Shown here piece by piece: positions 1-64,000 of a stretch of DNA of 64,000 bases. The stretch lies in the NCBI RefSeq assembly GCF_004011175.1, contig NZ_RQXX01000003.1:310001-374000 (forward strand). Reading direction: 5' to 3'. The notes under the pieces are model-generated. The model was not told the origin of the DNA. It searched no databases and saw nothing but the letters and a program-made list of their open reading frames with translations. How positions within the stretch are numbered: the stretch's first letter is position 1; the number at the start of each line of letters is the position of its first letter. The position numbers were made by a program, and so were the translations under genes. This DNA comes from Mesobaculum littorinae. Lineage in GTDB: Bacteria > Pseudomonadota > Alphaproteobacteria > Rhodobacterales > Rhodobacteraceae.

Positions 1-80
1 GTTGATGAAGCGGCATATAGCACCGCCTGCGAAAAACAAAACGGTAGCGTAAAGTTTTTTTGGGAAGTCACGGAGGACGC

Positions 81-737
81 ATGGCGCGCGACAGAAAGCC
101 CGTGAAGTCAAAGGGCGGCAGACCATCGCGGGAGCAGGCTGCGGAGATCAACGGGCGCATCCTGTCCGCCGCGACAACATTGTTTCTTAAGCGCGGCGTC
201 GACGGTACCAGCCTGGAGGCCATCGCGGCTGCCGCGCAGATCGGAAAGCCCACGCTCTACGCGCGGTATCCGGACAAGTCCGCCCTGTTCGCCGCCGTCA
301 TCCGTGCGCAGGTTGATGCCGCCATGCCCCCCATCACGGGTGTGGCCGAGACGGCCACGCCCGCGGCGCGGCTTCGCCAGGTCGGGCGGGCCGTGATCGA
401 GGGCGCCATGAAGCCCGTGCCGCTGGGGCTCATGCGGCTTTATATCGCCGAGGCCCCGAGGCACGGCGCGCTCATCCGCGAGGTCGACCGCCTGGGACGA
501 CAGGCCGCTCTGGAGGCGATCGCGGGTGCCTTGGCCGGAGCGGGCGGGGCCGATGCCATCGACCGCGCGCACGTCGTTGCGGCCCATTTCCTCGACATGG
601 TCTTCGTGCCGCACCAGATGCGGGCGCTGCTGGGCGATGTCCCGGACGAGGCCGACCCCCTGCACCCGACCCTCGATGCACGTATCGAGACCGCGATTGC
701 GGCTTTTAAGACGATGCACCTTCTGCCTGCCGAATAG
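81..737 (+). CDS. TetR-family transcriptional regulator
   Basis: This encodes a 218-residue TetR/AcrR-type DNA-binding repressor. The N-terminal third holds the helix-turn-helix, with the typical run IGKPTLYARYPDKSALF near residues 52-68. The C-terminal part is the variable ligand and dimerisation domain. I chose the ATG at 81 because a GGAGG lies five bases upstream (72-76); a TTG at 60 in the same frame has no such site. It converges with the NmrA-like gene that ends at 788. The ligand and target cannot be read from the sequence. The family is clear, the function is not. Confidence 0.9.
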   Translation: MARDRKPVKSKGGRPSREQAAEINGRILSAATTLFLKRGVDGTSLEAIAAAAQIGKPTLYARYPDKSALFAAVIRAQVDAAMPPITGVAETATPAARLRQVGRAVIEGAMKPVPLGLMRLYIAEAPRHGALIREVDRLGRQAALEAIAGALAGAGGADAIDRAHVVAAHFLDMVFVPHQMRALLGDVPDEADPLHPTLDARIETAIAAFKTMHLLPAE

Positions 738-787
738 CCCCGAGGCGGCAGTCCTCGGGACACAGAAGGGCGGAGGGGCCTTATGGC

Positions 788-1651
788 TCAGGCAGCTTTG
801 ACGAACTGCGCCCGATAGTCTGACGCGAACTGCTCGAAATCGTGAGGTGGCACCCCGGTGAGCCGCTCGACCTCGGATGTCGGATCGACGGCATGGTGGC
901 CGGCGACCACGTCAGCGAACTGGACGGCAAGCCCCTTGGCCATCCATTGCGAAGTGCCGACCGCCCTCATCAATCCCCAGAAGGCGGATTTCGGCAAGTT
1001 GACGAACCTCACCTTGCGGCCGAGCACATCGCTCAGACGGCGGCTGATGTCGCGCATGTCCAGAGCTTCGGGTCCGGTGAGGAAGTATGTCGCCTTGTCA
1101 TGGCCGCCTTCGGTCAAAACCGTCACGGCCACCCGGGCGACGTCGCGTGTATCGACCCAGGAGGCGCATCCCTTGCCCGACGTCTGCGGCAGGACCCCCT
1201 TCGAGATAGGGTCTTTGAACCACAGGAGATTCTGCATGTAGGCGGTGGGTCTGAGGATGGTCCACCGAAGACCCGACGCGCGAAGATGATGGTCGATATG
1301 GGCATGGGCCTGTGCCCACGGCACTGGCGTGCGCAGGTTGCTGTCTGAGGCTGAAATCTTGACGATCCGACTGACACCCGCCGCCTTGGCCGCGTCTATG
1401 GCGCGAATTTCGCGGTCGGTCTGATCGGGGGACGGACCCGAGAGAAGCAACATCGACTCGCACCCCTCCATCGCGCCGGTCAGCGTATCGGGCCTGTCGA
1501 AGTCGCCCAGAACCGCATCGATGCCCTTTTCCCGAAAGGCGTTGATCTGTTCTTGCTTGCGGCACATGGCCCTGAAGGGGGTGCCTGCATCGTGCAGCAA
1601 ACGGCAGACTTCGCCGCCGATATCGCCGGTGGCTCCTGTCACGAGTATCAT
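788..1651 (-). CDS. NmrA-like NAD(P)-binding oxidoreductase (atypical SDR)
   Basis: This 287-residue protein starts with the Rossmann glycine motif VTGATGDIGG and keeps the layout of the NmrA/HSCARG and quinone oxidoreductase-like atypical short-chain dehydrogenases. It probably binds NADP(H) as a redox sensor or reductase; the substrate is unknown. Its start overlaps the stop of the upstream MarR gene by four bases (ATGA), so the two are probably translated together. That makes it a likely target of, or partner to, the MarR regulator. Confidence 0.88.
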   Translation of the reverse strand: MILVTGATGDIGGEVCRLLHDAGTPFRAMCRKQEQINAFREKGIDAVLGDFDRPDTLTGAMEGCESMLLLSGPSPDQTDREIRAIDAAKAAGVSRIVKISASDSNLRTPVPWAQAHAHIDHHLRASGLRWTILRPTAYMQNLLWFKDPISKGVLPQTSGKGCASWVDTRDVARVAVTVLTEGGHDKATYFLTGPEALDMRDISRRLSDVLGRKVRFVNLPKSAFWGLMRAVGTSQWMAKGLAVQFADVVAGHHAVDPTSEVERLTGVPPHDFEQFASDYRAQFVKAA

Positions 1652-2154
1652 TCGTTCGCTTCCTTGTTCATGTGGTATTCGGCCGAGTCACCGTCGGCAC
1701 TGCGACGCTCGAGCTCTTCGGCAAGGACGTCGCGGACCTGCTGAAGCGTCACGACGGCGTCGCGAATGCGGCGGCTGCCGACGCGGCCGGCTATCGCTGC
1801 GTCGATCGGCTCGGCCGCCTGTTCTGCCAGGGCAACCGCTTCCCGCCCCGCATCCGTCAGAACGACGAGCTTTGCCCGCCTGTGGTGCGGGTTTGCCGTG
1901 AAGGCGACAAGACCGCGCTCGGCCAGCAAATCCACGCTGCGTTGCACGGCCTGACGGGTCAGCCCCATGTTGCGCGCGATCGAGGCGGTTGGCAGGGGCT
2001 CGGGTGTGTATCTGAGCGCGCCGAGCACCTGCCAACCTGCGCTGGTCAGGCCCAGATGCGCGACGATCGCGTTGCCCGAAGCGATCAGCTGGCCGTTCAC
2101 GGCGAACACCGCCAATGCCAACTCGCGCACATCGATCCCCGGCGTCATGGACAT
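1648..2154 (-). CDS. MarR-family transcriptional regulator
   Basis: This is a winged-helix MarR regulator of about 168 residues. The centre shows the family pattern (TASIARNMGLTRQAVQRSVD, then a wing with NPHHRRAKLVVLTDAG). I prefer the ATG at 2154, preceded by a G-rich ribosome site, over an upstream TTG at 2169. It overlaps and precedes the NmrA-like oxidoreductase gene, which suggests it controls that gene in response to a small molecule. Two short palindromes lie just upstream of its start and could be its own operator. Confidence 0.9.
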   Translation of the reverse strand: MSMTPGIDVRELALAVFAVNGQLIASGNAIVAHLGLTSAGWQVLGALRYTPEPLPTASIARNMGLTRQAVQRSVDLLAERGLVAFTANPHHRRAKLVVLTDAGREAVALAEQAAEPIDAAIAGRVGSRRIRDAVVTLQQVRDVLAEELERRSADGDSAEYHMNKEANE

Positions 2155-2163
2155 GCAACCCCC

Positions 2164-2184
2164 TGTCAAAATGACAACATGTTG
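2164..2184. promoter_or_regulatory. Candidate MarR operator (two adjacent palindromes)
   Basis: TGTCA-AAA-TGACA (2164-2176) overlaps the perfect palindrome CAACATGTTG (2175-2184). Both lie 10-30 bases upstream of the chosen marR start. MarR proteins usually bind such palindromes and repress themselves, so autoregulation is a fair inference. Confidence 0.4.
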
Positions 2185-3011
2185 CCAAACTAGCGCCGTT
2201 GGGAATTGTTCAAGTCACAGGAAGTCTCGCGCTCGAGAGATTTTCCCGAGATCAGTCGCAGAGCTGCGATGCACGGGTGCTGCAATCGAGTGCCGGCGGC
2301 GAGATCGCCGACACGACTAGACCCGAGATCGCGCTCAAGACGGCGTCACCGGAGCCAGGAGATGGCCACGCAGCTACGTCCCGGAAAGGTGTTCCTCGTT
2401 GTCGATCGCGCCGGACGTCCACCAAAACCGCGTCGGGATGTGCGGAGCCATTTACGCTACTACGGAGGACGCCGAACGATACTTATAGCTTGGTCGGCGG
2501 AAGACCGGTTTTCGGCTCTGCCGCCGCAAAGCTATCGGTCCACCTACCGCCTTCCTTTCACGCGCTGTAGGCGCGCGCGTAAGCTTTCGTACCGCCCCTT
2601 ATATTTTCAGTGAGTTAAAGCGGCGATTGCACGCAAAGCTTTTCGTCAACTGAGCACGTAGTTTTTCGTGCAAATCATTCCGCGAAGTTGTTTCGCTTGA
2701 GAAGCTACCGCACCGATATTCTAACTTTTTCACAGAGCATGTGAAGCTGGAAACATCGAGTTCAAGAATTACCGTTCATGGCAAGCTTCGCGAGAGAGGC
2801 GCTGTGCTGCCGGTAGTCGTCTGCGGAATTTCTAAAGGCGGGCCAGGACACTTTGGTTCTCAGCCGCATGCGGCTGATCCGATCGAGGCTCTTCCCGTCT
2901 ATCTTTCTGGGACATTTGACCAACCATCTTTCGCGCACTGACTTGAGCAAGCTTTCTTGAAGCTTGCCAGATCTGATTGTCGCCGGCATTTCGCAGTCGG
3001 GACGCGAAGCC
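2185..3011. other. Gene-poor left margin of the accessory island
   Basis: I see no convincing gene here. The only candidate is a plus-strand frame at 2362-2613 (83 residues), listed separately. A minus-strand frame at 2762-3106 overlaps the antitoxin remnant and resembles nothing I know. Composition falls below that of the flanking backbone from about 2600 onward, in keeping with acquired or decayed DNA. Confidence 0.5.
2362..2613 (+). CDS. Possible small hypothetical protein
   Basis: An 83-residue frame starts with ATG after a GGAG-like sequence. It is basic, rich in Arg and Tyr, and has no motif I recognise. It stands alone between the MarR gene and a decayed toxin-antitoxin locus. It could equally be a chance frame or a piece of a decayed gene. 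Confidence 0.25.
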   Translation: MATQLRPGKVFLVVDRAGRPPKPRRDVRSHLRYYGGRRTILIAWSAEDRFSALPPQSYRSTYRLPFTRCRRARKLSYRPLYFQ

Positions 3012-3214
3012 ATGGCACAGCTCAAGTTTGAAACATCGATGATGCGATTGCAGTTGCCCTGAAAAAGCACGAGATAAAATCTGGTCGTTCTACCGAGGCA
3101 GAACACGATAAGATCCTCGAGCAGGCGCTGCGCTTCGGGCAGAACCCCGACTTCTGGTCAGAGGCGCGCCAACGTCGCGTGAACTCAATCCTTAGCGCGC
3201 CATCTCCCGCATAG
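3012..3214 (+). pseudogene. Frameshifted FitA/VapB-like antitoxin remnant
   Basis: The start reads MAQLK from the ATG at 3012. After 3029 the protein continues only in another frame, as NIDDAIAVALKKHEIKSGRS followed by TEAEHDKILEQALRFG, and ends with TAG at 3212-3214. This matches the ribbon-helix-helix FitA antitoxins (MAQLxVxNIDDA...GRSxEAEHRxIL). A frameshift and an in-frame TGA at 3029 break it. It lies directly upstream of a PIN-toxin fragment in the usual antitoxin-toxin order. The family is inferred from motif memory, but the two-frame continuity is visible in the sequence. Confidence 0.65.
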
Positions 3215-3234
3215 TTTCTCCGCAAGAACCGGGA

Positions 3235-3441
3235 GTGAGATCAGGTACGACGATAGGTGGGGAGGGCTTTGTTATCGACGCGTCCGTCGCGATGGAATGG
3301 ATCATCGACGAGGAAGACAGCGACGAGACGGAACTTCTTCGGGGCAATGACATAGTCGCTTCGCCTCTTCACCGGATCGAGGCTGGAAGCGTGCTCCGTG
3401 CCATCGCCACCCGGAAGACCGTCTCCGGCGGGCATGCCCTC
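3235..3441 (+). pseudogene. Truncated PIN-domain (VapC/FitB-like) toxin
   Basis: From the GTG at 3235 the frame reaches FVIDASVAMEWIIDEEDSDE, the first acidic motif of PIN-domain RNases, then about 35 more family-like residues up to SGGHAL. The similarity stops at about 3440, where an unrelated sequence begins; the frame runs on to 3696 as antisense of the next gene. About half of the usual 130 residues are missing, including the C-terminal acidic residues, so it should be inactive. The break coincides with the candidate left end of the Tn7-like element at 3442. Confidence 0.65.
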
Positions 3442-3472
3442 TGTAGTGCATTGAGAAATCAGATTTACAATC
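3442..3472. repeat. Candidate left end of the Tn7-like element
   Basis: The sequence from 3442 starts TGTAGT and contains TTTACAA, followed by AATTCT, in the first 40 bases. The inverted sequence ending at 13630 also begins TGTAGT and contains TTTACAA followed by AATTCT. It starts exactly where PIN-toxin homology stops and 31 bases from the stop of the two-TM gene. The flanking five bases (CCCTC against CTTTT at 13631) do not match, so no target duplication supports it. Confidence 0.3.
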
Positions 3473-4843
3473 TCAATTCTCTGAACTCGATGGATCGCCT
3501 TCACCATGGTTATGCATTAAGTACTCCGATATATGGCTCGATCGCGCCTGCCTACGTGCTGCTTCCCAAACCTCATCAATATCTTCGCTATAGGTTCGGC
3601 TCTGGTCCAACCTTATTCCGAGAAGCTGAACTCTGCGCTCAGCACCAGAGTCCTGCAAGTATCCGTCGATCGCCCCTCGCTCAGATTTTGTTTTGAAGTT
3701 GTAGACACAAATTCCCTTTCGGCTTGAGTCTAACGACCTGTACTCCAAGAACATTTTCTGCTCTGTATACGAAACCTTGTCGGCTTTATGAGAAAAGTGC
3801 TCGATGGCCGGCTCCTGATTGCCATACTTTCGAAGCCACTGTGCGCGCCCTTCGATCTCCGCCCCATTCTCCTTGAATGAGATTCTGAATAAAGACTCGG
3901 ATATCATTTTAGCGGGATGCTTGCTCCCCTCTGAATCCCCAGATATAACTCCGATGCAGTACCACCACCCGCTCCTGTCAGACATGTTCGAGAGTCTGAG
4001 ATAGTTTTCATGGCCATACTCTATGTTGAAGTCAGGCTGAATTTTATACTGACTCAACAAGTTAAAAAGCCGCTCAAACATTTCGATTATGTTCGGGTCA
4101 ACTGATCTAAAAAGCTTATGGTGGGTTGTAACGTCAGAGTGCATCCAGCCGAACACAACCTCACTTCTCTGAGAGAAGGAATCATAGTAAATCAACGTGA
4201 AATTAAGTGTTGGAATGTTGTGCCGAATGACCCTCAAGACATGACGTGCAGACGCCTTAGGCTTCATGAAGTCAGATTTATTTAGTTCGAGAAATCTTGG
4301 GCCAAAAACTTCGTTGTACGAGACAATATCAATCCAGGTTCGCGTGGTACCAGCCGCCTCCGCCTCAAAAAATGCTTTATAACACTTCAATGCGGCCTGG
4401 TCTTTAGCGTTTGGATTTCCACTTGCAGTTCGAAAGCTCACAAATGTATTACGAACCTCAATTGCAAGGGATATTCTATTCTCAATATGGCGCTCAAAAG
4501 CTGCTTGACTACCGAAGGCCGTAACATCAGATCTGCCTTCGATCGCAGCCATGATCTGGTCATGGCTTTCAGTCATCGAGTTACGGCTTACCCAACCTGA
4601 AATAGAGGACGCAATATTGTCGGCAATGAATGTTAGAAGAAGTGTTAGCGCCAGGACTCCAAGATTATAGGCCTGCCTGTCTTCACTCGAGATCCCGAAC
4701 AATTCTTCGGGCTGGATGATAAAGTATGCCGCCGCTAAAAATATCGACAGAAGCACAAAAATCCGTGCAGCCAGTTCGAAGGCAAAGATTTTTCCAGATT
4801 GCGGCTTCAGCGCGCTTCGCGGGGGCTCCTTGAAGTTAGGCAT
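3473..4843 (-). CDS. Membrane protein: two TM helices plus beta-rich C-terminal domain
   Basis: This protein has 456 residues from the ATG at 4843, which has GGAG five bases upstream; a TTG at 4903 is the alternative. Residues about 19-43 and 60-82 are hydrophobic helices. The middle (about 120-290) is mixed alpha/beta. The C-terminal 130 residues start with SGWWYCIGV and are rich in alternating strand-like segments. Two N-terminal TM helices followed by a beta-rich barrel recall Cap15-type CBASS effectors, but no cyclase gene is nearby and I cannot align the two. The DNA is much more AT-rich than the backbone. I do not assign a function; a defence or cell-envelope effector role is inference from layout and neighbours. 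Confidence 0.7.
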   Translation of the reverse strand: MPNFKEPPRSALKPQSGKIFAFELAARIFVLLSIFLAAAYFIIQPEELFGISSEDRQAYNLGVLALTLLLTFIADNIASSISGWVSRNSMTESHDQIMAAIEGRSDVTAFGSQAAFERHIENRISLAIEVRNTFVSFRTASGNPNAKDQAALKCYKAFFEAEAAGTTRTWIDIVSYNEVFGPRFLELNKSDFMKPKASARHVLRVIRHNIPTLNFTLIYYDSFSQRSEVVFGWMHSDVTTHHKLFRSVDPNIIEMFERLFNLLSQYKIQPDFNIEYGHENYLRLSNMSDRSGWWYCIGVISGDSEGSKHPAKMISESLFRISFKENGAEIEGRAQWLRKYGNQEPAIEHFSHKADKVSYTEQKMFLEYRSLDSSRKGICVYNFKTKSERGAIDGYLQDSGAERRVQLLGIRLDQSRTYSEDIDEVWEAARRQARSSHISEYLMHNHGEGDPSSSEN

Positions 4844-5307
4844 GTCGACTCCATAAAATTTCACCAATAAATCGTAGTAGTCAGCGCTGCCTAAAATCAA
4901 CAAAAACTTTATGCTTGTTTCAATTTTTGTCCCTCATGACAGTCGTTCGACGAGGCACGGCCTACCGGCCTACTGCTTTCCAGAAAATTCAATAAGCTCA
5001 TTTTTGCCCAATCCGCGGAAAAGTTATTTGAATCGTAGCCTTGCTGCATGCCCGAATCCAATTAGCCACCTTGTGCGCGCGCTGTCGATTTGCTTTGCCG
5101 GCTACACCGAAAATCTTTTTTTACATCGATCTCTTCGGCCTATTCCTACTGTGCACGGACTTTGCGGATTTAGGCAGTGGAACCGTTCTCGCCGCCCTTC
5201 TCAACCTTATATAAGGGCGAGAGTTTTTTCGTAAGGCCGCCGACGCGAACGTTGAGAGCATCGGCTTTTTTGGAAGGCTCGCACTCGTAGCTTGGTTGGC
5301 ACCCATG
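4844..5307. other. AT-rich intergenic region
   Basis: I find no supported gene here. It probably holds the promoter of the two-TM gene on the minus strand and the 3' end of the kptA transcript. A hairpin with a T run, and a perfect 12-base palindrome, lie at 5187-5229. Confidence 0.5.
5187..5229 (+). terminator. Terminator-like hairpin with internal palindrome
   Basis: TCTCGCC...GGGCGAGA can pair with one bulge, enclosing the perfect palindrome CCTTATATAAGG (5205-5216), and is followed by TTTTTT. It reads as a terminator on the plus strand, but I see no plus-strand gene ending here. It could end a small RNA or be a binding site. Confidence 0.35.
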
Positions 5308-5838
5308 TTAGGGAACGCCAAACCCTAAGTATCCGGCCGGAACCCGATCGGTGAGCCAAACGCCGTTGTCTGCCCTGAAAAACAGGTGCCCGTCTGTATG
5401 CATCGCCTCAGCATCTACGCGAAGGACCACCGGTTTGCCATGCCTGCGCCCGACCCGCACAGCAATCTCAACTTCATGCGACAAGTGAACCTGTCGGCGT
5501 GATCCTGGGTAGAGCCCTTCAGCAAAAATCTCGTCGAGGCTCTGCGCAGCCGTTCCATGATAAAGGTAGGGGGAAGGTACGAGGACCGGCAGCTCGAGAT
5601 CTACATTGATCGAATGCCCCTGAGCGGCGCGGATCTTGCCATCTCGGATCGTAAATCTCTGCTTGTCATTGTCGCGGACGATCTCTTCGAGGCGCTCTCT
5701 GGTCATCCTTTGGCCCACGGCTTTCATCTTGCGCAATAGCTCTTCGACCCTGACCCAACCGCCCTTTTCGATTTTCAAACCGATCAAGCCGGGTTCATGA
5801 CGCAAAACGCGTGAAAGGAACTTGCTCTCGCGGCTCAT
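5308..5838 (-). CDS. kptA: RNA 2'-phosphotransferase (Tpt1/KptA family)
   Basis: This 176-residue protein is full length for the family. It removes an internal 2'-phosphate from RNA using NAD+, giving ADP-ribose 1'',2''-cyclic phosphate. Visible motifs are LSRVLRHEP near the N-terminus, IRAAQGHS at about residues 69-76, LYHGTA at about 92-97, VHLS at about 117-120, and NGVWLTDRVPAGYLGF near the C-terminus. It sits 36 bases downstream of a small membrane protein gene that overlaps tniQ, so it is probably the last gene of the transposition operon, that is, cargo. Its bacterial role is unclear; repair of RNA damaged during phage or toxin attack is inference. Confidence 0.93.
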   Translation of the reverse strand: MSRESKFLSRVLRHEPGLIGLKIEKGGWVRVEELLRKMKAVGQRMTRERLEEIVRDNDKQRFTIRDGKIRAAQGHSINVDLELPVLVPSPYLYHGTAAQSLDEIFAEGLYPGSRRQVHLSHEVEIAVRVGRRHGKPVVLRVDAEAMHTDGHLFFRADNGVWLTDRVPAGYLGFGVP

Positions 5839-5874
5839 TTCAGTAGCGACCGAATGATTGCGGATAGGGGCGCA

Positions 5875-6108
5875 TCAGAAATCATTTTGGCCCCGATAGT
5901 CCCGAATAAGCTCCAATCTCTCATGGGCGGACCCTGTAAGGGCAAGGTGAAGGTCTTGCCGCAACCTTGTATTCTCAGTCCTCAACCGATTGTCGACCCT
6001 GCGACGATCCAGAGCGCGGTTGAGCAAAGATGCGAGAACCGGGCCGCTCGCCATCCCGACGCTACCAGCGAAGACAAACGTCAGGATCGTTATCTCAGAG
6101 CAGTTCAA
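5875..6108 (-). CDS. Small membrane/coiled-coil protein overlapping tniQ
   Basis: A 77-residue frame starts with TTG at 6108, overlapping the tniQ stop by four bases (TTGA), and has AAGG about ten bases upstream. It encodes one hydrophobic helix (ITILTFVFAGSVGMASG...) and then a charged, heptad-like stretch (NRALDRRRVDNRLRTENTRL). This would be a single-pass protein with a coiled coil. It lies between tniQ and kptA in the same direction. I know no homologue. The overlap, spacing and sensible protein features make it a credible gene, but the TTG start lowers confidence. Confidence 0.5.
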   Translation of the reverse strand: MNCSEITILTFVFAGSVGMASGPVLASLLNRALDRRRVDNRLRTENTRLRQDLHLALTGSAHERLELIRDYRGQNDF

Positions 6109-7937
6109 ATGACCGCGCCTTTGCTCGAACTGCGACCGGCCCTGTGCAGCGACGCGCTCACCAGTTCCGCGAGTGGCACGAGGTGGCCGCGCCACGCCGC
6201 GCCCTCCTGCATCGCGCCGACAGTCTCAACTCCTCGCTCGGCGAGCACGCTCCTCAGCTTGCGCGACGAGGTCCCTGCATCCTTCGCGAGCGATGCCAGC
6301 GGCACAAAGCGCGCCTGAAACCGTGCCAGACACTCGTGCCCGATAATCCGGCCCTTTCCCGGGCCGTGCGTGTAGGTTTTGTGCTCAAGGAGACCAAGGT
6401 CGCACCAGTGAGCTATGCACTGATCTTTCCAACCCGTCATTCGGCCAACCTCTTGGATGGTTAGCCCGGGTCCGCGAAGGGTCCGTTGCAGGATGGCATC
6501 GATCTCAGTCCGATCGAACTGGAAAGCGGCCAGCTTGCCTGACGTGCTGCCGAGAGATGGCGAAAGCCGCCCATCGTGTATGGCTCGGATGACGGCAAGG
6601 ACGCCGGAACGGTCAGTCGTGAACCGAAGGTTGATATCCTTCAGTGAGACCTTCGAGCCATCTACCCGGACTGCACCTCTGCCAATTCGATCCAGCAGCG
6701 TCTGAGCGGCATCCAGATCGTGTGCGGCATCCACGAGCGGCGGCACGTTCGTGGCGACAACAGAAGCCAGAAAGCCGGCTTCCCACAAGAGCTCGTATTG
6801 CTTGCGCGACACGCCAAGAAATTCCCGAAAGGCGGACTTGTCGACGAACCGGGCCCTGTTCGCGCGGATGGTATCGACCGTTGTTCGGTGGATCATTGTA
6901 TGCCGGTGCCCGAAGCCGCGACTGTAGAGTTTTCCTTCGATGAGGTCTCTGGCGACCGCAGCAACGATCCGATCGGGACGGATGCCGATCACCCGTGCGG
7001 CTTCAGCAGAAGACATCCAGTCCCGATCGCTTTCGGACCCGGCGCCGGCAGCCCCAGTGTAAGCGCCGTCGAACTCCAAGCTGATGACGGTGCCGAGTTC
7101 AGTACGAAAATCATCATAAGCCTGGTCGCTGAACCGCATCAGGCGCTGATACCAGCGACCGAGGCGCTCCGGTGCAGTCGAAGCGCTCGGGTCCCCTCGT
7201 TGCAGTCTCTCTGAGGCATCTTGCTGAAACACCGAGGGCCAGTCGCACAGCACTCTCGCCGCAGCCGTGAGAAAGGCCCGAGCTTCCTCGATGGTCTTCG
7301 GCATCGTCGTCTTCCCGTGCTTCCCTGAGCTCGTCATCCTTCCAGATGCCGCCAGGAAGAATAGAAATTCACCGATGTCGCTCGGAGCTCGAAACGCTAA
7401 GGACGGAGGTAAGCAGGCCCTCATCGGGTGCATCTCGCCGCAGACGAGAGCGGATAGCACGGTATCTGCTTCAGTCGCCGCATCTTGCTCCAGATGAAGA
7501 AGCGAACACCCGCAGCCGCAGGTGTCGTAGCCTCCCTTGCCCGGAAGCAGCGTCTCGCAACACATCGGACACTGATCTTTCAGAACCAATTCGTGGACCG
7601 TGCAAGCGGTGACAAGAGAGTGCCGCCATGCCTGCTGATGGGGTCGGCCCTCGGCAATACAGGCGGGACACACGGGAGCACTGTGATGTCGCTCGAAGCG
7701 CCAGTTCAGAAGCGCCGTCTTCGACTTCCAGCGGGGACTGATCTGCGCAAGCGAGCCTGGCTCGATGCCAAGGTTCTCTTCTGCCAAGGCAAGGTCCTCG
7801 ATCATCCGGTGACCATAGCGGAGACCGGCTTGCCCCAGGAAATCCGATACGTCGGCCCAGAAGTCTATCTCAGCTGAACGCCGCAGAAAGCCGTCGAGGC
7901 TCTCGTTCTCCTGCGGCTTGATCTCTCCCTGGGTCAT
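6105..7937 (-). CDS. tniQ: TniQ/TnsD-family target-selection protein
   Basis: This 610-residue protein is the target-site selector of a Tn7-like transposon. The N-terminus shows the TniQ start ESLDGFLRRSAE and zinc ligands at about C90-x2-C93, C112-x2-H115, C123-x2-C126 and C140-x-C142. The long C-terminal part contains helix-turn-helix-like segments and presumably reads the attachment site, as TnsD does. The ATG at 7937 overlaps the tnsC stop (ATGA), which fixes the start over an upstream one at 7955. The length is nearer TnsD than the short TniQ of CRISPR-linked elements, which favours a sequence-specific chromosomal target. Confidence 0.92.
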   Translation of the reverse strand: MTQGEIKPQENESLDGFLRRSAEIDFWADVSDFLGQAGLRYGHRMIEDLALAEENLGIEPGSLAQISPRWKSKTALLNWRFERHHSAPVCPACIAEGRPHQQAWRHSLVTACTVHELVLKDQCPMCCETLLPGKGGYDTCGCGCSLLHLEQDAATEADTVLSALVCGEMHPMRACLPPSLAFRAPSDIGEFLFFLAASGRMTSSGKHGKTTMPKTIEEARAFLTAAARVLCDWPSVFQQDASERLQRGDPSASTAPERLGRWYQRLMRFSDQAYDDFRTELGTVISLEFDGAYTGAAGAGSESDRDWMSSAEAARVIGIRPDRIVAAVARDLIEGKLYSRGFGHRHTMIHRTTVDTIRANRARFVDKSAFREFLGVSRKQYELLWEAGFLASVVATNVPPLVDAAHDLDAAQTLLDRIGRGAVRVDGSKVSLKDINLRFTTDRSGVLAVIRAIHDGRLSPSLGSTSGKLAAFQFDRTEIDAILQRTLRGPGLTIQEVGRMTGWKDQCIAHWCDLGLLEHKTYTHGPGKGRIIGHECLARFQARFVPLASLAKDAGTSSRKLRSVLAERGVETVGAMQEGAAWRGHLVPLAELVSASLHRAGRSSSKGAVI

Positions 7938-8905
7938 CCGACTTGGGCTCCCCACTCGACCCCGAGGCCTGGTAGCGAGTCGATCCGGTATTCGAGGCCG
8001 GCTTCCGCCATGATCGCAACGTAGGACCGCATGAGGTCCACCTCATCGGGCTCGCGGGTTTCGAAAAAGCTCGCAGTCGGAATGCCGGACTGCTGCATCG
8101 ACGAAGCTGCCTTGTGGAAGTCCCGTAAGTCGATCACCCCAGGCCGCGACTTGCCGAGCGCGCAGAGCTTCAGGATGCGCATCATCATTGGCACTCGACC
8201 GCCGGACGCACCGTAAAGGCGCCGCACGAAGTCTTCGAATTCCATGGCCACAGGGAAGCCCGACTCCTCGAGGCTGACGATTGCCGCATCGGCTGCGGTG
8301 CCAAAAGCCTCCCTGTCGTCGTCCGCTTGCCAGTCGTATGGCTTTAGCAGAATGGTACCACTGGCCCTGTCTCGCAACTGCTCGTTCTGGTCAATGATGC
8401 GCTGAAACCGGGGGAGGCCATCGAGAATGAGCGTTATCCCGGTCTCGTCGATGAGCGTCTTCAGATGGTCTGCGGCCGCGCGCGGACTCAAGTTCGAGCC
8501 GCGCTCCGCGATGTGATTGACTTCATCGAGAACAACCACCTCGATCCCCAGGTTTTCGATCCCGCGGTAGACTCTACCCTTTACCGAACTCGTGACCTCA
8601 TTCTTGCCGGGCTTCCGGCCCAACTGATTGAGAATCGCAGCGTAGATCTCTCTGCCGTTTGTTTGAGCGGGGAGTTTGGCGCGTATGACTTTCTTCATCG
8701 GGATCAGTGAATGGGCCGGCTCGGCGCGGTCGACGAGACGGCGCATGATCTGCGATTTTCCGACCCGAGTAGGCCCGAGAAGCGGGATGATGCCCCCCGC
8801 ATTCGGCAGCCTTGCAGCCAGCCGAACCTCAAGTTCGGCGCTGGCGCGCTCAAACGCATCATGGCGCACGATCTGGGACAGGAGGGGAAGAGCGGTGCTG
8901 GTCAT
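7934..8905 (-). CDS. tnsC: TnsC/TniB AAA+ ATPase of the transposon
   Basis: This 323-residue AAA+ protein links target selector and transposase. Walker A is GPTRVGKS at residues 44-51 and Walker B is VVVLDEV at about 123-129. An asparagine-histidine follows, and an Arg-rich sensor region lies further on. TnsC-type proteins polymerise on DNA with ATP and recruit the transposase. It sits between tnsB (three bases away) and tniQ (four-base overlap), as in Tn7 and Tn5053 operons. Confidence 0.93.
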   Translation of the reverse strand: MTSTALPLLSQIVRHDAFERASAELEVRLAARLPNAGGIIPLLGPTRVGKSQIMRRLVDRAEPAHSLIPMKKVIRAKLPAQTNGREIYAAILNQLGRKPGKNEVTSSVKGRVYRGIENLGIEVVVLDEVNHIAERGSNLSPRAAADHLKTLIDETGITLILDGLPRFQRIIDQNEQLRDRASGTILLKPYDWQADDDREAFGTAADAAIVSLEESGFPVAMEFEDFVRRLYGASGGRVPMMMRILKLCALGKSRPGVIDLRDFHKAASSMQQSGIPTASFFETREPDEVDLMRSYVAIMAEAGLEYRIDSLPGLGVEWGAQVG

Positions 8906-8908
8906 ATG

Positions 8909-10756
8909 TTACTCCATCAAGTCCATACCAGGGCGATTGGATCGCCGGGTGATGGGCAGCTTCGGAGTAGGTTGGTTCGCCCTCGCTACGGCGGAAATCT
9001 CGCTGCGAGGCGGAACCTTGGATTTCTCGAACGCCTCCACCTTTTTGCGCCGTTCCGCTTCTTTCGCCTTGGCCTTCTTCAGGTTGCTGAGTTTGCCCCG
9101 ACCAAGGCTGTCCGCTTTTCGCTGAGTCTCCAGCGCCAGTTCGATCGCGGTCGAACGGGCATCGAGATCTTCGGCTTTTGCCTCCTCGTTCACCTGCCGC
9201 AAGCGTCGTGCCTCGGCGAAACTAATCGCAGGCATACCCTGCATCTTCGCGCTTACGATCAATGGGTTTGAAAAGCCTTCCACCTTGTGCACGACGGCAA
9301 TTTCGCGCGCGTCCTGAGGATCGTAACGGACCTCAAGCTTCGCGCCGACGCCCACGTGAGAGATGAAACGTCGAAGTTGACCTTCCTTATCATTGAACTG
9401 AACTCCCTCGACTTCGATGCCGTACCTTTGGAGCGTGCGCTCTACTGTACGGGTGCAGAAAACACTTCTGATTTCTTCGGGTGTTTTGACGTTCAGGACA
9501 TGACACTCCAGGCGTTCCCAGCATTGTGTCGGAGATTCCGCATGGCGAAGCGGCGAATGGATGCCGCGACGAAGCTTCTTGCCGTACACGTCATAAGCCC
9601 ATTTCATCAGCGCTGCTTCGAGTTCATCGAGAGTGAGTGTCGCCTCCAGCATCGCCTTATCGATTCTCTGGCGATTAGGCAGATCCTTGGAAGTCGTTGC
9701 CCCGGGTAGCGTGTGCAGGAATTCGTTGACTTCCCTCATCATTCTTTCGACGAACGGCTTCCTGTCGGGGCAGCCGGGGGTGTTCTTCGCCCACTCAATA
9801 CCAAGCGCCTCGACGATCCGGGAAAGTTCGGGTCCGCTGTTCTCCGGTCCCTGATCCGAATGAACCATCAAGGCACATGCGGACACTCTTAACCGGTTCT
9901 CGATGCCGAATTTTTCGAAGAACGCATCGCTGCGTTCCGTCATGGTGTCCTTGAGGGCCCGGATGGTAAGAGCCTCTTTCGGTGCCTCCAGGCTCAATTG
10001 GATCGAGACCGGAAAGCCCATAGCCGCATCGACAGCCAAGCAAATTGTTGGCCGCCCTATGCAGACTCTCTCCTCGTTCACCACCATGATGTCGCCCGTC
10101 GTCGAGTCGATCTCAATGAGATCGAACGGCGCCTCGATCTTGTGATAGAACTGAGCCTGCAAACGCAATTTCCGGGCCGTCGCAGAGTCATGGCGGCCCT
10201 TTATGACGTCATCGGCAGGAAGCGCCTTCAGAACCGCCGCCAGAGACCGCTTCCCGCAGTCGCCCGGCTCTATTCCCTCCTGAGCACATTTGGCGCGATA
10301 CTTCTTTTCGATGTTCGCAGATAGCTTGCCGAGAGAAAGGCGGTCGTTGCTGAGATAAAGTTCTTCGAGAACGTCCCACGCAATCTTCTCGTAGGTCGCG
10401 TCGTATCTACTGCCTCGGTTGCCGCTATTCTGCGTCGCGGGCACGAGGGCGTTTGCCCCTCCCTGAGCCTTCTTCTTTTTCCAGATTTGTATAGTTCGCG
10501 GCGTTAGCACCTTGGGCGCGACCCGCGAATACTTTTCGCTACTGTCGAGCTCTTCCTTCACGGTCTTTGCCGCGAGCTTTGCCGACAGGCCGGAATTGCG
10601 AAGCTCGGTCTCACGCTTGATGACGAAAAGCGCCATCCGCTGTCGCACGAGCGCGTCTTCATCCGGCATGAAATCGAGGGTCTGCTCGTTCCCGGGCTTG
10701 GTCGCGAAACCACCTGCGATCAGGCTCCGGTAGACCGCGATCGACGTCTCGAACAC
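8909..10756 (-). CDS. tnsB: TnsB/TniA DDE transposase
   Basis: This 615-residue retroviral-integrase-fold transposase cuts the 3' ends of the element and joins them to target DNA. The catalytic triad is visible as D217 (IEIDSTTGD), D301 (VHSDQGPENSG) and E337 (FVERMMREVN), a DD35E spacing. N-terminal helical DNA-binding domains and a Mu-type C-terminal barrel flank it. The last 100 residues are highly charged and could form the TnsC-contacting tail. The start is GTG with AGGA upstream, and about 100 bases separate it from tnsA. It appears intact. Confidence 0.94.
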   Translation of the reverse strand: MFETSIAVYRSLIAGGFATKPGNEQTLDFMPDEDALVRQRMALFVIKRETELRNSGLSAKLAAKTVKEELDSSEKYSRVAPKVLTPRTIQIWKKKKAQGGANALVPATQNSGNRGSRYDATYEKIAWDVLEELYLSNDRLSLGKLSANIEKKYRAKCAQEGIEPGDCGKRSLAAVLKALPADDVIKGRHDSATARKLRLQAQFYHKIEAPFDLIEIDSTTGDIMVVNEERVCIGRPTICLAVDAAMGFPVSIQLSLEAPKEALTIRALKDTMTERSDAFFEKFGIENRLRVSACALMVHSDQGPENSGPELSRIVEALGIEWAKNTPGCPDRKPFVERMMREVNEFLHTLPGATTSKDLPNRQRIDKAMLEATLTLDELEAALMKWAYDVYGKKLRRGIHSPLRHAESPTQCWERLECHVLNVKTPEEIRSVFCTRTVERTLQRYGIEVEGVQFNDKEGQLRRFISHVGVGAKLEVRYDPQDAREIAVVHKVEGFSNPLIVSAKMQGMPAISFAEARRLRQVNEEAKAEDLDARSTAIELALETQRKADSLGRGKLSNLKKAKAKEAERRKKVEAFEKSKVPPRSEISAVARANQPTPKLPITRRSNRPGMDLME

Positions 10757-10855
10757 TTGGCTTCCTGACCCTCGAGAACAACGGTCGTGGAAGACTTCGA
10801 AAGGAACTTCAACTTTCGTCCATCCGTGATGTGGTGGCCGAACTGGTTATGCAGT

Positions 10856-11563
10856 TCAGAATGCATCGAGTGGCAACTCCATCAGGTGAGTTGGCTGCCC
10901 TTCAGCCCTGCGAATGAGGGTCCTGCCTGAAATTCGATCCTGCTGGACGTCGCAGGTCAGATGTCCACGCGCGAGGCAGCTGAGGATCAGGGCGTCGCCA
11001 AATCCGCGAGACCGCAGCTCACCAAGTGGCACCCCATCCAGGCACTCCGACCTGACGAACGTGATTTCCGGCTGGGTTGGTTCATACGCCCTCGCCATGG
11101 AGAGCGACCGGATGTTTCGCATGTAGGCATCGTGCAGAATGCGATCGTCGATGATGATCAAACGCACCCCAAAGCGGGCCAGCACGCTCGGATAGCTTAG
11201 AACATTCGGATTTCGCTCGATGAGTTCAGAGTGCTTGACCTCGACAAGCACGTGCCCGCTGCGCAAGCGAAGCTCGAAATCCGGCGTGTAGACGATCGGA
11301 CGACTTCCGCTGTCTCGTGCCCATTCGTAGAGATCGTCTTTCGATGGGAATCGCCGACCGGTTGCAAGATCGAATGTCATGGGCTGCGTGCGTGCGCTGA
11401 GAACCCGCGGATCGAGGCCAAAGGCAGCTCCTGCGCTCGCCTCAAGACGGCTTTCGTATGCCGTCAGTCGCCCGCCAGCCGGCGCGAGATAGTGCACCTT
11501 CTTCTGCTGACCGCGAATGTGCGTACGCCTGGCAACCTTCGCGTTTTTCCAATCGATTCTCAT
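10856..11563 (-). CDS. tnsA: TnsA-like 5'-end endonuclease
   Basis: This 235-residue PD-(D/E)XK nuclease is the partner that cuts the 5' ends and so permits cut-and-paste movement. Candidate residues are E37 in AYESRLE, D95 in YTPDF, and E108/K110 in LVEVK, in the same order as in Tn7 TnsA. The C-terminal half contains a helical domain that normally contacts TnsC. It is first in the minus-strand operon and divergent, with 76 bases between, from the nuclease-RepB fusion gene. Having TnsA separates this element from Tn5053/Tn402 types, which lack it. Confidence 0.9.
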   Translation of the reverse strand: MRIDWKNAKVARRTHIRGQQKKVHYLAPAGGRLTAYESRLEASAGAAFGLDPRVLSARTQPMTFDLATGRRFPSKDDLYEWARDSGSRPIVYTPDFELRLRSGHVLVEVKHSELIERNPNVLSYPSVLARFGVRLIIIDDRILHDAYMRNIRSLSMARAYEPTQPEITFVRSECLDGVPLGELRSRGFGDALILSCLARGHLTCDVQQDRISGRTLIRRAEGQPTHLMELPLDAF

Positions 11564-11639
11564 GGAGCTTTACCCCTTCTGTTAGAACTACTAAACTGGC
11601 ACCAGCATGTAGTGGGAGTCTTTTCTTGGTGCCGTCCCC
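11564..11639. promoter_or_regulatory. Divergent promoter region with inverted repeats
   Basis: This 76-base spacer must hold both start regions for tnsA and the nuclease-RepB fusion. It contains GGCACCA (11598-11604) and its complement TGGTGCC (11627-11633), 22 bases apart. It also holds a GTT...AAC framed 16-mer at 11581-11596 and a TGTAGT at 11608-11613. Any of these could be an operator or a partition-like site for the RepB domain next door. Confidence 0.45.
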
Positions 11640-13475
11640 ATGACTTCACATCGCATCGGCGATTTTGCCGACGATCCGAACTGGATCAGCTTTGGAAAAT
11701 CGCTTCGTCATGCCGTGCAAGACCCATCCAGCTATGGCTTTACGAGCTCAGAGAAGCTCCTCGCGGAAGTCGCGCGTTTGCGTGGCGTCGACACCGCGAG
11801 TCTGCGCAACCCGCTCGCAGCCGTAGCTTGGATCGAGGCCAACGCGCCGGAAGCGCTCAACGACGAAAACGCGCACGTCCCGATGACCGGGGTGCTGCTC
11901 CTGTCGCAAATTGGAATTCTCGACAAAGGCTTAGCAGAGAAGATCGGGCCGGATTTTTTTTCTGGCGCCCTCTCGCGTGAGGACCTCAGGAGAGCCCTGG
12001 AGGAGCTCAAGGCGAGACCGGGAATCGGCAAGATTGCGGCCCACGATCGCATCAAGAGAGCCGAGGCTTTCGAGAACCGCGTCTTCGACTACCTTCAATC
12101 CCATCCGGACGTGCTTGGCCTCGGCGAGAGGGTCACGGTGATTCCCAGCACCCGAGCCGCGACTGCCCCATACGACTTCGCTGCGATCCGCGACGGAGAA
12201 ATGGTCGCCGCAATCGAGGTCAAATCGTCCCGGCAAAAGCTACATTATCGGTATCTCTTCGAGACCTTGGCGATGATCGCGCTCGCCGCTCGAAAGTACA
12301 ACCGCGCCCTCCTCGTTGTTCCGGAAGACTGGGGCGATGCAATCGACAAGATCGGAGAGCTCATTCGCTCGCTGAGCCTCGAGGGTGTTCAGCATGCCAT
12401 GTTCTCAGAAGAGGATGGCGGTCACCTGACGGTATTCAACTCGGCGACTGACAAGGCCAAGCCTGGCAGGCAGCCCACCGAAGCACACCTCCGAGACCCC
12501 TTGAGTACGAGGCTTGGCATCCTATCCGGCAAGTCGGAGGACAGAATATTGACCGATGAAAAACGAGCGCAGTCGCAGAATGATGCCTCGGGCGAAACGA
12601 AGTTGGCAGCTGCCAACTCTGCCGACGAGGCAAACCGGATCGTCGAGCTCGATCCGTCCAACATCCACTCTGCGGGCGTCGAGGATCGCATGGATGGTGG
12701 GCTGCGAGACATAGATGCACTCGCCGCCAGCATACGAGCCGTCGGACAAAAGATCCCGATCCTCGTCCGACCACACACGCAAAGAAGCGGAGAGTATGAG
12801 ATCGTGGCAGGGCGCCGACGCCTCGAAGCGTGCCGCATCGCCGGCCTGCCTGTGCGTGCCGAGATTCAGGATCTGGATGAACGGGAGCTTGTCATCGGGC
12901 AAGCGATCGAGAACATCGCCAGGGAGGATCTGACCTATATCGAGCGCGCCCGTGTCGCAGTTCGCATGGTCGATGAAGTGGGCCTCCCGCAGTCCGCAAT
13001 CGATGAAGCCTTCTCCTGCGGAAAGACAGACCGATCACGATACCTGAAGATCGGACGAGGCTTGTCCGGCGATATTCTCTCTTGGATCGGAAAGGCGCCA
13101 TCGGTGGGCCGGCCGCGGTGGGAAAGACTGGTAAAACTCGTGGCACGCGACAGCGAAGCTGAACCGCGGATGCGTGCAACGATAGATGCCTTAGAGGATG
13201 AGGCAGTAAACCTTACATCCGATCAGCGGTTCGCGCGCATCTGGTACGCCGCAGGAAAAGTGCCTGAGCCGGCGGATGACCGGCAGCTGCCAGACGACTT
13301 GGTCTCGGTCGAGGGCCTTTCCGAGCCTGTAGCGCGAGTGAGAAAGTCGAAAGACGGGCTCGAGATCACGCTCTTCGACGGCACAAAAGACGGGCTCTTG
13401 GAGTGGGTTGAGGCGAACAAGTCGTCGGTGATCGAGCAACTGGTTCGGTTGCACGAGAGAAAAACAGGCTCTTAG
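11640..13475 (+). CDS. Fusion of PD-(D/E)XK nuclease-like domain and RepB/ParB domain
   Basis: This 611-residue protein has three parts. Residues 1-130 are a helical region I do not recognise. Residues about 140-270 are nuclease-like, with E143/E146, D179 (PYDF) and E193-V-K195 (AIEVKSS). After a linker, residues 335-500 match RepB of repABC plasmids: IVELDPSNI, KIPILVRPH, GEYEIVAGRRRLEA (the CTP-site region), ENIAREDLT, then a helix-turn-helix and PSVGRPRWERL. No ParA/RepA is near. It is transcribed away from tnsA. RepB-type domains clamp DNA from a specific site, so a role in end recognition, target choice or maintenance of the element is possible but unproven. Both domain calls are by motif. 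Confidence 0.85.
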   Translation: MTSHRIGDFADDPNWISFGKSLRHAVQDPSSYGFTSSEKLLAEVARLRGVDTASLRNPLAAVAWIEANAPEALNDENAHVPMTGVLLLSQIGILDKGLAEKIGPDFFSGALSREDLRRALEELKARPGIGKIAAHDRIKRAEAFENRVFDYLQSHPDVLGLGERVTVIPSTRAATAPYDFAAIRDGEMVAAIEVKSSRQKLHYRYLFETLAMIALAARKYNRALLVVPEDWGDAIDKIGELIRSLSLEGVQHAMFSEEDGGHLTVFNSATDKAKPGRQPTEAHLRDPLSTRLGILSGKSEDRILTDEKRAQSQNDASGETKLAAANSADEANRIVELDPSNIHSAGVEDRMDGGLRDIDALAASIRAVGQKIPILVRPHTQRSGEYEIVAGRRRLEACRIAGLPVRAEIQDLDERELVIGQAIENIAREDLTYIERARVAVRMVDEVGLPQSAIDEAFSCGKTDRSRYLKIGRGLSGDILSWIGKAPSVGRPRWERLVKLVARDSEAEPRMRATIDALEDEAVNLTSDQRFARIWYAAGKVPEPADDRQLPDDLVSVEGLSEPVARVRKSKDGLEITLFDGTKDGLLEWVEANKSSVIEQLVRLHERKTGS

Positions 13476-13630
13476 CTGTAAAGGCTACCGGGAAAGATGC
13501 TAATAACTAATGACGACGGATTTTCTGATGTTATCCACACGCCCACACTTACATTGCCCCCATCGAACCCGCCGCCAGAATTAGAAAAAATGTTGTAAAC
13601 GCACCAATTTTTCGGCTATTGAAAACTACA
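13476..13630. repeat. Candidate right end of the Tn7-like element
   Basis: The 155 bases after the fusion gene are AT-rich. Read inward from 13630 on the minus strand they begin TGTAGT and contain TTTACAA and AATTCT, as does the candidate left end at 3442. There is room for several transposase sites. The next gene's stop codon is only 11 bases beyond. I see no long shared repeat and no matching flanking duplication, so the boundary is tentative. Confidence 0.3.
13531..13539 (+). promoter_or_regulatory. Perfect consensus DnaA box
   Basis: TTATCCACA lies in the non-coding stretch after the nuclease-RepB fusion gene. It is a single box, so it is not evidence of an origin. In a transposon end it could tie movement to replication. 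It may also be chance in AT-rich DNA. Confidence 0.3.
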
Positions 13631-13641
13631 CTTTTGATTAC

Positions 13642-15159
13642 TCATTCTTCCGCTGCGAGCTTACTTAACGTCGAACTGACCGCATATGCTTCTTTCTGCA
13701 AATGACTGAAGTTCTCCCTCTGGTAAATGCGCGGCCTGGGCTCACCTTCATACCATTTCAGTATCTCAGCACCTCGACGTCGCTTGCCTTTCTGAAAGAT
13801 ATCTCGATATCTTTTCGGAGAGATTCCCTCGAAATGGTCGAAATTAACTTTCTCAAGGTCGTGACTCCCCACTGCGATGGAATCCGTATGAGAACTGGGT
13901 GCGCGGCTTTTTGGGTATGGCTCTATAAATACAACGCGCTTGATCCCGGAGGCCACAATGTGTTTCGCGCAATTGTGGCAAGGAAAGGTTGTCACAAACA
14001 TTGTGGCTCCCAACAAAGATCTGCCAAGGCGCGCCGCATCGCAGATCGCACTCATTTCCGCATGAGTCATTCGCCCGTACTCTGTTATGTCCGATATAAG
14101 AGCGTCCTCTATAGCGTCCTCAAGTCGCTCTTTCATTTCCGGCGATTCAAGCGTAAAACTGGAATCAACGAGACCAGCGTGTTGCAGCTTCTGTAGGAAA
14201 TTTACAATAATTCGTTGTCGCTCAACACTGTTTTGCTCGGTCCCCCGCTCGACATCTCGAGCACGAAATTCGTCATCCGACCAGTAATTCCCACCATTCG
14301 CTTTGGGCACCTCGTTGCAGCCGAGGGAAATAACTTCACCGTCTTGGGTAAAAATTGCAGATCCCACTTGTCGTGATAGATCGACTGACCGCAGCGCTGC
14401 CGCTGCCGCCATATACGCACCATATTCTTCACGTGACGGGCTCTTGGTGTTGTCGCCAAAAAAGGATCTCGTAAAGTCGAGAATCTTTGAGGACATTCGG
14501 GTAGTGTCTTTTCCGTCAACAAAGAAATCCCCGAGGTGAAATATGCGCCCTACTTGTTGGCCGAAACTGGTTTCGCCGCCGTCATCATTAAGTTGATGCT
14601 CATCTGTGGCCACAAGATCACGAGCATTTCGCTCACATGTATTGACAGATAACCCGGGGTGATCTCGTGAAAGCTTGTTCTTCAGGTTCTCGATGCGGGA
14701 ATCCTTGTCGAGCGATACCGATACCTGAAGGAACTTCATACCATAGACACTTCTAAGAAGTTCTATTTCTTCTTCACGTTTGAGCTGCCTGATGATGTAT
14801 GCCATTTTCGGAATTGCCCTCTGTGGGCTGGTCGCCTCGCCATCGTTTTCTGGCTGATGCTGTCGAAATGATCTTATCTCTGAGATTGCCAGAGCAGCCA
14901 TAGCCGCTCCATTATCAGCTGTTTTGCAAAAGGCGTTTGCTGTCGCAATTTTGTCGGCATATAGGGTAGATGGTTTTGGCCCATGAACGTCATGCTCGTA
15001 CTTCTTGAGAGCTTTTGTCAGATGAATGTTTTCGGATCGGTAGCCAACTTGGCTCAAAGCGTCTGAAAGTGCTTGCTGCACATCGTCCATGTTCACGCCA
15101 ATTGGGCCGACGAGCCCAAAGATGAGTTCAGGACAGTTTATTTCCGCAACTTCCGACAT
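13642..15159 (-). CDS. avcD: AvcD-type antiphage dCTP deaminase
   Basis: This 505-residue protein has two domains. The N-terminus looks like a P-loop kinase fold (LIFGLVGPIG at residues 12-21). The C-terminus is a CMP/dCMP-deaminase fold with zinc ligands H366-A-E368 and P393-C394-x2-C397. This layout and length match the AvcD/DCD antiphage proteins, which deaminate dCTP during infection, deplete it and so block phage replication. In the known systems the enzyme is held silent by a non-coding RNA (AvcI) encoded just upstream; the 306 bases upstream here are non-coding and in the right place. The gene is AT-rich compared with the backbone. Confidence 0.88.
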   Translation of the reverse strand: MSEVAEINCPELIFGLVGPIGVNMDDVQQALSDALSQVGYRSENIHLTKALKKYEHDVHGPKPSTLYADKIATANAFCKTADNGAAMAALAISEIRSFRQHQPENDGEATSPQRAIPKMAYIIRQLKREEEIELLRSVYGMKFLQVSVSLDKDSRIENLKNKLSRDHPGLSVNTCERNARDLVATDEHQLNDDGGETSFGQQVGRIFHLGDFFVDGKDTTRMSSKILDFTRSFFGDNTKSPSREEYGAYMAAAAALRSVDLSRQVGSAIFTQDGEVISLGCNEVPKANGGNYWSDDEFRARDVERGTEQNSVERQRIIVNFLQKLQHAGLVDSSFTLESPEMKERLEDAIEDALISDITEYGRMTHAEMSAICDAARLGRSLLGATMFVTTFPCHNCAKHIVASGIKRVVFIEPYPKSRAPSSHTDSIAVGSHDLEKVNFDHFEGISPKRYRDIFQKGKRRRGAEILKWYEGEPRPRIYQRENFSHLQKEAYAVSSTLSKLAAEE

Positions 15160-15465
15160 AATTTACGAACACCTCCCAAAGAGTAACTCTCTTTTCGAGC
15201 CATCTTAAGCATTAAAAATCTTGCAGCAATGCCAAATGGATGGCAACTGAGGTTTTCCGCTTGACAGCGGTTGGGTCCGGTAGCCGCAAAAATGGCATAG
15301 CAGGAAAGAAGGTGGGGTGAGCGGTTTGGGGCGTGTCGTGCAGTTGGTGGGAATGTGAGGGCGGCGAAACCTTCGCGTGAACTGACACCTTACAACCGGA
15401 GACGGCGACCGCCTGGGATATCACGCCTTAAATAAGATTACCGATGCCACAAACGTTGTTCTAAC
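15160..15465 (-). ncRNA. Candidate AvcI-like regulatory RNA / avcD leader region
   Basis: This non-coding stretch lies between the avcD start and the IS5-family element. In studied AvcID loci the inhibitory RNA lies here, in the same direction. It includes a 70-codon frame (15212-15424, minus) with no recognisable features. A GGGAGG ribosome site lies 10-15 bases before avcD. I see no sequence proof of an RNA; the call rests on position only. Confidence 0.3.
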
Positions 15466-16834
15466 AGGCTGCTGAAGAAGTCAGCCCTCGACCCGGTTTG
15501 AGGAACATGATTCATCCTTTTGGCTATCAGGGCGGAGGGTGATTATGCTCGGCATAGACGCGACGAGCGGATCGCTGTTCAGCTACGTTGACCTGGAGGC
15601 GCGCATTCCGGCACGTCATCCGCTACGCAAGATCAGGCAGGTTGTGAACGACGCGCTCGCCAGTCTCGATGCCGAGTTTGAAGCGCTCTATACCGATTTC
15701 GGTCGCCCCTCGATTGCGCCGGAACGCTTGATCCGGGCCAGCCTGCTCCAGATCCTCTTCTCGATCCGCTCTGAGCGGCAGTTGATGGAGCAGATGCAGT
15801 ATAACCTGCTGTTCCGCTGGTTCGTGGGGCTCGGTATTGACGACCAGGTCTGGGTCCCGACGGTGTTCACGAAGAACCGCGACCGACTGCTGACGACCGA
15901 GATGTCGCGCAAGGTGATGGCCGCCATCCTGGGGCACCGGGAGGTCGCGCCGCTCCTGTCGGACGAGCACTTCTCGGTCGATGGCACGCTGGTCAAAGCC
16001 TGGGCCTCGACGAAGAGCTTTCAGCCGAAGCCTGACCTCGCACCGCCTGATGACGAGGGGCCGGGCGGGCCGCCCTCGTCAGACACGACCGCCGCCGACC
16101 AGCCCGAACAGACCCACGCCGAGACCAACTCCATGCCCCGCCCCACCACCCAGCACCGCAACGCCGAGGTCAACTTCCGGGGCGAGAGGCGCTCGAATGC
16201 CACCCATGTCTCGACGAACGATCCGGACGCCCGGCTCTACAGGAAGTCACCCGGCACCGGGGCGATGCTGTGCTTCATCGGTCATGCGCTGATGGAGAAC
16301 CGCAGCGGCCTGATCGTTCAAGGCGATCTGACCGAAGCGGACGGCCATGCCGAACGGCGTGCTGCGCGCGACATGGTTCACCGCCACTCTCCGGGATCGA
16401 CCCGCAAGCTGACCCTCGGAGCAGACAGGGGATATGACGCTGCCAAGTTTGTCGCTGATCTGCGACAGGCATGCGTGACACCGCACGTCGCGCAGAAATC
16501 GCGGCATTCAGCGATCGACGGGCGCACCACCCGGCACAGGGGATATGACCTGTCCCTGAAGCACCGAAAGCGGATCGAAGAGGCGTTCGGCTGAGCTAAG
16601 ACCGTCGGCGGCATGGCCCAGACCATCTATCGCGGCGTCGAGCGGGTGCGCTCCCGGTTCGTTCTGACAATGGCGGCCAACAACCTCGCCCGGCTGCCCT
16701 GCTTGCTGACCGCATGAAGCTGAAAGGCGGCATCAGCCGCGCATACCGTTCGGTCCGACGGGCCGGAAGCTCGAGGCAACCGATCCGCTCCCGAGGAAAT
16801 AGTTCCGCCCCGGCGACTTCTTCAGCAGCCTGCT
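15466..16834 (+). mobile_element. IS5-family insertion sequence
   Basis: The element is bounded by a perfect 18-base inverted repeat, CAGGCTGCTGAAGAAGTC at 15466-15483 and its complement at 16817-16834. It is flanked on both sides by CTAA (15462-15465 and 16835-16838), a target duplication. Length is 1369 bases, with one transposase gene inside. The intact repeats and duplication point to a fairly recent insertion, between the avcD leader and an IS256-family remnant. Confidence 0.93.
15539..16717 (+). pseudogene. IS5-family transposase with premature TGA
   Basis: From 15539 the frame encodes a DUF772 N-terminus (YTDFGRPSIAPERLIRASLLQ) and a DDE transposase core (FSVDGTLVKAWAS, GADRGYD, KRIEEAFG). 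A TGA at 16592-16594 interrupts it after residue 351, where relatives have Trp (EEAFGWAKTVGG). The same frame then continues as AKTVGGMAQTIYRG up to NNLARLPCLLTA and stops at 16717. One TGG-to-TGA change explains this. The DDE residues are all before the stop, but 41 conserved residues are lost, so activity is doubtful. Confidence 0.88.
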
Positions 16835-16835
16835 A

Positions 16836-17410
16836 ATGGCCGGGGAGGCCGGGTTAGTCCCGATCGAGATACGGCTGCGCGCCAACGTCCTCACGACCAT
16901 CGAGGCCGTTTTCGAGGAAGGACCGGCCAGCTTTCTCAGTCCGCTTCGCTACTGTCGAGTGGACGGCGTTGCGAAAGGCTATCGCCACGGGCATCGCGGG
17001 CGGCAACGTACTGGCAGGTATAGCACCGAGACGATGCAGGTGCCGCGCGCCCGGATCGAAAATCAAGACGGCGAGATGATGGAGTGGCGGTCGAAGGTGC
17101 TGCCCCGTTAACCGAGACTGACGAAGTAGGCCGACGTTCTGATCGCGTCGGTCTACCTCTCCAGAACCAACACGCGCCGGGTCAAGCGGGCGCTATTGGG
17201 TCGGTTCGTAGGAACCGTCAGCAAAGGCTTTGTCAGCCAGGCCTGACTCAAGATCAAGGCAGGCTGGGACGCCTGGTGTGCACTCCGCCTGACCGACGAG
17301 GACATTGTCCAGCAGGCTCAGGGCGCTGACAGATCGAGATGCGCAAGGTCGATGGCTGGAAACCCTGTCGCAGCCCCTCGGACCCGTGCCGATGGACCTC
17401 GCCGCGTGAG
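16836..17410 (+). pseudogene. IS256-family transposase, internally deleted remnant
   Basis: The N-terminal part is clear (LRANVLTTIEAVFEE, then GYRHGHRGRQRTG, VPRARIENQDGEMMEWRSK). Two in-frame stops then interrupt it, after which TNTRRVKRALLGRFVGTVSK and LTDEDIV continue. The catalytic centre is missing. The far C-terminus resumes near 17330 as MRKVDGW and, after a one-base shift, ETLSQPLGPVPMDLAA, with TGA at 17408-17410. It is a dead element whose 5' edge meets the IS5-family insertion. Confidence 0.8.
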
Positions 17411-17560
17411 AAACCAGACCTTCAAGTGCCGGGGTATCCTGACTGGAAACTTTAACAGCGTTCTCGACACGACAAGCGGTTGACCACGTTAGTTCAGTGC
17501 GACAATTCCCTTGCGACGATTCACACGATGATTCACTGTGTATCTGACAGGGAGACAATC

Positions 17561-17722
17561 ATGAAAACAGCACGCTCGGCCACGCCGGAACAAGAAGAGA
17601 GCGACCAGTTTTACAAACCAAATCAAGAACTTGTGGCAACCATTAAAGCGATGAAGCAAGAAGCTGCGCAACAAAATGTTTACTATCGCGAACAGCTTGA
17701 AGCTATCTTCCCCGCCCGCTGA
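17561..17722 (+). CDS. Small hypothetical protein
   Basis: A 53-residue frame starts at an ATG with GGAG six bases upstream. The product is charged and Gln-rich (TPEQEESDQFYKPNQELV...), and probably helical. I recognise no family. The frame is open to 17480, but the upstream part has no start with a ribosome site. Its isolated place between a dead transposase and the TIR gene leaves function open. Confidence 0.45.
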   Translation: MKTARSATPEQEESDQFYKPNQELVATIKAMKQEAAQQNVYYREQLEAIFPAR

Positions 17723-18121
17723 GCTACTAATTGTTCGCCGGACTGTCCTGAGACTAAGTGGTAGCAGTGGCTTTTGAAACGGAAGGGAGTCGTTGCAGAG
17801 CTCTCGCCCAAGGCGTAAGCCACCTTTACACCCTCTGACCTGCTCGCACGATCCTTGAGGAAAAGATACCGACTGAGACCTGCGGTGCCGCTTCCAGCCC
17901 TGAGACGAGACTACCGAGTACCTGATCGGACGCCTTTTCGAACGCGCCGTAAAAAACGCGATCTGGATTGAGCGACCCTCAGGGCTGGCGCATTCCCAAG
18001 GACTACGGATTTCTTAGCCTGTGTCCGCTGCGTCCGCCGATCTACCTTTGATCCTTCCGGGCATGCAGACCGACATTGATCTCAATCACCTCGGGACCGG
18101 ACGCCGCCTCAACATAGAAAT
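17723..18121. other. Intergenic stretch without a recognised gene
   Basis: About 400 bases lie between the small hypothetical gene and the TIR gene stop. I see short open stretches only, and no repeat or RNA that I recognise. It may be decayed mobile DNA. Confidence 0.4.
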
Positions 18122-18586
18122 CTAAATACTTACCAACTCTGCGATCTTGGCAGCGACTTCAGCCATTGTCTCTTCCGCAGTATTCAGACCAGCTCGGGAC
18201 GCCAGCAAAAGGCTTACTTTTTCGAGCTCTTCGTAAGTGGTTCCGTGAACAACGGGGATAAGCCTCCCGCGTCGAAGCAGTGCCGAAAGCTCTTTATCAG
18301 CAACGCCCTCAGTCGGCAGGCGTCGTAACATAGCTGGTGTGACCAACACGATGCCTACCCGGGAATTCACAAGGCCCTTGTCGATCGCCCGCATCATAGG
18401 AACGCCAAGGCCGAGGTCCTGTTCACTGAACCAAACTCGGACTCTGCGCGACACGAGAAGATCGTATAGCTCTTTTGCTGAGCTTTGTCTGTCATCCCAT
18501 GCACGGCAAAGAAACGCGTCAAGGAGGTCAGGTTGCGAAGCCGCAAGAACTTCCACATTTCCCCGAACCGGGGTGAGTGCTTGCAC
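18122..18586 (-). CDS. TIR-domain protein
   Basis: From a GTG start the 154-residue product is almost all TIR domain: DAFLCRAWDDRQ (strand A), RVWFSEQDLGLG (box 2 region), MMRAIDKGLVNSRVGIVLVTP, DKELSALL and the later LIPVVHGTTYEEL. Bacterial TIR domains often break down NAD+ or make signalling nucleotides from it in antiphage defence. The frame stays open upstream to a TAG near 18705 and encodes plausible protein (RYTPEQVQALTPVRG), but it has no ATG, GTG or TTG before the GTG at 18586. The real N-terminus may therefore have been lost. There is no obvious partner gene next to it. Confidence 0.82.
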   Translation of the reverse strand: MQALTPVRGNVEVLAASQPDLLDAFLCRAWDDRQSSAKELYDLLVSRRVRVWFSEQDLGLGVPMMRAIDKGLVNSRVGIVLVTPAMLRRLPTEGVADKELSALLRRGRLIPVVHGTTYEELEKVSLLLASRAGLNTAEETMAEVAAKIAELVSI

Positions 18587-18893
18587 TTGTTCCGGCGTGT
18601 ACCGGACCGCCGAATCTGCTCCCGACCAGCGCGGTTTTGTGATGCGATCCCGCGAACGGCTTCCGCTCAGACCGCCGCTATTTCTTCTGTAATTCTATGA
18701 AGGTTGCGAGAACGATTCATAACCGCTCGAGCCCCAGCCAGATCTGCCATAACGACTTCTGCATGCAGGACAGTTTGCCGCGGCAGCTGGTGAGCTGTGC
18801 CCCCTGACTGGCGCCGTGCATTTAGCCATGCACTATATCTCCCGTACCACTATACGATCTATCGGCGGATTGCTTCAGCTGTTGTCCTTACCT
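18587..18893. other. Spacer between TIR gene and ImmA/IrrE gene
   Basis: The left 120 bases are the open extension of the TIR frame. The rest is AT-richer with no gene I can support. It should hold the TIR promoter (minus strand) and the 3' end of the metalloprotease transcript. Confidence 0.4.
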
Positions 18894-19964
18894 TTACTTC
18901 ACCACTCGCAATCGTGGCGTGGCCTGCGTAATTGAATGAAGCGTATAAATGTCTTCTTCGCTTGAGCGGAGCGCTTGCGCGAGATCGGACACGCCGTAGC
19001 CGAGTTCCTCGAGATGAAGCCTTACGATCTCCGGAAGGACCGTGGGAATTTCGACCGTGAGATCGAGCTCGGGCGGCTCGGTTCTGCGGTAACCCATCGA
19101 GCTCATTTGTCGCCAGAGATACTGACTCTGGTTGTCGGTAATCGCGCCAATCTTTTTTGCCCGGTAAAGAAGTGCTGCCATGGACACGTGCCAAACCGGC
19201 TTCAATGCGGCCAGCCGCTGTATCGTAAGGCGCCGACCGGAAAGGTGGGGCCGAACATCGCGCGCCGGCATAAGTAACGCCGACGCGAACTCGTTCGCCT
19301 CATTTTCCATTTCTGGCGACGGCACCTGATGCATGACGACATGCCCGAGTTCGTGCGCGAGGCTGAACCGCTGCCGATCCGCCGGCATGTTGCGGTTCAG
19401 GAAGATGCACGGGGGCATGTCCGGTATCTGAACCGTGAAGCCATCCACCTTGAGCGCGGCGAAGTCGCAATGGACGACGATGCAGCCTGCTCTTTCCACC
19501 CACGCGACCAAGTCTCGTATTGGTCCCGAAGGTACAAGCCAGGTGCGCCTGATGAGGTCCGCGATACGTTCTGGGTCGCCACCGTACTCGTCAACATCCA
19601 GACGCGGAAGAGAAAGCTCCGGCTCCAGCTCAGCTGAATCAAGCAGTCTGCGGATATGCAGAATCCTGATGTTGAGTTCGGCTTCCAGACGCTCGATCGC
19701 CTTTTGCCCAACGCTCGCCCGCTTCCGGTATTGGACGCTCATCGGCAGGCCAATGACCCGATCATTCTGGAAGAAGAAGTTGATAGGAAAACCCAAGGCT
19801 TTGCCGACGCTCTTCAACACGTCTTCGGTCGGCCCGATCAGCCCGTTCTCGAGTTTAGACAGATTGGCTTGTGACACACCTGAGCGTGCAGATAGCTCTG
19901 ATTGACTCCATCCCCGTGCCTGCCGCGCGATCCGCAGCAGGTCCTGATTGAAATTGGCAAGCAT
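18894..19964 (-). CDS. XRE-family regulator fused to ImmA/IrrE metalloprotease
   Basis: This 356-residue protein has an N-terminal XRE helix-turn-helix (WSQSELSARSGVSQANLSKLENG, residues about 19-41) and a central ImmA/IrrE zinc protease with the motif SLAHELGHVVMH. The C-terminal 100 residues are helical. Such proteins cleave a repressor or partner in response to DNA damage or phage, or act in toxin-antitoxin-like pairs. It overlaps by one base with an upstream gene of unknown function, so the two form one operon. The fused HTH suggests it regulates that operon. Confidence 0.9.
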   Translation of the reverse strand: MLANFNQDLLRIARQARGWSQSELSARSGVSQANLSKLENGLIGPTEDVLKSVGKALGFPINFFFQNDRVIGLPMSVQYRKRASVGQKAIERLEAELNIRILHIRRLLDSAELEPELSLPRLDVDEYGGDPERIADLIRRTWLVPSGPIRDLVAWVERAGCIVVHCDFAALKVDGFTVQIPDMPPCIFLNRNMPADRQRFSLAHELGHVVMHQVPSPEMENEANEFASALLMPARDVRPHLSGRRLTIQRLAALKPVWHVSMAALLYRAKKIGAITDNQSQYLWRQMSSMGYRRTEPPELDLTVEIPTVLPEIVRLHLEELGYGVSDLAQALRSSEEDIYTLHSITQATPRLRVVK

Positions 19965-20554
19965 CAGTCTTGACGCTTTTTGCGGTCGTCCGCGGCGCCC
20001 TTGAGCTTGACGATGGACGCAGCGGGACGCTCGGGTTTCGGCTCAGGCATCGGCAACGGAACCGTGGCCTCGTCCGCATCCAAAAGACTGTATTCCCAAG
20101 CGACTTGATCGCCGTTGCGTGCGACGACGCAGATATCCTCGATCTGCGTTTCAAGGCGATTCAGTTTGTAGACGACTTCCACGCGCTGGACCTCCGGCAA
20201 GTCGAACAGTTCCTCGTCATGATCGTGAAAAGCGAGCGCCAGTTGCGTTGCGACATTCGACGAGCGGCCCGTCTCATCTGCTTTCTTGAACCGGAACAGC
20301 ACGGTGTCCCGAACGAGAAACTTCATCGTCTCGTGGCCTTCAATCACATGGACGGCAGCATGGTCCAGCAGAGCATTGTTCGAGCGTTCAATAATCTGTT
20401 CCCAGACGAAATTCGCGCGGCTGCGTTTGTAGCGCCATACGCCGTTGCGATCGCTTCCCAGCCAGTCCTCCCATGCCTCGTAGATCGCGGCCACGATGGG
20501 GGCACCGATTTCACCCAGAATAGGACGGACGGTAGCTTCACTGGGAATTGGCAT
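19964..20554 (-). CDS. Unknown partner of the ImmA/IrrE protease
   Basis: This 196-residue protein is first in a two-gene operon with the metalloprotease gene. The N-terminal two thirds look globular and acidic (GAPIVAAIYEAWEDWLG; VEVVYKLNRLETQIEDICVV). The C-terminal 40 residues are Pro-rich and then Lys/Arg-rich, as in a flexible tail. I recognise no domain. The tight coupling suggests it is a substrate, toxin or antitoxin handled by the protease. Confidence 0.7.
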   Translation of the reverse strand: MPIPSEATVRPILGEIGAPIVAAIYEAWEDWLGSDRNGVWRYKRSRANFVWEQIIERSNNALLDHAAVHVIEGHETMKFLVRDTVLFRFKKADETGRSSNVATQLALAFHDHDEELFDLPEVQRVEVVYKLNRLETQIEDICVVARNGDQVAWEYSLLDADEATVPLPMPEPKPERPAASIVKLKGAADDRKKRQD

Positions 20555-21052
20555 GCTCAGGCCTCTTTGATTTCACAAACGCTTAGCACCGTCGATCTAC
20601 AAAAACAACAGCAAATTATTCACTCTATAATTCTCCGCACTGTTTTGAGCGATTGCCCCGACGGTCTACTTTCCAGGCAGCGGCTCAGACGGCTCCCAAG
20701 CGCAGCGAAGGACCGGTTGCCGGCCGCATGAGGCTTGCTGTGGCAGCTTGGTTAAAAATGAGAGGGTCATCACCCTGAGCATAGGGCTTCAAACAAAATG
20801 CCTGTAGCTACGCCGAAAGTTTCGGTGGTGCACCGCTGTTGATGGGCAATGGGTTTTTCGCACCGCTTTACACCTCGCGAGCCGAGACAAGCAGAGGCTC
20901 CGCATCTGTGCACGCGCCCAAAACGCATCGCGCGACCCAGGCATATAAGAAACGCCATCCCACTGATTTATAACCGTAAATATCGCATCTCAGCGGCGAC
21001 GGCGCGAAAAACTATGCGCGCGGCGAAAAACTATCCGCGCGCCTACACGCGC
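20555..21052. other. Right margin of the accessory island
   Basis: About 500 bases lie between the ImmA/IrrE operon promoter and the gyrB stop. I find no supported gene, tRNA or attachment duplication. A two-copy tandem repeat lies at its right edge. Confidence 0.45.
21004..21041. repeat. Tandem 19-base repeat (two copies) after gyrB
   Basis: GCGAAAAACTATGCGCGCG (21004-21022) is followed at once by a copy with one change (21023-21041). The pair ends 12 bases from the gyrB stop codon. It could be a slipped duplication, a binding site or part of gyrB transcript ending. Confidence 0.75.
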
Positions 21053-24217
<3,165 letters not shown>

Positions 24218-24221
<4 letters not shown>

Positions 24222-24634
24222 GCCAGCCGGCCATCGGGGTCGAGCGGCCAGAAGGGGTTGTGCGCATACTCCCAGACATGCCCCTCGGGGTCGGCCCAGG
24301 TTCCGCTATACCCGCCCCAAAAGACCTGGGCTGGCGCGGCACAGGGCGTCGCCCCGGCCTTCAAGGCAGACGCGAACGCCGCGTCCACCGCATCGCGGTC
24401 GGGAAAGTTCTGGGCCAGTGTCATCGCCCCGGTGCCCAGGGCGCCCGGATCACGCCCCAGGTCCGCCGCCAGGGCCGCGCGATCGTAAAGCGCCAGCTTC
24501 ATCCCGCCCAAGTCGAAGAAGACGGTTTTGGGCAGCGTCTCCTCGGCCTGCCACCCAAGGGCCGCGTAAAATGCCGCAAGCGCGGGCAGATCCGCGGCGG
24601 CAAGGGTGACAAGCGTGATCCTGTTGGCCTTCAT
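24218..24634 (-). CDS. VOC (glyoxalase/bleomycin resistance) superfamily protein
   Basis: This 138-residue protein has paired beta-alpha-beta-beta-beta repeats and the family ending (WGGYSGTWADPEGHVWEYAHNPFWPL). VOC proteins use a metal to isomerise, cleave or bind small molecules. Its specific reaction is unknown. It overlaps recF upstream and lysE downstream by four bases each, a translationally coupled trio. Confidence 0.85.
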
Positions 24635-25728
24635 TCCACCCTCCCGACCCGGCTTTCGCCGGCCTCCTCGGTCACCTCAAGGTACTGCGCGCGATCACCC
24701 AGCGTGTCGAACAACTCAGGCCCGGTGCCGGTCATCCACGCCTGCGCCCCCAACGCGCCTATCTCGTCATAAAGCGCCGCGCGGCGGCCCGCGTCCAGAT
24801 GCGCCGCGACCTCGTCCAGCAGCACCAGGGGCGGCGCGCCGGTCTCGTCGGCCAGCGCGCGGGCATTGGCGAGGATCAGCGAAATCAAGAGCGCCTTCTG
24901 TTCGCCGGTCGAGGCCTGTGCCGCGGGCACGCCCTTGGCGGCGAAGACGGCGCCCAGGTCCGCGCGGTGCGGCCCCGTCAGCGTCCGCCCTGCGCCCACG
25001 TCACGCGCCCGCCCGACGGCGAAAGCTTCGGCCAGCTCGGCGGGGTCCGCGGGGCTGTCATCCTCAAGCGTCAGGTCAGCCACGGGAAACGCCGTCTCGG
25101 CCGCGGCCTGCGCGGCCCGCACCCGCGCCAGCGCGTCGTGCCGGTAGAGGGTCATCGCCGCCCCCGCCTCGGCCATCTGCCGCTCCAGCGCGCCGTACCA
25201 ATGCGGATCGCGGACCTCGTCCTTCAAAAGCCGGTTGCGCTGCCGCATTGCCTTTTCATAGGCCAGCACCGCCTCGGCATGATCGGGGACAAAGCTCATC
25301 GTCATGCGATCAAGGAACCGCCGCCGCCCCTCGGCCCCCTCGATCCACAGCCGGTCCATCGACGGAACCAGCCAGACGACCCGCACCAGCCGGGCAAGTG
25401 CGTTCTGCGCCGCCGCCTTGCCGTCGATCCGGACAGAACGCGCGGCGCCGGCCTCGGCGCGCACATCTACCTCGTGCGGCCCCTCCGGCCCCGCGATCAG
25501 TGCACCGATCCGCCAGCCCAGGGCCTCGGGCCGCCGCCCCAGCTCCTCGGCCGCCGCGCGCCGCAGCCCCCGGCCGGGCGACAACAGCGACACCGCCTCC
25601 AGAAGGTTGGTCTTTCCCGCCCCGTTCGGCCCGAAAACCGCGACCGGCCGCGGGTCCAGATCCAGCCGCAGCCCCTTGTGCGACCGGAAATGCGACAGGC
25701 TCAGGGACGACAGCGCCAGTTGCCCCAT
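24631..25728 (-). CDS. recF: DNA repair and recombination protein RecF
   Basis: This 365-residue SMC-like ATPase has Walker A (FGPNGAGKTNLLEA) near residues 33-46, the ABC-type signature region, and Walker B (PPLVLLDEVAAHLD). It helps load RecA at single-strand gaps during replication repair. It sits 88 bases downstream of dnaN, the usual bacterial order. Confidence 0.96.
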   Translation of the reverse strand: MGQLALSSLSLSHFRSHKGLRLDLDPRPVAVFGPNGAGKTNLLEAVSLLSPGRGLRRAAAEELGRRPEALGWRIGALIAGPEGPHEVDVRAEAGAARSVRIDGKAAAQNALARLVRVVWLVPSMDRLWIEGAEGRRRFLDRMTMSFVPDHAEAVLAYEKAMRQRNRLLKDEVRDPHWYGALERQMAEAGAAMTLYRHDALARVRAAQAAAETAFPVADLTLEDDSPADPAELAEAFAVGRARDVGAGRTLTGPHRADLGAVFAAKGVPAAQASTGEQKALLISLILANARALADETGAPPLVLLDEVAAHLDAGRRAALYDEIGALGAQAWMTGTGPELFDTLGDRAQYLEVTEEAGESRVGRVE

Positions 25729-25816
25729 GCGCGCCTCCCCCTGCTTCTTCTCTTCGAAAATACTCCCGCCGGAGGCGAAACCGCCGCGCAGCGGCGGCCC
25801 CCCTCGTCAGGGTCCG

Positions 25817-26935
25817 TCAGACCCGCATCGGCATCACGACATAGACGGCCGAGGTATCATTGCCCTCGCGCATCAACGTCGGGTCGCCGGACGAGTTGAA
25901 CATGAACACCGCGTTCTCGCGATCGACCTGGCTGGCGATCTCCAGCAGGTATTTCGCGTTGAACCCGATCTCCAGACGCTCGTCGCCATAGGCCACGGCC
26001 AGCTCTTCCTCGGCATTGCCGCTGTCGGGCGCATTCACCGACAGAACCAGGCGATCCTCGTCCAGCTGCATCTTCACCGCGCGCGACCGTTCCGAGCTGA
26101 CGGTCGCGACCCGGTCCACCGCCTTGGCGAACTCGGCCGCGTCGACCTCCAGCCGGCGGGTGTTGCCCTGCGGAATGACGCGCGTGTAGTCGGGGAAGGT
26201 CCCGTCGATCACCTTCGAGGTCAGCGTGACCCCCGGCGTGGCAAAGCGCACCTTGGTCTCGCTGACCGACACCGCGATCTCGGTCTCGTCATCGTCCAGA
26301 AGCTTGCGCAGCTCGTTCACCGTCTTGCGCGGGACGATGACGCCCGCCATCGTCTCGGCGCCCTGCGGCAGATCGGCGTCGATCCGCGCCAGGCGGTGGC
26401 CGTCGGTCGCGACGCAGCGCAGCACTTGGCCCTCGTCGCCCTCGGCCACGTGCATGTAGACGCCGTTCAGGTAATAGCGCGTCTCCTCGGTCGAGATCGC
26501 GAATTTCGACTTGTCGAAAAGCCGCCGCAGCACCGGCGTCTTGGCGGCAAAATTCGACGGGTAGTCGGTGGTCGCCATCACCGGGAAATCCTCGCGCGGA
26601 AGGGTCGCCAGGGAAAAGGTCGACCGCCCCGCCTCGACCGTCAGCCGGCCCGAGGTTCCGTCGTCGCTCAGCTGCACCAGAGCCCCGTCGGGCAGCTTGC
26701 GCACGATCTCATGCAGCGTCACCGCACCCACGGTGGTCGCGCCTGCGCGATCGACATGCGCCGCGGCGCGATCCACAACCTCGATATCGAGGTCGGTTGC
26801 GCGGAAACTGGCGGTGTCGCCCTCGGCCTCGATCAGCACGTTGGCGAGGATCGGAATCGTGTTGCGGCGTTCGACCACCGATTGCGCCTGTGACACGGCC
26901 TTCAGCAGCGTGCCGCGTTCGATGCTGATCTTCAT
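25817..26935 (-). CDS. dnaN: DNA polymerase III beta sliding clamp
   Basis: This 372-residue protein has the usual length and three similar clamp domains. It starts MKISIERGTLLKAVSQAQSV, typical of alphaproteobacterial DnaN, and ends VYVVMPMRV. It forms the ring that tethers the replicative polymerase. I use the ATG at 26935 over one five codons upstream. It lies downstream of dnaA in the same direction. Confidence 0.97.
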   Translation of the reverse strand: MKISIERGTLLKAVSQAQSVVERRNTIPILANVLIEAEGDTASFRATDLDIEVVDRAAAHVDRAGATTVGAVTLHEIVRKLPDGALVQLSDDGTSGRLTVEAGRSTFSLATLPREDFPVMATTDYPSNFAAKTPVLRRLFDKSKFAISTEETRYYLNGVYMHVAEGDEGQVLRCVATDGHRLARIDADLPQGAETMAGVIVPRKTVNELRKLLDDDETEIAVSVSETKVRFATPGVTLTSKVIDGTFPDYTRVIPQGNTRRLEVDAAEFAKAVDRVATVSSERSRAVKMQLDEDRLVLSVNAPDSGNAEEELAVAYGDERLEIGFNAKYLLEIASQVDRENAVFMFNSSGDPTLMREGNDTSAVYVVMPMRV

Positions 26936-27112
26936 GTCCCACTCCAGCAATGGCCCGCGCGCGATCGCGCCAAAGGACCGAACTTTATCTCGAATTCGTG
27001 AGGCGGACTGTCCCCGCTTACGCGAATGGCGTCAAGGGCAGCCCACCATGCGGTGCAACGGCGCGGCATGCCTGCACGCGCGTCGCGGTCAGGTGGGTCC
27101 GGGCATCCGGGA

Positions 27113-28558
27113 TCAGGCCTCGAGCGCGCGGCGCAGCATCTCCAGGTCCTCGGCGATCTGGCTGTCCTTGCCGCGCAGCTCCTCGATCTTCTTCACGCCG
27201 TGCAGGATCGTGGTGTGATCGCGACCGCCGAACTTGCGCCCGATCTCGGGCAGCGACCGCTGGGTCATCTGCTTGCACAGGTACATGGCGATCTGCCGCG
27301 GGCGGGCGAAGATGCGGGTGCGCTTGGGCCCGACCAGATCCGAGATGCGGATGTTGTAGTGGTCGCAGACCTTGCGCTGGATCTCGTCGATCGTGGTCTT
27401 GCGGTCGGACTGGCGCAGGATGTCGACCAGGCATTCCTGGGTCATGTCGATCGTCACCTCGCGTCCGACGAGCGACCCCATCGCGAACAGCCGCATCAGC
27501 GCGCCTTCGAGCACCCGCACGTTCGAGGTGATGCGGTGGGCGAGGAACTCCAGCACGCCGTCGGCCAGCCGGATGTCGCGGAACTGCGGGCGGAAACGTT
27601 CGGCTTTCTGCTGCAGGATGCCCAGCCGCAGCTCGTAGGTCGTGGGATGCAGGTCCACCACGAGGCCAGACTGCATGCGGCTGACGATGCGGCTTTCCAT
27701 CTTCTCGATCTCGCCCGGCGCGCGGTCGGCCGACAGGATGATCTGGCTGCGCTGGTCGACCAGCGCGTTGAAGGTGTGAAAGAACTCTTCCTGCGTGGAA
27801 TCCTTGCCGGCGATGAACTGCACGTCGTCGACCATCAGCACGTCGACCGACCGGAAGAGCTGCTTGAAATCGATCATCTGGCGTTCGCGCAGCGCCTGGA
27901 TGAAGCGATACATGAACTGCTCGGCCGACAGGTAGACGACACGCAGGTCGGGCTGACGGCGGCGCAGTTCCCAGGCGATGGCGTGCATCAGGTGCGTCTT
28001 GCCCAGCCCCACGCCACCATACAGGAACAGCGGATTGAAGGTGACATCGCCGCCTTCGGCCACGCGGCGCGCGGCGGCATGGGCCAGTTCGTTGGGCTTG
28101 CCCACGACGAAGCTATCGAAGGTGAAGCGGTCGTCCAGGTCGGGGCCGGGCAGGTCGTCGGCCTCGCCACGCAGGACCGCAGGGGCGGCGCGGTCGGACG
28201 ACGCGCGGGCTCCCGCCGGTCCGTGAGAGGGCGTGACCTCGGCCGGTGTGCCGTTGGCGGATACACCATTGGCCGGGGCACCGTGGGCGGATGCCGCGGC
28301 GGCTGCGGGTTCGCGGCGGGGACCGACCTCGAAGACCAGGCGTTCGGCCGGGCGGCCGGACTTGTTGATGACGTTGAGGATCGCGTCGCCGTAGTTCCGC
28401 GACACCCAGTCGCCCACGAAGGGCGACGTGACCCGGAAGGTGGCCACGCCATCTTCCAGCGCATCAAGCTCGAGCGGCTCGATCCAGTTCGCGAAGTTGT
28501 TGCGCCCCACCGAAGCAATCAACTCCTGCCGCATCGACCCCCAGGTTTCGTTCGTCAT
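27113..28558 (-). CDS. dnaA: Chromosomal replication initiator DnaA
   Basis: This 481-residue protein has domain I (about 1-80), an Ala/Pro-rich linker (about 81-140), an AAA+ domain with Walker A GGVGLGKT at 181-188 and Walker B VLMVDDVQF, and a C-terminal DNA-binding domain with GGRDHTTILHGVKKIE. It opens the origin by binding DnaA boxes. The ATG at 28558 (MTNETWGSMRQEL) fits the family start; two upstream starts would add a sequence that relatives lack. Confidence 0.97.
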   Translation of the reverse strand: MTNETWGSMRQELIASVGRNNFANWIEPLELDALEDGVATFRVTSPFVGDWVSRNYGDAILNVINKSGRPAERLVFEVGPRREPAAAAASAHGAPANGVSANGTPAEVTPSHGPAGARASSDRAAPAVLRGEADDLPGPDLDDRFTFDSFVVGKPNELAHAAARRVAEGGDVTFNPLFLYGGVGLGKTHLMHAIAWELRRRQPDLRVVYLSAEQFMYRFIQALRERQMIDFKQLFRSVDVLMVDDVQFIAGKDSTQEEFFHTFNALVDQRSQIILSADRAPGEIEKMESRIVSRMQSGLVVDLHPTTYELRLGILQQKAERFRPQFRDIRLADGVLEFLAHRITSNVRVLEGALMRLFAMGSLVGREVTIDMTQECLVDILRQSDRKTTIDEIQRKVCDHYNIRISDLVGPKRTRIFARPRQIAMYLCKQMTQRSLPEIGRKFGGRDHTTILHGVKKIEELRGKDSQIAEDLEMLRRALEA

Positions 28559-29180
28559 ATCTGCACCGACCCGCATCAATTTTGTTGAAGCGGCCCGCCC
28601 GTCGCGGAACCGCCCGACCGGCCCCTTTTCGGGCGCTCGGTCCTGTCTGCGATCCGTCCGATCCGGTGACAACGGAAAGACTTAGCCAGCCCCTTGCCCG
28701 ACACTGGGCGAGGGATGGGCCCGACGCCCGCAAGGCGGACGGCGTCTTCCGGTCGCCCGTCGTGGCAAAGCCTCATCCCCCCTGGCACAAGGCCATGGTG
28801 GACGAATCCCTTGCCGCGACATGGCGGCATGTCTTGGACATGTACGGTCCGGGCTATCCTGCGCTCGCCGCGCGCGCCCACGGATCGTTCGCTTTCGGTG
28901 TCGTACCCCTGTCCCCACAGAAACCGACACCTGGAGCGGTCGCACAAGGGCGTCGCGCGTCATGGACCGGAGCAGACCCGGCTTTGGGCGACGCGATCAC
29001 CTCGTGCGGTTCATGTCCCCCCAGAACGAATGAATCGCAGGAGGAAGCTAGCAATTGGCGCGCTGTGAGGGCAACGACTCTTCGATGTTGACTCTCCCCG
29101 CCCCCGGGGAATCCGGTGGCCCTGCCGCAGGGGCAGCGCGGGCGAAGTCCCTGTCCCGATTGACGGACTCGGGCCAGCGC
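28559..29180. other. Non-coding region upstream of dnaA
   Basis: About 620 bases separate the dnaA start from the rpsT terminator. It must carry the dnaA promoter. I see no consensus DnaA box, only weak matches such as GTCCCCACA near 28910, so I cannot call an origin here. Plus-strand open frames across it (for example 28582-29091) look like high-GC chance frames. Confidence 0.5.
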
Positions 29181-29210
29181 AAAAAAAAGCGCCCCGTCGG
29201 GGGCGCTTTG
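29181..29210 (-). terminator. Rho-independent terminator of rpsT
   Basis: On the minus strand, AAAGCGCCCC-CGA-CGGGGCGC pairs as a strong stem and is followed by eight T. It ends the rpsT transcript 57 bases after its stop codon. Confidence 0.93.
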
Positions 29211-29266
29211 TGGTCGAATCGAGTCGCCCCGTGGGGGCGTGTCGGACGGGTAACAGCAGCCGCGGC

Positions 29267-29530
29267 TCAGCCGACGGCCTTCACCCGTGCGGACAGGCGC
29301 GACATCTTGCGCGCGGCGGTGTTCTTGTGGACGACGCCTTTGGTCACACCGCGCATCAGTTCGGGCTGGGCGGCGCGCAGGGCCGCCTGTGCCGCGTCCT
29401 TGTCGCCCGAGGCGATGGCCTCTTCGACCTTGCGCAGGAAGGTCCGGATGCGCGAACGCCGCGCCTTGTTGATGGCAAAGCGCCGTTCGTTCTGGCGGGC
29501 GCGTTTCTTGGACTGAGGCGTGTTGGCCAT
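29267..29530 (-). CDS. rpsT: 30S ribosomal protein S20
   Basis: This 87-residue, very basic protein starts [17 protein letters not shown], the S20 signature, and has the helical body ending in a Lys-rich stretch. It binds 16S rRNA in the body of the small subunit. It lies upstream of dnaA in the same direction, as in many Rhodobacterales, and has its own terminator. Confidence 0.97.
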
Positions 29531-29780
29531 GCGTGTCTCTCTTTCGTCGGGTCGTCACAAAATGCTGGCGCACGGGAGGGCCCGACCCCGGGTTCGCTAC
29601 CGGGCAGAATCCGGCCTTGGCGGGCCTCACGCGCATGATCCGCCGGCCTATACAGGCATTGACCGGCAATGGGAACCCTGAATCGGGCGGGACGCTGCCG
29701 CAGGGGCAACGCCCTGTTGGGGCGCCCCGAGCGCCCGGGGCGCACGACGAGCCCGGGACACGCGACGGGCGCCGGCAGCC

Positions 29781-30557
29781 TCAGCGGTCGCGGAACTGTG
29801 CCTCGCGCTTGTCGAGAAAGGCCTGCATCCCCTCGCTCTGATCCTCGGTCGCGAAGAGCGACTGGAACAGGCGGCGTTCGTGCAGGATGCCCTCGGCCTG
29901 CGGCGTTTCGAACGCGCGGTTGACCGACTCCTTGGCGGCCAGCAGGGCCAGCTGCGATTTCTCGGCGATCTTGTGCGCCGCGGCCATCGCCTCGTCCATC
30001 AGCTTCTTGGCGGGCACCACGCGGGCGACGAGGCCCGCGCGTTCGGCCTCGGCCGCGTCCATGAAGCGGCCGGTCAGGTGCATGTCCATCGCCTTGGCCT
30101 TGCCGACGGCGCGGGTCAGCCGCTGGGTGCCGCCCATGCCCGCGATGATGCCGAGGTTCACCTCGGGTTGGCCGAACTTGGCGCTTTCCGAGGCGATGAT
30201 GAAATCGCACATCAACGCCAGTTCGCAGCCGCCGCCCAGGGCATAGCCCGACACCGCGGCGATTACCGGCTTGCGGCAGCGCACGATGGCCTGCGCCTCG
30301 GGGCCGTAAAGATCGCTGCCGAAGACCTCGGCAAAGCTCATTTCGGCCATCTCGCCGATGTCGGCCCCGGCGGCAAAGGCCTTTTCGCTGCCGGTCAGGA
30401 CGATGCACCGCACCTTCTCGTTGTCGTCCGCCTCGCGCAGCGCCTGCACGATTTCGCGCAGCATCGCCGTGCTGAGCGCGTTCAGGGCATCGGGACGGTT
30501 CAGCTTGATCACCGCGACGTGGTCGTCGAGTTCGACGACGATCGTCTTGTAGGCCAT
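29781..30557 (-). CDS. Enoyl-CoA hydratase
   Basis: This 258-residue crotonase-fold enzyme hydrates trans-2-enoyl-CoA in fatty-acid or related acyl-CoA breakdown. It keeps the oxyanion-hole segments ([11 protein letters not shown] and [11 protein letters not shown]) and the two catalytic glutamates (E in CELALMCDF and in [14 protein letters not shown]). Length is typical. Next to rpsT and fpg this is a common Rhodobacterales arrangement. Confidence 0.94.
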
Positions 30558-30622
30558 GTCTGTCAGACTTTCCTTGTTGGCGTCAGGATCGAAGCCTTAC
30601 CAGTCCAGCCTTCCGGATCAAG

Positions 30623-31474
30623 TTATCTTTGGCACCGGGGACAATAGAAGGTTGAGCGGCCCGACTGCACGATGCGGGTCACCGTGCCGTCGCAGCCGGG
30701 GGTGACGCAGGGCTGGCCCTCGCGGCCGTAGACGCGGAAGCTGTGCTGGAAATAGCCCAGGTCGCCGTCGCTTTGCCGGTAGTCGCGCAGCGACGATCCG
30801 CCCGCGACGATCGCCTCTTCGAGCACCGCGCGGATCACCGGCACCAGCGCCCCCGCCCGCGCGGCCGAGATGTTGCCGGCCTTGCGCCGCGGCGAGATGC
30901 GGGCGCGGTGCAGCGCCTCGCAGACGTAGATGTTGCCCAGCCCCGCCACCACGCGCTGGTCCAGCAGCGCGGCCTTGATCGGCGTGGCCCGCCCCTTCAG
31001 CCGATGGGCAAGGTAGGCTTCGCTGAAACCGTTGCCCAGGGGTTCGGGACCGATCCCCGACAGCAGCCAGTGCGCGTCCAGCTGCGCGGTGTCGATCAGG
31101 TCCATCGCACCGAACCGGCGCGGGTCGTTGAAGGTGACGCGGGCGCCGCCTTCCATGTCCAGCACCACGTGGTCGTGTTTCTGCGGTGCGGGGTGGTCGT
31201 GCACGAAGGTGCCAAGCTGCGCGCCCGACACCAGCATCCGCCCCGACATGCCGAGATGGATCAGAAGCGTCTCGCCCCCCGACAGTTCGGCCAGGATGTA
31301 TTTCGACCGGCGGCGCAGCGCGATCACCTTCCGGCCGGTCAGCCGCTCGGCCATCCGGTCCGGGAAGGGCCAGCGCAGATCGGCGCGGTTGACCTGTGCC
31401 AATTCGACGCGCCGCCCCTCCATCGCCGGCGCCAACCCGCGACGAACCGTCTCGACCTCGGGCAATTCGGGCAT
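30623..31474 (-). CDS. mutM: Formamidopyrimidine-DNA glycosylase
   Basis: This 283-residue base-excision enzyme removes 8-oxoguanine and formamidopyrimidines and nicks the abasic site. The catalytic N-terminus [14 protein letters not shown] (Pro nucleophile, Glu) fixes the start at 31474. The C-terminus carries the zinc finger with four Cys (CVTPGC...YCPRC). It is divergent from ubiE with 87 bases between. Confidence 0.96.
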
Positions 31475-31561
31475 TGGCGGTATCTCCTTGCGGTGGCTGC
31501 GGATTGTATCATGGCCTGAGCGCCCTATAAGAAGGGGGAGTTTTTCAGGACCGCAAGACCC

Positions 31562-32347
31562 ATGAGCGATACGCCCAAGACCACGCAGGCCCCGCAGCAC
31601 GACGAGATGGGCCGGACCACCCATTTCGGCTTTGAAGACGTGCCCGAGGATCAGAAGGCGGGCCGCGTTCACGGCGTCTTCTCGTCCGTCGCCTCACGCT
31701 ACGACGTGATGAACGACCTGATGTCGGGCGGCGTGCACCGCCTGTGGAAGGACGCGATGATCGACTGGCTGGCGCCGCGGCGCGGTCAGCGGCTGCTCGA
31801 CGTCGCGGGCGGCACGGGCGACGTGGCGTTCCGCTTTCTCAAGCGCGCGCCCGAAGCGACCGCCGCCGTCTGCGACATGACCGAGCCCATGCTGATCGAG
31901 GGGCGCAAGCGGGCCGAGGCCGAGGATATGGCCGACCGCCTGTCGTGGGTCACGGGCGACGCAATGGCGCTCCCCTTTCCCGATGCCAGTTTCGATGTCT
32001 ACACGATCTCCTTCGGCATCCGGAACGTGACTCGCCCGCAAAAGGCGCTGGATGAGGCGTTTCGCGTCCTGCGTCCCGGCGGCCGCCTGATGGTGCTCGA
32101 ATTCTCGCGAATTCCGAACCCGGCGCTGCAATGGGCCTATGACCGCTATTCCTTCAACGTGATCCCGGCGATGGGGCAGGTGGTGGCGGGCGACCGGGCC
32201 TCCTACCAGTATCTGGTCGAATCGATCCGGCAGTTCCCGGACCAGGAAACCTTTGCCTCGATGATCTCGACCGCGGGCTTCGACCAGGTGCGGTATCGCA
32301 ACCTGACCATGGGCGTCGCCGCGCTGCATTCGGGATGGAAGCTTTAG
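31562..32347 (+). CDS. ubiE: Ubiquinone/menaquinone C-methyltransferase UbiE
   Basis: This 261-residue SAM-dependent methyltransferase has the SAM motif [13 protein letters not shown] and the family signature [17 protein letters not shown]. It methylates the ring carbon of the quinone precursor in ubiquinone synthesis. It is followed after one base by ubiB, so the two form an operon. Confidence 0.96.
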
Positions 32348-32348
32348 G

Positions 32349-33896
32349 GTGCGCGGCCCCCACAACATCTGGCGACTGATCCGCACCGGCGCGACCTTCG
32401 AACGCACGGGCGCGATGCGCGTCGTGCTCGACGCGATGGACGCGCCGCCGCACCTGCGGCTGGTCGCGCGGGTCCTGGGCAAGCCCTTCGCGTGGCTTGG
32501 CTATGCCGGCGATCCGTCCCTGCCGCCCGTGGTCCGGGCCGTAACGGCCCTCGGTCCTGCCTACATCAAGTTCGGGCAGATCCTGTCGACCCGCCCCGAC
32601 GTGATCGGCGACGAGCTTGCCGCGCAGATGCGGGTGCTGCAGGACAAGCTGCCGCCGTTTTCCGTGGAAGAGGCCCGGGCCGCCATCGAAAGTGAGCTGG
32701 AGATGCCGGTCGACCGCATCTTCTCGGCCTTCTCGGAGCCCGTGGCCGCCGCGTCGATCGCACAGGTCCACCGCGCGACGCTGGCAGAGACGGGGCAAGA
32801 GGTGGCGGTGAAGGTTCTGCGGCCCGGCATCGAACGCGCCTTCCGCCGCGACGTCGACGCCTTCTATTTCGCCGCCCGCATGGTCGAGATCCTGGCCCCC
32901 TCCGCCCGCCGGCTGCGCCCGACCGAGGTGATCGAGCATTTCGAGGGCGTCGTGCTGGGCGAGCTGGATCTGCGGATGGAGGCATCGGCCGCCGCCGAAT
33001 TCGCCGCCAACACCGAAGGCGACGCGGGGTTCCGCGTGCCGCGGGTCGAATGGTTCCTGTCGTCGCGGCGCGTGATGACGCTGGGCTGGGCCGACGGGGT
33101 GGCGGCCAACGACATCGACGCCATCGTCGCGGGTGGCCACGACCGCAAGGCCCTGGGCGAACGCGTGCTGCGGCTGTTCCTGAACCACGCGCTGCGCGAC
33201 GGGTTCTTCCACGCCGACATGCACCAGGGCAACCTGAAGATCGCCGCCGACGGCGACATCATCGCCATCGATTTCGGGATCATGGGGCGGCTCGACGAAT
33301 ATACCCGCCGGGTCTATGCCGAGATCCTCTTCGGCTTCATCCGCAAGGATTACCGCCGCGTGGCCGAGGTGCATTTCGAGGCCGGGTATGTCCCCCCCGA
33401 CCGCGACATCGACGATTTCGCCCGGGCCCTGCGGTCGGTGGGCGAACCGATCTTCGGCATGGATGCCTCGCGCATCTCGATGGGGCGGCTGCTGAACTTC
33501 CTCTTCGAGGTGACCGAGCGCTTCGGGATGGAGACGCGGACCGAGCTGATCCTGCTGCAGCGCACCATGGTCGTGGTCGAGGGCGTGTCGCGGTCGCTCT
33601 ATCCTCAGATCAACATCTGGGAGGTCGCGCGCCCGGTGGTCGAGGATTACATCCGCGAAAACCTCGGCCCCAAGGCGATGATGCGCGACCTGGGCCGCAC
33701 CGCGCGGGTGCTGTCGCGGCTGGGGCCCCGGCTGCCGCAGATCGCCGAGGATCTGCTGATGGCCGAAACCCGGCGGCACGATCTGGAACGGCACCCGAAC
33801 CGCCGCCGCCGCCCCGCCTTCTGGCCCTCGGTCGGGTTCGTGGCGCTGGGGGCGGGCGGCATGGCGCTGGCCGTGGCCCTGGGCGCCGCGCTTTAG
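32349..33896 (+). CDS. ubiB: UbiB-family atypical kinase/ATPase
   Basis: This 515-residue ABC1/ADCK-type protein is needed for ubiquinone synthesis. The KxGQ motif (YIKFGQILSTRPD), AVKVLRPG, and catalytic loop HADMHQGN followed by IDFGIMG are all present. The C-terminus carries hydrophobic membrane anchors (FWPSVGFVALGAGGMALAVALG). The start is GTG at 32349, just after the ubiE stop. Confidence 0.95.
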   Translation: MRGPHNIWRLIRTGATFERTGAMRVVLDAMDAPPHLRLVARVLGKPFAWLGYAGDPSLPPVVRAVTALGPAYIKFGQILSTRPDVIGDELAAQMRVLQDKLPPFSVEEARAAIESELEMPVDRIFSAFSEPVAAASIAQVHRATLAETGQEVAVKVLRPGIERAFRRDVDAFYFAARMVEILAPSARRLRPTEVIEHFEGVVLGELDLRMEASAAAEFAANTEGDAGFRVPRVEWFLSSRRVMTLGWADGVAANDIDAIVAGGHDRKALGERVLRLFLNHALRDGFFHADMHQGNLKIAADGDIIAIDFGIMGRLDEYTRRVYAEILFGFIRKDYRRVAEVHFEAGYVPPDRDIDDFARALRSVGEPIFGMDASRISMGRLLNFLFEVTERFGMETRTELILLQRTMVVVEGVSRSLYPQINIWEVARPVVEDYIRENLGPKAMMRDLGRTARVLSRLGPRLPQIAEDLLMAETRRHDLERHPNRRRRPAFWPSVGFVALGAGGMALAVALGAAL

Positions 33897-33914
33897 GGGC
33901 GGCTTTTGCGGCAG

Positions 33915-33950
33915 CGCGATCGGGCGGGCAGCGCGATCGGGCAGGATGAC
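33915..33950. repeat. Short direct repeat after ubiB
   Basis: Two copies of a GCAGCGCGATCGGGC unit lie side by side in the gap between ubiB and the convergent phosphotransferase gene. It is probably a slipped duplication with no clear role. Confidence 0.5.
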
Positions 33951-33982
33951 CGGGCAGGCGCGCCGCACCGACTGCCGCAGCG

Positions 33983-34942
33983 TCAGGACGTGGCAACACC
34001 CTGCACCATCAGGGCGGTTTCCGCCGCGACACCTGGGGCATAGCCCGCGTCCCCACGCGCGCTTTTCCACAGCGCATAGGCCGCCAGACGGTAACCCAGC
34101 AGCGGGCGCAGAGCCAGATAGCGCGTTGCCACCTCTTCCGACCCGTAAGCCTGCAGCAGCAGCCGGGTGGCCCCCGTGGTGAGCGGCGCCCGGTCGTTGG
34201 CCAGTCGCATCGATGGCGACAGCACCAGCGACAGGTCATGCACCGGATCGCCCAGCGCCGGGCACTGCCAGTCGACCAGCACCGGTGCGGCGGTCCCGAC
34301 AAGGTTCGCCGCGACCGGATCGCCGTGCAGCAAACAGGGTTCGGGGTCGGGCGTGGGGATCGGCGGGCGCCCGGGCCGCGACGCCCGCAGCCGCCGTGCC
34401 GCCCGGGCGCCCGCGCCGGACTGCCGTTCAACCTCGGACAGCATCCCCTCGGCCTCGGCGATCAGCTGCCCGGGGGTCAGCGCCACATGGCGCAAGGGCG
34501 CCCGGGCCAGCCCGCCCGGCACGGGCATCATGTGCAACCTGCGCAGGCGGCGCATCACCTCGGCCTCGTCGCCCTGCCAGACGGGACCTGCGTCCTCGGT
34601 TAGGATGGCGCGCCCACCGGCATGTTCGAGATCGGCCAGCAGATGGGGCGACAGCCCCGTGTCGGCAAGCGCGCGCAGCACGGCGACCTCGGCCCAGGGG
34701 TCATTGGGAAAAAGCGGCGTGTCCCCGTCCGGCAGGTAAAGCTTGCAGATCGCGGAGGTCGCGAAGGGGGCGCACTGGGATGTGCCCCACGTCAGGCGCC
34801 AGACCTGGTTGGTGCGCCCGCCGCTCAACCGCCGCCAGTCGGCACCACCGAACCCGGCAGACGCGACGACCTCCGACAGCCAGCCCGGCACGTCGTCCCG
34901 CGCGTCGCCCGCCCTACCCATTTCGTCCGACGCGCGTTTCAT
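33983..34942 (-). CDS. Aminoglycoside/choline phosphotransferase-like kinase
   Basis: This 319-residue APH-fold kinase has the catalytic segment LLHGDPVAANLV and the metal-binding VLVDWQCPALGDPVHDL. Such proteins phosphorylate small hydroxylated compounds (choline, sugars, aminoglycosides). Nothing here shows a resistance role. It lies convergent with ubiB and upstream of the flagellar cluster. Confidence 0.85.
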   Translation of the reverse strand: MKRASDEMGRAGDARDDVPGWLSEVVASAGFGGADWRRLSGGRTNQVWRLTWGTSQCAPFATSAICKLYLPDGDTPLFPNDPWAEVAVLRALADTGLSPHLLADLEHAGGRAILTEDAGPVWQGDEAEVMRRLRRLHMMPVPGGLARAPLRHVALTPGQLIAEAEGMLSEVERQSGAGARAARRLRASRPGRPPIPTPDPEPCLLHGDPVAANLVGTAAPVLVDWQCPALGDPVHDLSLVLSPSMRLANDRAPLTTGATRLLLQAYGSEEVATRYLALRPLLGYRLAAYALWKSARGDAGYAPGVAAETALMVQGVATS

Positions 34943-35165
34943 GCCGGGACGCTACGGCGCCGGGGGCCCCGCCCGCAAGCGAATGCGCGGGCCCCCGGGT
35001 CGCCCGTCGGGTCCGCCCCCCCCTCGGTCGGGAAAGAGAGCGGTCGGCATGATCTGTCCCCGGCCCGGGCCGCATCCCTGGCCCGGAGCCGTCAGGCCCG
35101 TCACAGGCGGTGAGGTGCCGCGCGACAATCCGGGCCCAGAGAGCAGAGAGCCCCCTGTCCGTGCC

Positions 35166-35849
35166 TCAGACCGGGGTTCGCAGGGCCGATACGCCGTCGG
35201 GCGCCGCTGTGATGCCGCCCGGGAACACGAGCTGTGGACCATTCTCGCCCATCTGCGCCTCGAGCACGCGGCCATAGACCGCGACGTCCCTCCGGTCGGC
35301 GACCGTTCCGTCCGAACCGAAGCTCTCCAGCGCAAATCGGTACTCGCCATCGGGATAGGGCACGTCGCCGTTGTCACGCCCGGCCCATGTCATCGGGCCC
35401 GCCTCTCCCGTCACCTCGCGCCGTTCCACGACGACCCCGGCGGAATTGGTCACCACCAGTTCGTGCCGGTCGCCAAAGCGCGGCTGCGGCAGGACCAAGT
35501 CGACCGAAGCGCCGTCGAAGGCGACCGGGCGCACGGCCTTCGCCTCCATCCCCACCCAGCCGGCCATCTGTGCCAGGCCCGAAGCGCCCATCTGCGCCAC
35601 GAGGTCGCGCAACAGGTCATTCGTCTGCACCTGCTGCTCAACGCCGGAGAACGTGGCCAGCTGGACCGAAAACTCCTCGGCCTTCATCGGGTCCATCGGG
35701 TCCTGGTTGGTCATCTGCGTGGTCATCAGCCGCAAAAACGTCTCGAAATCGGCACTGATGTCGGCGCCGGTGCTGGGCTCGGACGGCGCGGCGGACCTCG
35801 CTTGATCGGGGGAGAGCCCCGTCACGCTCGGGTTCGATCCAATATCCAT
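35166..35849 (-). CDS. flgD: Flagellar hook-capping protein FlgD
   Basis: This 227-residue protein has the conserved FlgD N-terminus (FETFLRLMTTQMTNQDPMDPMKAEEFSVQLATFSGVEQQ) and a beta-rich C-terminal domain. It caps the growing hook and directs hook subunit assembly. It lies 14 bases downstream of fliK. Confidence 0.95.
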   Translation of the reverse strand: MDIGSNPSVTGLSPDQARSAAPSEPSTGADISADFETFLRLMTTQMTNQDPMDPMKAEEFSVQLATFSGVEQQVQTNDLLRDLVAQMGASGLAQMAGWVGMEAKAVRPVAFDGASVDLVLPQPRFGDRHELVVTNSAGVVVERREVTGEAGPMTWAGRDNGDVPYPDGEYRFALESFGSDGTVADRRDVAVYGRVLEAQMGENGPQLVFPGGITAAPDGVSALRTPV

Positions 35850-35863
35850 CGTCGGAAACCTCC

Positions 35864-38218
35864 TTACAGTCTCAGGTCCAGCCCGGACGAGCCAAGCGTG
35901 TCGGCACGCCGCATGGCCGGGGTGGTCGGGGTATCTTGCGTTTCGCCGTCGCGGGCCGTGTCGGCGCCCGGCCGGGCGTCCGGATCATCCCCGCGGCCGA
36001 AGCTGATATCGACATCGGCGAATCCATTCCCTTGCAGGTCCAGTGCCAGCGCCTCGGCATGGCGGCGGGCCAGCGACAGGCTGGCGTCCTGATCAGCCCT
36101 GATATCGACCGAAAGCCCGGTTTCGGCGGCGGTCATCACGATGCGCAGACGTCCCATATCTTCGAGCATCACCTCGATCTCGACCGGGCCGGCCCCCATG
36201 CCCTGTGCGGCATCGAGGATCTGTCGGCTGACGGCCTGCGGCAGCGGGGGCGCCGTCGGTGCCTGCACCGGCCGCGCCGCGTCCGCGGGGGTCGGCGCCT
36301 GCGGTCCGCCGCTGGCCTGAACGAGCGCCTCGGGCGCCGAGGCCCCCACGGCCCGCTCGCCCATCGCCGGCAGGGCGTCTGCGTCGGTCATCCCGATCAC
36401 GGGCGCGGTAGCGTCAGGCATCGCGAAGGCGGTGAGCGCCGAGGCCGGCGTCGAGGCGGGACCGAGGGGATCGTGAGGGGCGGTCGCCGTGGCCCCGGAC
36501 GTGCGCCCTGCGACCATCGCATCGACGTCTGCGCGTAGGGGTCCCTCGTCGCGAGCACGTGCCGTCGCTGTCGCACGCCGTGCCCCGGGCCCGTCGGTCA
36601 CGGCATCGGCACGCGGCGCGGCACCGGCGGAGGCGATCACCATGCGCGCGTCCACGTCCGGCCCCGAAGGGGTGTTTCGGGCGATCGACCGGATCACCTG
36701 CTGGTCGGACCGGCTGTCAGCCTCCGATGCTGGCACGATGCCGGCGGGATGGTTCGGAGAAGGCGCACCGACGGTGGCCCCGCTCTGCCGCATCTCGACC
36801 ACGCCGCTTGCGCCTTCGGGCCGCACGGGTCTGGTGGCCGTGTTGCCCCCCAGCTCGACCTGGTCGTCGTTCGGCTGCGGCTGAGCACCGGTTTGGCCGT
36901 CAGGTTCTGCTGTCCCGGCAACCGCTGAACCACGAAGGGTGGCTGCGGCACCTTGCGGAGCCATGGTCACGATTCGAATGGCCTCGTCCGGTGTCGGCGC
37001 AGACCTTGCTTTTGCGGGCAAAGCCTCGGTTTCAGCCTGGGCGATTGCCTGCGTCGGGCCAGCAGCCCGCTCCGAAGACAGCAGAGGTGATGCCGCCTCG
37101 GCGGAAGGCCCGGTAGGGTTCGCGCGGGCGATGGACGGAGCCGCCGGGGGCTCGGGGCGGTCAGTCGTCGAAACCCTCTGCCCAGCCTCCAGAATCGCGC
37201 CGCTTCGAACGGCCAGATCCGCCGGTCGAGTCGGTGCCTGTTCCGAAGACTGCAGGGTTTCGCCGGCGGTCCCGGCCTGCCCCGCCCGATCGGGGGTCGT
37301 AGCGATGATGGCGCCATCCACGCCGCGTGTGGTCATGTCCGGCCGCGCTGCAGCCTCCGGCGTGCCGCGCACGGCAAGGACGTTCTCGGCCGCATCCCCC
37401 TGCGAAGGTGCCGGGATGGCTGGACCACGCGGGCCGGCCCCTTCGCCTGCCATCACGACGCGTTCGAGGGTGCGATCAACCCGGGCGCCCGCTTGCGAGC
37501 CCGCGACCTTCTGCGCGTCGGTTGGGGGTAGTCCCGCCAGGACATCACGCGCGATGCCCGCCTCCGAAGCCGCCCGTTTCGGGACCGGTGGCACGGATGC
37601 CGGGCCTGTGGGGCCTTCGGGGCGGGCGCCCAGCGCCTCGGACGTCGCCAGGGCGGCGTTCCGGGCGCCGAAACTCAGGGACAGCGGGACCATGCCCACG
37701 CCGGGCGCGGTGCCGGAGCGTTTCTTGCCCGGCGCCTGGTCCTTCGCGGCGCCCTCACCATCCCGGGATGCCGGGGCCGACGTGACCGGGGCGCCCGCAT
37801 CGGCGGCGAGGCGCGGATGGTCCGCATCCCGCCCGGCGGCATGCCCGTCCTCAGGCGTGTCGCCAGCCGCATCCCCGACCTCCGGGCCGTCGCCATCCAT
37901 CACGAACCTGGTGTCCTGCTCGTCGCCTTCGACCGCACCGGTCCCCTCATCGCCGATCACGTCCGGCTCCGGGCCCACGACGGTCGCCTCGTCCGGGGTT
38001 TGCGCGTCGGTGCCGAGGTCCTGCGGCGCCGCGGGCGCCGGGGTGTCACCACCCTCTGTCGCGCCATCGTCCATCAGGGCGGCGAAGTCGCGCCCGCTAC
38101 CGGTGTCCGAAGACCGCATGGCGCCGCCCATGGGCATGCCCGCCGCGGTGCCGGGCCGGGCGTGCAGGGCGCTGCCACGGTCGACCGGGCCAGTGGAAAG
38201 GAAATTGGGTGCTGACAT
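35864..38218 (-). CDS. fliK: Flagellar hook-length control protein FliK
   Basis: This 784-residue protein is long, with a low-complexity Ala/Pro/Gly/Asp-rich body of about 600 residues and a globular C-terminus (GPVEIEVMLEDMGRLRIVMTA) of the hook-length control type. It measures hook length and switches export specificity through FlhB. It is followed by flgD. It is divergent from the flgJ-like gene. Confidence 0.88.
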   Translation of the reverse strand: MSAPNFLSTGPVDRGSALHARPGTAAGMPMGGAMRSSDTGSGRDFAALMDDGATEGGDTPAPAAPQDLGTDAQTPDEATVVGPEPDVIGDEGTGAVEGDEQDTRFVMDGDGPEVGDAAGDTPEDGHAAGRDADHPRLAADAGAPVTSAPASRDGEGAAKDQAPGKKRSGTAPGVGMVPLSLSFGARNAALATSEALGARPEGPTGPASVPPVPKRAASEAGIARDVLAGLPPTDAQKVAGSQAGARVDRTLERVVMAGEGAGPRGPAIPAPSQGDAAENVLAVRGTPEAAARPDMTTRGVDGAIIATTPDRAGQAGTAGETLQSSEQAPTRPADLAVRSGAILEAGQRVSTTDRPEPPAAPSIARANPTGPSAEAASPLLSSERAAGPTQAIAQAETEALPAKARSAPTPDEAIRIVTMAPQGAAATLRGSAVAGTAEPDGQTGAQPQPNDDQVELGGNTATRPVRPEGASGVVEMRQSGATVGAPSPNHPAGIVPASEADSRSDQQVIRSIARNTPSGPDVDARMVIASAGAAPRADAVTDGPGARRATATARARDEGPLRADVDAMVAGRTSGATATAPHDPLGPASTPASALTAFAMPDATAPVIGMTDADALPAMGERAVGASAPEALVQASGGPQAPTPADAARPVQAPTAPPLPQAVSRQILDAAQGMGAGPVEIEVMLEDMGRLRIVMTAAETGLSVDIRADQDASLSLARRHAEALALDLQGNGFADVDISFGRGDDPDARPGADTARDGETQDTPTTPAMRRADTLGSSGLDLRL

Positions 38219-38261
38219 GTGCCGGGTCCTCCAAGCCGGTCGCAGTCATCTCAGGCCGGGA

Positions 38262-38276
38262 TTACCGAATCTTTAC
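38262..38276. promoter_or_regulatory. Weak CtrA-like site between fliK and flgJ
   Basis: TTAC-N7-TTAC lies between two divergent flagellar genes. It differs from the CtrA consensus TTAA-N7-TTAA at the last base of each half. Confidence 0.3.
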
Positions 38277-38321
38277 TGCGCTGCGCTTTTTTCATGGCAG
38301 ACCAGCCAGAAGGAATACCGG

Positions 38322-38627
38322 ATGGACCGCCCCCCTATCGCCGCCTTCACGGGCCCGCCAATGCCGCAAGCCGCGCCAGCCGGCCGGCCGCCGTCGGACG
38401 ACCATCCCGCGCTGCGCAGCGCGGCCGAAGCGTTGGAAACCCAGTTCCTGACCGAGATGCTCAAGGCCGCGGGCCTGGGCGAAACGCCCGAGTCCTTCGG
38501 CGGCGGCGCGGGGGAATCCCAGTTCGCGTCCTTCCTGCGGCAGGAACAGGCCGAGCGAATCGTTCAGGCCGGCGGCATCGGGTTGGCCGAATCGATCTTT
38601 GCCTCGCTGGCGGAGCGCGCGGGATGA
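38322..38627 (+). CDS. flgJ: FlgJ-type rod-binding protein (no muramidase domain)
   Basis: This 101-residue protein matches only the N-terminal rod-binding domain of FlgJ (ALETQFLTEMLKAAGLGETPESFGGGAGESQFASFLRQEQA). The peptidoglycan hydrolase domain of enteric FlgJ is absent; a separate SltF-like enzyme at 52905-53636 would supply it. The ATG at 38322 has an AAGGA nearby. Its stop overlaps the next gene by four bases. Confidence 0.88.
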   Translation: MDRPPIAAFTGPPMPQAAPAGRPPSDDHPALRSAAEALETQFLTEMLKAAGLGETPESFGGGAGESQFASFLRQEQAERIVQAGGIGLAESIFASLAERAG

Positions 38628-38971
38628 GCGTGGTCACCCGTCTTGAACGGCTCTTGGAGAAAGAGCGTGTCGCGCTGGTTTCGGGACGATTGCGCGACCT
38701 GCCCGCCCTGCTCGAGCAGAAAGAGCGACTGCTTGCCGGCGTCGCCGAAGCGATGACCGAGGGCACGGAGGATGCCGAGCGGCTGCGCCGCGTCACCAGC
38801 GCGGCGGCACGCAACGCCGAGCTTTCCGGCGCCGTCATGGCCGGACTGAAAAGCGTCCGTGACCGGCTGGCGGACGTGCGCGAAGGCAGCCGCTGCGGAA
38901 CCTACGGCGCCGACGGCGCCCGCCACGCCATCGGCGCGATTCCCGGGCGCAGCCTGCACCGGCGCGCCTGA
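38624..38971 (+). CDS. FlgN-like flagellar export chaperone (putative)
   Basis: This 115-residue helical protein overlaps flgJ by ATGA. Its sequence (LERLLEKERVALVSGRLRDLPALLEQKERLLAGV) fits the FlgN pattern of a helical bundle that holds hook-filament junction proteins before export. The last 25 residues look unlike the family. The family call is tentative. Confidence 0.65.
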   Translation: MSVVTRLERLLEKERVALVSGRLRDLPALLEQKERLLAGVAEAMTEGTEDAERLRRVTSAAARNAELSGAVMAGLKSVRDRLADVREGSRCGTYGADGARHAIGAIPGRSLHRRA

Positions 38972-39338
38972 CGGGCCCGCCGGACGCACATCCCGGACCC
39001 CGGGACGCATTCATTCCACGCGCCAAGGCCTCGCCCGCCCCCCCCGCCGGGGCGGCGAGAGGTCCCCCCCACACCGATCCCAATCAGATCATGAAACCTC
39101 ACGCGCCCCCCAGCGCCCTGCAGGCCCTTAACCATGGGGTAATTTCAAATGCCGCGAACTGGGTGGGTGTGCATTAGGAAAAACTTAGGCGCGCCGAGGC
39201 AAAAGTGCGCCTCGTATCCATCACGGAGACGCGGCCCCCCGACACGGACGGGCCATAGGTCAGAAGGGCCTTTCACGCTGCCGGAAGCGGCAGTGCAAAC
39301 ACCTGGGCGCAAAAGCGCCACCAAACAAGGAACCTTCC
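38972..39338 (+). promoter_or_regulatory. Flagellin promoter and 5' leader
   Basis: The region contains the CtrA half-site TTAACCAT at 39128-39135. Two small perfect hairpins lie in the presumed leader: CTGCCG-GAAG-CGGCAG (39278-39293) and GGCGC-AAAA-GCGCC (39306-39319). An AAGGAA ribosome site sits six bases before the flagellin ATG. FlbT binds the flagellin leader in Caulobacter, so these hairpins are a plausible target; that is inference. Confidence 0.6.
39128..39135 (+). promoter_or_regulatory. CtrA half-site upstream of flagellin
   Basis: TTAACCAT is the usual alphaproteobacterial CtrA half-site and lies about 200 bases before the flagellin start. Control of flagella by CtrA is known in Rhodobacterales. 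Confidence 0.55.
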
Positions 39339-40556
39339 ATGTCCAGCATTCTGACCAACAACGGCGCGATGGTCGCGCTGCAGACCCTGAAAAGCATCAA
39401 CGGACAACTCGCCGACACCCAGTCGCAGATCTCGACTGGTAAAAGCGTCGCCACGGCCAAGGACAACTCGGCCGTCTGGGCGATTTCGAAAGTCATGGAA
39501 TCCGACGTCAAAGGCTTCAAGGCGATCTCGGACTCTCTGTCGCTGGGTGAAAGCACCGTCGCCGTGGCCCGTCAGGCCTCGGAAACGGTGACCGACCTGC
39601 TGACCGAGATGAAGGGCAAGATCGTCGCGGCGCAGGAATCCAACGTCGACCGTGGCAAGCTGAACGACGACGTCACCGCCCTGCGCGACCAGATCTCGTC
39701 GGTCGTCGGTGCCGCCCAGTTCAACGGCCTGAACCTTGTCAGCGGCAACAGCGGCGATATCGAGGTTCTGTCCTCGCTCGACCGCGATGCCACCGGCAAC
39801 GTCGCGTCCTCCACGATCACCGTGGCCGAACAGGACCTTTCGATCGGCGGCTACACCGCGAATGACGTCTTCGCGGCTGGCGCCGGCGGCGCCACCGTGT
39901 CGGGCAACGCCGACACCTTCACCATGTCGATCGACGACGGCGGCGCCGACGAGATCGTCATTCAGGACGGCGGCACCGCCTGGGCCGCCGGTGACAGCGT
40001 CAGCCTGAACATCGGCGATCAGTCGGTCACCTACACGGTCACCGATTCCGACCTTGCCGGCACCACCACGACCGCCGACTCGGTTGCCCTGGGCCTGAAG
40101 AACAAGATCGACGCCCTGGGCATCGACGGGCTCGACGTGACCTACGACAGCGCCACGCCGGGCGGTCTGTCCTTCGACAACGGCACCGGCAACGACCTTG
40201 CCGTGACCGGCAGCTTCGCGAATGCCGGATCGGGCGGGCTGGGTGCGCTGTCGTCGATCAACGTCTCGACCGGCGCCGGTGCGCAGTCGGCGCTGGCGCA
40301 AATCGACTCGCTGATCAGCACCGCTGTCGACGCGTCCTCGGCCTTCGGTTCTGTGCAGGGCCGGATCGAGACGCAGTCGGACTTCATCGGCAAGCTGACC
40401 GACTCGCTCAAGTCCGGCATCGGCTCGATGGTCGATGCCGACATGGAAGAGACCTCGGCCCGTCTGCAGGCTCTGCAGGTGCAGCAGCAGCTGGGCACCC
40501 AGTCGCTGTCGATCGCCAACCAGGCGCCGCAGTCGGTCCTGTCGCTCTTCCGGTAA
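39339..40556 (+). CDS. fliC: Flagellin
   Basis: This 405-residue filament subunit has the conserved N-terminus (SSILTNNGAMVALQTLKSINGQLADTQSQISTGKSVATAKDN) and C-terminus (QQQLGTQSLSIANQAPQSVLSLFR), which form the helical core. The variable, Gly/Asp/Thr-rich centre (about 150-300) faces outward. It is followed by flaF and flbT, its usual alphaproteobacterial regulators. Confidence 0.96.
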   Translation: MSSILTNNGAMVALQTLKSINGQLADTQSQISTGKSVATAKDNSAVWAISKVMESDVKGFKAISDSLSLGESTVAVARQASETVTDLLTEMKGKIVAAQESNVDRGKLNDDVTALRDQISSVVGAAQFNGLNLVSGNSGDIEVLSSLDRDATGNVASSTITVAEQDLSIGGYTANDVFAAGAGGATVSGNADTFTMSIDDGGADEIVIQDGGTAWAAGDSVSLNIGDQSVTYTVTDSDLAGTTTTADSVALGLKNKIDALGIDGLDVTYDSATPGGLSFDNGTGNDLAVTGSFANAGSGGLGALSSINVSTGAGAQSALAQIDSLISTAVDASSAFGSVQGRIETQSDFIGKLTDSLKSGIGSMVDADMEETSARLQALQVQQQLGTQSLSIANQAPQSVLSLFR

Positions 40557-40567
40557 GCAAACCCGGT

Positions 40568-40598
40568 GGGGGCGCCCTGAACGGGCGCCCCCGTCTTC
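40568..40598 (+). terminator. Hairpin after flagellin gene
   Basis: GGGGGCGCCC-TGAAC-GGGCGCCCCC is a perfect 10-base stem placed 12 bases after the flagellin stop. The following GTCTTCC is only weakly T-rich, so it may end transcription partly or stabilise the flagellin mRNA 3' end ahead of flaF. Confidence 0.65.
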
Positions 40599-40651
40599 CA
40601 CCGTCATGACTATTGCGGCCCAGACCGCACCCGTCTCGAAAAGGACAAGAC

Positions 40652-41014
40652 GTGAACGCTTACCATCAGGCCCAAACCGCCTATGCCCCGGCAACGGCAC
40701 CCGTCCGCACCGACCGCAGTGTCGAATACGAGGCCATCGCCCGCATCACCCGGCACATCAAGCAAGCCGACGAAAACCGGTCGCTGGTGACAGCGCTGCA
40801 CGAAAACCGCCGCCTCTGGACGATTCTGGCGGTCGACGTGGCTGGCAATGACAATGCCCTGCCCGAAGCGCTGCGCGCACAACTCTTCTACCTTGCCGAG
40901 TTCACGTTCCAGCATACCAGCAAGGTCATCGCCGGCAAAGCCGACCGCGACGTTCTTATCGAAATCAACACCGCCGTCATGAAAGGCCTGCGCAGCGCCA
41001 AGGAGGCGGCATGA
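40652..41014 (+). CDS. flaF: Flagellar biosynthesis regulator FlaF
   Basis: This 120-residue protein starts at the GTG at 40652 with AAGGA upstream (NAYHQAQTAYAPATAPVRTDRSVEYEAIARITRHI). FlaF helps flagellin synthesis or secretion and works against FlbT in Caulobacter and Brucella. It overlaps flbT by four bases. Confidence 0.93.
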   Translation: MNAYHQAQTAYAPATAPVRTDRSVEYEAIARITRHIKQADENRSLVTALHENRRLWTILAVDVAGNDNALPEALRAQLFYLAEFTFQHTSKVIAGKADRDVLIEINTAVMKGLRSAKEAA

Positions 41015-41415
41015 GCGGCCTTGTCCTGAAGCTCGCCCCGAAGGAGCGGGTGCTGATCAACGGCGCTGTCATCGAGAACGGCGACCGCCGCGGGCGGCTC
41101 AACATCGTGACGCCGGGGGCGAACATCCTGCGCCTGCGCGACGCGCTGCATCCCGAAGAGGCGACGACCCCGGTGCGGCGGGTCTGCTACATCGCCCAGC
41201 TCGTCCTGTCCGGCGACGTGCCCCCGTGCGAGGCGAAGCGGCAGCTTCTCTCCGGCATCGAACAGCTGTCCTGCGTCCTGCGCGACCCCGACAGCCGCGA
41301 ATGCCTGACCCGCGCGACCGACGCGGTGCTGGAAGGCCAGCATTACTACGCGCTGAAAGCCCTGCGTGCGCTGCTGCCGCGGGAAGACCGGCTGATGGCC
41401 GTTCCGTCGGCATGA
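41011..41415 (+). CDS. flbT: Flagellin post-transcriptional repressor FlbT
   Basis: This 134-residue protein has the FlbT core (LKLAPKERVLINGAVIENGDRR...). It binds flagellin mRNA leader sequence and shortens its life until the hook is done, as known in Caulobacter. It overlaps flaF and the next gene by four bases each, so the trio is translated together. Confidence 0.94.
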   Translation: MSGLVLKLAPKERVLINGAVIENGDRRGRLNIVTPGANILRLRDALHPEEATTPVRRVCYIAQLVLSGDVPPCEAKRQLLSGIEQLSCVLRDPDSRECLTRATDAVLEGQHYYALKALRALLPREDRLMAVPSA

Positions 41416-42206
41416 GCTTCCGGCCGGTCGTGCCCCTGCCGGGTCATGCCGGCTGGGCCTTTCTCAAGCGCACGCGCCCCGCGCAACAGGAGGCGTTCCA
41501 ACAGACCGGGCAGGTGAAACGCCTGTCCGATCATTTCACCGAGTCCATCTCCAAGGTGACCTCGGTCGAGGATCTGATGTCCGACCGCCGCCTGCGCGAG
41601 GTAGCATTGGGCGCCTTCGGGCTGAAGGACGACATCGACAGCCACTACTTCGTCAAGCAGATCCTGTCGTCCAACACCCGCGAGGACGGGTCGCTGGCCA
41701 ACAAGATGTCGGACAAGCGCTATCTCGCCATGGCGCGGGCCTTCGGTTTCGGCGACCTGGGTGGTCCGCGGACCGGCGATACCGGCTTTGCCCGGCGCAT
41801 CCTGGACCAGTATCACGATCGCGAGTTCGAGGCCGCCATCGGCGAAAGCGACCCGAACATGCGGCTGGTGCTCGGGCTGAACCGGGACCTGGGCGATGTC
41901 GTCAAACGCTCGGACAACACGAATGCGAACTGGTACGCGGTGATGGCCAACCCGCCGCTTCGGCAGGTGTTCGAAACCGCCCTGGGCCTGCCCAAGGCCT
42001 TCGGCACCCTCGACCTTGACCGGCAGCTCTCGACCTTCCGGGACCGGGCCGAGGCGCAGTTCGGCGTGCGCGAGATCGCGGATTTCAACAATGACGAGAT
42101 GCAGTCGAAGCTGGTGACGCGCTTCCTTGCCATGGCCGATCTGCAGGCGGGGACGACGCGGGGCATGACCGGAGCCTCGATCGCGCTGACGCTTCTGGGC
42201 GGCTGA
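41412..42206 (+). CDS. DUF1217 flagellar protein
   Basis: This 264-residue helical protein starts at the ATG overlapping the flbT stop. It carries the DUF1217 pattern (LMSDRRLREVALGAFGLKDDIDSHYFVKQILSS), a family found only in alphaproteobacterial flagellar loci. The molecular role is not settled; a part in rod or hook assembly has been proposed for relatives. Confidence 0.82.
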   Translation: MSFRPVVPLPGHAGWAFLKRTRPAQQEAFQQTGQVKRLSDHFTESISKVTSVEDLMSDRRLREVALGAFGLKDDIDSHYFVKQILSSNTREDGSLANKMSDKRYLAMARAFGFGDLGGPRTGDTGFARRILDQYHDREFEAAIGESDPNMRLVLGLNRDLGDVVKRSDNTNANWYAVMANPPLRQVFETALGLPKAFGTLDLDRQLSTFRDRAEAQFGVREIADFNNDEMQSKLVTRFLAMADLQAGTTRGMTGASIALTLLGG

Positions 42207-42452
42207 CCAAGGCCGCCCTCGCATCCCGTCACCGAGTTGGGCCACCGCGTCTCGCCCATGCAAGACGCCTCCCGCATCCCGCCACTGCACTACGACCGCA
42301 GCGAAGCGGCTACCGTCCAAAGGTGCCCGGCCGATCCTGCTCAGGCGAACGACGCCGGGCAGACCGCGACGGATCGGGGCGGCGCGTCGCCTCGGGCCTC
42401 CTCAGGCAGGAACGCGCGGCAGCGCGCTTTTCGGCTGACCGCCCGCCGCGTC

Positions 42453-43805
42453 TTACCGGCCGCCGCGTCCGGGGCGCGCCCGGGGCATGCAGCCGGCCAG
42501 CGCGACAAAGCTCGCCTTGGTATCCTTGGCCTCGCGGCGGCCGACGAAGGCATCGAGCTTGGGCCACGCCTCGATCGCGCGGTCCACCATCGGGTCTGAT
42601 CCGCTGGAATAGAGACCTGCCTGCACCATCATCTCGGCCCGGGCATAGGCCCCCATCAGGCGGCGCGCCTCCTCGATCAGCGTATTCTCGGGGTCGCTCG
42701 CGGCCTGCGGCAACGACCGCGACACCGAGCGAAGCACGTCGATGGCCGGGAATCGCCCCCGCTCGGCGATCTGGCGGTCCAGCACCACGTGCCCGTCAAG
42801 CACCCCCCGCAGCGCATCGGCGACGGGTTCCTCCATGTCCGACCCTGCCACCAGAACGGTGAAGAGCGCGGTGATATCCCCCGTGCCCCCCTCTTCCCCC
42901 GGGCCCGCGCGTTCGCACAGCCCCGCGATCATGCCCATGGTCGAGGGAGGGAACCCGCGCAGGCTGGCAGGTTCGCCCGTGGCCAGCGCGATCTCGCGAT
43001 GTGCCTCGGCCATGCGCGTGACCGAATCGGCCAGCAACAGCACGTGCCGGCCGGAATCCCGGAAATGCTCGGCGACTGTCATCGCCGCACGGGCGCAACG
43101 CCGCCGCAGCGCCGCCGAGCGATCCGACGTCGCCACAACCAGGACCGTGCGCGCCATGCCCTGCGGCCCGAGGATGCGTTCGATGAATTCGCGCACCTCG
43201 CGCCCGCGTTCCCCGATCAGCGCGATCACCACCACGTCGGCCTGAACCCCCTGCGCGAGCAGGGCAAGCAACGTCGACTTGCCGACGCCGGAGCCCGCGA
43301 AAAGGCCCAGACGCTGGCCTCGGACGATGGGCAGCAGGGTGTTGAACACCGACAGCCCGGTTTCCAGACGCTCGCCCAGCTCGCGCCGCCGTGTGGGGTT
43401 CAGCGGCGCGCCGCTCAACGATCGCGGCGTATCGCCGGGCAACAGGGGCGCACCGTCGAGCGGCACGCCATAGGGATCCACGACGCGCCCCAGCCAGCTG
43501 TCGTCCGGGGCGATGCGCACCGGGCCCAGCAGGGTTGCCGGCCGCCCGATCGCCAGCCCCTCGGCCGGGCCCTCGGGCAGAACCGCCAGCGTGTCGGCGC
43601 CCAGTTGCAGCACCTCGCCGCGCAGGGGCTCTTGCCCGGCGCTGTCGCGCGCGGGGCCGAAGCGCACAAGATCGCCCAGCCGCGCAACCTCGGACAGGCC
43701 CGCGACGCGAATCATGCCGCCCTCGATCGCGGCCACGCGCCCGGTGGGACGCACGACCTGGGTTTCGGCGATCACGGCGCCGATCCGTTCCAATCCTATC
43801 GACAT
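42453..43805 (-). CDS. fliI: Flagellar export ATPase FliI
   Basis: This 450-residue ATPase is related to the F1 beta subunit. Walker A is GLFAGSGVGKST; Walker B follows in VLLLADSVTRMAEAHREIAL. It energises export with FliH and FliJ. The ATG at 43805 (MSIGLERIGAVI) is chosen over an implausible upstream start at 44006, which would run into flgB. It is divergent from flgB. Confidence 0.95.
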   Translation of the reverse strand: MSIGLERIGAVIAETQVVRPTGRVAAIEGGMIRVAGLSEVARLGDLVRFGPARDSAGQEPLRGEVLQLGADTLAVLPEGPAEGLAIGRPATLLGPVRIAPDDSWLGRVVDPYGVPLDGAPLLPGDTPRSLSGAPLNPTRRRELGERLETGLSVFNTLLPIVRGQRLGLFAGSGVGKSTLLALLAQGVQADVVVIALIGERGREVREFIERILGPQGMARTVLVVATSDRSAALRRRCARAAMTVAEHFRDSGRHVLLLADSVTRMAEAHREIALATGEPASLRGFPPSTMGMIAGLCERAGPGEEGGTGDITALFTVLVAGSDMEEPVADALRGVLDGHVVLDRQIAERGRFPAIDVLRSVSRSLPQAASDPENTLIEEARRLMGAYARAEMMVQAGLYSSGSDPMVDRAIEAWPKLDAFVGRREAKDTKASFVALAGCMPRARPGRGGR

Positions 43806-43893
43806 TCCCGCTCTCCGGTCTGGGTATGGCCAACGCTTTGTAAAGGAATGGCCCTTAAGCCTTCGTCTACATGATCGAGGGAGAAGCCCGCCG

Positions 43894-44292
43894 GTGTTCG
43901 AAAAACTCGAAGTCCTGAATATAGCCTCGTCGATGGCCCGCCATGCGGGACAGCGGCAGTCCATGATCGCGCGCAACGTCGCCAACGCGGACACGCCCGG
44001 GTTCAAGGCGACCGACCTGACGCCCTTTGCCGATCTCTACCGCGACACCGCGGGCGGGACCGCCCTGCGCGCCACGCGCGAGGGGCACCTGCACGGCACC
44101 ACGGGCGCGGGCGGCCTAAGTCGCGCCGACAGCGTGATGACCACGGACCAGGCGGCGCCCAACGGCAACACCGTGTCGCTGGAATCGGAAATCATGCGTG
44201 GCGTCGAAACCCGGCACCAGCACGATACCGCGCTCTCCATCTACCAGAAATCCCTCGACATCCTGCGCATCAGCCTCGGCCGCGGCCGCTAG
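43894..44292 (+). CDS. flgB: Proximal rod protein FlgB
   Basis: This 132-residue rod protein has the N-terminal segment ARHAGQRQSMIARNVANADTPGFK, shared by rod and hook proteins, and a helical C-terminus. The start is GTG at 43894. It opens the plus-strand rod operon flgB-flgC-fliE-fliQ-flgF-flgG-flgA-flgH-fliL. Confidence 0.94.
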   Translation: MFEKLEVLNIASSMARHAGQRQSMIARNVANADTPGFKATDLTPFADLYRDTAGGTALRATREGHLHGTTGAGGLSRADSVMTTDQAAPNGNTVSLESEIMRGVETRHQHDTALSIYQKSLDILRISLGRGR

Positions 44293-44303
44293 GAGCCCTT
44301 GCC

Positions 44304-44696
44304 ATGAACGATATCCTCTCCTCCCTCTCCACCGCCGCCAGCGGCATGAAGGCCCAGGGCGCCCGCCTGCGCTACGTGTCCGAGAACATCGCCAACGCCG
44401 ACACGCCCGGCTACCGCCGCAAGATCGCCCCGTTCGAAGCCGCCGTAGAGGCCGGCCGCGATACGGGCGAGGTGCGGATCGGCGCGCTTCAGCTTGACCA
44501 GACGGCGCTGCCCAAGGTGTTCGACCCGGCCCATCCCATGGCCGACGGCACCGGACATTACGAGGCCTCGAACGTCGACATCATGATCGAGCTTGCCGAC
44601 GCCCGCGAGGCGCAGCGCAGCTACGAGGCCAACCTCAAGATGTTCGACCAGACCCGCCAGATGACACAGGGCCTGCTGGCCCTCCTGAAACGCTAA
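44304..44696 (+). CDS. flgC: Proximal rod protein FlgC
   Basis: This 130-residue rod protein has SGMKAQGARLRYVSENIANADTPGYRRK near the N-terminus and the conserved end (VDIMIELADAREAQRSYEANLKMFDQ). It builds the proximal rod with FlgB and FlgF. Confidence 0.96.
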   Translation: MNDILSSLSTAASGMKAQGARLRYVSENIANADTPGYRRKIAPFEAAVEAGRDTGEVRIGALQLDQTALPKVFDPAHPMADGTGHYEASNVDIMIELADAREAQRSYEANLKMFDQTRQMTQGLLALLKR

Positions 44697-44719
44697 CCTT
44701 TCCAGACGGAGACCCCAGA

Positions 44720-45007
44720 ATGGACGTCAAATCCGCCTTCGCCGCGCAGGCCTACGCCGCCCAGCGCCCCGCCACCGAAGCCGACCCCGCCCATCGCGGC
44801 GGCGCAGCCTTTGCCGAGGTCGCGCGCGACTTCATGGCCACGATGCAATCGGCCGAAGACACCGCCAAGACCTCGATGGTCGGCGGCGGCGACCCGCACC
44901 AGCTGGTCCGCGCCCTGGCCGAAACCGAGCTGGCCGTCGAAACCGCCGTGACGGTGCGCGACAAGGTGGTCGAGGCCTATCAGGAAATCCTGCGGATGCC
45001 GGTCTGA
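44720..45007 (+). CDS. fliE: Hook-basal body protein FliE
   Basis: This 95-residue helical protein matches FliE over its C-terminal half (VGGGDPHQLVRALAETELAVETAVTVRDKVVEAYQEILRMPV). FliE links the MS-ring to the rod. The gene lies between flgC and fliQ. Confidence 0.92.
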   Translation: MDVKSAFAAQAYAAQRPATEADPAHRGGAAFAEVARDFMATMQSAEDTAKTSMVGGGDPHQLVRALAETELAVETAVTVRDKVVEAYQEILRMPV

Positions 45008-45016
45008 GGCCGGGCC

Positions 45017-45286
45017 ATGCTGAATGAGGTGATGTTTTACGATACGCTGCGTCAGGCGCTCTGGATCGGGGTGATCATCTCCACCCCGATCCTGGCCGTT
45101 GCCCTTGTCGCCGGCGTCGTCGTCGGGCTGTTCCAGGCGCTCACCTCGATCCAGGAAATGACGCTGACCTTCGTGCCGAAGCTTCTGGGCATCCTCGCGG
45201 TATTCTGGGTGTCGATGGGTTTCATGACCGAGACGCTGACCGACTTCTTCGACTCCAGCATCGTTCCGCTAATCGCAGGGTTCTGA
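45017..45286 (+). CDS. fliQ: Flagellar export gate protein FliQ
   Basis: This 89-residue protein with two TM helices has the FliQ pattern (LRQALWIGVIISTPILAVALVAGVVVGLFQALTSIQEMTLTFVPKL). It forms the export gate with FliP and FliR in the inner membrane at the basal body. Confidence 0.96.
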   Translation: MLNEVMFYDTLRQALWIGVIISTPILAVALVAGVVVGLFQALTSIQEMTLTFVPKLLGILAVFWVSMGFMTETLTDFFDSSIVPLIAGF

Positions 45287-45289
45287 GAC

Positions 45290-46009
45290 ATGGAAAACAT
45301 CACAACCGCGGCGCTGACCCGGCAGTCCGGGCTGATGCGCGAAATGCGCGCGATCGCCAACAACGTCGCCAACATCTCGACCACGGGTTACCGGAAAGAG
45401 GGCGTGATCTTCTCGGAATACGTCAAGTCGCTGGGCGAGGACGCGCCATCGCTGTCGCTGGGCACGGCCAATGTCCGCATGACCTCCGAGCTGCCCGGAA
45501 CCGTCACCCAGACCGGGGCCGATTTCGACTTTGCCATCCAGGGCGAGGGGTATTTCCTGATCGAAACCCCCGAGGGCGAGGCCCTGACCCGCGCCGGCAG
45601 CTTCACCCCCAACGAGGGCGGCGAACTGGTGACGCCGCAGGGCTTCCGCCTGCTGGACGCGGGCGGTGCGCCGGTCTTCATCCCGCCCGACGCGGGCGCG
45701 GTGACGCTGGCCGCCGACGGCACGCTGTCCGCCGATGACCGCCCCGTGGCGCAGATCGGCCTCTGGTCCGCGCCCGACCCCGCGACCGTCACCCGCCGCG
45801 ACGGCGTGATGATGACGCTGGGCGAACCGCCCGAGCCGGTCGAAGGCAGCCGGATCCTTCAGGGCCACCTGGAAGGGTCGAACGTCAATCCCGTCTCGGA
45901 AATCGCGCGGATGATCGAGGTCCAGCGCGCCTACGAACTGGGTCAGAATTTTCTCCAACGCGAAGACGAACGCGTGCGCGGCGTGATGCGCACCCTCAGC
46001 CAGCAATAA
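45290..46009 (+). CDS. flgF: Proximal rod protein FlgF
   Basis: This 239-residue rod protein has the SGLMREMRAIANNVANISTTGYRKEG motif and the C-terminal SNVNPVSEIARMIEVQRAYELGQ. It starts three bases after fliQ. It is shorter than FlgG and pairs with it in the next position. Confidence 0.93.
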   Translation: MENITTAALTRQSGLMREMRAIANNVANISTTGYRKEGVIFSEYVKSLGEDAPSLSLGTANVRMTSELPGTVTQTGADFDFAIQGEGYFLIETPEGEALTRAGSFTPNEGGELVTPQGFRLLDAGGAPVFIPPDAGAVTLAADGTLSADDRPVAQIGLWSAPDPATVTRRDGVMMTLGEPPEPVEGSRILQGHLEGSNVNPVSEIARMIEVQRAYELGQNFLQREDERVRGVMRTLSQQ

Positions 46010-46021
46010 GGAGTTCCGGCA

Positions 46022-46807
46022 ATGCAGGCTCTCAAGATCGCCGCCACGGGGATGAGCGCGCAGCAGATGCGCGTCGACGTCATCTCGAACAACCTGTCGA
46101 ACATGTCGACCACGGGCTACAACGCCCGCCGTGCCGAATTCGCCGACCTGCACTATCAGCAGCTGTCGCGCCCCGGCACGATCAACGCCGCCGACGGCAC
46201 CGCGCTGCCCACCGGCGTGCAGATCGGGCTGGGCGTGCGCCCGGCCTCGGTCAGCGTCCAGCTGCAGCAGGGGACGCTGAACCAGACCGGCGCCGATCTG
46301 GACGTCGCGATCGAGGGCGGCGGCTATCTTGAGGTCACGCTGCCGTCGGGCCAGTCGGGCTACACCCGTGACGGTGCGCTGAAACGGTCGGCCGAGGGGC
46401 AGATCGTCACCTCGGACGGCCATCCGGTCGTGCCCGACATGACGATCCCGGCCGACGCACGCTCGGTCTCGATCAACGCGCAGGGCGAGGTCTACGCCTA
46501 TTTCACCGACCAGGTCGAACCGCAGCTTCTGGGCCAGTTCAGCCTTGTCGATTTCACCAATGAAAAGGGGCTTGAGGCGATCGGGTCGAACCTTTTCGTC
46601 GAAACGCCCGCCTCGGGACCCGCCATCGTGGGCGACCCCGGCACCGACGGGCTGGGCACGCTGCGGCAGGGGTATCTCGAAGGCAGTTCCGTCGACGCGG
46701 TGCGCGAAGTGACCGAACTGATCGCGGCGCAGCGGGGATACGAGCTGAACGCCAAGGTCATCACCGCCGCGGACCAGATGCTGGCCGCCACCACGCAGGT
46801 CCGCTGA
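46022..46807 (+). CDS. flgG: Distal rod protein FlgG
   Basis: This 261-residue protein matches FlgG throughout (ATGMSAQQMRVDVISNNLSNMSTTGYNARRAEFADLHYQQL; QGYLEGSSVDAVREVTELIAAQRGYELNAKVI). It forms the distal rod that crosses the periplasm. Its stop overlaps the flgA start by one base. Confidence 0.97.
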   Translation: MQALKIAATGMSAQQMRVDVISNNLSNMSTTGYNARRAEFADLHYQQLSRPGTINAADGTALPTGVQIGLGVRPASVSVQLQQGTLNQTGADLDVAIEGGGYLEVTLPSGQSGYTRDGALKRSAEGQIVTSDGHPVVPDMTIPADARSVSINAQGEVYAYFTDQVEPQLLGQFSLVDFTNEKGLEAIGSNLFVETPASGPAIVGDPGTDGLGTLRQGYLEGSSVDAVREVTELIAAQRGYELNAKVITAADQMLAATTQVR

Positions 46808-47232
46808 TGCGCCGCGCCGCCCTGATCCTTGCCCTCTGGCCCTGGCCCGCCCTGGCCGAGACCGTTGTCGCCGCCCAGACGGTGCGGCCGCAGACGATGA
46901 TCGGGCCCCAACACCTGTCGGTGGTCGCCGCCGACACGCCCGGCACGCTGTCCGATCCCGCGCTGGCCGTGGGGCAGGAGGCGCGTGTCGTGCTTTATGC
47001 CGGGCGCCCGATCCGGCCCGGCGATATCGGCCCGCCCGCCATCGTGGACCGCAACCAGATCGTGCAACTGGCCTATTCCAAGGGCCCGTTGCGTATCGTC
47101 GCCGAAGGCCGCGCGCTGGATCGCGCAGGGGTCGGCGACGCGGTCCGGGTGATGAACCTTGGATCGCGAAGCACCGTCACCGGCGTCGTCGCGGAAGACG
47201 GCACCATCCACGTCGCCGGCACCCTGCCCTAG
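46807..47232 (+). CDS. flgA: P-ring assembly chaperone FlgA
   Basis: This 141-residue periplasmic protein starts with a short signal peptide (MRRAALILALWPWPALAE) and has the SAF-type domain (PGDIGPPAIVDRNQIVQL). FlgA helps FlgI assemble into the P-ring. It is shorter than enteric FlgA but usual for this group. Confidence 0.92.
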   Translation: MRRAALILALWPWPALAETVVAAQTVRPQTMIGPQHLSVVAADTPGTLSDPALAVGQEARVVLYAGRPIRPGDIGPPAIVDRNQIVQLAYSKGPLRIVAEGRALDRAGVGDAVRVMNLGSRSTVTGVVAEDGTIHVAGTLP

Positions 47233-47261
47233 ACGCGCCCCCCGCCATGAGGAAGAATCCC

Positions 47262-47984
47262 ATGAAACGCACCGCCATCGCCCTGTGTTGTCTCGCCGCT
47301 GCCTGCGGGCGGATCGAAAACGTCGGCAAGGCCCCGGAATTCAGCACGCCCGGCACCTCGAACGAAGTCGCCGCCATGGCGATTCCCCCGCTTCCGGTGG
47401 GATACGAATCCGAGATCCCGCTCAGCCCCGCGTCGCTGTGGTCAGGGTCTCCGACGTCCCTTCTGGGCGACCGCCGGGCCAGCCGGCGCGGCGATATCCT
47501 GACCGTGGTGATCGAAATCGACGACAGCGCCGAGATCTCGAATTCCAGCTCGCGCGCCCGGACGGGAAGCGAGGCGTTGTCGATCCCCTCGCTGATCGGC
47601 ATCCCGCAGCGGGTCGACCCGCGCCTTCCCGAGGGCGCGAGCCTGGCCGACGCGGTGTCGACCACCTCGTCCAGCGCCAGCTCGGGCGACGGGTCTGTCA
47701 GCCGCAACGAACAGCTGGAGCTGCGGGTCGCAGCTACGGTGGTCGACGTGCTGGCCAATGGCGTCATGCAGATCCAGGGCAGTCAGGAGGTGCGCGTGAA
47801 TTTCGAACTGCGCGAACTGATCGTCACCGGCTACGTCCGACCCGAAGACGTGTCGCGCCAGAACCAGATCACCTATGACAAGATCGCCGCCGCGCGCATT
47901 TCCTATGGCGGGCGCGGGCAGATCACCGATGTTCAACAGCCCCGCTACGGCCAGCAGCTGGCCGACGCGCTGCTGCCCTTCTAA
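47262..47984 (+). CDS. flgH: L-ring lipoprotein FlgH
   Basis: This protein has a lipobox LAAAC after a short signal, so it is an outer-membrane lipoprotein. The body has the L-ring pattern (SLWSGSPTSLLGDRRASRRGDILTVVIEIDDSAEISNSS). It forms the L-ring bushing around the rod. I prefer the ATG at 47262 (MKRTAIALCC) over one five codons upstream. Confidence 0.95.
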   Translation: MKRTAIALCCLAAACGRIENVGKAPEFSTPGTSNEVAAMAIPPLPVGYESEIPLSPASLWSGSPTSLLGDRRASRRGDILTVVIEIDDSAEISNSSSRARTGSEALSIPSLIGIPQRVDPRLPEGASLADAVSTTSSSASSGDGSVSRNEQLELRVAATVVDVLANGVMQIQGSQEVRVNFELRELIVTGYVRPEDVSRQNQITYDKIAAARISYGGRGQITDVQQPRYGQQLADALLPF

Positions 47985-47996
47985 GGAGCCCCGGCC

Positions 47997-48509
47997 ATGT
48001 TGGGTAAGCTTGTTCCCCTTGTTCTGGCCCTTGTCGGGCTTGGCGCGGGCGTCGGCGCGGGGATCGCCCTGCGCCCGGCCCCGCACGATGATGTAGCCGC
48101 GATCGGCCCCTGCGGCGACCTGGGCCCCGAGGCCGTGACCCAGGTGGCGGAAGCTGTAGAAGAGCCTCCCGCCCCCGATCCCACGACCGAGTTCGTCGAC
48201 CTGTCGAACCAGTTCGTCGTGCCGGATATCGAGGATGGCGCCGTTTCGGCCCTTGTCGTCGTCACCCTGTCGCTGGAGGTCGCGCAGGGGATGAGCGAGG
48301 TTGTGCTGGCCCGCGAACCCAAGGTGCGGGATGCCTTCCTGCGGGTGCTGCTGGATCACGCCAATGCCGGCGGCTTTCGCGGGGCCTTTACCGCGAACGG
48401 CACGATGGAACGATTGCGCGCGGCCCTCACCGAGGTTGCGATCGCCGAACTGGGCGATCCGTTGCGCGATGTTCTGATCCTCGACATCAACCGGCAGGAA
48501 ATGACCTGA
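47997..48509 (+). CDS. FliL-family protein (first copy)
   Basis: This 170-residue protein has a single N-terminal TM helix and a periplasmic FliL-like domain (FVVPDIEDGAVSALVVVTLSLEVAQG...VRDAFLRVLLDHANAGGF). It ends the rod operon. A second FliL-family protein lies at 58197-58703. FliL proteins surround the stators and affect torque. Whether both copies do so is unknown. Confidence 0.85.
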   Translation: MLGKLVPLVLALVGLGAGVGAGIALRPAPHDDVAAIGPCGDLGPEAVTQVAEAVEEPPAPDPTTEFVDLSNQFVVPDIEDGAVSALVVVTLSLEVAQGMSEVVLAREPKVRDAFLRVLLDHANAGGFRGAFTANGTMERLRAALTEVAIAELGDPLRDVLILDINRQEMT

Positions 48510-48531
48510 TCCCGGTCGGGTCCCCCGGGCT

Positions 48532-48567
48532 CAGGGCCGTCCCCATCCAGGGGGCGGCCCTTTTTTC
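48532..48567 (+). terminator. Rho-independent terminator of the rod operon
   Basis: AGGGCCGTCCCC and GGGGGCGGCCCT pair around a short loop and are followed by a T run. It lies just after the fliL stop and between convergent operons. Confidence 0.92.
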
Positions 48568-48609
48568 GTCCGGTAGAGGCGATCCGCGCCCCCCCGGAAC
48601 CGCAGGGGG

Positions 48610-48966
48610 TCAGTCCCGCTTGGGCCGCGGCGCACGGTCGAGCAAGCCTTCCACCGCCTGCGCCTTGCCAAAGGATTTGCGGGCAATGTCCAGCCGCGCC
48701 TCGCGCTCCATCGCGAACCGGGCGATCTGCTGCTGCAGCTTGGTGATGCGGGTCTCGGTCGCCCGCAACCACTCGACATCCGCGCCAGCCAGCCGGGCGG
48801 TGTCGAGAGCGGTTTCAGCCTGACGGTCACGGATCGCCAGGCGCATCCTGTCCACATCCTGCTGCAACCCGGCGATCTTGGCCGACAGGGCCGAAACCTG
48901 GCGGCTGTCGATGTCGCGCCGCATCTCGGCAATCTGCTTCAGGCGTGCCAGATCCTCGCGCTTCAT
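48610..48966 (-). CDS. fliJ: FliJ-like flagellar export protein
   Basis: This 118-residue coiled-coil protein (REDLARLKQIAEMRRDIDSRQVSALSAKIAGLQQDVDRM) overlaps the flhB stop by four bases. Its size, position with export genes and all-helical charge pattern suggest FliJ, the export chaperone escort. Sequence alone cannot prove it. Confidence 0.6.
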   Translation of the reverse strand: MKREDLARLKQIAEMRRDIDSRQVSALSAKIAGLQQDVDRMRLAIRDRQAETALDTARLAGADVEWLRATETRITKLQQQIARFAMEREARLDIARKSFGKAQAVEGLLDRAPRPKRD

Positions 48967-50048
48967 CGGGCCCGCGCCTTCCGCCGGATATCCCGGGCAA
49001 AGCGGATCGCCGCCGCGACGGCGGCATAGTGTTCGGGGCGGATCTCGTCCCCCAGCTCGACCACCGCGTAAAGCGCGCGTGCGGTCGGCGGATCGCGCCG
49101 GATCGGCACGGCGGATTCCATCGCGATCTCGCGGATCCTCAGCGCGATCTCGTCCACGCCCTTGGCCACGCAGATCGGCGCGCTGGGGGTGATCGGGTCC
49201 CATTTCAGCGCAACGGCATAATGGGTCGGGTTTACAAGGATCACATCCGCAGTCGGCACATCCGCCAGCATCTTGTTGGTCGCGATCTCCTGCGCGCGCT
49301 GGCGGCGCTGGCCCTTCATGTGCGGATCGCCCTCGGCCTCCTTGTGTTCGTCCATCATCTCCTTGTGCGACATGCGGTTGCGCCGCATGTGATCGGCGCG
49401 CTGCCACAGGAAATCGACGCCACCGAAAACCAGCGCGATGGCCAAAACGATGGTCATCAGCTGGAATGTCAGCCCCAGGAGAAGGATCAGCGCAGGCCCG
49501 GTGTCCAGCTTCATCGCCCCGACCAGATCGGACCGATGGCCGTTCAGGAAGGCGAAGAGCAGCACGGCGTAGACCATCAGCTTCACGAAGCTCTTCGCGA
49601 ATTCGAACAGGCCGGAACGTCCGAATTTGTTCTTGGCGTTGGACAGGGGCGAGACGCGGTTCGCCTTTGGCGCCAGCTTGGATGGCGCGACGACAAAGCT
49701 GCGCTGCGCGATGACCGACAGCACGACCATCGCCGCGGGCAACGCGAACCAGGGGGCGAGCGTCAGCAGCACCTCTGCCACCATGGGGGCAAGCGGCGCG
49801 CGCCCCGTGCCGCCGCCGGCAAAGATCGTGCCGGACAGCTGATCCGCGCGGGCGATCAGCGATGCCAGGATCGCGCCCAGGGCGGTCAGCGACCCCGCGC
49901 CGAAAGCCGCGCCCGCCAGCAGTAGCCCGCCATAGGCCGCCGCGGTGTTAAGGTCGGTCGACCGCGGGACCTCGCCCTTCTTGCGCGCATCCTCAAGCTT
50001 CTTGGCCGAGGGGTCGTATTGCTTGTCCTCGTCGTCGGACCCGCTCAT
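48963..50048 (-). CDS. flhB: Flagellar export switch protein FlhB
   Basis: This 361-residue inner-membrane protein has four TM helices and a cytoplasmic domain with the self-cleaving motif NPTH (ADVILVNPTHYAVAL). The N-terminus YDPSAKKLEDARKKGEVPRS is typical. FlhB switches export from hook to filament proteins. It overlaps fliR upstream. Confidence 0.97.
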   Translation of the reverse strand: MSGSDDEDKQYDPSAKKLEDARKKGEVPRSTDLNTAAAYGGLLLAGAAFGAGSLTALGAILASLIARADQLSGTIFAGGGTGRAPLAPMVAEVLLTLAPWFALPAAMVVLSVIAQRSFVVAPSKLAPKANRVSPLSNAKNKFGRSGLFEFAKSFVKLMVYAVLLFAFLNGHRSDLVGAMKLDTGPALILLLGLTFQLMTIVLAIALVFGGVDFLWQRADHMRRNRMSHKEMMDEHKEAEGDPHMKGQRRQRAQEIATNKMLADVPTADVILVNPTHYAVALKWDPITPSAPICVAKGVDEIALRIREIAMESAVPIRRDPPTARALYAVVELGDEIRPEHYAAVAAAIRFARDIRRKARAR

Positions 50049-50827
50049 GGGGTGACCGTGAAGGGGTTGGCGAGCACGGCATCGACGCTGCGCATCCAGA
50101 CGCCGATCATCCCCGGCAGCGACAGCGCCATCAGGATCAGGCCGCCCGCGGTGATCGCGGGGGCGCCGACGAAGGCCACCATCAGCTGCGGCATCGCCCG
50201 GTTGATGATACCCAGCGTCAGGTTATAGAGCATCGAGGCGATGACGAAGGGCGCGGCAAGCGAAAACGCCAGCCCGAAGGCATGGCCGACCCGGGCCACC
50301 CCCCATTCCAGAAGTTCCCCCGCATCGGGAAAAAGACCGGGCGGCAAGAGCTCGTAGCTCAGCAGCAGAAGCTCGACCGCCCGGACATGCAGCCCGGTCA
50401 TCACCAGCGCGCACAGGCCCGCCATCGTCAGCATGTGGCCCATCGCCGGCAGCGGCTCGGCCGCCTGGGTGCCGAAGATCTGCGAGAGCGAGGTCGCCTG
50501 CGCCGCCATCACCCCCGCGATCTGCAGCACCATGACCAGAAGCCGCAGAACCGCCCCGAGCGCGATCCCGGCAAGCGGTTCCGTCACCATCAGCCGGGGC
50601 CAGTCGGCCCCGGGGCCAAGTCGCGGTAGGTCGGAAAGCCCCGGCGCCACCAGCAACGTCAGTGCCAGCGACAGCACCAGCCTGACCCGCAGCGGCACGA
50701 CCTGTTCGCCGAAGGCGGGCAGCAGGGCCATCACCGCGCCCACCCGCAGGAAAACGAAGAACCCCAGCGCCAATGCCGCCTGGGACAGGCCCAGAAGCTC
50801 GGCCGCGGCGGCGAGCGGCGGGATCAT
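50045..50827 (-). CDS. fliR: Flagellar export gate protein FliR
   Basis: This 260-residue protein with about six TM helices matches FliR (VFLRVGAVMALLPAFGEQVVPLRVRLVLSLALTLLV; ATSLSQIFGTQ). It forms the gate with FliP and FliQ. It is coupled to flhA and flhB by four-base overlaps. Confidence 0.96.
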   Translation of the reverse strand: MIPPLAAAAELLGLSQAALALGFFVFLRVGAVMALLPAFGEQVVPLRVRLVLSLALTLLVAPGLSDLPRLGPGADWPRLMVTEPLAGIALGAVLRLLVMVLQIAGVMAAQATSLSQIFGTQAAEPLPAMGHMLTMAGLCALVMTGLHVRAVELLLLSYELLPPGLFPDAGELLEWGVARVGHAFGLAFSLAAPFVIASMLYNLTLGIINRAMPQLMVAFVGAPAITAGGLILMALSLPGMIGVWMRSVDAVLANPFTVTP

Positions 50828-52908
50828 GCCGCGACCGTGCCCACCAGCGCGGGCCGCGCATCGGTGCCGATCTCTTCGAAGGACAGCACCGGGTTGGTCA
50901 TGCCGCGGGCCGCCATCACCATCCGCAGGTAACGCCGCCGCCGGACCGTGGTGACGATGGCGGGAAAGATCCCGTTATCCCCCGCCTCGCCCAGCGCGTC
51001 CGACAGGGCGCCCGCCAGCCGGTTGAACTGGTCCGGCGGCAACGCCACGTCGGCCGGTCCGGTATCGCCGCCGACCTGATGCTCGGCGAATGCGTCCTCC
51101 CACTCGGGTGCCAGCTGGATAAGCGGCAGGGTGCCGTCGGTGCGCTTGAGCTCGGCCACCAGCTGGAAGCCCAGGCGCTGGCGCACGTGTTCGCAGATCA
51201 GCTCGGGCCCGGCATGGGGTCCACGCGCCTCGGCGATCGCCTCCAGGATCAGCGGCAGGTTCCGGATCGACACGCGTTCGTCCAGCAACAGCTTGAGCAC
51301 GCTGTGCAGAAGGTCCGTCGGCACCTTGTCCGGGATCAGCTCGTCCAGAAGCTTGCGGTTCGCCTCGGACCGTGCCCCGTCCGAGACATTTGTGAACTCG
51401 TCCAGCAGCCGGCGCAGCGCCCGCAGGGTGAAAAGACGGGCAAAGTTGCTTTTCATCACCTCCAGCAGGTGCGTCGCCAGAACCTCGGTCGGGGTGACGA
51501 TGGTCGTGCCCGAAATCGCCAGGTCGTCCTGGTCGGCCCGCGGCACCCAGCGGGCCGGTGCGCCGTAGACAGGCTCTTTCACGTCCTGCCCGTCGGGCAG
51601 ATCGGGGACCGAATCCGACAGCAGCGCAAGCACCCGGTCGGGCACCAGCCGGTCGCGCACCTGCTCGACCCCCTGGATGCGGATGACATAGGTGCCGGCC
51701 GGCAGCGCCACGTCGTCGGTCAGCCGTATCTCGGGCAGGATCATGCCGTAGACGGTGGCGACATGGCGGCGCATGTTGCCGATCCGCGCGTCGAGGCCCG
51801 TCGCCGGGTCCAGCACCATCGGCACCAGGTCCGCGGCGAATTCCAGGTGGATGTCGTCGAGGTCGAGGATATCGCCCATCGCCCGCTCGGCCGCCTCCGG
51901 TTCGGTCACCGGGCTCGGGGCGGGCGCGGCGGCGGCCGCGACGGCCTTGCGGTGAACCGAGAAGGCCGCCGCGCCCAGCCCGAGCGCCCCGACCATGAAG
52001 GGCAGGAACGGCAGTCCCGGCACCAGCGCGAACAGCGCCATCAGCACGCCCACCGTGGCCAGCGCGGCCGGATAGCGGCCAAGCTGCCCCAGCAGGGCCA
52101 TGTCGGCCGACCCGGTGGCCCCGCCGCGGGCCAGAAGCAACGCCGAGGCGATCGAGATGATGACGGCGGGGATCTGGCTGACCAGCCCGTCGCCCACGGT
52201 AAGGATAGCGTAGGTCTCGAACGCGCGACCGATATCCATGCCGTGGATCGCGATGCCCATGATCAGGCCCATCACGAGGTTCAGCATCGTGATCAGAAGC
52301 CCCGCCACCGCGTCGCCCTTGACGAATTTCGACGCCCCGTCGAGCGAGCCGAAGAAGGTGGTTTCGGCCAGTTCGGTTTCACGCCGGGCCTTCGCCTCGT
52401 CATGGCCGATGGCCCCGGCGGACATGTCGCTGTCGATCGCCAGCTGCTTGCCCGGCATCCCGTCCAGCGCGAACCGCGCGCCGACCTCGGCCATCCGCCC
52501 GGCGCCCTTGGTGATGACGACGAAATTGACGATCAGAAGCACGCCGAAGACCACGAGGCCCAGGAACACGCTGCCGCCCATCACGAACATCGCGAACCCC
52601 TCGATCACGTTGCCGGCGGCGCGGGTGCCGGTATGGCCCTGCCCGATGATCAGCTTCGTCGACGAGACGTTGAGCGACAGGCGCAGCATGAGCGACGCCA
52701 GAAGCACAGTCGGAAAGGCCGAGAAATCCAGCGGACGCTCGATGAAGAGCGTCACGGTGAACATCAGGATCGCCAGCGCGAAGGACGCGGCAAGCCCGAC
52801 GTCCAGCACCCAGGCCGGCATCGGCAGGATCATCATCACGATGACCGCCATCAAGGCGAGCGCCAGCAGGATCGTCGGCTGAAAGATGTCGCGGATCGAC
52901 AGGGTCAT
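50824..52908 (-). CDS. flhA: Flagellar export gate protein FlhA
   Basis: This 694-residue protein has eight TM helices, then a large cytoplasmic domain. The FHIPEP-type loop is seen (KGAGRMAEVGARFALDGMPGKQLAIDSD). It docks chaperone-substrate complexes and conducts protons. It sits between fliR and the sltF-like gene. Confidence 0.97.
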   Translation of the reverse strand: MTLSIRDIFQPTILLALALMAVIVMMILPMPAWVLDVGLAASFALAILMFTVTLFIERPLDFSAFPTVLLASLMLRLSLNVSSTKLIIGQGHTGTRAAGNVIEGFAMFVMGGSVFLGLVVFGVLLIVNFVVITKGAGRMAEVGARFALDGMPGKQLAIDSDMSAGAIGHDEAKARRETELAETTFFGSLDGASKFVKGDAVAGLLITMLNLVMGLIMGIAIHGMDIGRAFETYAILTVGDGLVSQIPAVIISIASALLLARGGATGSADMALLGQLGRYPAALATVGVLMALFALVPGLPFLPFMVGALGLGAAAFSVHRKAVAAAAAPAPSPVTEPEAAERAMGDILDLDDIHLEFAADLVPMVLDPATGLDARIGNMRRHVATVYGMILPEIRLTDDVALPAGTYVIRIQGVEQVRDRLVPDRVLALLSDSVPDLPDGQDVKEPVYGAPARWVPRADQDDLAISGTTIVTPTEVLATHLLEVMKSNFARLFTLRALRRLLDEFTNVSDGARSEANRKLLDELIPDKVPTDLLHSVLKLLLDERVSIRNLPLILEAIAEARGPHAGPELICEHVRQRLGFQLVAELKRTDGTLPLIQLAPEWEDAFAEHQVGGDTGPADVALPPDQFNRLAGALSDALGEAGDNGIFPAIVTTVRRRRYLRMVMAARGMTNPVLSFEEIGTDARPALVGTVAA

Positions 52909-53636
52909 TGGCCAAGCCTCCGCGCAGTGGCGGCGACGAAGGGAGTGCCGCCCCCGCCCAGCGGAACCAGCGACCCGAGCCCCCGCGCACCGCTCTGCCC
53001 GCCCTGCAACAGGGGATAGCTGTTCGGACGAATCATGCCGGGATCAGCCTGCGCCAGCCGCCGGTCGGGCGCCGCGGGCGCACTGGGGGCCCCCTGCGGC
53101 AGCGGCAGGTCGGTCAGACCGGCGTGGAACCTGTCGAACCGCTTGCGGTAGCGTTTGGCATAGGTTTCGGTCCGCGAATGGTAGGCGCCTGCGGCCTTGC
53201 TCCAGTCGCCCAGCTCGGCGTGCAGACGCTTCAGGAAGCCCGCCGCGTAGCGGGCGCCGGCCTCGGGGTCGAACATCTCTTCCAGCGAGGCGAAATTTTC
53301 TCCGTGCCAGCGGTAATTGATCTGGAAGCACCCGAGGTCGAAGCTGCGCTTTCCCGCCTTGTAGCTGCGATAGGCAAAGGCCAGCGCGGTGTCGCGGTCG
53401 TCGAACCAGTGCCCCGCCCCTTCCAGGTTGACGGTCCAGGGCCAGGGCCGAACCTCGCCCCCGCGGGCGCGTCCGGTTTCGGTCAGGCTGATCGCCCGCA
53501 GGACTGTCTGCGGCACGCCCGTCTCCTGCGCCACGCGGATCGCGGCGGCCTCGCACAGGTCGGCCGAGGCATCGCCCCGCACCGGCAAGGCGAGGGCCAG
53601 GAGCGTCAGGAACTTGAAAAGCGCGGCTCGGGTCAT
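52905..53636 (-). CDS. sltF: SltF-like flagellar lytic transglycosylase
   Basis: This 243-residue periplasmic enzyme has a signal peptide (FKFLTLLALALPVRGDASA) and the SLT fold with catalytic Glu in ISLTETGRARGG, then FDLGCFQINYRWH and AGAYHSRT. In Rhodobacter sphaeroides SltF opens peptidoglycan for the rod and works with an FlgJ that lacks a hydrolase domain. The present FlgJ also lacks one. It overlaps flhA. Confidence 0.9.
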   Translation of the reverse strand: MTRAALFKFLTLLALALPVRGDASADLCEAAAIRVAQETGVPQTVLRAISLTETGRARGGEVRPWPWTVNLEGAGHWFDDRDTALAFAYRSYKAGKRSFDLGCFQINYRWHGENFASLEEMFDPEAGARYAAGFLKRLHAELGDWSKAAGAYHSRTETYAKRYRKRFDRFHAGLTDLPLPQGAPSAPAAPDRRLAQADPGMIRPNSYPLLQGGQSGARGLGSLVPLGGGGTPFVAATARRLGQ

Positions 53637-53724
53637 GGGCGATCTGCCTGCTGCGCCGCGTTCTGCGGCGGGATACAGCCGTCCTACCCCGGAGTTGGTT
53701 GAGATTCGGTAAGCCGCCGTCGCC

Positions 53725-55890
53725 TCATTCTTCCGCGTCGCCCGCCGACAGAAGCGCGGCGAGACCGTCGCGAATCGACCGGCTGTCGTCCAGCAGGGCG
53801 CGGTTGCCGGCCAGCGTTCCCGGAACGGGTGGCGGCGCTGCGGGATCCGGGGGGGGCGGCGCGGCCTCGGCGGTCGCGGCCTCCTGCCGTGTCAATTGGG
53901 CATCCGCCTCGGTCCGGATCTCGGTCGCCCGGGCGGTGTCGAGCCCGGCGAGATAGCCCAGCGCGATGCGCGGACGGTCGTCGATCACCGCGATGCGGGC
54001 AAGAATCAGTCGTTCCTCGACCGACGGGATGATGTCGGGGCTGCCAAGGATGGCGCGGGCCGGGCCGGTCAGACCCAGCGCCAGCAACCTGTCGGCGACG
54101 GGCAACCGGCCCGGCGCCGCCGTGGGATGCAGCGCGGCCGAGGCGACGGCATGGGGCAGGAATTCGGCATCCGCCGCATGCGTGGCCAACCTTTCGAAAT
54201 AGGCGTCGATCAGTGCCTCGCGCATTCCGGGATCGTCGACCTGGCCCCCCGGGGCCAGCCGGTCCCGCGCCGGGGCATAATCGCGGTCGGAGATAAGCGC
54301 GCGGATCGCCACCTCTTGCAGCGCCTCCCCCTCCGGCGCGCCCTTCAGCTCGTAGGCCAGCGCCTCGGCATTGGCGACAAGGGCGGGGCCTACGGTGGTA
54401 TCCGTGTCAATCCGGCGCTGAATCAGGGTCGCAAGCGCGGTCGCCGCCTCGTCCGAGCGGGACTGCGACACCTGCTCAAGCCGGGTCTCGGCGGCGGCCT
54501 CTTCGCCCTGTTCGATGTCGATCGTGGCTTTCAGCATCTCGACCTGCGGCTCGGTCTCGAGCGCGGGCAGCCGGTCGATGGCGTTGCGGATGGCAAGCGC
54601 GGTATCCAGATCCCCCCCGGCGATGAACTTCTGGGCAAGCGGCGGGCCCAGGTGCCGGCGCAGGTGCGCGGGCAGGGCCGAGAACGCGGCGATCACCGCG
54701 TCACCCGCGGTGCGCCGCGGGGTCGCGGGGCCCGGATCGGCCAACACACCCCAAAGCGCCGCGGGTCCGTCGCAGTTGTGCAGACCGGCCAGCGGACCCG
54801 ACCCGGCGGGGCGCCCGTCCATCAGGCGGGCGATCCCGGCCAGTTCGTCGCGCACCCGGTCGTGCGGCATTGTCTCGAGCAGCGAAAGGGCCTCGGCGCC
54901 GAAGGTCAGCCACAGGTACTGGCGGGCGAGCGTCAGGTGCCCCTCGGCGTCCGGCGCATCGCGGGCATCGATCAACCCCGCCCGGGCAGACCCGACCCAG
55001 CCATGTTCAAGATCGCCCTCCGCCCATGTCGTGGGATCGAGACGGTCGTCTCTGGGGCAGGATGCCGGTGCGCCTCCCGGGCGGTCACCAAGCTGCCCGG
55101 CAAGGTCGATGTCCATCTGCGTCTCGATCCGGACATTGGGCCGGTCCTCCAACGGCAGGTCGGGCACGGGGGCCTGCTCTGTCGCGACGGCGACATCGGG
55201 GGCCTGAGCCACGGGCGGCTCGGACGGGACGGGCGGCACCACGTCGACAAGACCCTGGGCCGCGGCACGCGCCAGTTGCCGCGCCAGGGCCTCGCGCGTT
55301 TCGTCGGCACGCCGATGACGGACGGCGGCACCGGGGTCGTTGGCGGCGCGGTCCAGAGCGCCGGGCAACAGCGGTGGTGTCGGTTCATCCAGCACCACGG
55401 GCAGGTTTGCCGGGCCTTGCACGGGCCCGACCGGCATGGCCCCGTCCGGGACGGAGGCTGTGGCCACTGCAGGGTCGACCGGGGCGAGGGCCTGTTCATA
55501 GGGATGGCCCGCGGGTGCCGCTCCGTCATTGACGTCGATCACCAGCCACTGGTTGGGCAGCTCGATCGTCGTCAGCGTGCAGGCGCAGTCCACCGTGAAG
55601 CGCAGGACGCCGGGCCGCGCGTTCGCAAGGCTCGACAACCGGTCGCCGTCGATGCGGCGCCACACATCGCTCAGGTCGAAGCTGGTGGCGGGGTCCTGCG
55701 TGCGCAGCTCGTACCCGTCGCCCGCGCGGCCCAGGCGCCAGCCCTCGGGCCGGTCCGAGAAATCGACGACGATGCGGGTAAAGCCCGGATGATCGGCCGT
55801 GCGCACGCCGATCTCGGCCGCCGAGGCGGGCAGGGCCGCGCCCAGTGCCGCCAGGGCCGCGAGAGACAGGAGGGTCCGGCGCAACGTCAC
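53725..55890 (-). CDS. Large periplasmic protein, possibly MotC-like
   Basis: This 721-residue protein has a clear signal peptide (LLSLAALAALGAALPASAAE). Residues 24-125 resemble an AMIN-like beta domain (FTRIVVDFSDRPEGWRL). A Pro-rich stretch follows, then about 400 residues of Ala-rich helical repeats of TPR type. It overlaps motA by four bases and is near motE. In rhizobia MotE is a folding helper for periplasmic MotC, which binds MotB. This protein may fill that role; sequence identity with MotC is not something I can show. Confidence 0.7.
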   Translation of the reverse strand: MTLRRTLLSLAALAALGAALPASAAEIGVRTADHPGFTRIVVDFSDRPEGWRLGRAGDGYELRTQDPATSFDLSDVWRRIDGDRLSSLANARPGVLRFTVDCACTLTTIELPNQWLVIDVNDGAAPAGHPYEQALAPVDPAVATASVPDGAMPVGPVQGPANLPVVLDEPTPPLLPGALDRAANDPGAAVRHRRADETREALARQLARAAAQGLVDVVPPVPSEPPVAQAPDVAVATEQAPVPDLPLEDRPNVRIETQMDIDLAGQLGDRPGGAPASCPRDDRLDPTTWAEGDLEHGWVGSARAGLIDARDAPDAEGHLTLARQYLWLTFGAEALSLLETMPHDRVRDELAGIARLMDGRPAGSGPLAGLHNCDGPAALWGVLADPGPATPRRTAGDAVIAAFSALPAHLRRHLGPPLAQKFIAGGDLDTALAIRNAIDRLPALETEPQVEMLKATIDIEQGEEAAAETRLEQVSQSRSDEAATALATLIQRRIDTDTTVGPALVANAEALAYELKGAPEGEALQEVAIRALISDRDYAPARDRLAPGGQVDDPGMREALIDAYFERLATHAADAEFLPHAVASAALHPTAAPGRLPVADRLLALGLTGPARAILGSPDIIPSVEERLILARIAVIDDRPRIALGYLAGLDTARATEIRTEADAQLTRQEAATAEAAPPPPDPAAPPPVPGTLAGNRALLDDSRSIRDGLAALLSAGDAEE

Positions 55891-56750
55891 GCGGCCTTGG
55901 CGCCGCGCAGCGCCTCCTCCAGTTCCGAGAATCGCGGACGGATGTGCCCGGGGGTGTTCTGGCGCCCGACCTCGATGCAGATGTTGGCGGCGTGATTGTG
56001 CAGGTTGGCGACCAAGACCTCACGGATCAGCTGGTAGAAATGCGCGTCCTCCTCGATCACCGCCTTGAGCTTGGTGGCGAAGGGACCAACCAGGCCATAG
56101 GCTAGGAACACGCCCAGGAAGGTACCGACGAGGGCGCCGCCGATCAGCTTGCCCAGCACCTCGGGCGGCTGGTCGATCGAGGCCATGGTCTTGATCACCC
56201 CCAGAACCGCGGCGACGATGCCGAGGGCAGGCAGGCCGTCGGCCATCGTCTGCAGCGCGTGGCTGGAATGCATCGCGTGGTGCAGCGTCGCTTCGGTGCG
56301 CTTGTCCAGAACCTCTTCGACCTGGTGCGGGTCGTCGTAGTTCATCGAGGCGGACCGAAGCGTGTCGCAGATCAGGTCGATCGCCTCGGAATCGGAACGA
56401 ATCTTCGGGTAGCGCTCGAAGATGGTCGAGGTTTCGGGGCTTTCGATATGCTCTTCCAGCGCGACCGGGTTCTGCCGCGACAGGCGAATCAGCTCGTAGA
56501 GAAGGCAAAGAAGATCGCGATAGTCGTCATGCGCCCATTTCGGGCCTTTGAAGACCTTCTTCATGTCCTTCAGCGTGTGCTTGATCGCCGCCGTGTCGTT
56601 CGACACGACGAAGGCGCCGATGGCGGCACCACCGATCATCATCATCTCGAAGGGAAGGGATTTCAGGATGATCGCCATCTTGCCCCCGGCGGCCAGATAG
56701 CCGCCGAAGACCATGACGAAGGTGACGACAATCCCCACGATGCCGATCAT
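55887..56750 (-). CDS. motA: Flagellar stator protein MotA
   Basis: This 287-residue protein has four TM helices and the family pattern (IGGAAIGAFVVSND; MADGLPALGIVAAVLGVIKTMASIDQPPEVLGKLIGGALVGTFLGVF). It forms the ion channel of the stator with MotB. MotB is not in the window. The ATG at 56750 (MIGIVGIVVTFV) has a GGAG; the open frame extends further but lacks family sequence. Confidence 0.97.
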   Translation of the reverse strand: MIGIVGIVVTFVMVFGGYLAAGGKMAIILKSLPFEMMMIGGAAIGAFVVSNDTAAIKHTLKDMKKVFKGPKWAHDDYRDLLCLLYELIRLSRQNPVALEEHIESPETSTIFERYPKIRSDSEAIDLICDTLRSASMNYDDPHQVEEVLDKRTEATLHHAMHSSHALQTMADGLPALGIVAAVLGVIKTMASIDQPPEVLGKLIGGALVGTFLGVFLAYGLVGPFATKLKAVIEEDAHFYQLIREVLVANLHNHAANICIEVGRQNTPGHIRPRFSELEEALRGAKAA

Positions 56751-56874
56751 ACCGAACGCTCCCTCTGTACTGCCGGGCGCACCGTCGCAGACAGGTATTA
56801 ATATTGACTCTCCGGCGGACTGATCCGCCTCGGCACGGCCCCCGGTCAGCCCGGGCGGCCTGGGTCCTCGGGCG

Positions 56875-57468
56875 TCACTCGACCGGGACGCTGGCGTGGC
56901 GCCCGGCCAGCACGACACTGATCGTGTAGGCGGTTTCGGGCGTCAGACCGGCCAGGATCGCGGCCGAGGACTGCGGGTTCATCCGCGCCAGGAACCCGGC
57001 GGCAAAGCTGGGTTCCATCGTCTCGAACAGCGCGGCGGCCTCCTTGGGCTTCATCGCCTCGTAGACCTGCGTCAGCTGCGACACGTCGCCTTCGGCGGCC
57101 TGGTCCGCGACGGCAAGGGTCTGTTCCAGCTCTTCCTCGGCGGCGACCAGCGCCGCAAGCTGCGACTTGATGTCGGCCTCGGCGTTGGACAGCTCGGCCT
57201 GCCGCCGCACCAGCGCCTCTTCCTCGGTAGCGATTCGCGCCTCGCGCTGTTCCAGTGCCGAAAGCACCTCGGCGATGTCGGGCGGCGGGGCGCAGAGGCC
57301 GGGGTCGACGGGGGCCTCGGGCATGGCGCTTCCGAACTCGCTCATCTCGCGGGCGATGGCCTGTCCCGTACCGCCCCCCAGCCGGACCGTGGCCGAGGCG
57401 ACGAGGACGAGGGCCAGAAGCGGAAGTGCGCCGCGGCCGGGGCTTCGAAAACGGGAGGGGCGGGTCAT
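56875..57468 (-). CDS. motE: Flagellar motility protein MotE (MgtE-N-like)
   Basis: This 197-residue protein starts with a TM or signal helix, has a coiled coil (about 65-115), and ends with an MgtE-N-like domain (VYEAMKPKEAAALFETMEPSFAAGFLARMNPQSSAAILAGL). This is the layout of MotE, a periplasmic chaperone for MotC in Sinorhizobium. It overlaps the upstream gene by four bases. Confidence 0.87.
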   Translation of the reverse strand: MTRPSRFRSPGRGALPLLALVLVASATVRLGGGTGQAIAREMSEFGSAMPEAPVDPGLCAPPPDIAEVLSALEQREARIATEEEALVRRQAELSNAEADIKSQLAALVAAEEELEQTLAVADQAAEGDVSQLTQVYEAMKPKEAAALFETMEPSFAAGFLARMNPQSSAAILAGLTPETAYTISVVLAGRHASVPVE

Positions 57469-58187
57469 TGCGTGGTCTCCATACGTCTGGGGGCGCGATG
57501 CGACGAGAAGATGGTGCGCCCGGGCCGCCCATGGGCCGCCTGAGCTGCCGCGTCGGCGGCAGGGGCGGCCTCGGCGCCGGTACCGACGGGGGCGGGCGCC
57601 GGCGTTTCAATATTCGCAACCGGTTGTGCAGAGGGTTGAGCGGGCGCAGCAGGCCGCCCAAAGGCATCAGGAAGGAAGGGATCCGACACCGGGGGAGCAG
57701 CCATCGGGGGCGCCGACATCGGGGCCGCCTGCGGCGCGGCGGCGGCAGTCGGCGCTGCCTGTGCCACTGGTGCCGCCTGCGCCACCGGTTCCGCGGGGGC
57801 GGCCTGCGCCGTCGGGGCGGTCTGAGCTGCTGGTGCCGCCGGGGCGGCTTGCACCGTCTGGGTCATCGGGGCTTCCGGTGGCGCGGAGGGCGTCGGCGGC
57901 TCTTCTTCCAGGTCATGCAGGGCGGCGATGTGCAGTTCGAGCCGCCGTGCCGCATCCTCGGCCCGGCCAGTCAGCGCCTGCAACCGCTCGGACGAGCCGC
58001 CGGCGGCCTTCTGTGCGGCACGCAGGGTCCGCGTCAGATCATCGACCTGCGCCGACAGGACCGCCACGGCGCCGCCCACCCCCTGTTCGAGGTTGGTAAA
58101 GCGCCGCAGGCGCCGCGACAGGACGAAGCAGTAGAATCCGACCCCGAAGGTGCCAAGAATCATCAGTATATCGGCGATCAGTGCCAT
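57465..58187 (-). CDS. Membrane-anchored Ala/Pro-rich flagellar-locus protein
   Basis: This 240-residue protein has an N-terminal TM helix (ADILMILGTFGVGFYCFVLSRRLRR), a helical stretch (about 35-95), then a long Ala/Pro/Gln-rich part with repeated AQAAP-like units. I recognise no family. It sits between fliL and motE in one operon, so it probably takes part in motor or basal-body work. The low-complexity tail may span the periplasm or serve as a flexible tether. Confidence 0.65.
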   Translation of the reverse strand: MALIADILMILGTFGVGFYCFVLSRRLRRFTNLEQGVGGAVAVLSAQVDDLTRTLRAAQKAAGGSSERLQALTGRAEDAARRLELHIAALHDLEEEPPTPSAPPEAPMTQTVQAAPAAPAAQTAPTAQAAPAEPVAQAAPVAQAAPTAAAAPQAAPMSAPPMAAPPVSDPFLPDAFGRPAAPAQPSAQPVANIETPAPAPVGTGAEAAPAADAAAQAAHGRPGRTIFSSHRAPRRMETTQ

Positions 58188-58196
58188 GTCGGGGCC

Positions 58197-58703
58197 CTAG
58201 CTTAGAACGAATTGAATGATCAGGAGGTCGCGCACACGGCCCTCTCCGGCGACGATCTGCACCCGCCGCAGCATCTGCGCGCGCAGCCGCGTCAGGGCGG
58301 CGGGATCTTCCAGCTCGGCCGGCTCGACGGCGCGGAGATAGCCGTTCAGCACGTCGATGATGCGCGGCATCACGGTGCGCACGGCCTCTTCCTGCGGCGG
58401 ATCGACCTCGAGTTGCGCCTGGAACCGCAGGTGATCGGCCGAGGAAGCAGGCCCGAGCGACACCATGATCGGGTCAAGCTCGACGAATCGGAGCGGCGGC
58501 AGAGCCTCGGTCGGAGGCAGTTCGGCGATCTCCTCGCCCCCCTCCGCGGCGGGCGGCCCGAGAATCAGGCCCGACCAGACCGCGTAGAAGCCGCCGCCGC
58601 CCAGCAGCAGCGCCAGCACCAGCCCGATCAACAGGCCAAGCTTGCTCTTTTTGGCAGGCGCGGGCGCGCCGTCGTCCCCGGGTGTCTGATCGTCCTCGGC
58701 CAT
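58197..58703 (-). CDS. fliL: Flagellar basal body protein FliL (second copy)
   Basis: This 168-residue protein has a short cytoplasmic start, one TM helix (LGLLIGLVLALLLGGGGFYAVW) and a periplasmic FliL domain (RFVELDPIMVSLG...LRFQAQLEVDPPQEEAVRTVMPRIIDVLNGYLR), ending in IIQFVLS. It fits classical FliL better than the copy at 47997. It starts the minus-strand motor operon, divergent from fliF. Confidence 0.93.
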   Translation of the reverse strand: MAEDDQTPGDDGAPAPAKKSKLGLLIGLVLALLLGGGGFYAVWSGLILGPPAAEGGEEIAELPPTEALPPLRFVELDPIMVSLGPASSADHLRFQAQLEVDPPQEEAVRTVMPRIIDVLNGYLRAVEPAELEDPAALTRLRAQMLRRVQIVAGEGRVRDLLIIQFVLS

Positions 58704-58754
58704 GTCGGCGCCTCCGGAATTCTTCCTGATGAGACCGGTATAGGCCGGGCAGGA

Positions 58755-58769
58755 CTAACCGGATGTTAA
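58755..58769. promoter_or_regulatory. CtrA-like site between fliL and fliF
   Basis: CTAA-CCGGATG-TTAA matches the CtrA full site TTAA-N7-TTAA with one change and the exact spacing. It lies in the 127-base divergent promoter region of two flagellar operons, a typical place for CtrA control. Confidence 0.6.
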
Positions 58770-58830
58770 GCGCGACCGATCAAGCTGCATCTCATCGGGC
58801 AGAAGCCCCGCGCGACAGGAGGTCGAAGTT

Positions 58831-60462
58831 TTGCAGCAGATAACGATGATGTGGTCCCGTCTGAGCCCCCGCAGGAAGCTCATCGCGATTCTCGCCACCG
58901 TTGCGATGTTCGCGGCTATCCTCGGGGTGTCGCGGCTTGCCACCTCGACTTCGATGACACTTCTTTACGCGGGGCTCGAAAACGACGCCGCGGGCGAAGT
59001 CGTCTCGGCGCTGGAGGCGCGCGGCGTCCCCTACGAGGTGCGCGGCTCGTCGATCTTCGTCGACAGCACCTCCCGCGACCAGCTGCGCATGACCCTGGCC
59101 AGCGAAGGCCTGCCCGCAAATTCGACGCAGGGCTACGAGCTGCTCGATTCGCTGTCGGGCTTCGGCACCACCAGCCAGATGTTCGATGCCGCCTACTGGC
59201 GCGCGAAAGAGGGCGAGCTGGCGCGCACCATCACCGCCAGTCCGGCGATCCAGGCCGCACGCGTGCACATCGCCAGCCAGGGCGGGCGGCCGTTCCAGCG
59301 GGAACTGGCACCCACCGCATCCGTGACCATCACCACCGCCGCCGGCGGAATCGGCGCCGCCCATGCCCGCGCGCTGCGCTACATGGTCGCCTCGGCCGTG
59401 GCCGGTCTGGCCCCCGAAACCGTGTCGGTGATCGATGCCAAAGGCGGCGCGATTCTCGCCGCCGAGGATGACGGCACCGCCCCCGGCATGGCCGAGGATC
59501 GCGCCGAACTGCTCAAGCGCAACGTCGAACGCCTGCTCGAGGCGCGCGTGGGCTACGGCAATGCCGTGGTCGAGGTGAACGTCGACACCGCGACCGAACG
59601 CGAACAGATCGTCGAGCGCCGAATCGACCCCGAAAGCCGCGTCGCCATCAGTTCGGAAACAGAGGAATCGGCAAATACCTCGCGCGACAGCGGCGGCGCC
59701 CCGGTCACCGTGGCCTCGAACCTGCCCGACGGCGATGCCGCCGGCGGCGACCGCGATTCGCAAAGCGAGAACAGCGAAACCCGCGAACGCGTGAACTACG
59801 AGGTGTCCGAGATCCAGCGCGAGGTCCTGCGCACGCCCGGCGCGGTACGGCGCATCTCGGTCGCGGTGCTGGTCGATGGCCTGCGCAATGTCACCGACGC
59901 GGGTGAAACCATCTGGACCCCGCGCCCGGAGGAAGAAATCGCCGCCCTGCGCGAACTCGTGGCCTCGGCCGTGGGCTATGATGCCGAACGCGGCGACAGC
60001 CTGACGATCAAGTCGATGGAGTTCGAACCCCTGCCCGGCGACGGCACCGATGCCGCGGGCCTGTTGCCCGCCGGCGCCCCGATCGACACGATGCGCCTGG
60101 CGCAACTGGGCATCATGGGTCTGACCGCGCTGCTTCTGGGCCTCTTCGTCATCCGCCCGATCCTGACCGCCTCGGGTCTCAAGGCCATCCCGGCCGAGGG
60201 TGATCCGGCGGCCCTGCCCGGCGCCAGCCCCGCGGCCGAAGACAACAGCGGCGGCCTGACCGGCGAAATCGCCGAGGGCGAGCTGCCCGGTGGCCTGCAG
60301 ATCGTCTCAGCCTTCGACGACATGGACGACGACGACTTCGGCCTGCCCGCACCGCCCGCCGCGGACCCGGTCGAGCGGCTGCGCAACCTGATCGAGGAAC
60401 GGCAGACCGAATCGCTCGAAATCCTCAAAAGCTGGATGCAGGACGACGGAGAAAAGGCGTGA
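58831..60462 (+). CDS. fliF: Flagellar MS-ring protein FliF
   Basis: This 543-residue protein has TM helices near residues 18-36 and 428-448 and the ring-building periplasmic part (TLLYAGLENDAAGEVVSALEARGVPYEVRG; ASVTITTAAGGIGAAHARALRYMVASAVAGL). It forms the base on which the export gate and rotor assemble. The start is TTG at 58831: AGGAGG sits at 58817-58822 at proper distance, while later ATGs lack this. Confidence 0.95.
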   Translation: MQQITMMWSRLSPRRKLIAILATVAMFAAILGVSRLATSTSMTLLYAGLENDAAGEVVSALEARGVPYEVRGSSIFVDSTSRDQLRMTLASEGLPANSTQGYELLDSLSGFGTTSQMFDAAYWRAKEGELARTITASPAIQAARVHIASQGGRPFQRELAPTASVTITTAAGGIGAAHARALRYMVASAVAGLAPETVSVIDAKGGAILAAEDDGTAPGMAEDRAELLKRNVERLLEARVGYGNAVVEVNVDTATEREQIVERRIDPESRVAISSETEESANTSRDSGGAPVTVASNLPDGDAAGGDRDSQSENSETRERVNYEVSEIQREVLRTPGAVRRISVAVLVDGLRNVTDAGETIWTPRPEEEIAALRELVASAVGYDAERGDSLTIKSMEFEPLPGDGTDAAGLLPAGAPIDTMRLAQLGIMGLTALLLGLFVIRPILTASGLKAIPAEGDPAALPGASPAAEDNSGGLTGEIAEGELPGGLQIVSAFDDMDDDDFGLPAPPAADPVERLRNLIEERQTESLEILKSWMQDDGEKA

Positions 60463-61061
60463 TGGGATCCCTGACGCTAGAAGATTTCAGCCGTCCCGCA
60501 CCGGACCAGGAAGAGACCGCGGCGATGGTCGCCGCGGAAGAAGCCGAAACCGCCCGACTGGCGGCCTATGACGCCGGCCACAAGGCCGGCTGGGACGACG
60601 CGATGCAAGCCGCCGAGGCGGAACAGTCCCGCATTTCCGAGGATCTGGGCCGCAACCTGCAGGACCTGGGCTTTACCTACCACGAGGCCCGCGCGCATGT
60701 CCTGCACGCGGTCCTGCCGCTGCTCTCGGGGCTTCTGGACCGGGTTCTGCCCACGGTTCTGCGCGGCACGCTGGGTGACAGGCTTCTGGCCGAACTCGAA
60801 CCCCTGATCGACACCGCGGGCGATCAGCCGCTTGAACTTGTCGTCGCCGAAGGCGCCGGCCCTGCGCTGCGCCCGATCATCGAAGCCGCGACCGCCCTGC
60901 CCGTCCGCCTGCGCGAAGATCCCGTGCTGACCGAGGGGCAGGCGCTGTTCCGGCTCGGCACCAACGCGGCCGAGATCGACCTCGATGCGGCCCTCGCCCC
61001 GGTTTCCGAGGCGATCACAGCACTCGCCACCGAACAGAAAAAGGTTCTGCAGCATGGATGA
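60462..61061 (+). CDS. fliH: FliH-like export ATPase regulator
   Basis: This 199-residue protein has an acidic helical N-terminus and a C-terminal domain (TYHEARAHVLHAVLPLLSGLLDRVLPTVLRGTLGDRL) fitting FliH. It holds FliI at the C-ring. The start could be GTG at 60459 or ATG at 60462, both overlapping the fliF stop. It lies between fliF and fliN. Confidence 0.8.
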   Translation: MGSLTLEDFSRPAPDQEETAAMVAAEEAETARLAAYDAGHKAGWDDAMQAAEAEQSRISEDLGRNLQDLGFTYHEARAHVLHAVLPLLSGLLDRVLPTVLRGTLGDRLLAELEPLIDTAGDQPLELVVAEGAGPALRPIIEAATALPVRLREDPVLTEGQALFRLGTNAAEIDLDAALAPVSEAITALATEQKKVLQHG

Positions 61062-61362
61062 CTTCGACGACGCCGAGCCCACCGGCCCCGCCCCCCTTCC
61101 GGGGCCCGACGGCCACCCCTTCGGCCGCGTTCCGATCGAGATCACCGTCTCGGTCGGCCGCGCCCGCCCGCTTCTGCGGGATCTGCTGAAGCTGGGGCAG
61201 GATTCGGTACTGCCGCTCGACCGCCGGGTCGAGGATCCGGTCGAGCTTTACGTCGGCGACCGGCTGATCGCGCGGGGTGAACTGCAGGAGGTCGAGGATG
61301 ACCAGGGCACGCAGCTGGCGGTGCGCCTGATCGAGGTGGCCGACCTGAAGGACGGTCTCTGA
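61054..61362 (+). CDS. fliN: Flagellar C-ring protein FliN
   Basis: This 102-residue protein has the SpoA-type domain (VPIEITVSVGRARPLLRDLLKLGQDSVLPLDRRVEDPVELYVGDRLIARGEL). It forms the lower C-ring of the rotor and docks FliH. It overlaps fliH by eight bases. Confidence 0.94.
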   Translation: MDDFDDAEPTGPAPLPGPDGHPFGRVPIEITVSVGRARPLLRDLLKLGQDSVLPLDRRVEDPVELYVGDRLIARGELQEVEDDQGTQLAVRLIEVADLKDGL

Positions 61363-61365
61363 TCC

Positions 61366-62091
61366 ATGCGCGCCGCGCCGCTTTTCCTCGCTGCGGCTCT
61401 GTCCGCCATAGCGCTTCCTGCCCTCGGGCAGGAGGTGACGATCGATTTCGCCGACGAAGGCTCGATCGCCGCGCGCGGCGTGCAGCTTCTGGTGGTCGTC
61501 ACGCTGCTCAGCCTCGTGCCGGGCCTCGCGATCATGTTCACCTGCTTTCCGTTTCTGGTCACCGTCCTGTCGATCCTGCGGCAGGGCATCGGTCTGCAGC
61601 AGTCGCCGCCCAACATGCTGATCGTGACGCTGGCGCTGTTTCTGACCTATTTCGTGATGGAGCCCGTGTTTCTGACCGCCTGGGCCGAGGGGGTGGAGCC
61701 GCTGACCGAAGGCACGCTGGACGTCGATGCCGCGCTGCCGCGTATCCTGGCGCCGTTCCGCGACTTCATGGCGGCGCGTATCGACCCCGATACCTTCGAA
61801 TCCCTCGCGGGGCTGCGCGCCCTGCCGCTCGACCTTGCCGTGGAGGACGCGCCGCTCTCGGTTCTCGTGCCGTCCTTTCTGCTGTCCGAGGTCGAGCGTG
61901 CCTTTCAGATCGGCTTTCTGCTGTTCCTGCCCTTCCTCATCATCGACCTCGTCGTTGCCGCCGTGCTGATGTCGATGGGGATGATGATGGTGCCGCCGGC
62001 AATGGTGTCCCTTCCATTCAAGCTTGCCTTCTTCGCCGTGGCCAATGGCTGGACCCTGATCGCCACCGCACTGGTCCGCAGCTACGGATAA
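61366..62091 (+). CDS. fliP: Flagellar export gate protein FliP
   Basis: This 241-residue protein begins with a cleaved signal (LFLAAALSAIALPALGQE), then has four TM helices and the FliP signature (FLTYFVMEPVF; FQIGFLLFLPFLIIDLVVAAVLMSMGMMMVPP). It is the core of the export gate. It ends the fliF-fliH-fliN-fliP operon. Confidence 0.97.
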   Translation: MRAAPLFLAAALSAIALPALGQEVTIDFADEGSIAARGVQLLVVVTLLSLVPGLAIMFTCFPFLVTVLSILRQGIGLQQSPPNMLIVTLALFLTYFVMEPVFLTAWAEGVEPLTEGTLDVDAALPRILAPFRDFMAARIDPDTFESLAGLRALPLDLAVEDAPLSVLVPSFLLSEVERAFQIGFLLFLPFLIIDLVVAAVLMSMGMMMVPPAMVSLPFKLAFFAVANGWTLIATALVRSYG

Positions 62092-62188
62092 GCCTGAGGG
62101 CGCCGCGCGCGCCCACAGCCCCCGGCCACCCCACCGCGGCAGACCGGGCCACGCCATGGCCCATACCAGACGACATCGCCTGTCGCAG

Positions 62189-62220
62189 AAGGCCCGCGCC
62201 CGGACCGGCGCGGGCCTTTT
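62189..62220 (+). terminator. Rho-independent terminator of the fliF operon
   Basis: AAGGCCCGCGCC pairs with GGCGCGGGCCTT around a short loop and is followed by TTCTGTTT. It lies about 100 bases after the fliP stop. Confidence 0.85.
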
Positions 62221-62650
62221 CTGTTTGGGTCGTGGTTCGTAGAAGACCTGCGTCAAGCATCGGGCAGGCACTGCCGGACTGCGTATATTCCATCCATACC
62301 GCCCCCCTTCATCGCCCCTGGGCTGGCTGCTCGGACGAGCTGCCGATTTCCCGGGCCATGATCTCTGTCCGAGGGCTCGGGCGGCGAAGACGGCATGACC
62401 CCTCTGGCAAGCCGGGCGGGGCACATCACCCCTTCTGCACGTGAAACATCGGGCGGAACCGGCCCCGTCTGGCTCCACGCCGGTTACATTCATGCACCGG
62501 TCTGATCCCGGGTTCACCGTGCCCTGCGATCGACAGCTCCGGCCGGGACGAAGGGCCCACGCCTCTCCGACGTGCCCAAGTCAGGGGCAGCGTGGCGCCT
62601 AGCCGCCGGCATGATTGACCTGCGCGGTAGCGCTCCTTTTGACCGCTACC

Positions 62651-62695
62651 GACTTGACTGCCGCCGATTTGACTGCCCCCGACTTGACTACGCCG
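62651..62695. repeat. Three-copy 15-base tandem repeat
   Basis: GACTTGACTGCCGCC, GATTTGACTGCCCCC and GACTTGACTACGCCG lie side by side. The TTGACT core recurs exactly every 15 bases. It sits just upstream of a bidirectional terminator in the fliP-flgI gap. It may be a binding site array or replication slippage. Confidence 0.8.
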
Positions 62696-62699
62696 ACGC

Positions 62700-62737
62700 A
62701 GAAAGGCCCGCCGCGGGATGCGGGCGGGCCTTTTCCA
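62700..62737 (-). terminator. Terminator after flgI (bidirectional)
   Basis: AAAGGCCCGCC and GGCGGGCCTTTT form a stem of 11 pairs with T-rich or A-rich flanks on both sides. It lies about 25 bases after the flgI stop and could stop transcription from either side. Confidence 0.88.
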
Positions 62738-62760
62738 GGTGTCGCAGAGGCGCCGGTGGG

Positions 62761-63864
62761 TCAGTTCACGACGAACTCGGCATGCAGGGCGCCGGCGGCC
62801 TTGATGCTCTTGAGGATGTCGATCATGTCGCGCGGCGACACGCCCAGCGCGTTCAGCCCGGCGATGACCTCCGAAAGGGACGTGCCGTCCGGCACCTCGG
62901 CCAACCCGATCCCCGGCTCTTCGTCGATCGCGGCGCGTGTGCGGGGCACGACCACCGTTTCGCCATCGGCAAAGGGGTTGGGCTGCACGGCCAGCGGCGC
63001 TTCCTCGATCCGCAGGGTCAGGTTGCCCTGGCTGACGGCAACCCGGCTGATCCGCACATCCTCGCCCATCACGATGGTGCCGGACCGCTGGTCCACGACG
63101 ACCCGCGCGCGGCGCTCGGGCTCGACGGCCACGTTCTCGATCCGGCCCAGCGCATGGGCGGGCGAGGGCATGTTCGTGGCCGCGATGTCCAACAGTACCG
63201 TGCCCGCGTCCAGCATCACCGCCACGGGGCGCTCCATCTCGCGGTTGATCGCCTGCTCGATGCGGCCGGCGGTCGTGAAGTCCGGCGTCCGAAGCGCCAG
63301 CCGGATGCGCTCGAGCGAGCCGAAATCGAACTCGATCTCCCGCTCGACCCGCGCACCGCCGGGGATGGCACCGGCGGTCGGCACCCCCTGCGTCACGCTT
63401 GCCGCGTCCCCCTCGGCCACGGCGCCGCCGGCGATAACGGTACCCTGCGCCACGGCATAGATCAGGCCGTCCGCGGCGTTCAGCGGTGTCATCACCAGCG
63501 TCCCGCCCAGCAGGCTGTCGGCATCGCCGATGGCCGACACCGTCACGTCGATGCGCCCGCCGGCCCGCGCAAAGGGCGGCAACGCACCCGTCACCAGCAC
63601 CGCCGCCACGTTCTTGGGGCGGAACTGTTCGCCGGTGACGTTTACCCCCAGGCGTTCCAGGATGTTCGACATGATCTCTTCGGTGAAGGGCGAATTGCGG
63701 ATCCCGTCGCCCGTGCCGTTCAGACCGACGACCAGGCCATAGCCCACCAGGTCATTGCCCCGCACCCCGTCGAATTCGACCAGGTCCTTGATGCGCACCT
63801 GACTGGCGGCGGCAATCTGCGGCGCGGCCAGTGTCAGAAGAACGAATGCCAGAAGCCGCAGCAT
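62761..63864 (-). CDS. flgI: Flagellar P-ring protein FlgI
   Basis: This periplasmic protein of about 367 residues has a signal peptide (LRLLAFVLLTLAAPQIAAA) and the FlgI pattern (IKDLVEFDGVRGNDLVGYGLVVGLNGTGDG; SNILERLGVNV). It forms the P-ring in the peptidoglycan layer with help from FlgA. The ATG at 63864 overlaps the flgL stop by one base; a GTG one codon upstream is also possible. Confidence 0.97.
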   Translation of the reverse strand: MLRLLAFVLLTLAAPQIAAASQVRIKDLVEFDGVRGNDLVGYGLVVGLNGTGDGIRNSPFTEEIMSNILERLGVNVTGEQFRPKNVAAVLVTGALPPFARAGGRIDVTVSAIGDADSLLGGTLVMTPLNAADGLIYAVAQGTVIAGGAVAEGDAASVTQGVPTAGAIPGGARVEREIEFDFGSLERIRLALRTPDFTTAGRIEQAINREMERPVAVMLDAGTVLLDIAATNMPSPAHALGRIENVAVEPERRARVVVDQRSGTIVMGEDVRISRVAVSQGNLTLRIEEAPLAVQPNPFADGETVVVPRTRAAIDEEPGIGLAEVPDGTSLSEVIAGLNALGVSPRDMIDILKSIKAAGALHAEFVVN

Positions 63865-64000
63865 CACAGATAGTTCGCCAGGCTAAGCTTCGACATGCGG
63901 GCGGTCACGGTATAGAGGGTTTCGAGTTGCACCTGTACATCCTGTAGTTTGGTGGCAGCATCATAGGGGTCGACCCCCACGAGATCGTTCCGCGCCATTT
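63864..64000 (-). CDS. flgL: Hook-filament junction protein FlgL, C-terminal end (partial)
   Basis: The last 45 codons of a minus-strand gene enter the window from the right. They read NDLVGVDPYDAATKLQDVQV, then QLETLYTVTARMSKLSLANYL and stop. This is the flagellin-like C-terminal helix of FlgL. The gene begins outside the window. Its stop shares one base with the flgI start. Confidence 0.82.
   Translation of the reverse strand, partial: MARNDLVGVDPYDAATKLQDVQVQLETLYTVTARMSKLSLANYL

Follow-up and report, generated by a model that had tools for sequence, protein, structure and literature searches.

Beside tnsA, in a Tn7-like element inserted behind gyrB of Mesobaculum littorinae, lies a divergently oriented gene whose product is a genuine fusion of nuclease-type residues to a repABC-type RepB domain. 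Judged by their homologues, the two halves of the protein differ in history. Sequence comparison supports a pairing of the RepB half with a candidate parS site, GTTGGCAGCTGCCAAC, that is located within the fusion gene itself. The reading that we prefer, tentatively and at somewhat less than an even chance, is that of a parS-addressed nuclease, which at rest would sit on its own gene and would be able to load on parS-bearing elements and cut them.

The Tn7-like element behind gyrB

The stretch of DNA analysed here (the window) comprises 64,000 nt of M. littorinae (NZ_RQXX01000003.1), and all coordinates count from its start (Table 1). The Tn7-like element occupies 2566–21047 (18.5 kb), with both ends intact and a 5-bp target duplication: TGTAGGCGCGCG begins at 2566 and its inverse finishes at 21047, giving TGT...ACA ends, and the repeats of the right end have related repeats at the left end. 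Such a pair of ends together with a 5-bp duplication was found in none of 200 crude shuffles made from two-base blocks. TnsA, TnsB, TnsC and the TniQ-type protein form a single operon on the minus strand (11563–6105), the TnsA call being one that falls below its Pfam cut-off (PF08722, E 9.3e-5, 23.4 bits against 26.5) and is supported by alignment. A preliminary description of this DNA had placed the fusion gene between the tns operon and the likely right end of the element; the order is correct, but the end lies 7.6 kb further on, at 21047, behind other cargo. An IS lies nearby.

The arrangement at gyrB has been seen twice. In the window and in a second genome (G720) the gyrB stop codon is followed by five bases and then by the same terminal sequence, TGTAGG, and residues 497–599 of the TniQ-type protein share 56% identity with a remnant close to gyrB in G720. 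We regard gyrB as a candidate attachment gene for Tn7-like elements; no report of it in this role was found in the literature. An empty site was sought by synteny, without success, in four relatives, which share nothing with the window by blastn except gyrB.

Table 1 Features of the Tn7-like element, the fusion gene and gyrB (window coordinates)
Feature	Position	Strand	Remarks
Left target-site duplication copy	2561..2565	.	CGCGC
Left end	2566..2700	+	Begins TGTAGGCGCGCG; repeats resembling TAGTTTTTCG are candidate TnsB sites
TniQ/TnsD-like target selector	6105..7955	-	616 aa; PF06527 30.7 bits (cut-off 27)
TnsC (TniB/AAA)	7934..8905	-	PF05621 and PF13401 above cut-off; Walker motifs
TnsB transposase	8909..10756	-	PF09299 above cut-off; PADLOC TnsB 2e-10
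TnsA endonuclease	10856..11563	-	D95, E108 and K110 present; aligns with G720 and G574
Divergent intergenic region, tnsA/fusion	11564..11639	.	76 bases
Inverted repeat TTAG-N5-CTAA	11582..11594	.	Common to the tnsA/nuclease gap of G720
Nuclease–RepB fusion	11640..13475	+	ORF of 611 aa without internal stop
N-domain, residues 1-262	11640..12425	+	Helical part, then PD-(D/E)XK-like stretch with E145, D179, E193, K195
Candidate parS GTTGGCAGCTGCCAAC	12602..12617	.	Within the fusion gene, codons 321-326 (LAAAN), at the junction of the halves
RepB domain, residues 324-602	12609..13445	+	ParB_N 350-426; HTH segment AFSCGKTD at 457
Cargo: anti-phage dCTP deaminase	13642..15159	-	NF041025 448.7 bits (cut-off 400); PADLOC dCTPase
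Cargo: TIR protein	18122..18586	-	Matches C-terminal part of ThsB model
Cargo: HTH plus IrrE-like peptidase	18894..19964	-	PADLOC: RmrA
Right end	20990..21047	-	CGCGCGCCTACA outermost; two repeats, 17/18 alike, spaced 19 nt
Right target-site duplication copy	21048..21052	.	CGCGC; touches gyrB stop codon at 21053
gyrB	21053..23527	-	Element sits behind gyrB

The fusion protein

The gene had been described as one reading frame joining a nuclease-like and a RepB domain, divergent from tnsA across 76 bases and lacking a ParA or RepA partner. Each of these statements stands: the frame is uninterrupted, the gap is of the length given, and a search of the 64-kb window with one query, the ParA that accompanies the closest RepB relative (G386), found nothing at E up to 1. 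A scan of 11450–11750 for promoter and terminator patterns found none.

The assignment to plasmid-type RepB, with its GRRR and ENIAREDLT boxes, was likewise borne out. The boxes lie at residues 391 and 424, and residues 324–602 score 216.1 bits with TIGR03454 (repABC-type RepB), against an equivalog cut-off of 201.5; PF02195 (ParB_N) also exceeds its Pfam cut-off, at residues 350–426. PF07506, Pfam's RepB, was not detected anywhere in the host genome, so the family call stands on TIGR03454 and ParB_N.

The fusion has been seen once. At 80% coverage, full-length homologues numbered zero among both plasmid and phage records, and there were none among the matches listed in searches of genomes, genome contigs and viral contigs; in all three other cases found, the N-domain stands alone.

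Relatives of the RepB half

The closest RepB proteins, both of them stand-alone, are those of G386 (53% identity) and G653 (60–64% across a shorter stretch). The G386 gene is surrounded by integrase-like and primase-like genes (both sub-threshold), by restriction-type genes recognised by reading and by an abortive-infection gene above cut-off, whilst that of G653 adjoins a phage-type integrase, also above cut-off. Both RepBs thus lie in mobile-type DNA. In G386, repB is followed directly by a ParA-type gene of 213 aa, and a partial copy of that parA is found in G653.

Further afield, 3644 plasmid records match the RepB half, PLSDB plasmid RepBs being less than 60% identical to both RepB queries. 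The best 20 of 91 matching phage records align by the RepB half, and genome contigs gave one weak match to the RepB part, in a Clostridiales MAG. Neither the N-domain nor its G556 homologue matches a plasmid record at E up to 1.

N-terminal peptides of ParB proteins commonly bind ParA. In the G386 and G653 relatives MAARKSSLRDLAAKSRK precedes the RepB domain; in the fusion the linker that follows the nuclease stands there instead, and with such an N-terminus replaced, the contact with ParA was probably exchanged for the nuclease. The RepB half retains the DNA-recognition segment and the nucleotide-box residues of its relatives, AFSCGKTDRSRYLKIGRG being identical in the window, G386 and G653.

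A candidate parS site inside the gene

The consensus for repABC parS sites is GTTNNCNGCNGNNAAC, with GTTNNNNGCNNNNAAC as the search form (PMC9040568). GTTGGCAGCTGCCAAC is the only sequence in the window that fits the search form; it is a perfect palindrome, one of five perfect 16-bp palindromes present, and the next-best parS-like site has four mismatches. A candidate for the loading site that had been anticipated for the RepB domain is thereby at hand, inside the gene. The intergenic gap contains a further candidate, GTTAGAACTACTAAAC, which was discarded because its centre does not fit a parS.

The exact 16-mer is present in 4 of 164 genomes of the family and a reversed control pattern in none of them. 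Over whole genomes there is one copy in M. littorinae, four in G386 (all on the RepB contig), two in G431 and one in G541. G653, which lies outside the 164-genome draw, has at least three, three of them within the 20 kb examined, and G720, with the nuclease and no RepB, has none within the 20 kb examined. The sole copy in the host genome sits inside the fusion gene, 962 nt from the start codon. The repB genes of G386 and G653 carry two in-gene copies at the same places, 579 nt apart, of which only the first survives in the fusion.

The site is made up of LAAAN codons, which are identical in the window, G386 and G653 genes; codon agreement with the window at identical residues is 46.5% for G386 and 44.7% for G653. 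As an eight-codon run in the recognition region (AFSCGKTD) is likewise identical in all three genes, codon identity at parS is not unique and is hence supportive rather than decisive. When perfect 16-bp palindromes are compared across 28 RepB loci, the GTT...G class comes first (9/28 loci, against six for the next class), which supports the parS consensus in this data set. The 8-base consensus alone is unexceptional (12/28 loci, with other patterns reaching 14/28), and only exact copies of the 16-mer and perfect palindromes are given weight.

G386 and G431 each have one more copy of GTTGGCAGCTGCCAAC immediately upstream of a related abortive-infection gene, of which G431 has a shortened form; this suggests that parS sites of this type may also serve in gene control. 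Three viral contigs contain GTTGGCAGCTGCCAAC and have no RepB relative in the stretch examined, and thus give no sign of phages as targets.

Nuclease-type residues and predicted fold of the N-domain

The PD-(D/E)XK pattern E...D...ExK is kept across the aligned N-domain homologues: E193 and K195 are identical in all four, the window included, and E145 and D179 in the three that are long enough (window, G556 and G720). Of the active-site positions proposed in advance, D179, E193 and K195 were correct, whilst the glutamates given as E143 and E146 are in fact E142 and E145. The putative nuclease identity of the N-domain rests on these residues, the fold being presumed. In two N-domain members the active-site stretch gives sub-threshold Pfam matches to NOV_C and HSDR_N, which we take to be PD-(D/E)XK families; DUF7471 and ATPase inhibitor zeta, which are unrelated, score about equally weakly on the N-domain. 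No Pfam family exceeds its cut-off and no PADLOC or PHROG family matches at E up to 0.1, so that the nuclease half has no PADLOC match to a known anti-phage defence model. A profile search of solved structures with the N-domain returned two irrelevant matches and no nuclease.

AlphaFold2, given the window sequence alone, reached a pLDDT of 41.7 for the whole protein and 48.5 for the N-domain. At the active site the low-confidence model has a helix, three strands, a helix and then a further helix and strand, an order that would fit a PD-(D/E)XK fold, in models too poor to count. A fold search with the N-domain model gave no match at E up to 0.001; what supports the description of a PD-(D/E)XK nuclease-like domain is the conserved residues. 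Seven ParB, SopB and KorB DNA-binding domains among the best 50 of 86 fold matches (E 1.1–6.6) were dismissed as noise because the N-domain model is poor. Homology of the N-domain to TnsA was also considered and rejected, with an hhalign probability of 0.8% over only 25 columns around the active site.

Homologues of the N-domain and the link to tnsA

The N-domain is rare among the genomes searched. A single-sequence search of a class sample of 385 genomes found that of the window and one other match, in G280 (E 7e-4), which was later dropped because it falls within a frame reading as type I restriction R-subunit-like. Profile searches returned the window, G556 and G674 for the family (295 genomes, with four weak matches at E 0.003–0.008 taken as noise) and the window, G556 and G720 for the order (149 genomes). 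Two congeners of G720 have no N-domain, G720 being the one in three that does. Searches of viral contigs with the full protein and with queries A1 and A2 gave no relative.

The G556 homologue is a complete gene (270 aa, 47% identical in the alignment) lying 1 kb from a contig end, and that of G674 is a C-terminal piece, apparently cut by an IS, which adjoins a KAP NTPase. The G720 homologue is stand-alone (272 aa) and divergent from tnsA across 89 bases, with gyrB coming next. Identity between the window and G720 is 38% for TnsA and 35% for the N-domain, a similar divergence. The G720 element is decayed: within the 20 kb examined tnsB and tnsC are absent and tniQ is a C-terminal piece, and neither a left end nor a second duplication copy was found.

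A search for a palindrome shared between the intergenic regions of homologous loci had been suggested, and TTAG-N5-CTAA does recur in G720. In its longer form, GTTAG-N3-TACTAA, 12 of 14 bases are alike in the two gaps, but 8 of 500 shuffled pairs were equally good and the repeat is suggestive only (for 16- and 20-base matches between the gaps, 12/500 and 7/500 shuffled pairs were equal).

The nearest TnsB relatives, at 32–36% identity, are in G456, whose tnsB is interrupted by a stop and whose tnsA is short, and in G574. Neither an N-domain nor a RepB gene adjoins these two tns loci, and the N-domain profile finds none genome-wide; conversely, a TnsA search of G556 and G674 found nothing at E up to 0.001. 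The N-domain is tns-linked in two of four cases, both behind gyrB, and missing from both of the other tns loci, counts that omit 13 genomes with weaker TnsB matches (25–28% identity). At E up to 1e-40, a TnsB was found in 1 of the 385 genomes of the class sample, namely that of the window. Stand-alone cases without tnsA, and tns loci without an N-domain, indicate a recurrent accessory gene rather than an obligate tns partner. The idea that homologues always sit beside tnsA is contradicted; what survives of it is that the pairing recurs in a second gyrB-linked element, that of G720, without being a general rule. A stand-alone nuclease gene beside tnsA in gyrB-linked Tn7-like elements was not found described in the literature.

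Possible functions of the fusion

The interpretation offered in the preliminary description is, overall, partly supported, and the parS data fit both of the roles it proposed, the marking and the guarding of the element. On the reading that we prefer, the fusion would serve a gyrB-linked Tn7-like transposon as an accessory protein, having arisen from a stand-alone nuclease-type gene and the parS–RepB module of another mobile element. It would load at parS as a CTP-dependent sliding clamp with the nuclease carried along. At rest it would occupy its own gene, with a sliding reach of ~1 kb to the promoter region shared with tnsA, and would keep its own level low. KorB clamps can reach promoters as distant as 1.5 kb (PMC11790492), which makes self-control plausible over the ~1 kb that separates 12602 from the promoter. 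Were an element with several identical parS copies to enter, the fusion would load on it and cut, and the competitor would be excluded. Other mobile-type DNA of this bacterial family bears an identical parS, and could therefore be loaded on and cut by the fusion. A nuclease fold, cutting and exclusion by the fusion are what we infer.

In favour of a parS-addressed nuclease are the kept active-site residues, a RepB score above the equivalog cut-off, the shared perfect parS, the defence-type cargo nearby and the presence of parA beside the G386 repB, against no match to that ParA in the window. SGI1 offers a precedent for parS conflict between elements: it carries parS-like sites to which the ParB of IncC plasmids binds, and by means of these it destabilises or displaces the plasmids (PMC10954446). 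The weak point is that the target site is kept in the fusion's own gene, although its loss would be expected in a parS-directed cutter; synonymous escape is available, five codons offering many ways. A rule of site number would solve this problem: self DNA might, at a guess, be spared by having one site as against the three or four beside related RepBs. Carried further, the centromere code would become an address, with the nuclease telling self by the number of parS sites and sensing an invader through its own titration off its gene, a proposal that we judge quite unlikely.

The arrangement beside tnsA could instead point to control in cis. The RepB clamp would then slide from the in-gene parS to the shared promoter and silence both tnsA and itself, or mark the element, and the nuclease would take part in transposition, for instance by acting on the DNA of donor or target. 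The divergent placement of the nuclease gene in two gyrB-linked elements, where TnsA and N-domain have diverged alike, agrees with this, as do the inverted repeat common to both gaps and the confinement of the host's parS 16-mer to the fusion gene. Yet G720 retains the nuclease though tnsB, tnsC and most of tniQ were not found in 20 kb; two of the four N-domains come from genomes in which no tnsA of this kind was detected, and two tns loci have no N-domain. Because the 20 kb examined in G720 also contain neither RepB nor parS, a parS role cannot be general. We consider control in cis doubtful.

Ordinary defence-type cargo is an unlikely account. The nuclease would work as in its stand-alone homologues, one of which adjoins the KAP NTPase, with RepB adding only dimerisation or general DNA clamping and parS being a passive leftover. 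The fusion's neighbours are defence genes, and the cargo of Tn7-like elements is rich in such genes (PMC8649781). Against this, the nuclease half belongs to no PADLOC, PHROG or Pfam family at the thresholds given above, and parS is exactly preserved within an otherwise poorly conserved linker.

A chance fusion of two decaying genes, with no present function, is very unlikely: there is a single example, the relatives' second in-gene parS has been lost and an IS is nearby, but 611 codons are open, catalytic and nucleotide-box residues are present, and the tns reading frames and element ends are intact. Partition, in which RepB would stabilise an excised or circular form using a host ParA, is scarcely credible in spite of the RepB domain, the parS and adjacent ParB-like and ParA-like matches elsewhere on the host contig, given that no ParA of the element's own was found, the segment ahead of RepB is replaced and no repC-type gene was evident among the ORFs read.

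Relation to known systems

The fusion resembles the RepB of repABC plasmids in having a domain above the family cut-off (TIGR03454) and a parS that fits the published consensus (PMC9040568). It differs in having no RepA found beside it, a nuclease-like domain as its N-terminus, no detected PF07506, a parS inside the gene and a location in a chromosomal transposon. With the RepB–ParA pairs of G386 and G653 it shares an identical recognition segment and the same parS 16-mer at the same in-gene place; those loci, unlike the fusion, have a ParA (213 aa in G386, partial in G653), two in-gene parS copies and no nuclease.

Kaljevic et al. (2025, PMC12704722) describe ParB folds outside parAB systems, frequently associated with mobile elements and joined to further domains, HNH being one of them. 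In contrast to the orphan and fused ParB-CTPase proteins covered in the available text of that study, the partner domain here is of PD-(D/E)XK type and a parS lies in cis, and the terms Tn7, transposon and RepB do not occur in the study's main text as available. KorB of RK2 is likewise a ParB-type clamp that acts at a distance, of ~1.5 kb, but works with KorA, and no nuclease part is mentioned in the text consulted (PMC11790492). The target selectors TnsD, TniQ and TnsF (PMC10293859) are, like the fusion gene, accessory genes of Tn7-like elements, but the available text of PMC10293859 contains neither ParB nor RepB, and nothing indicates a role of the fusion in target selection. Nor do ParB, RepB or gyrB occur in the searchable text of two Tn7 surveys, and a literature search on ParB with Tn7 or with nucleases did not turn up a fusion of this form. 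ParBs that are orphan or fused to other domains are thus already known, whereas a nuclease–RepB fusion in a Tn7-like element was not found described.

If the preferred reading of a parS-addressed nuclease is true, a mobile element has turned the segregation signal of a rival into a weapon or a switch, and plasmid partition, Tn7 biology and anti-element immunity become linked; the fusion may enable one mobile element to identify another and possibly to attack it. The homologue that stands alone next to tnsA, for its part, suggests an accessory gene in Tn7-like elements linked to gyrB.

Insertion beside gyrB

In two diverged Tn7-like elements of one family, that of the window (2561-21052) and the decayed element (L078:10618-10637) of G720, a genome with a stand-alone homologue of the fusion protein's nuclease-like domain beside tnsA, exactly 5 bp separate the gyrB stop codon from the element, and terminal TGTAGG is common to both. 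From the two elements compared, gyrB looks like a candidate attachment gene of a TniQ/TnsD lineage.

parS sites and neighbouring genes

Within the fusion gene the 10-bp parS core, GGCAGCTGCC, is present a second time, lacking the outer bases of the 16-mer; this copy is possibly a decayed second parS site, and its position differs from that of the second in-gene site in RepB relatives. In G386 and G431, genomes carrying the same parS 16-mer, a copy of it (at L035:6923 and L091:4058, respectively) immediately precedes an abortive-infection gene. These two genes are related, that of G431 being shortened, and the candidate parS is placed as if RepB controlled defence genes there too.

A DnaQ-like exonuclease gene (assigned, like those that follow, by a sub-threshold RNase_T match) adjoins the stand-alone nuclease in G720, and similar genes occur in the parS-bearing DNA of G386 and G431. 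Inspection by eye shows about five tandem repeats resembling GGGGAGTTTTTGCGTCGC close to the IS-cut nuclease-domain copy of G674, possibly iterons or transposon-end repeats.

Other genes of the element

The window and G456, which has a TnsB relative, each have a KptA (RNA 2'-phosphotransferase) gene within the tns locus or close to it, the two being 61% identical. For the 476-aa protein, neither Pfam (E up to 1) nor PADLOC (E up to 0.1) gave a match. The IS-like insertion has 21-bp ends, 95% complementary.

Coordinates of features in the window and in related loci
Feature	Position	Location
476-aa protein	3473-4903	Tn7-like element
KptA	5308-5838	window
KptA	L059:4956-5501	G456
Recurring 10-bp parS core	13282-13291	fusion gene
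IS-like insertion	15462-16835	Tn7-like element, between deaminase and TIR genes
DnaQ-like gene	L078:9804-10451	G720
DnaQ-like gene	L035:3818-4378	G386
DnaQ-like gene	L091:10896-11660	G431
Tandem repeats	L074:12010-12140	G674
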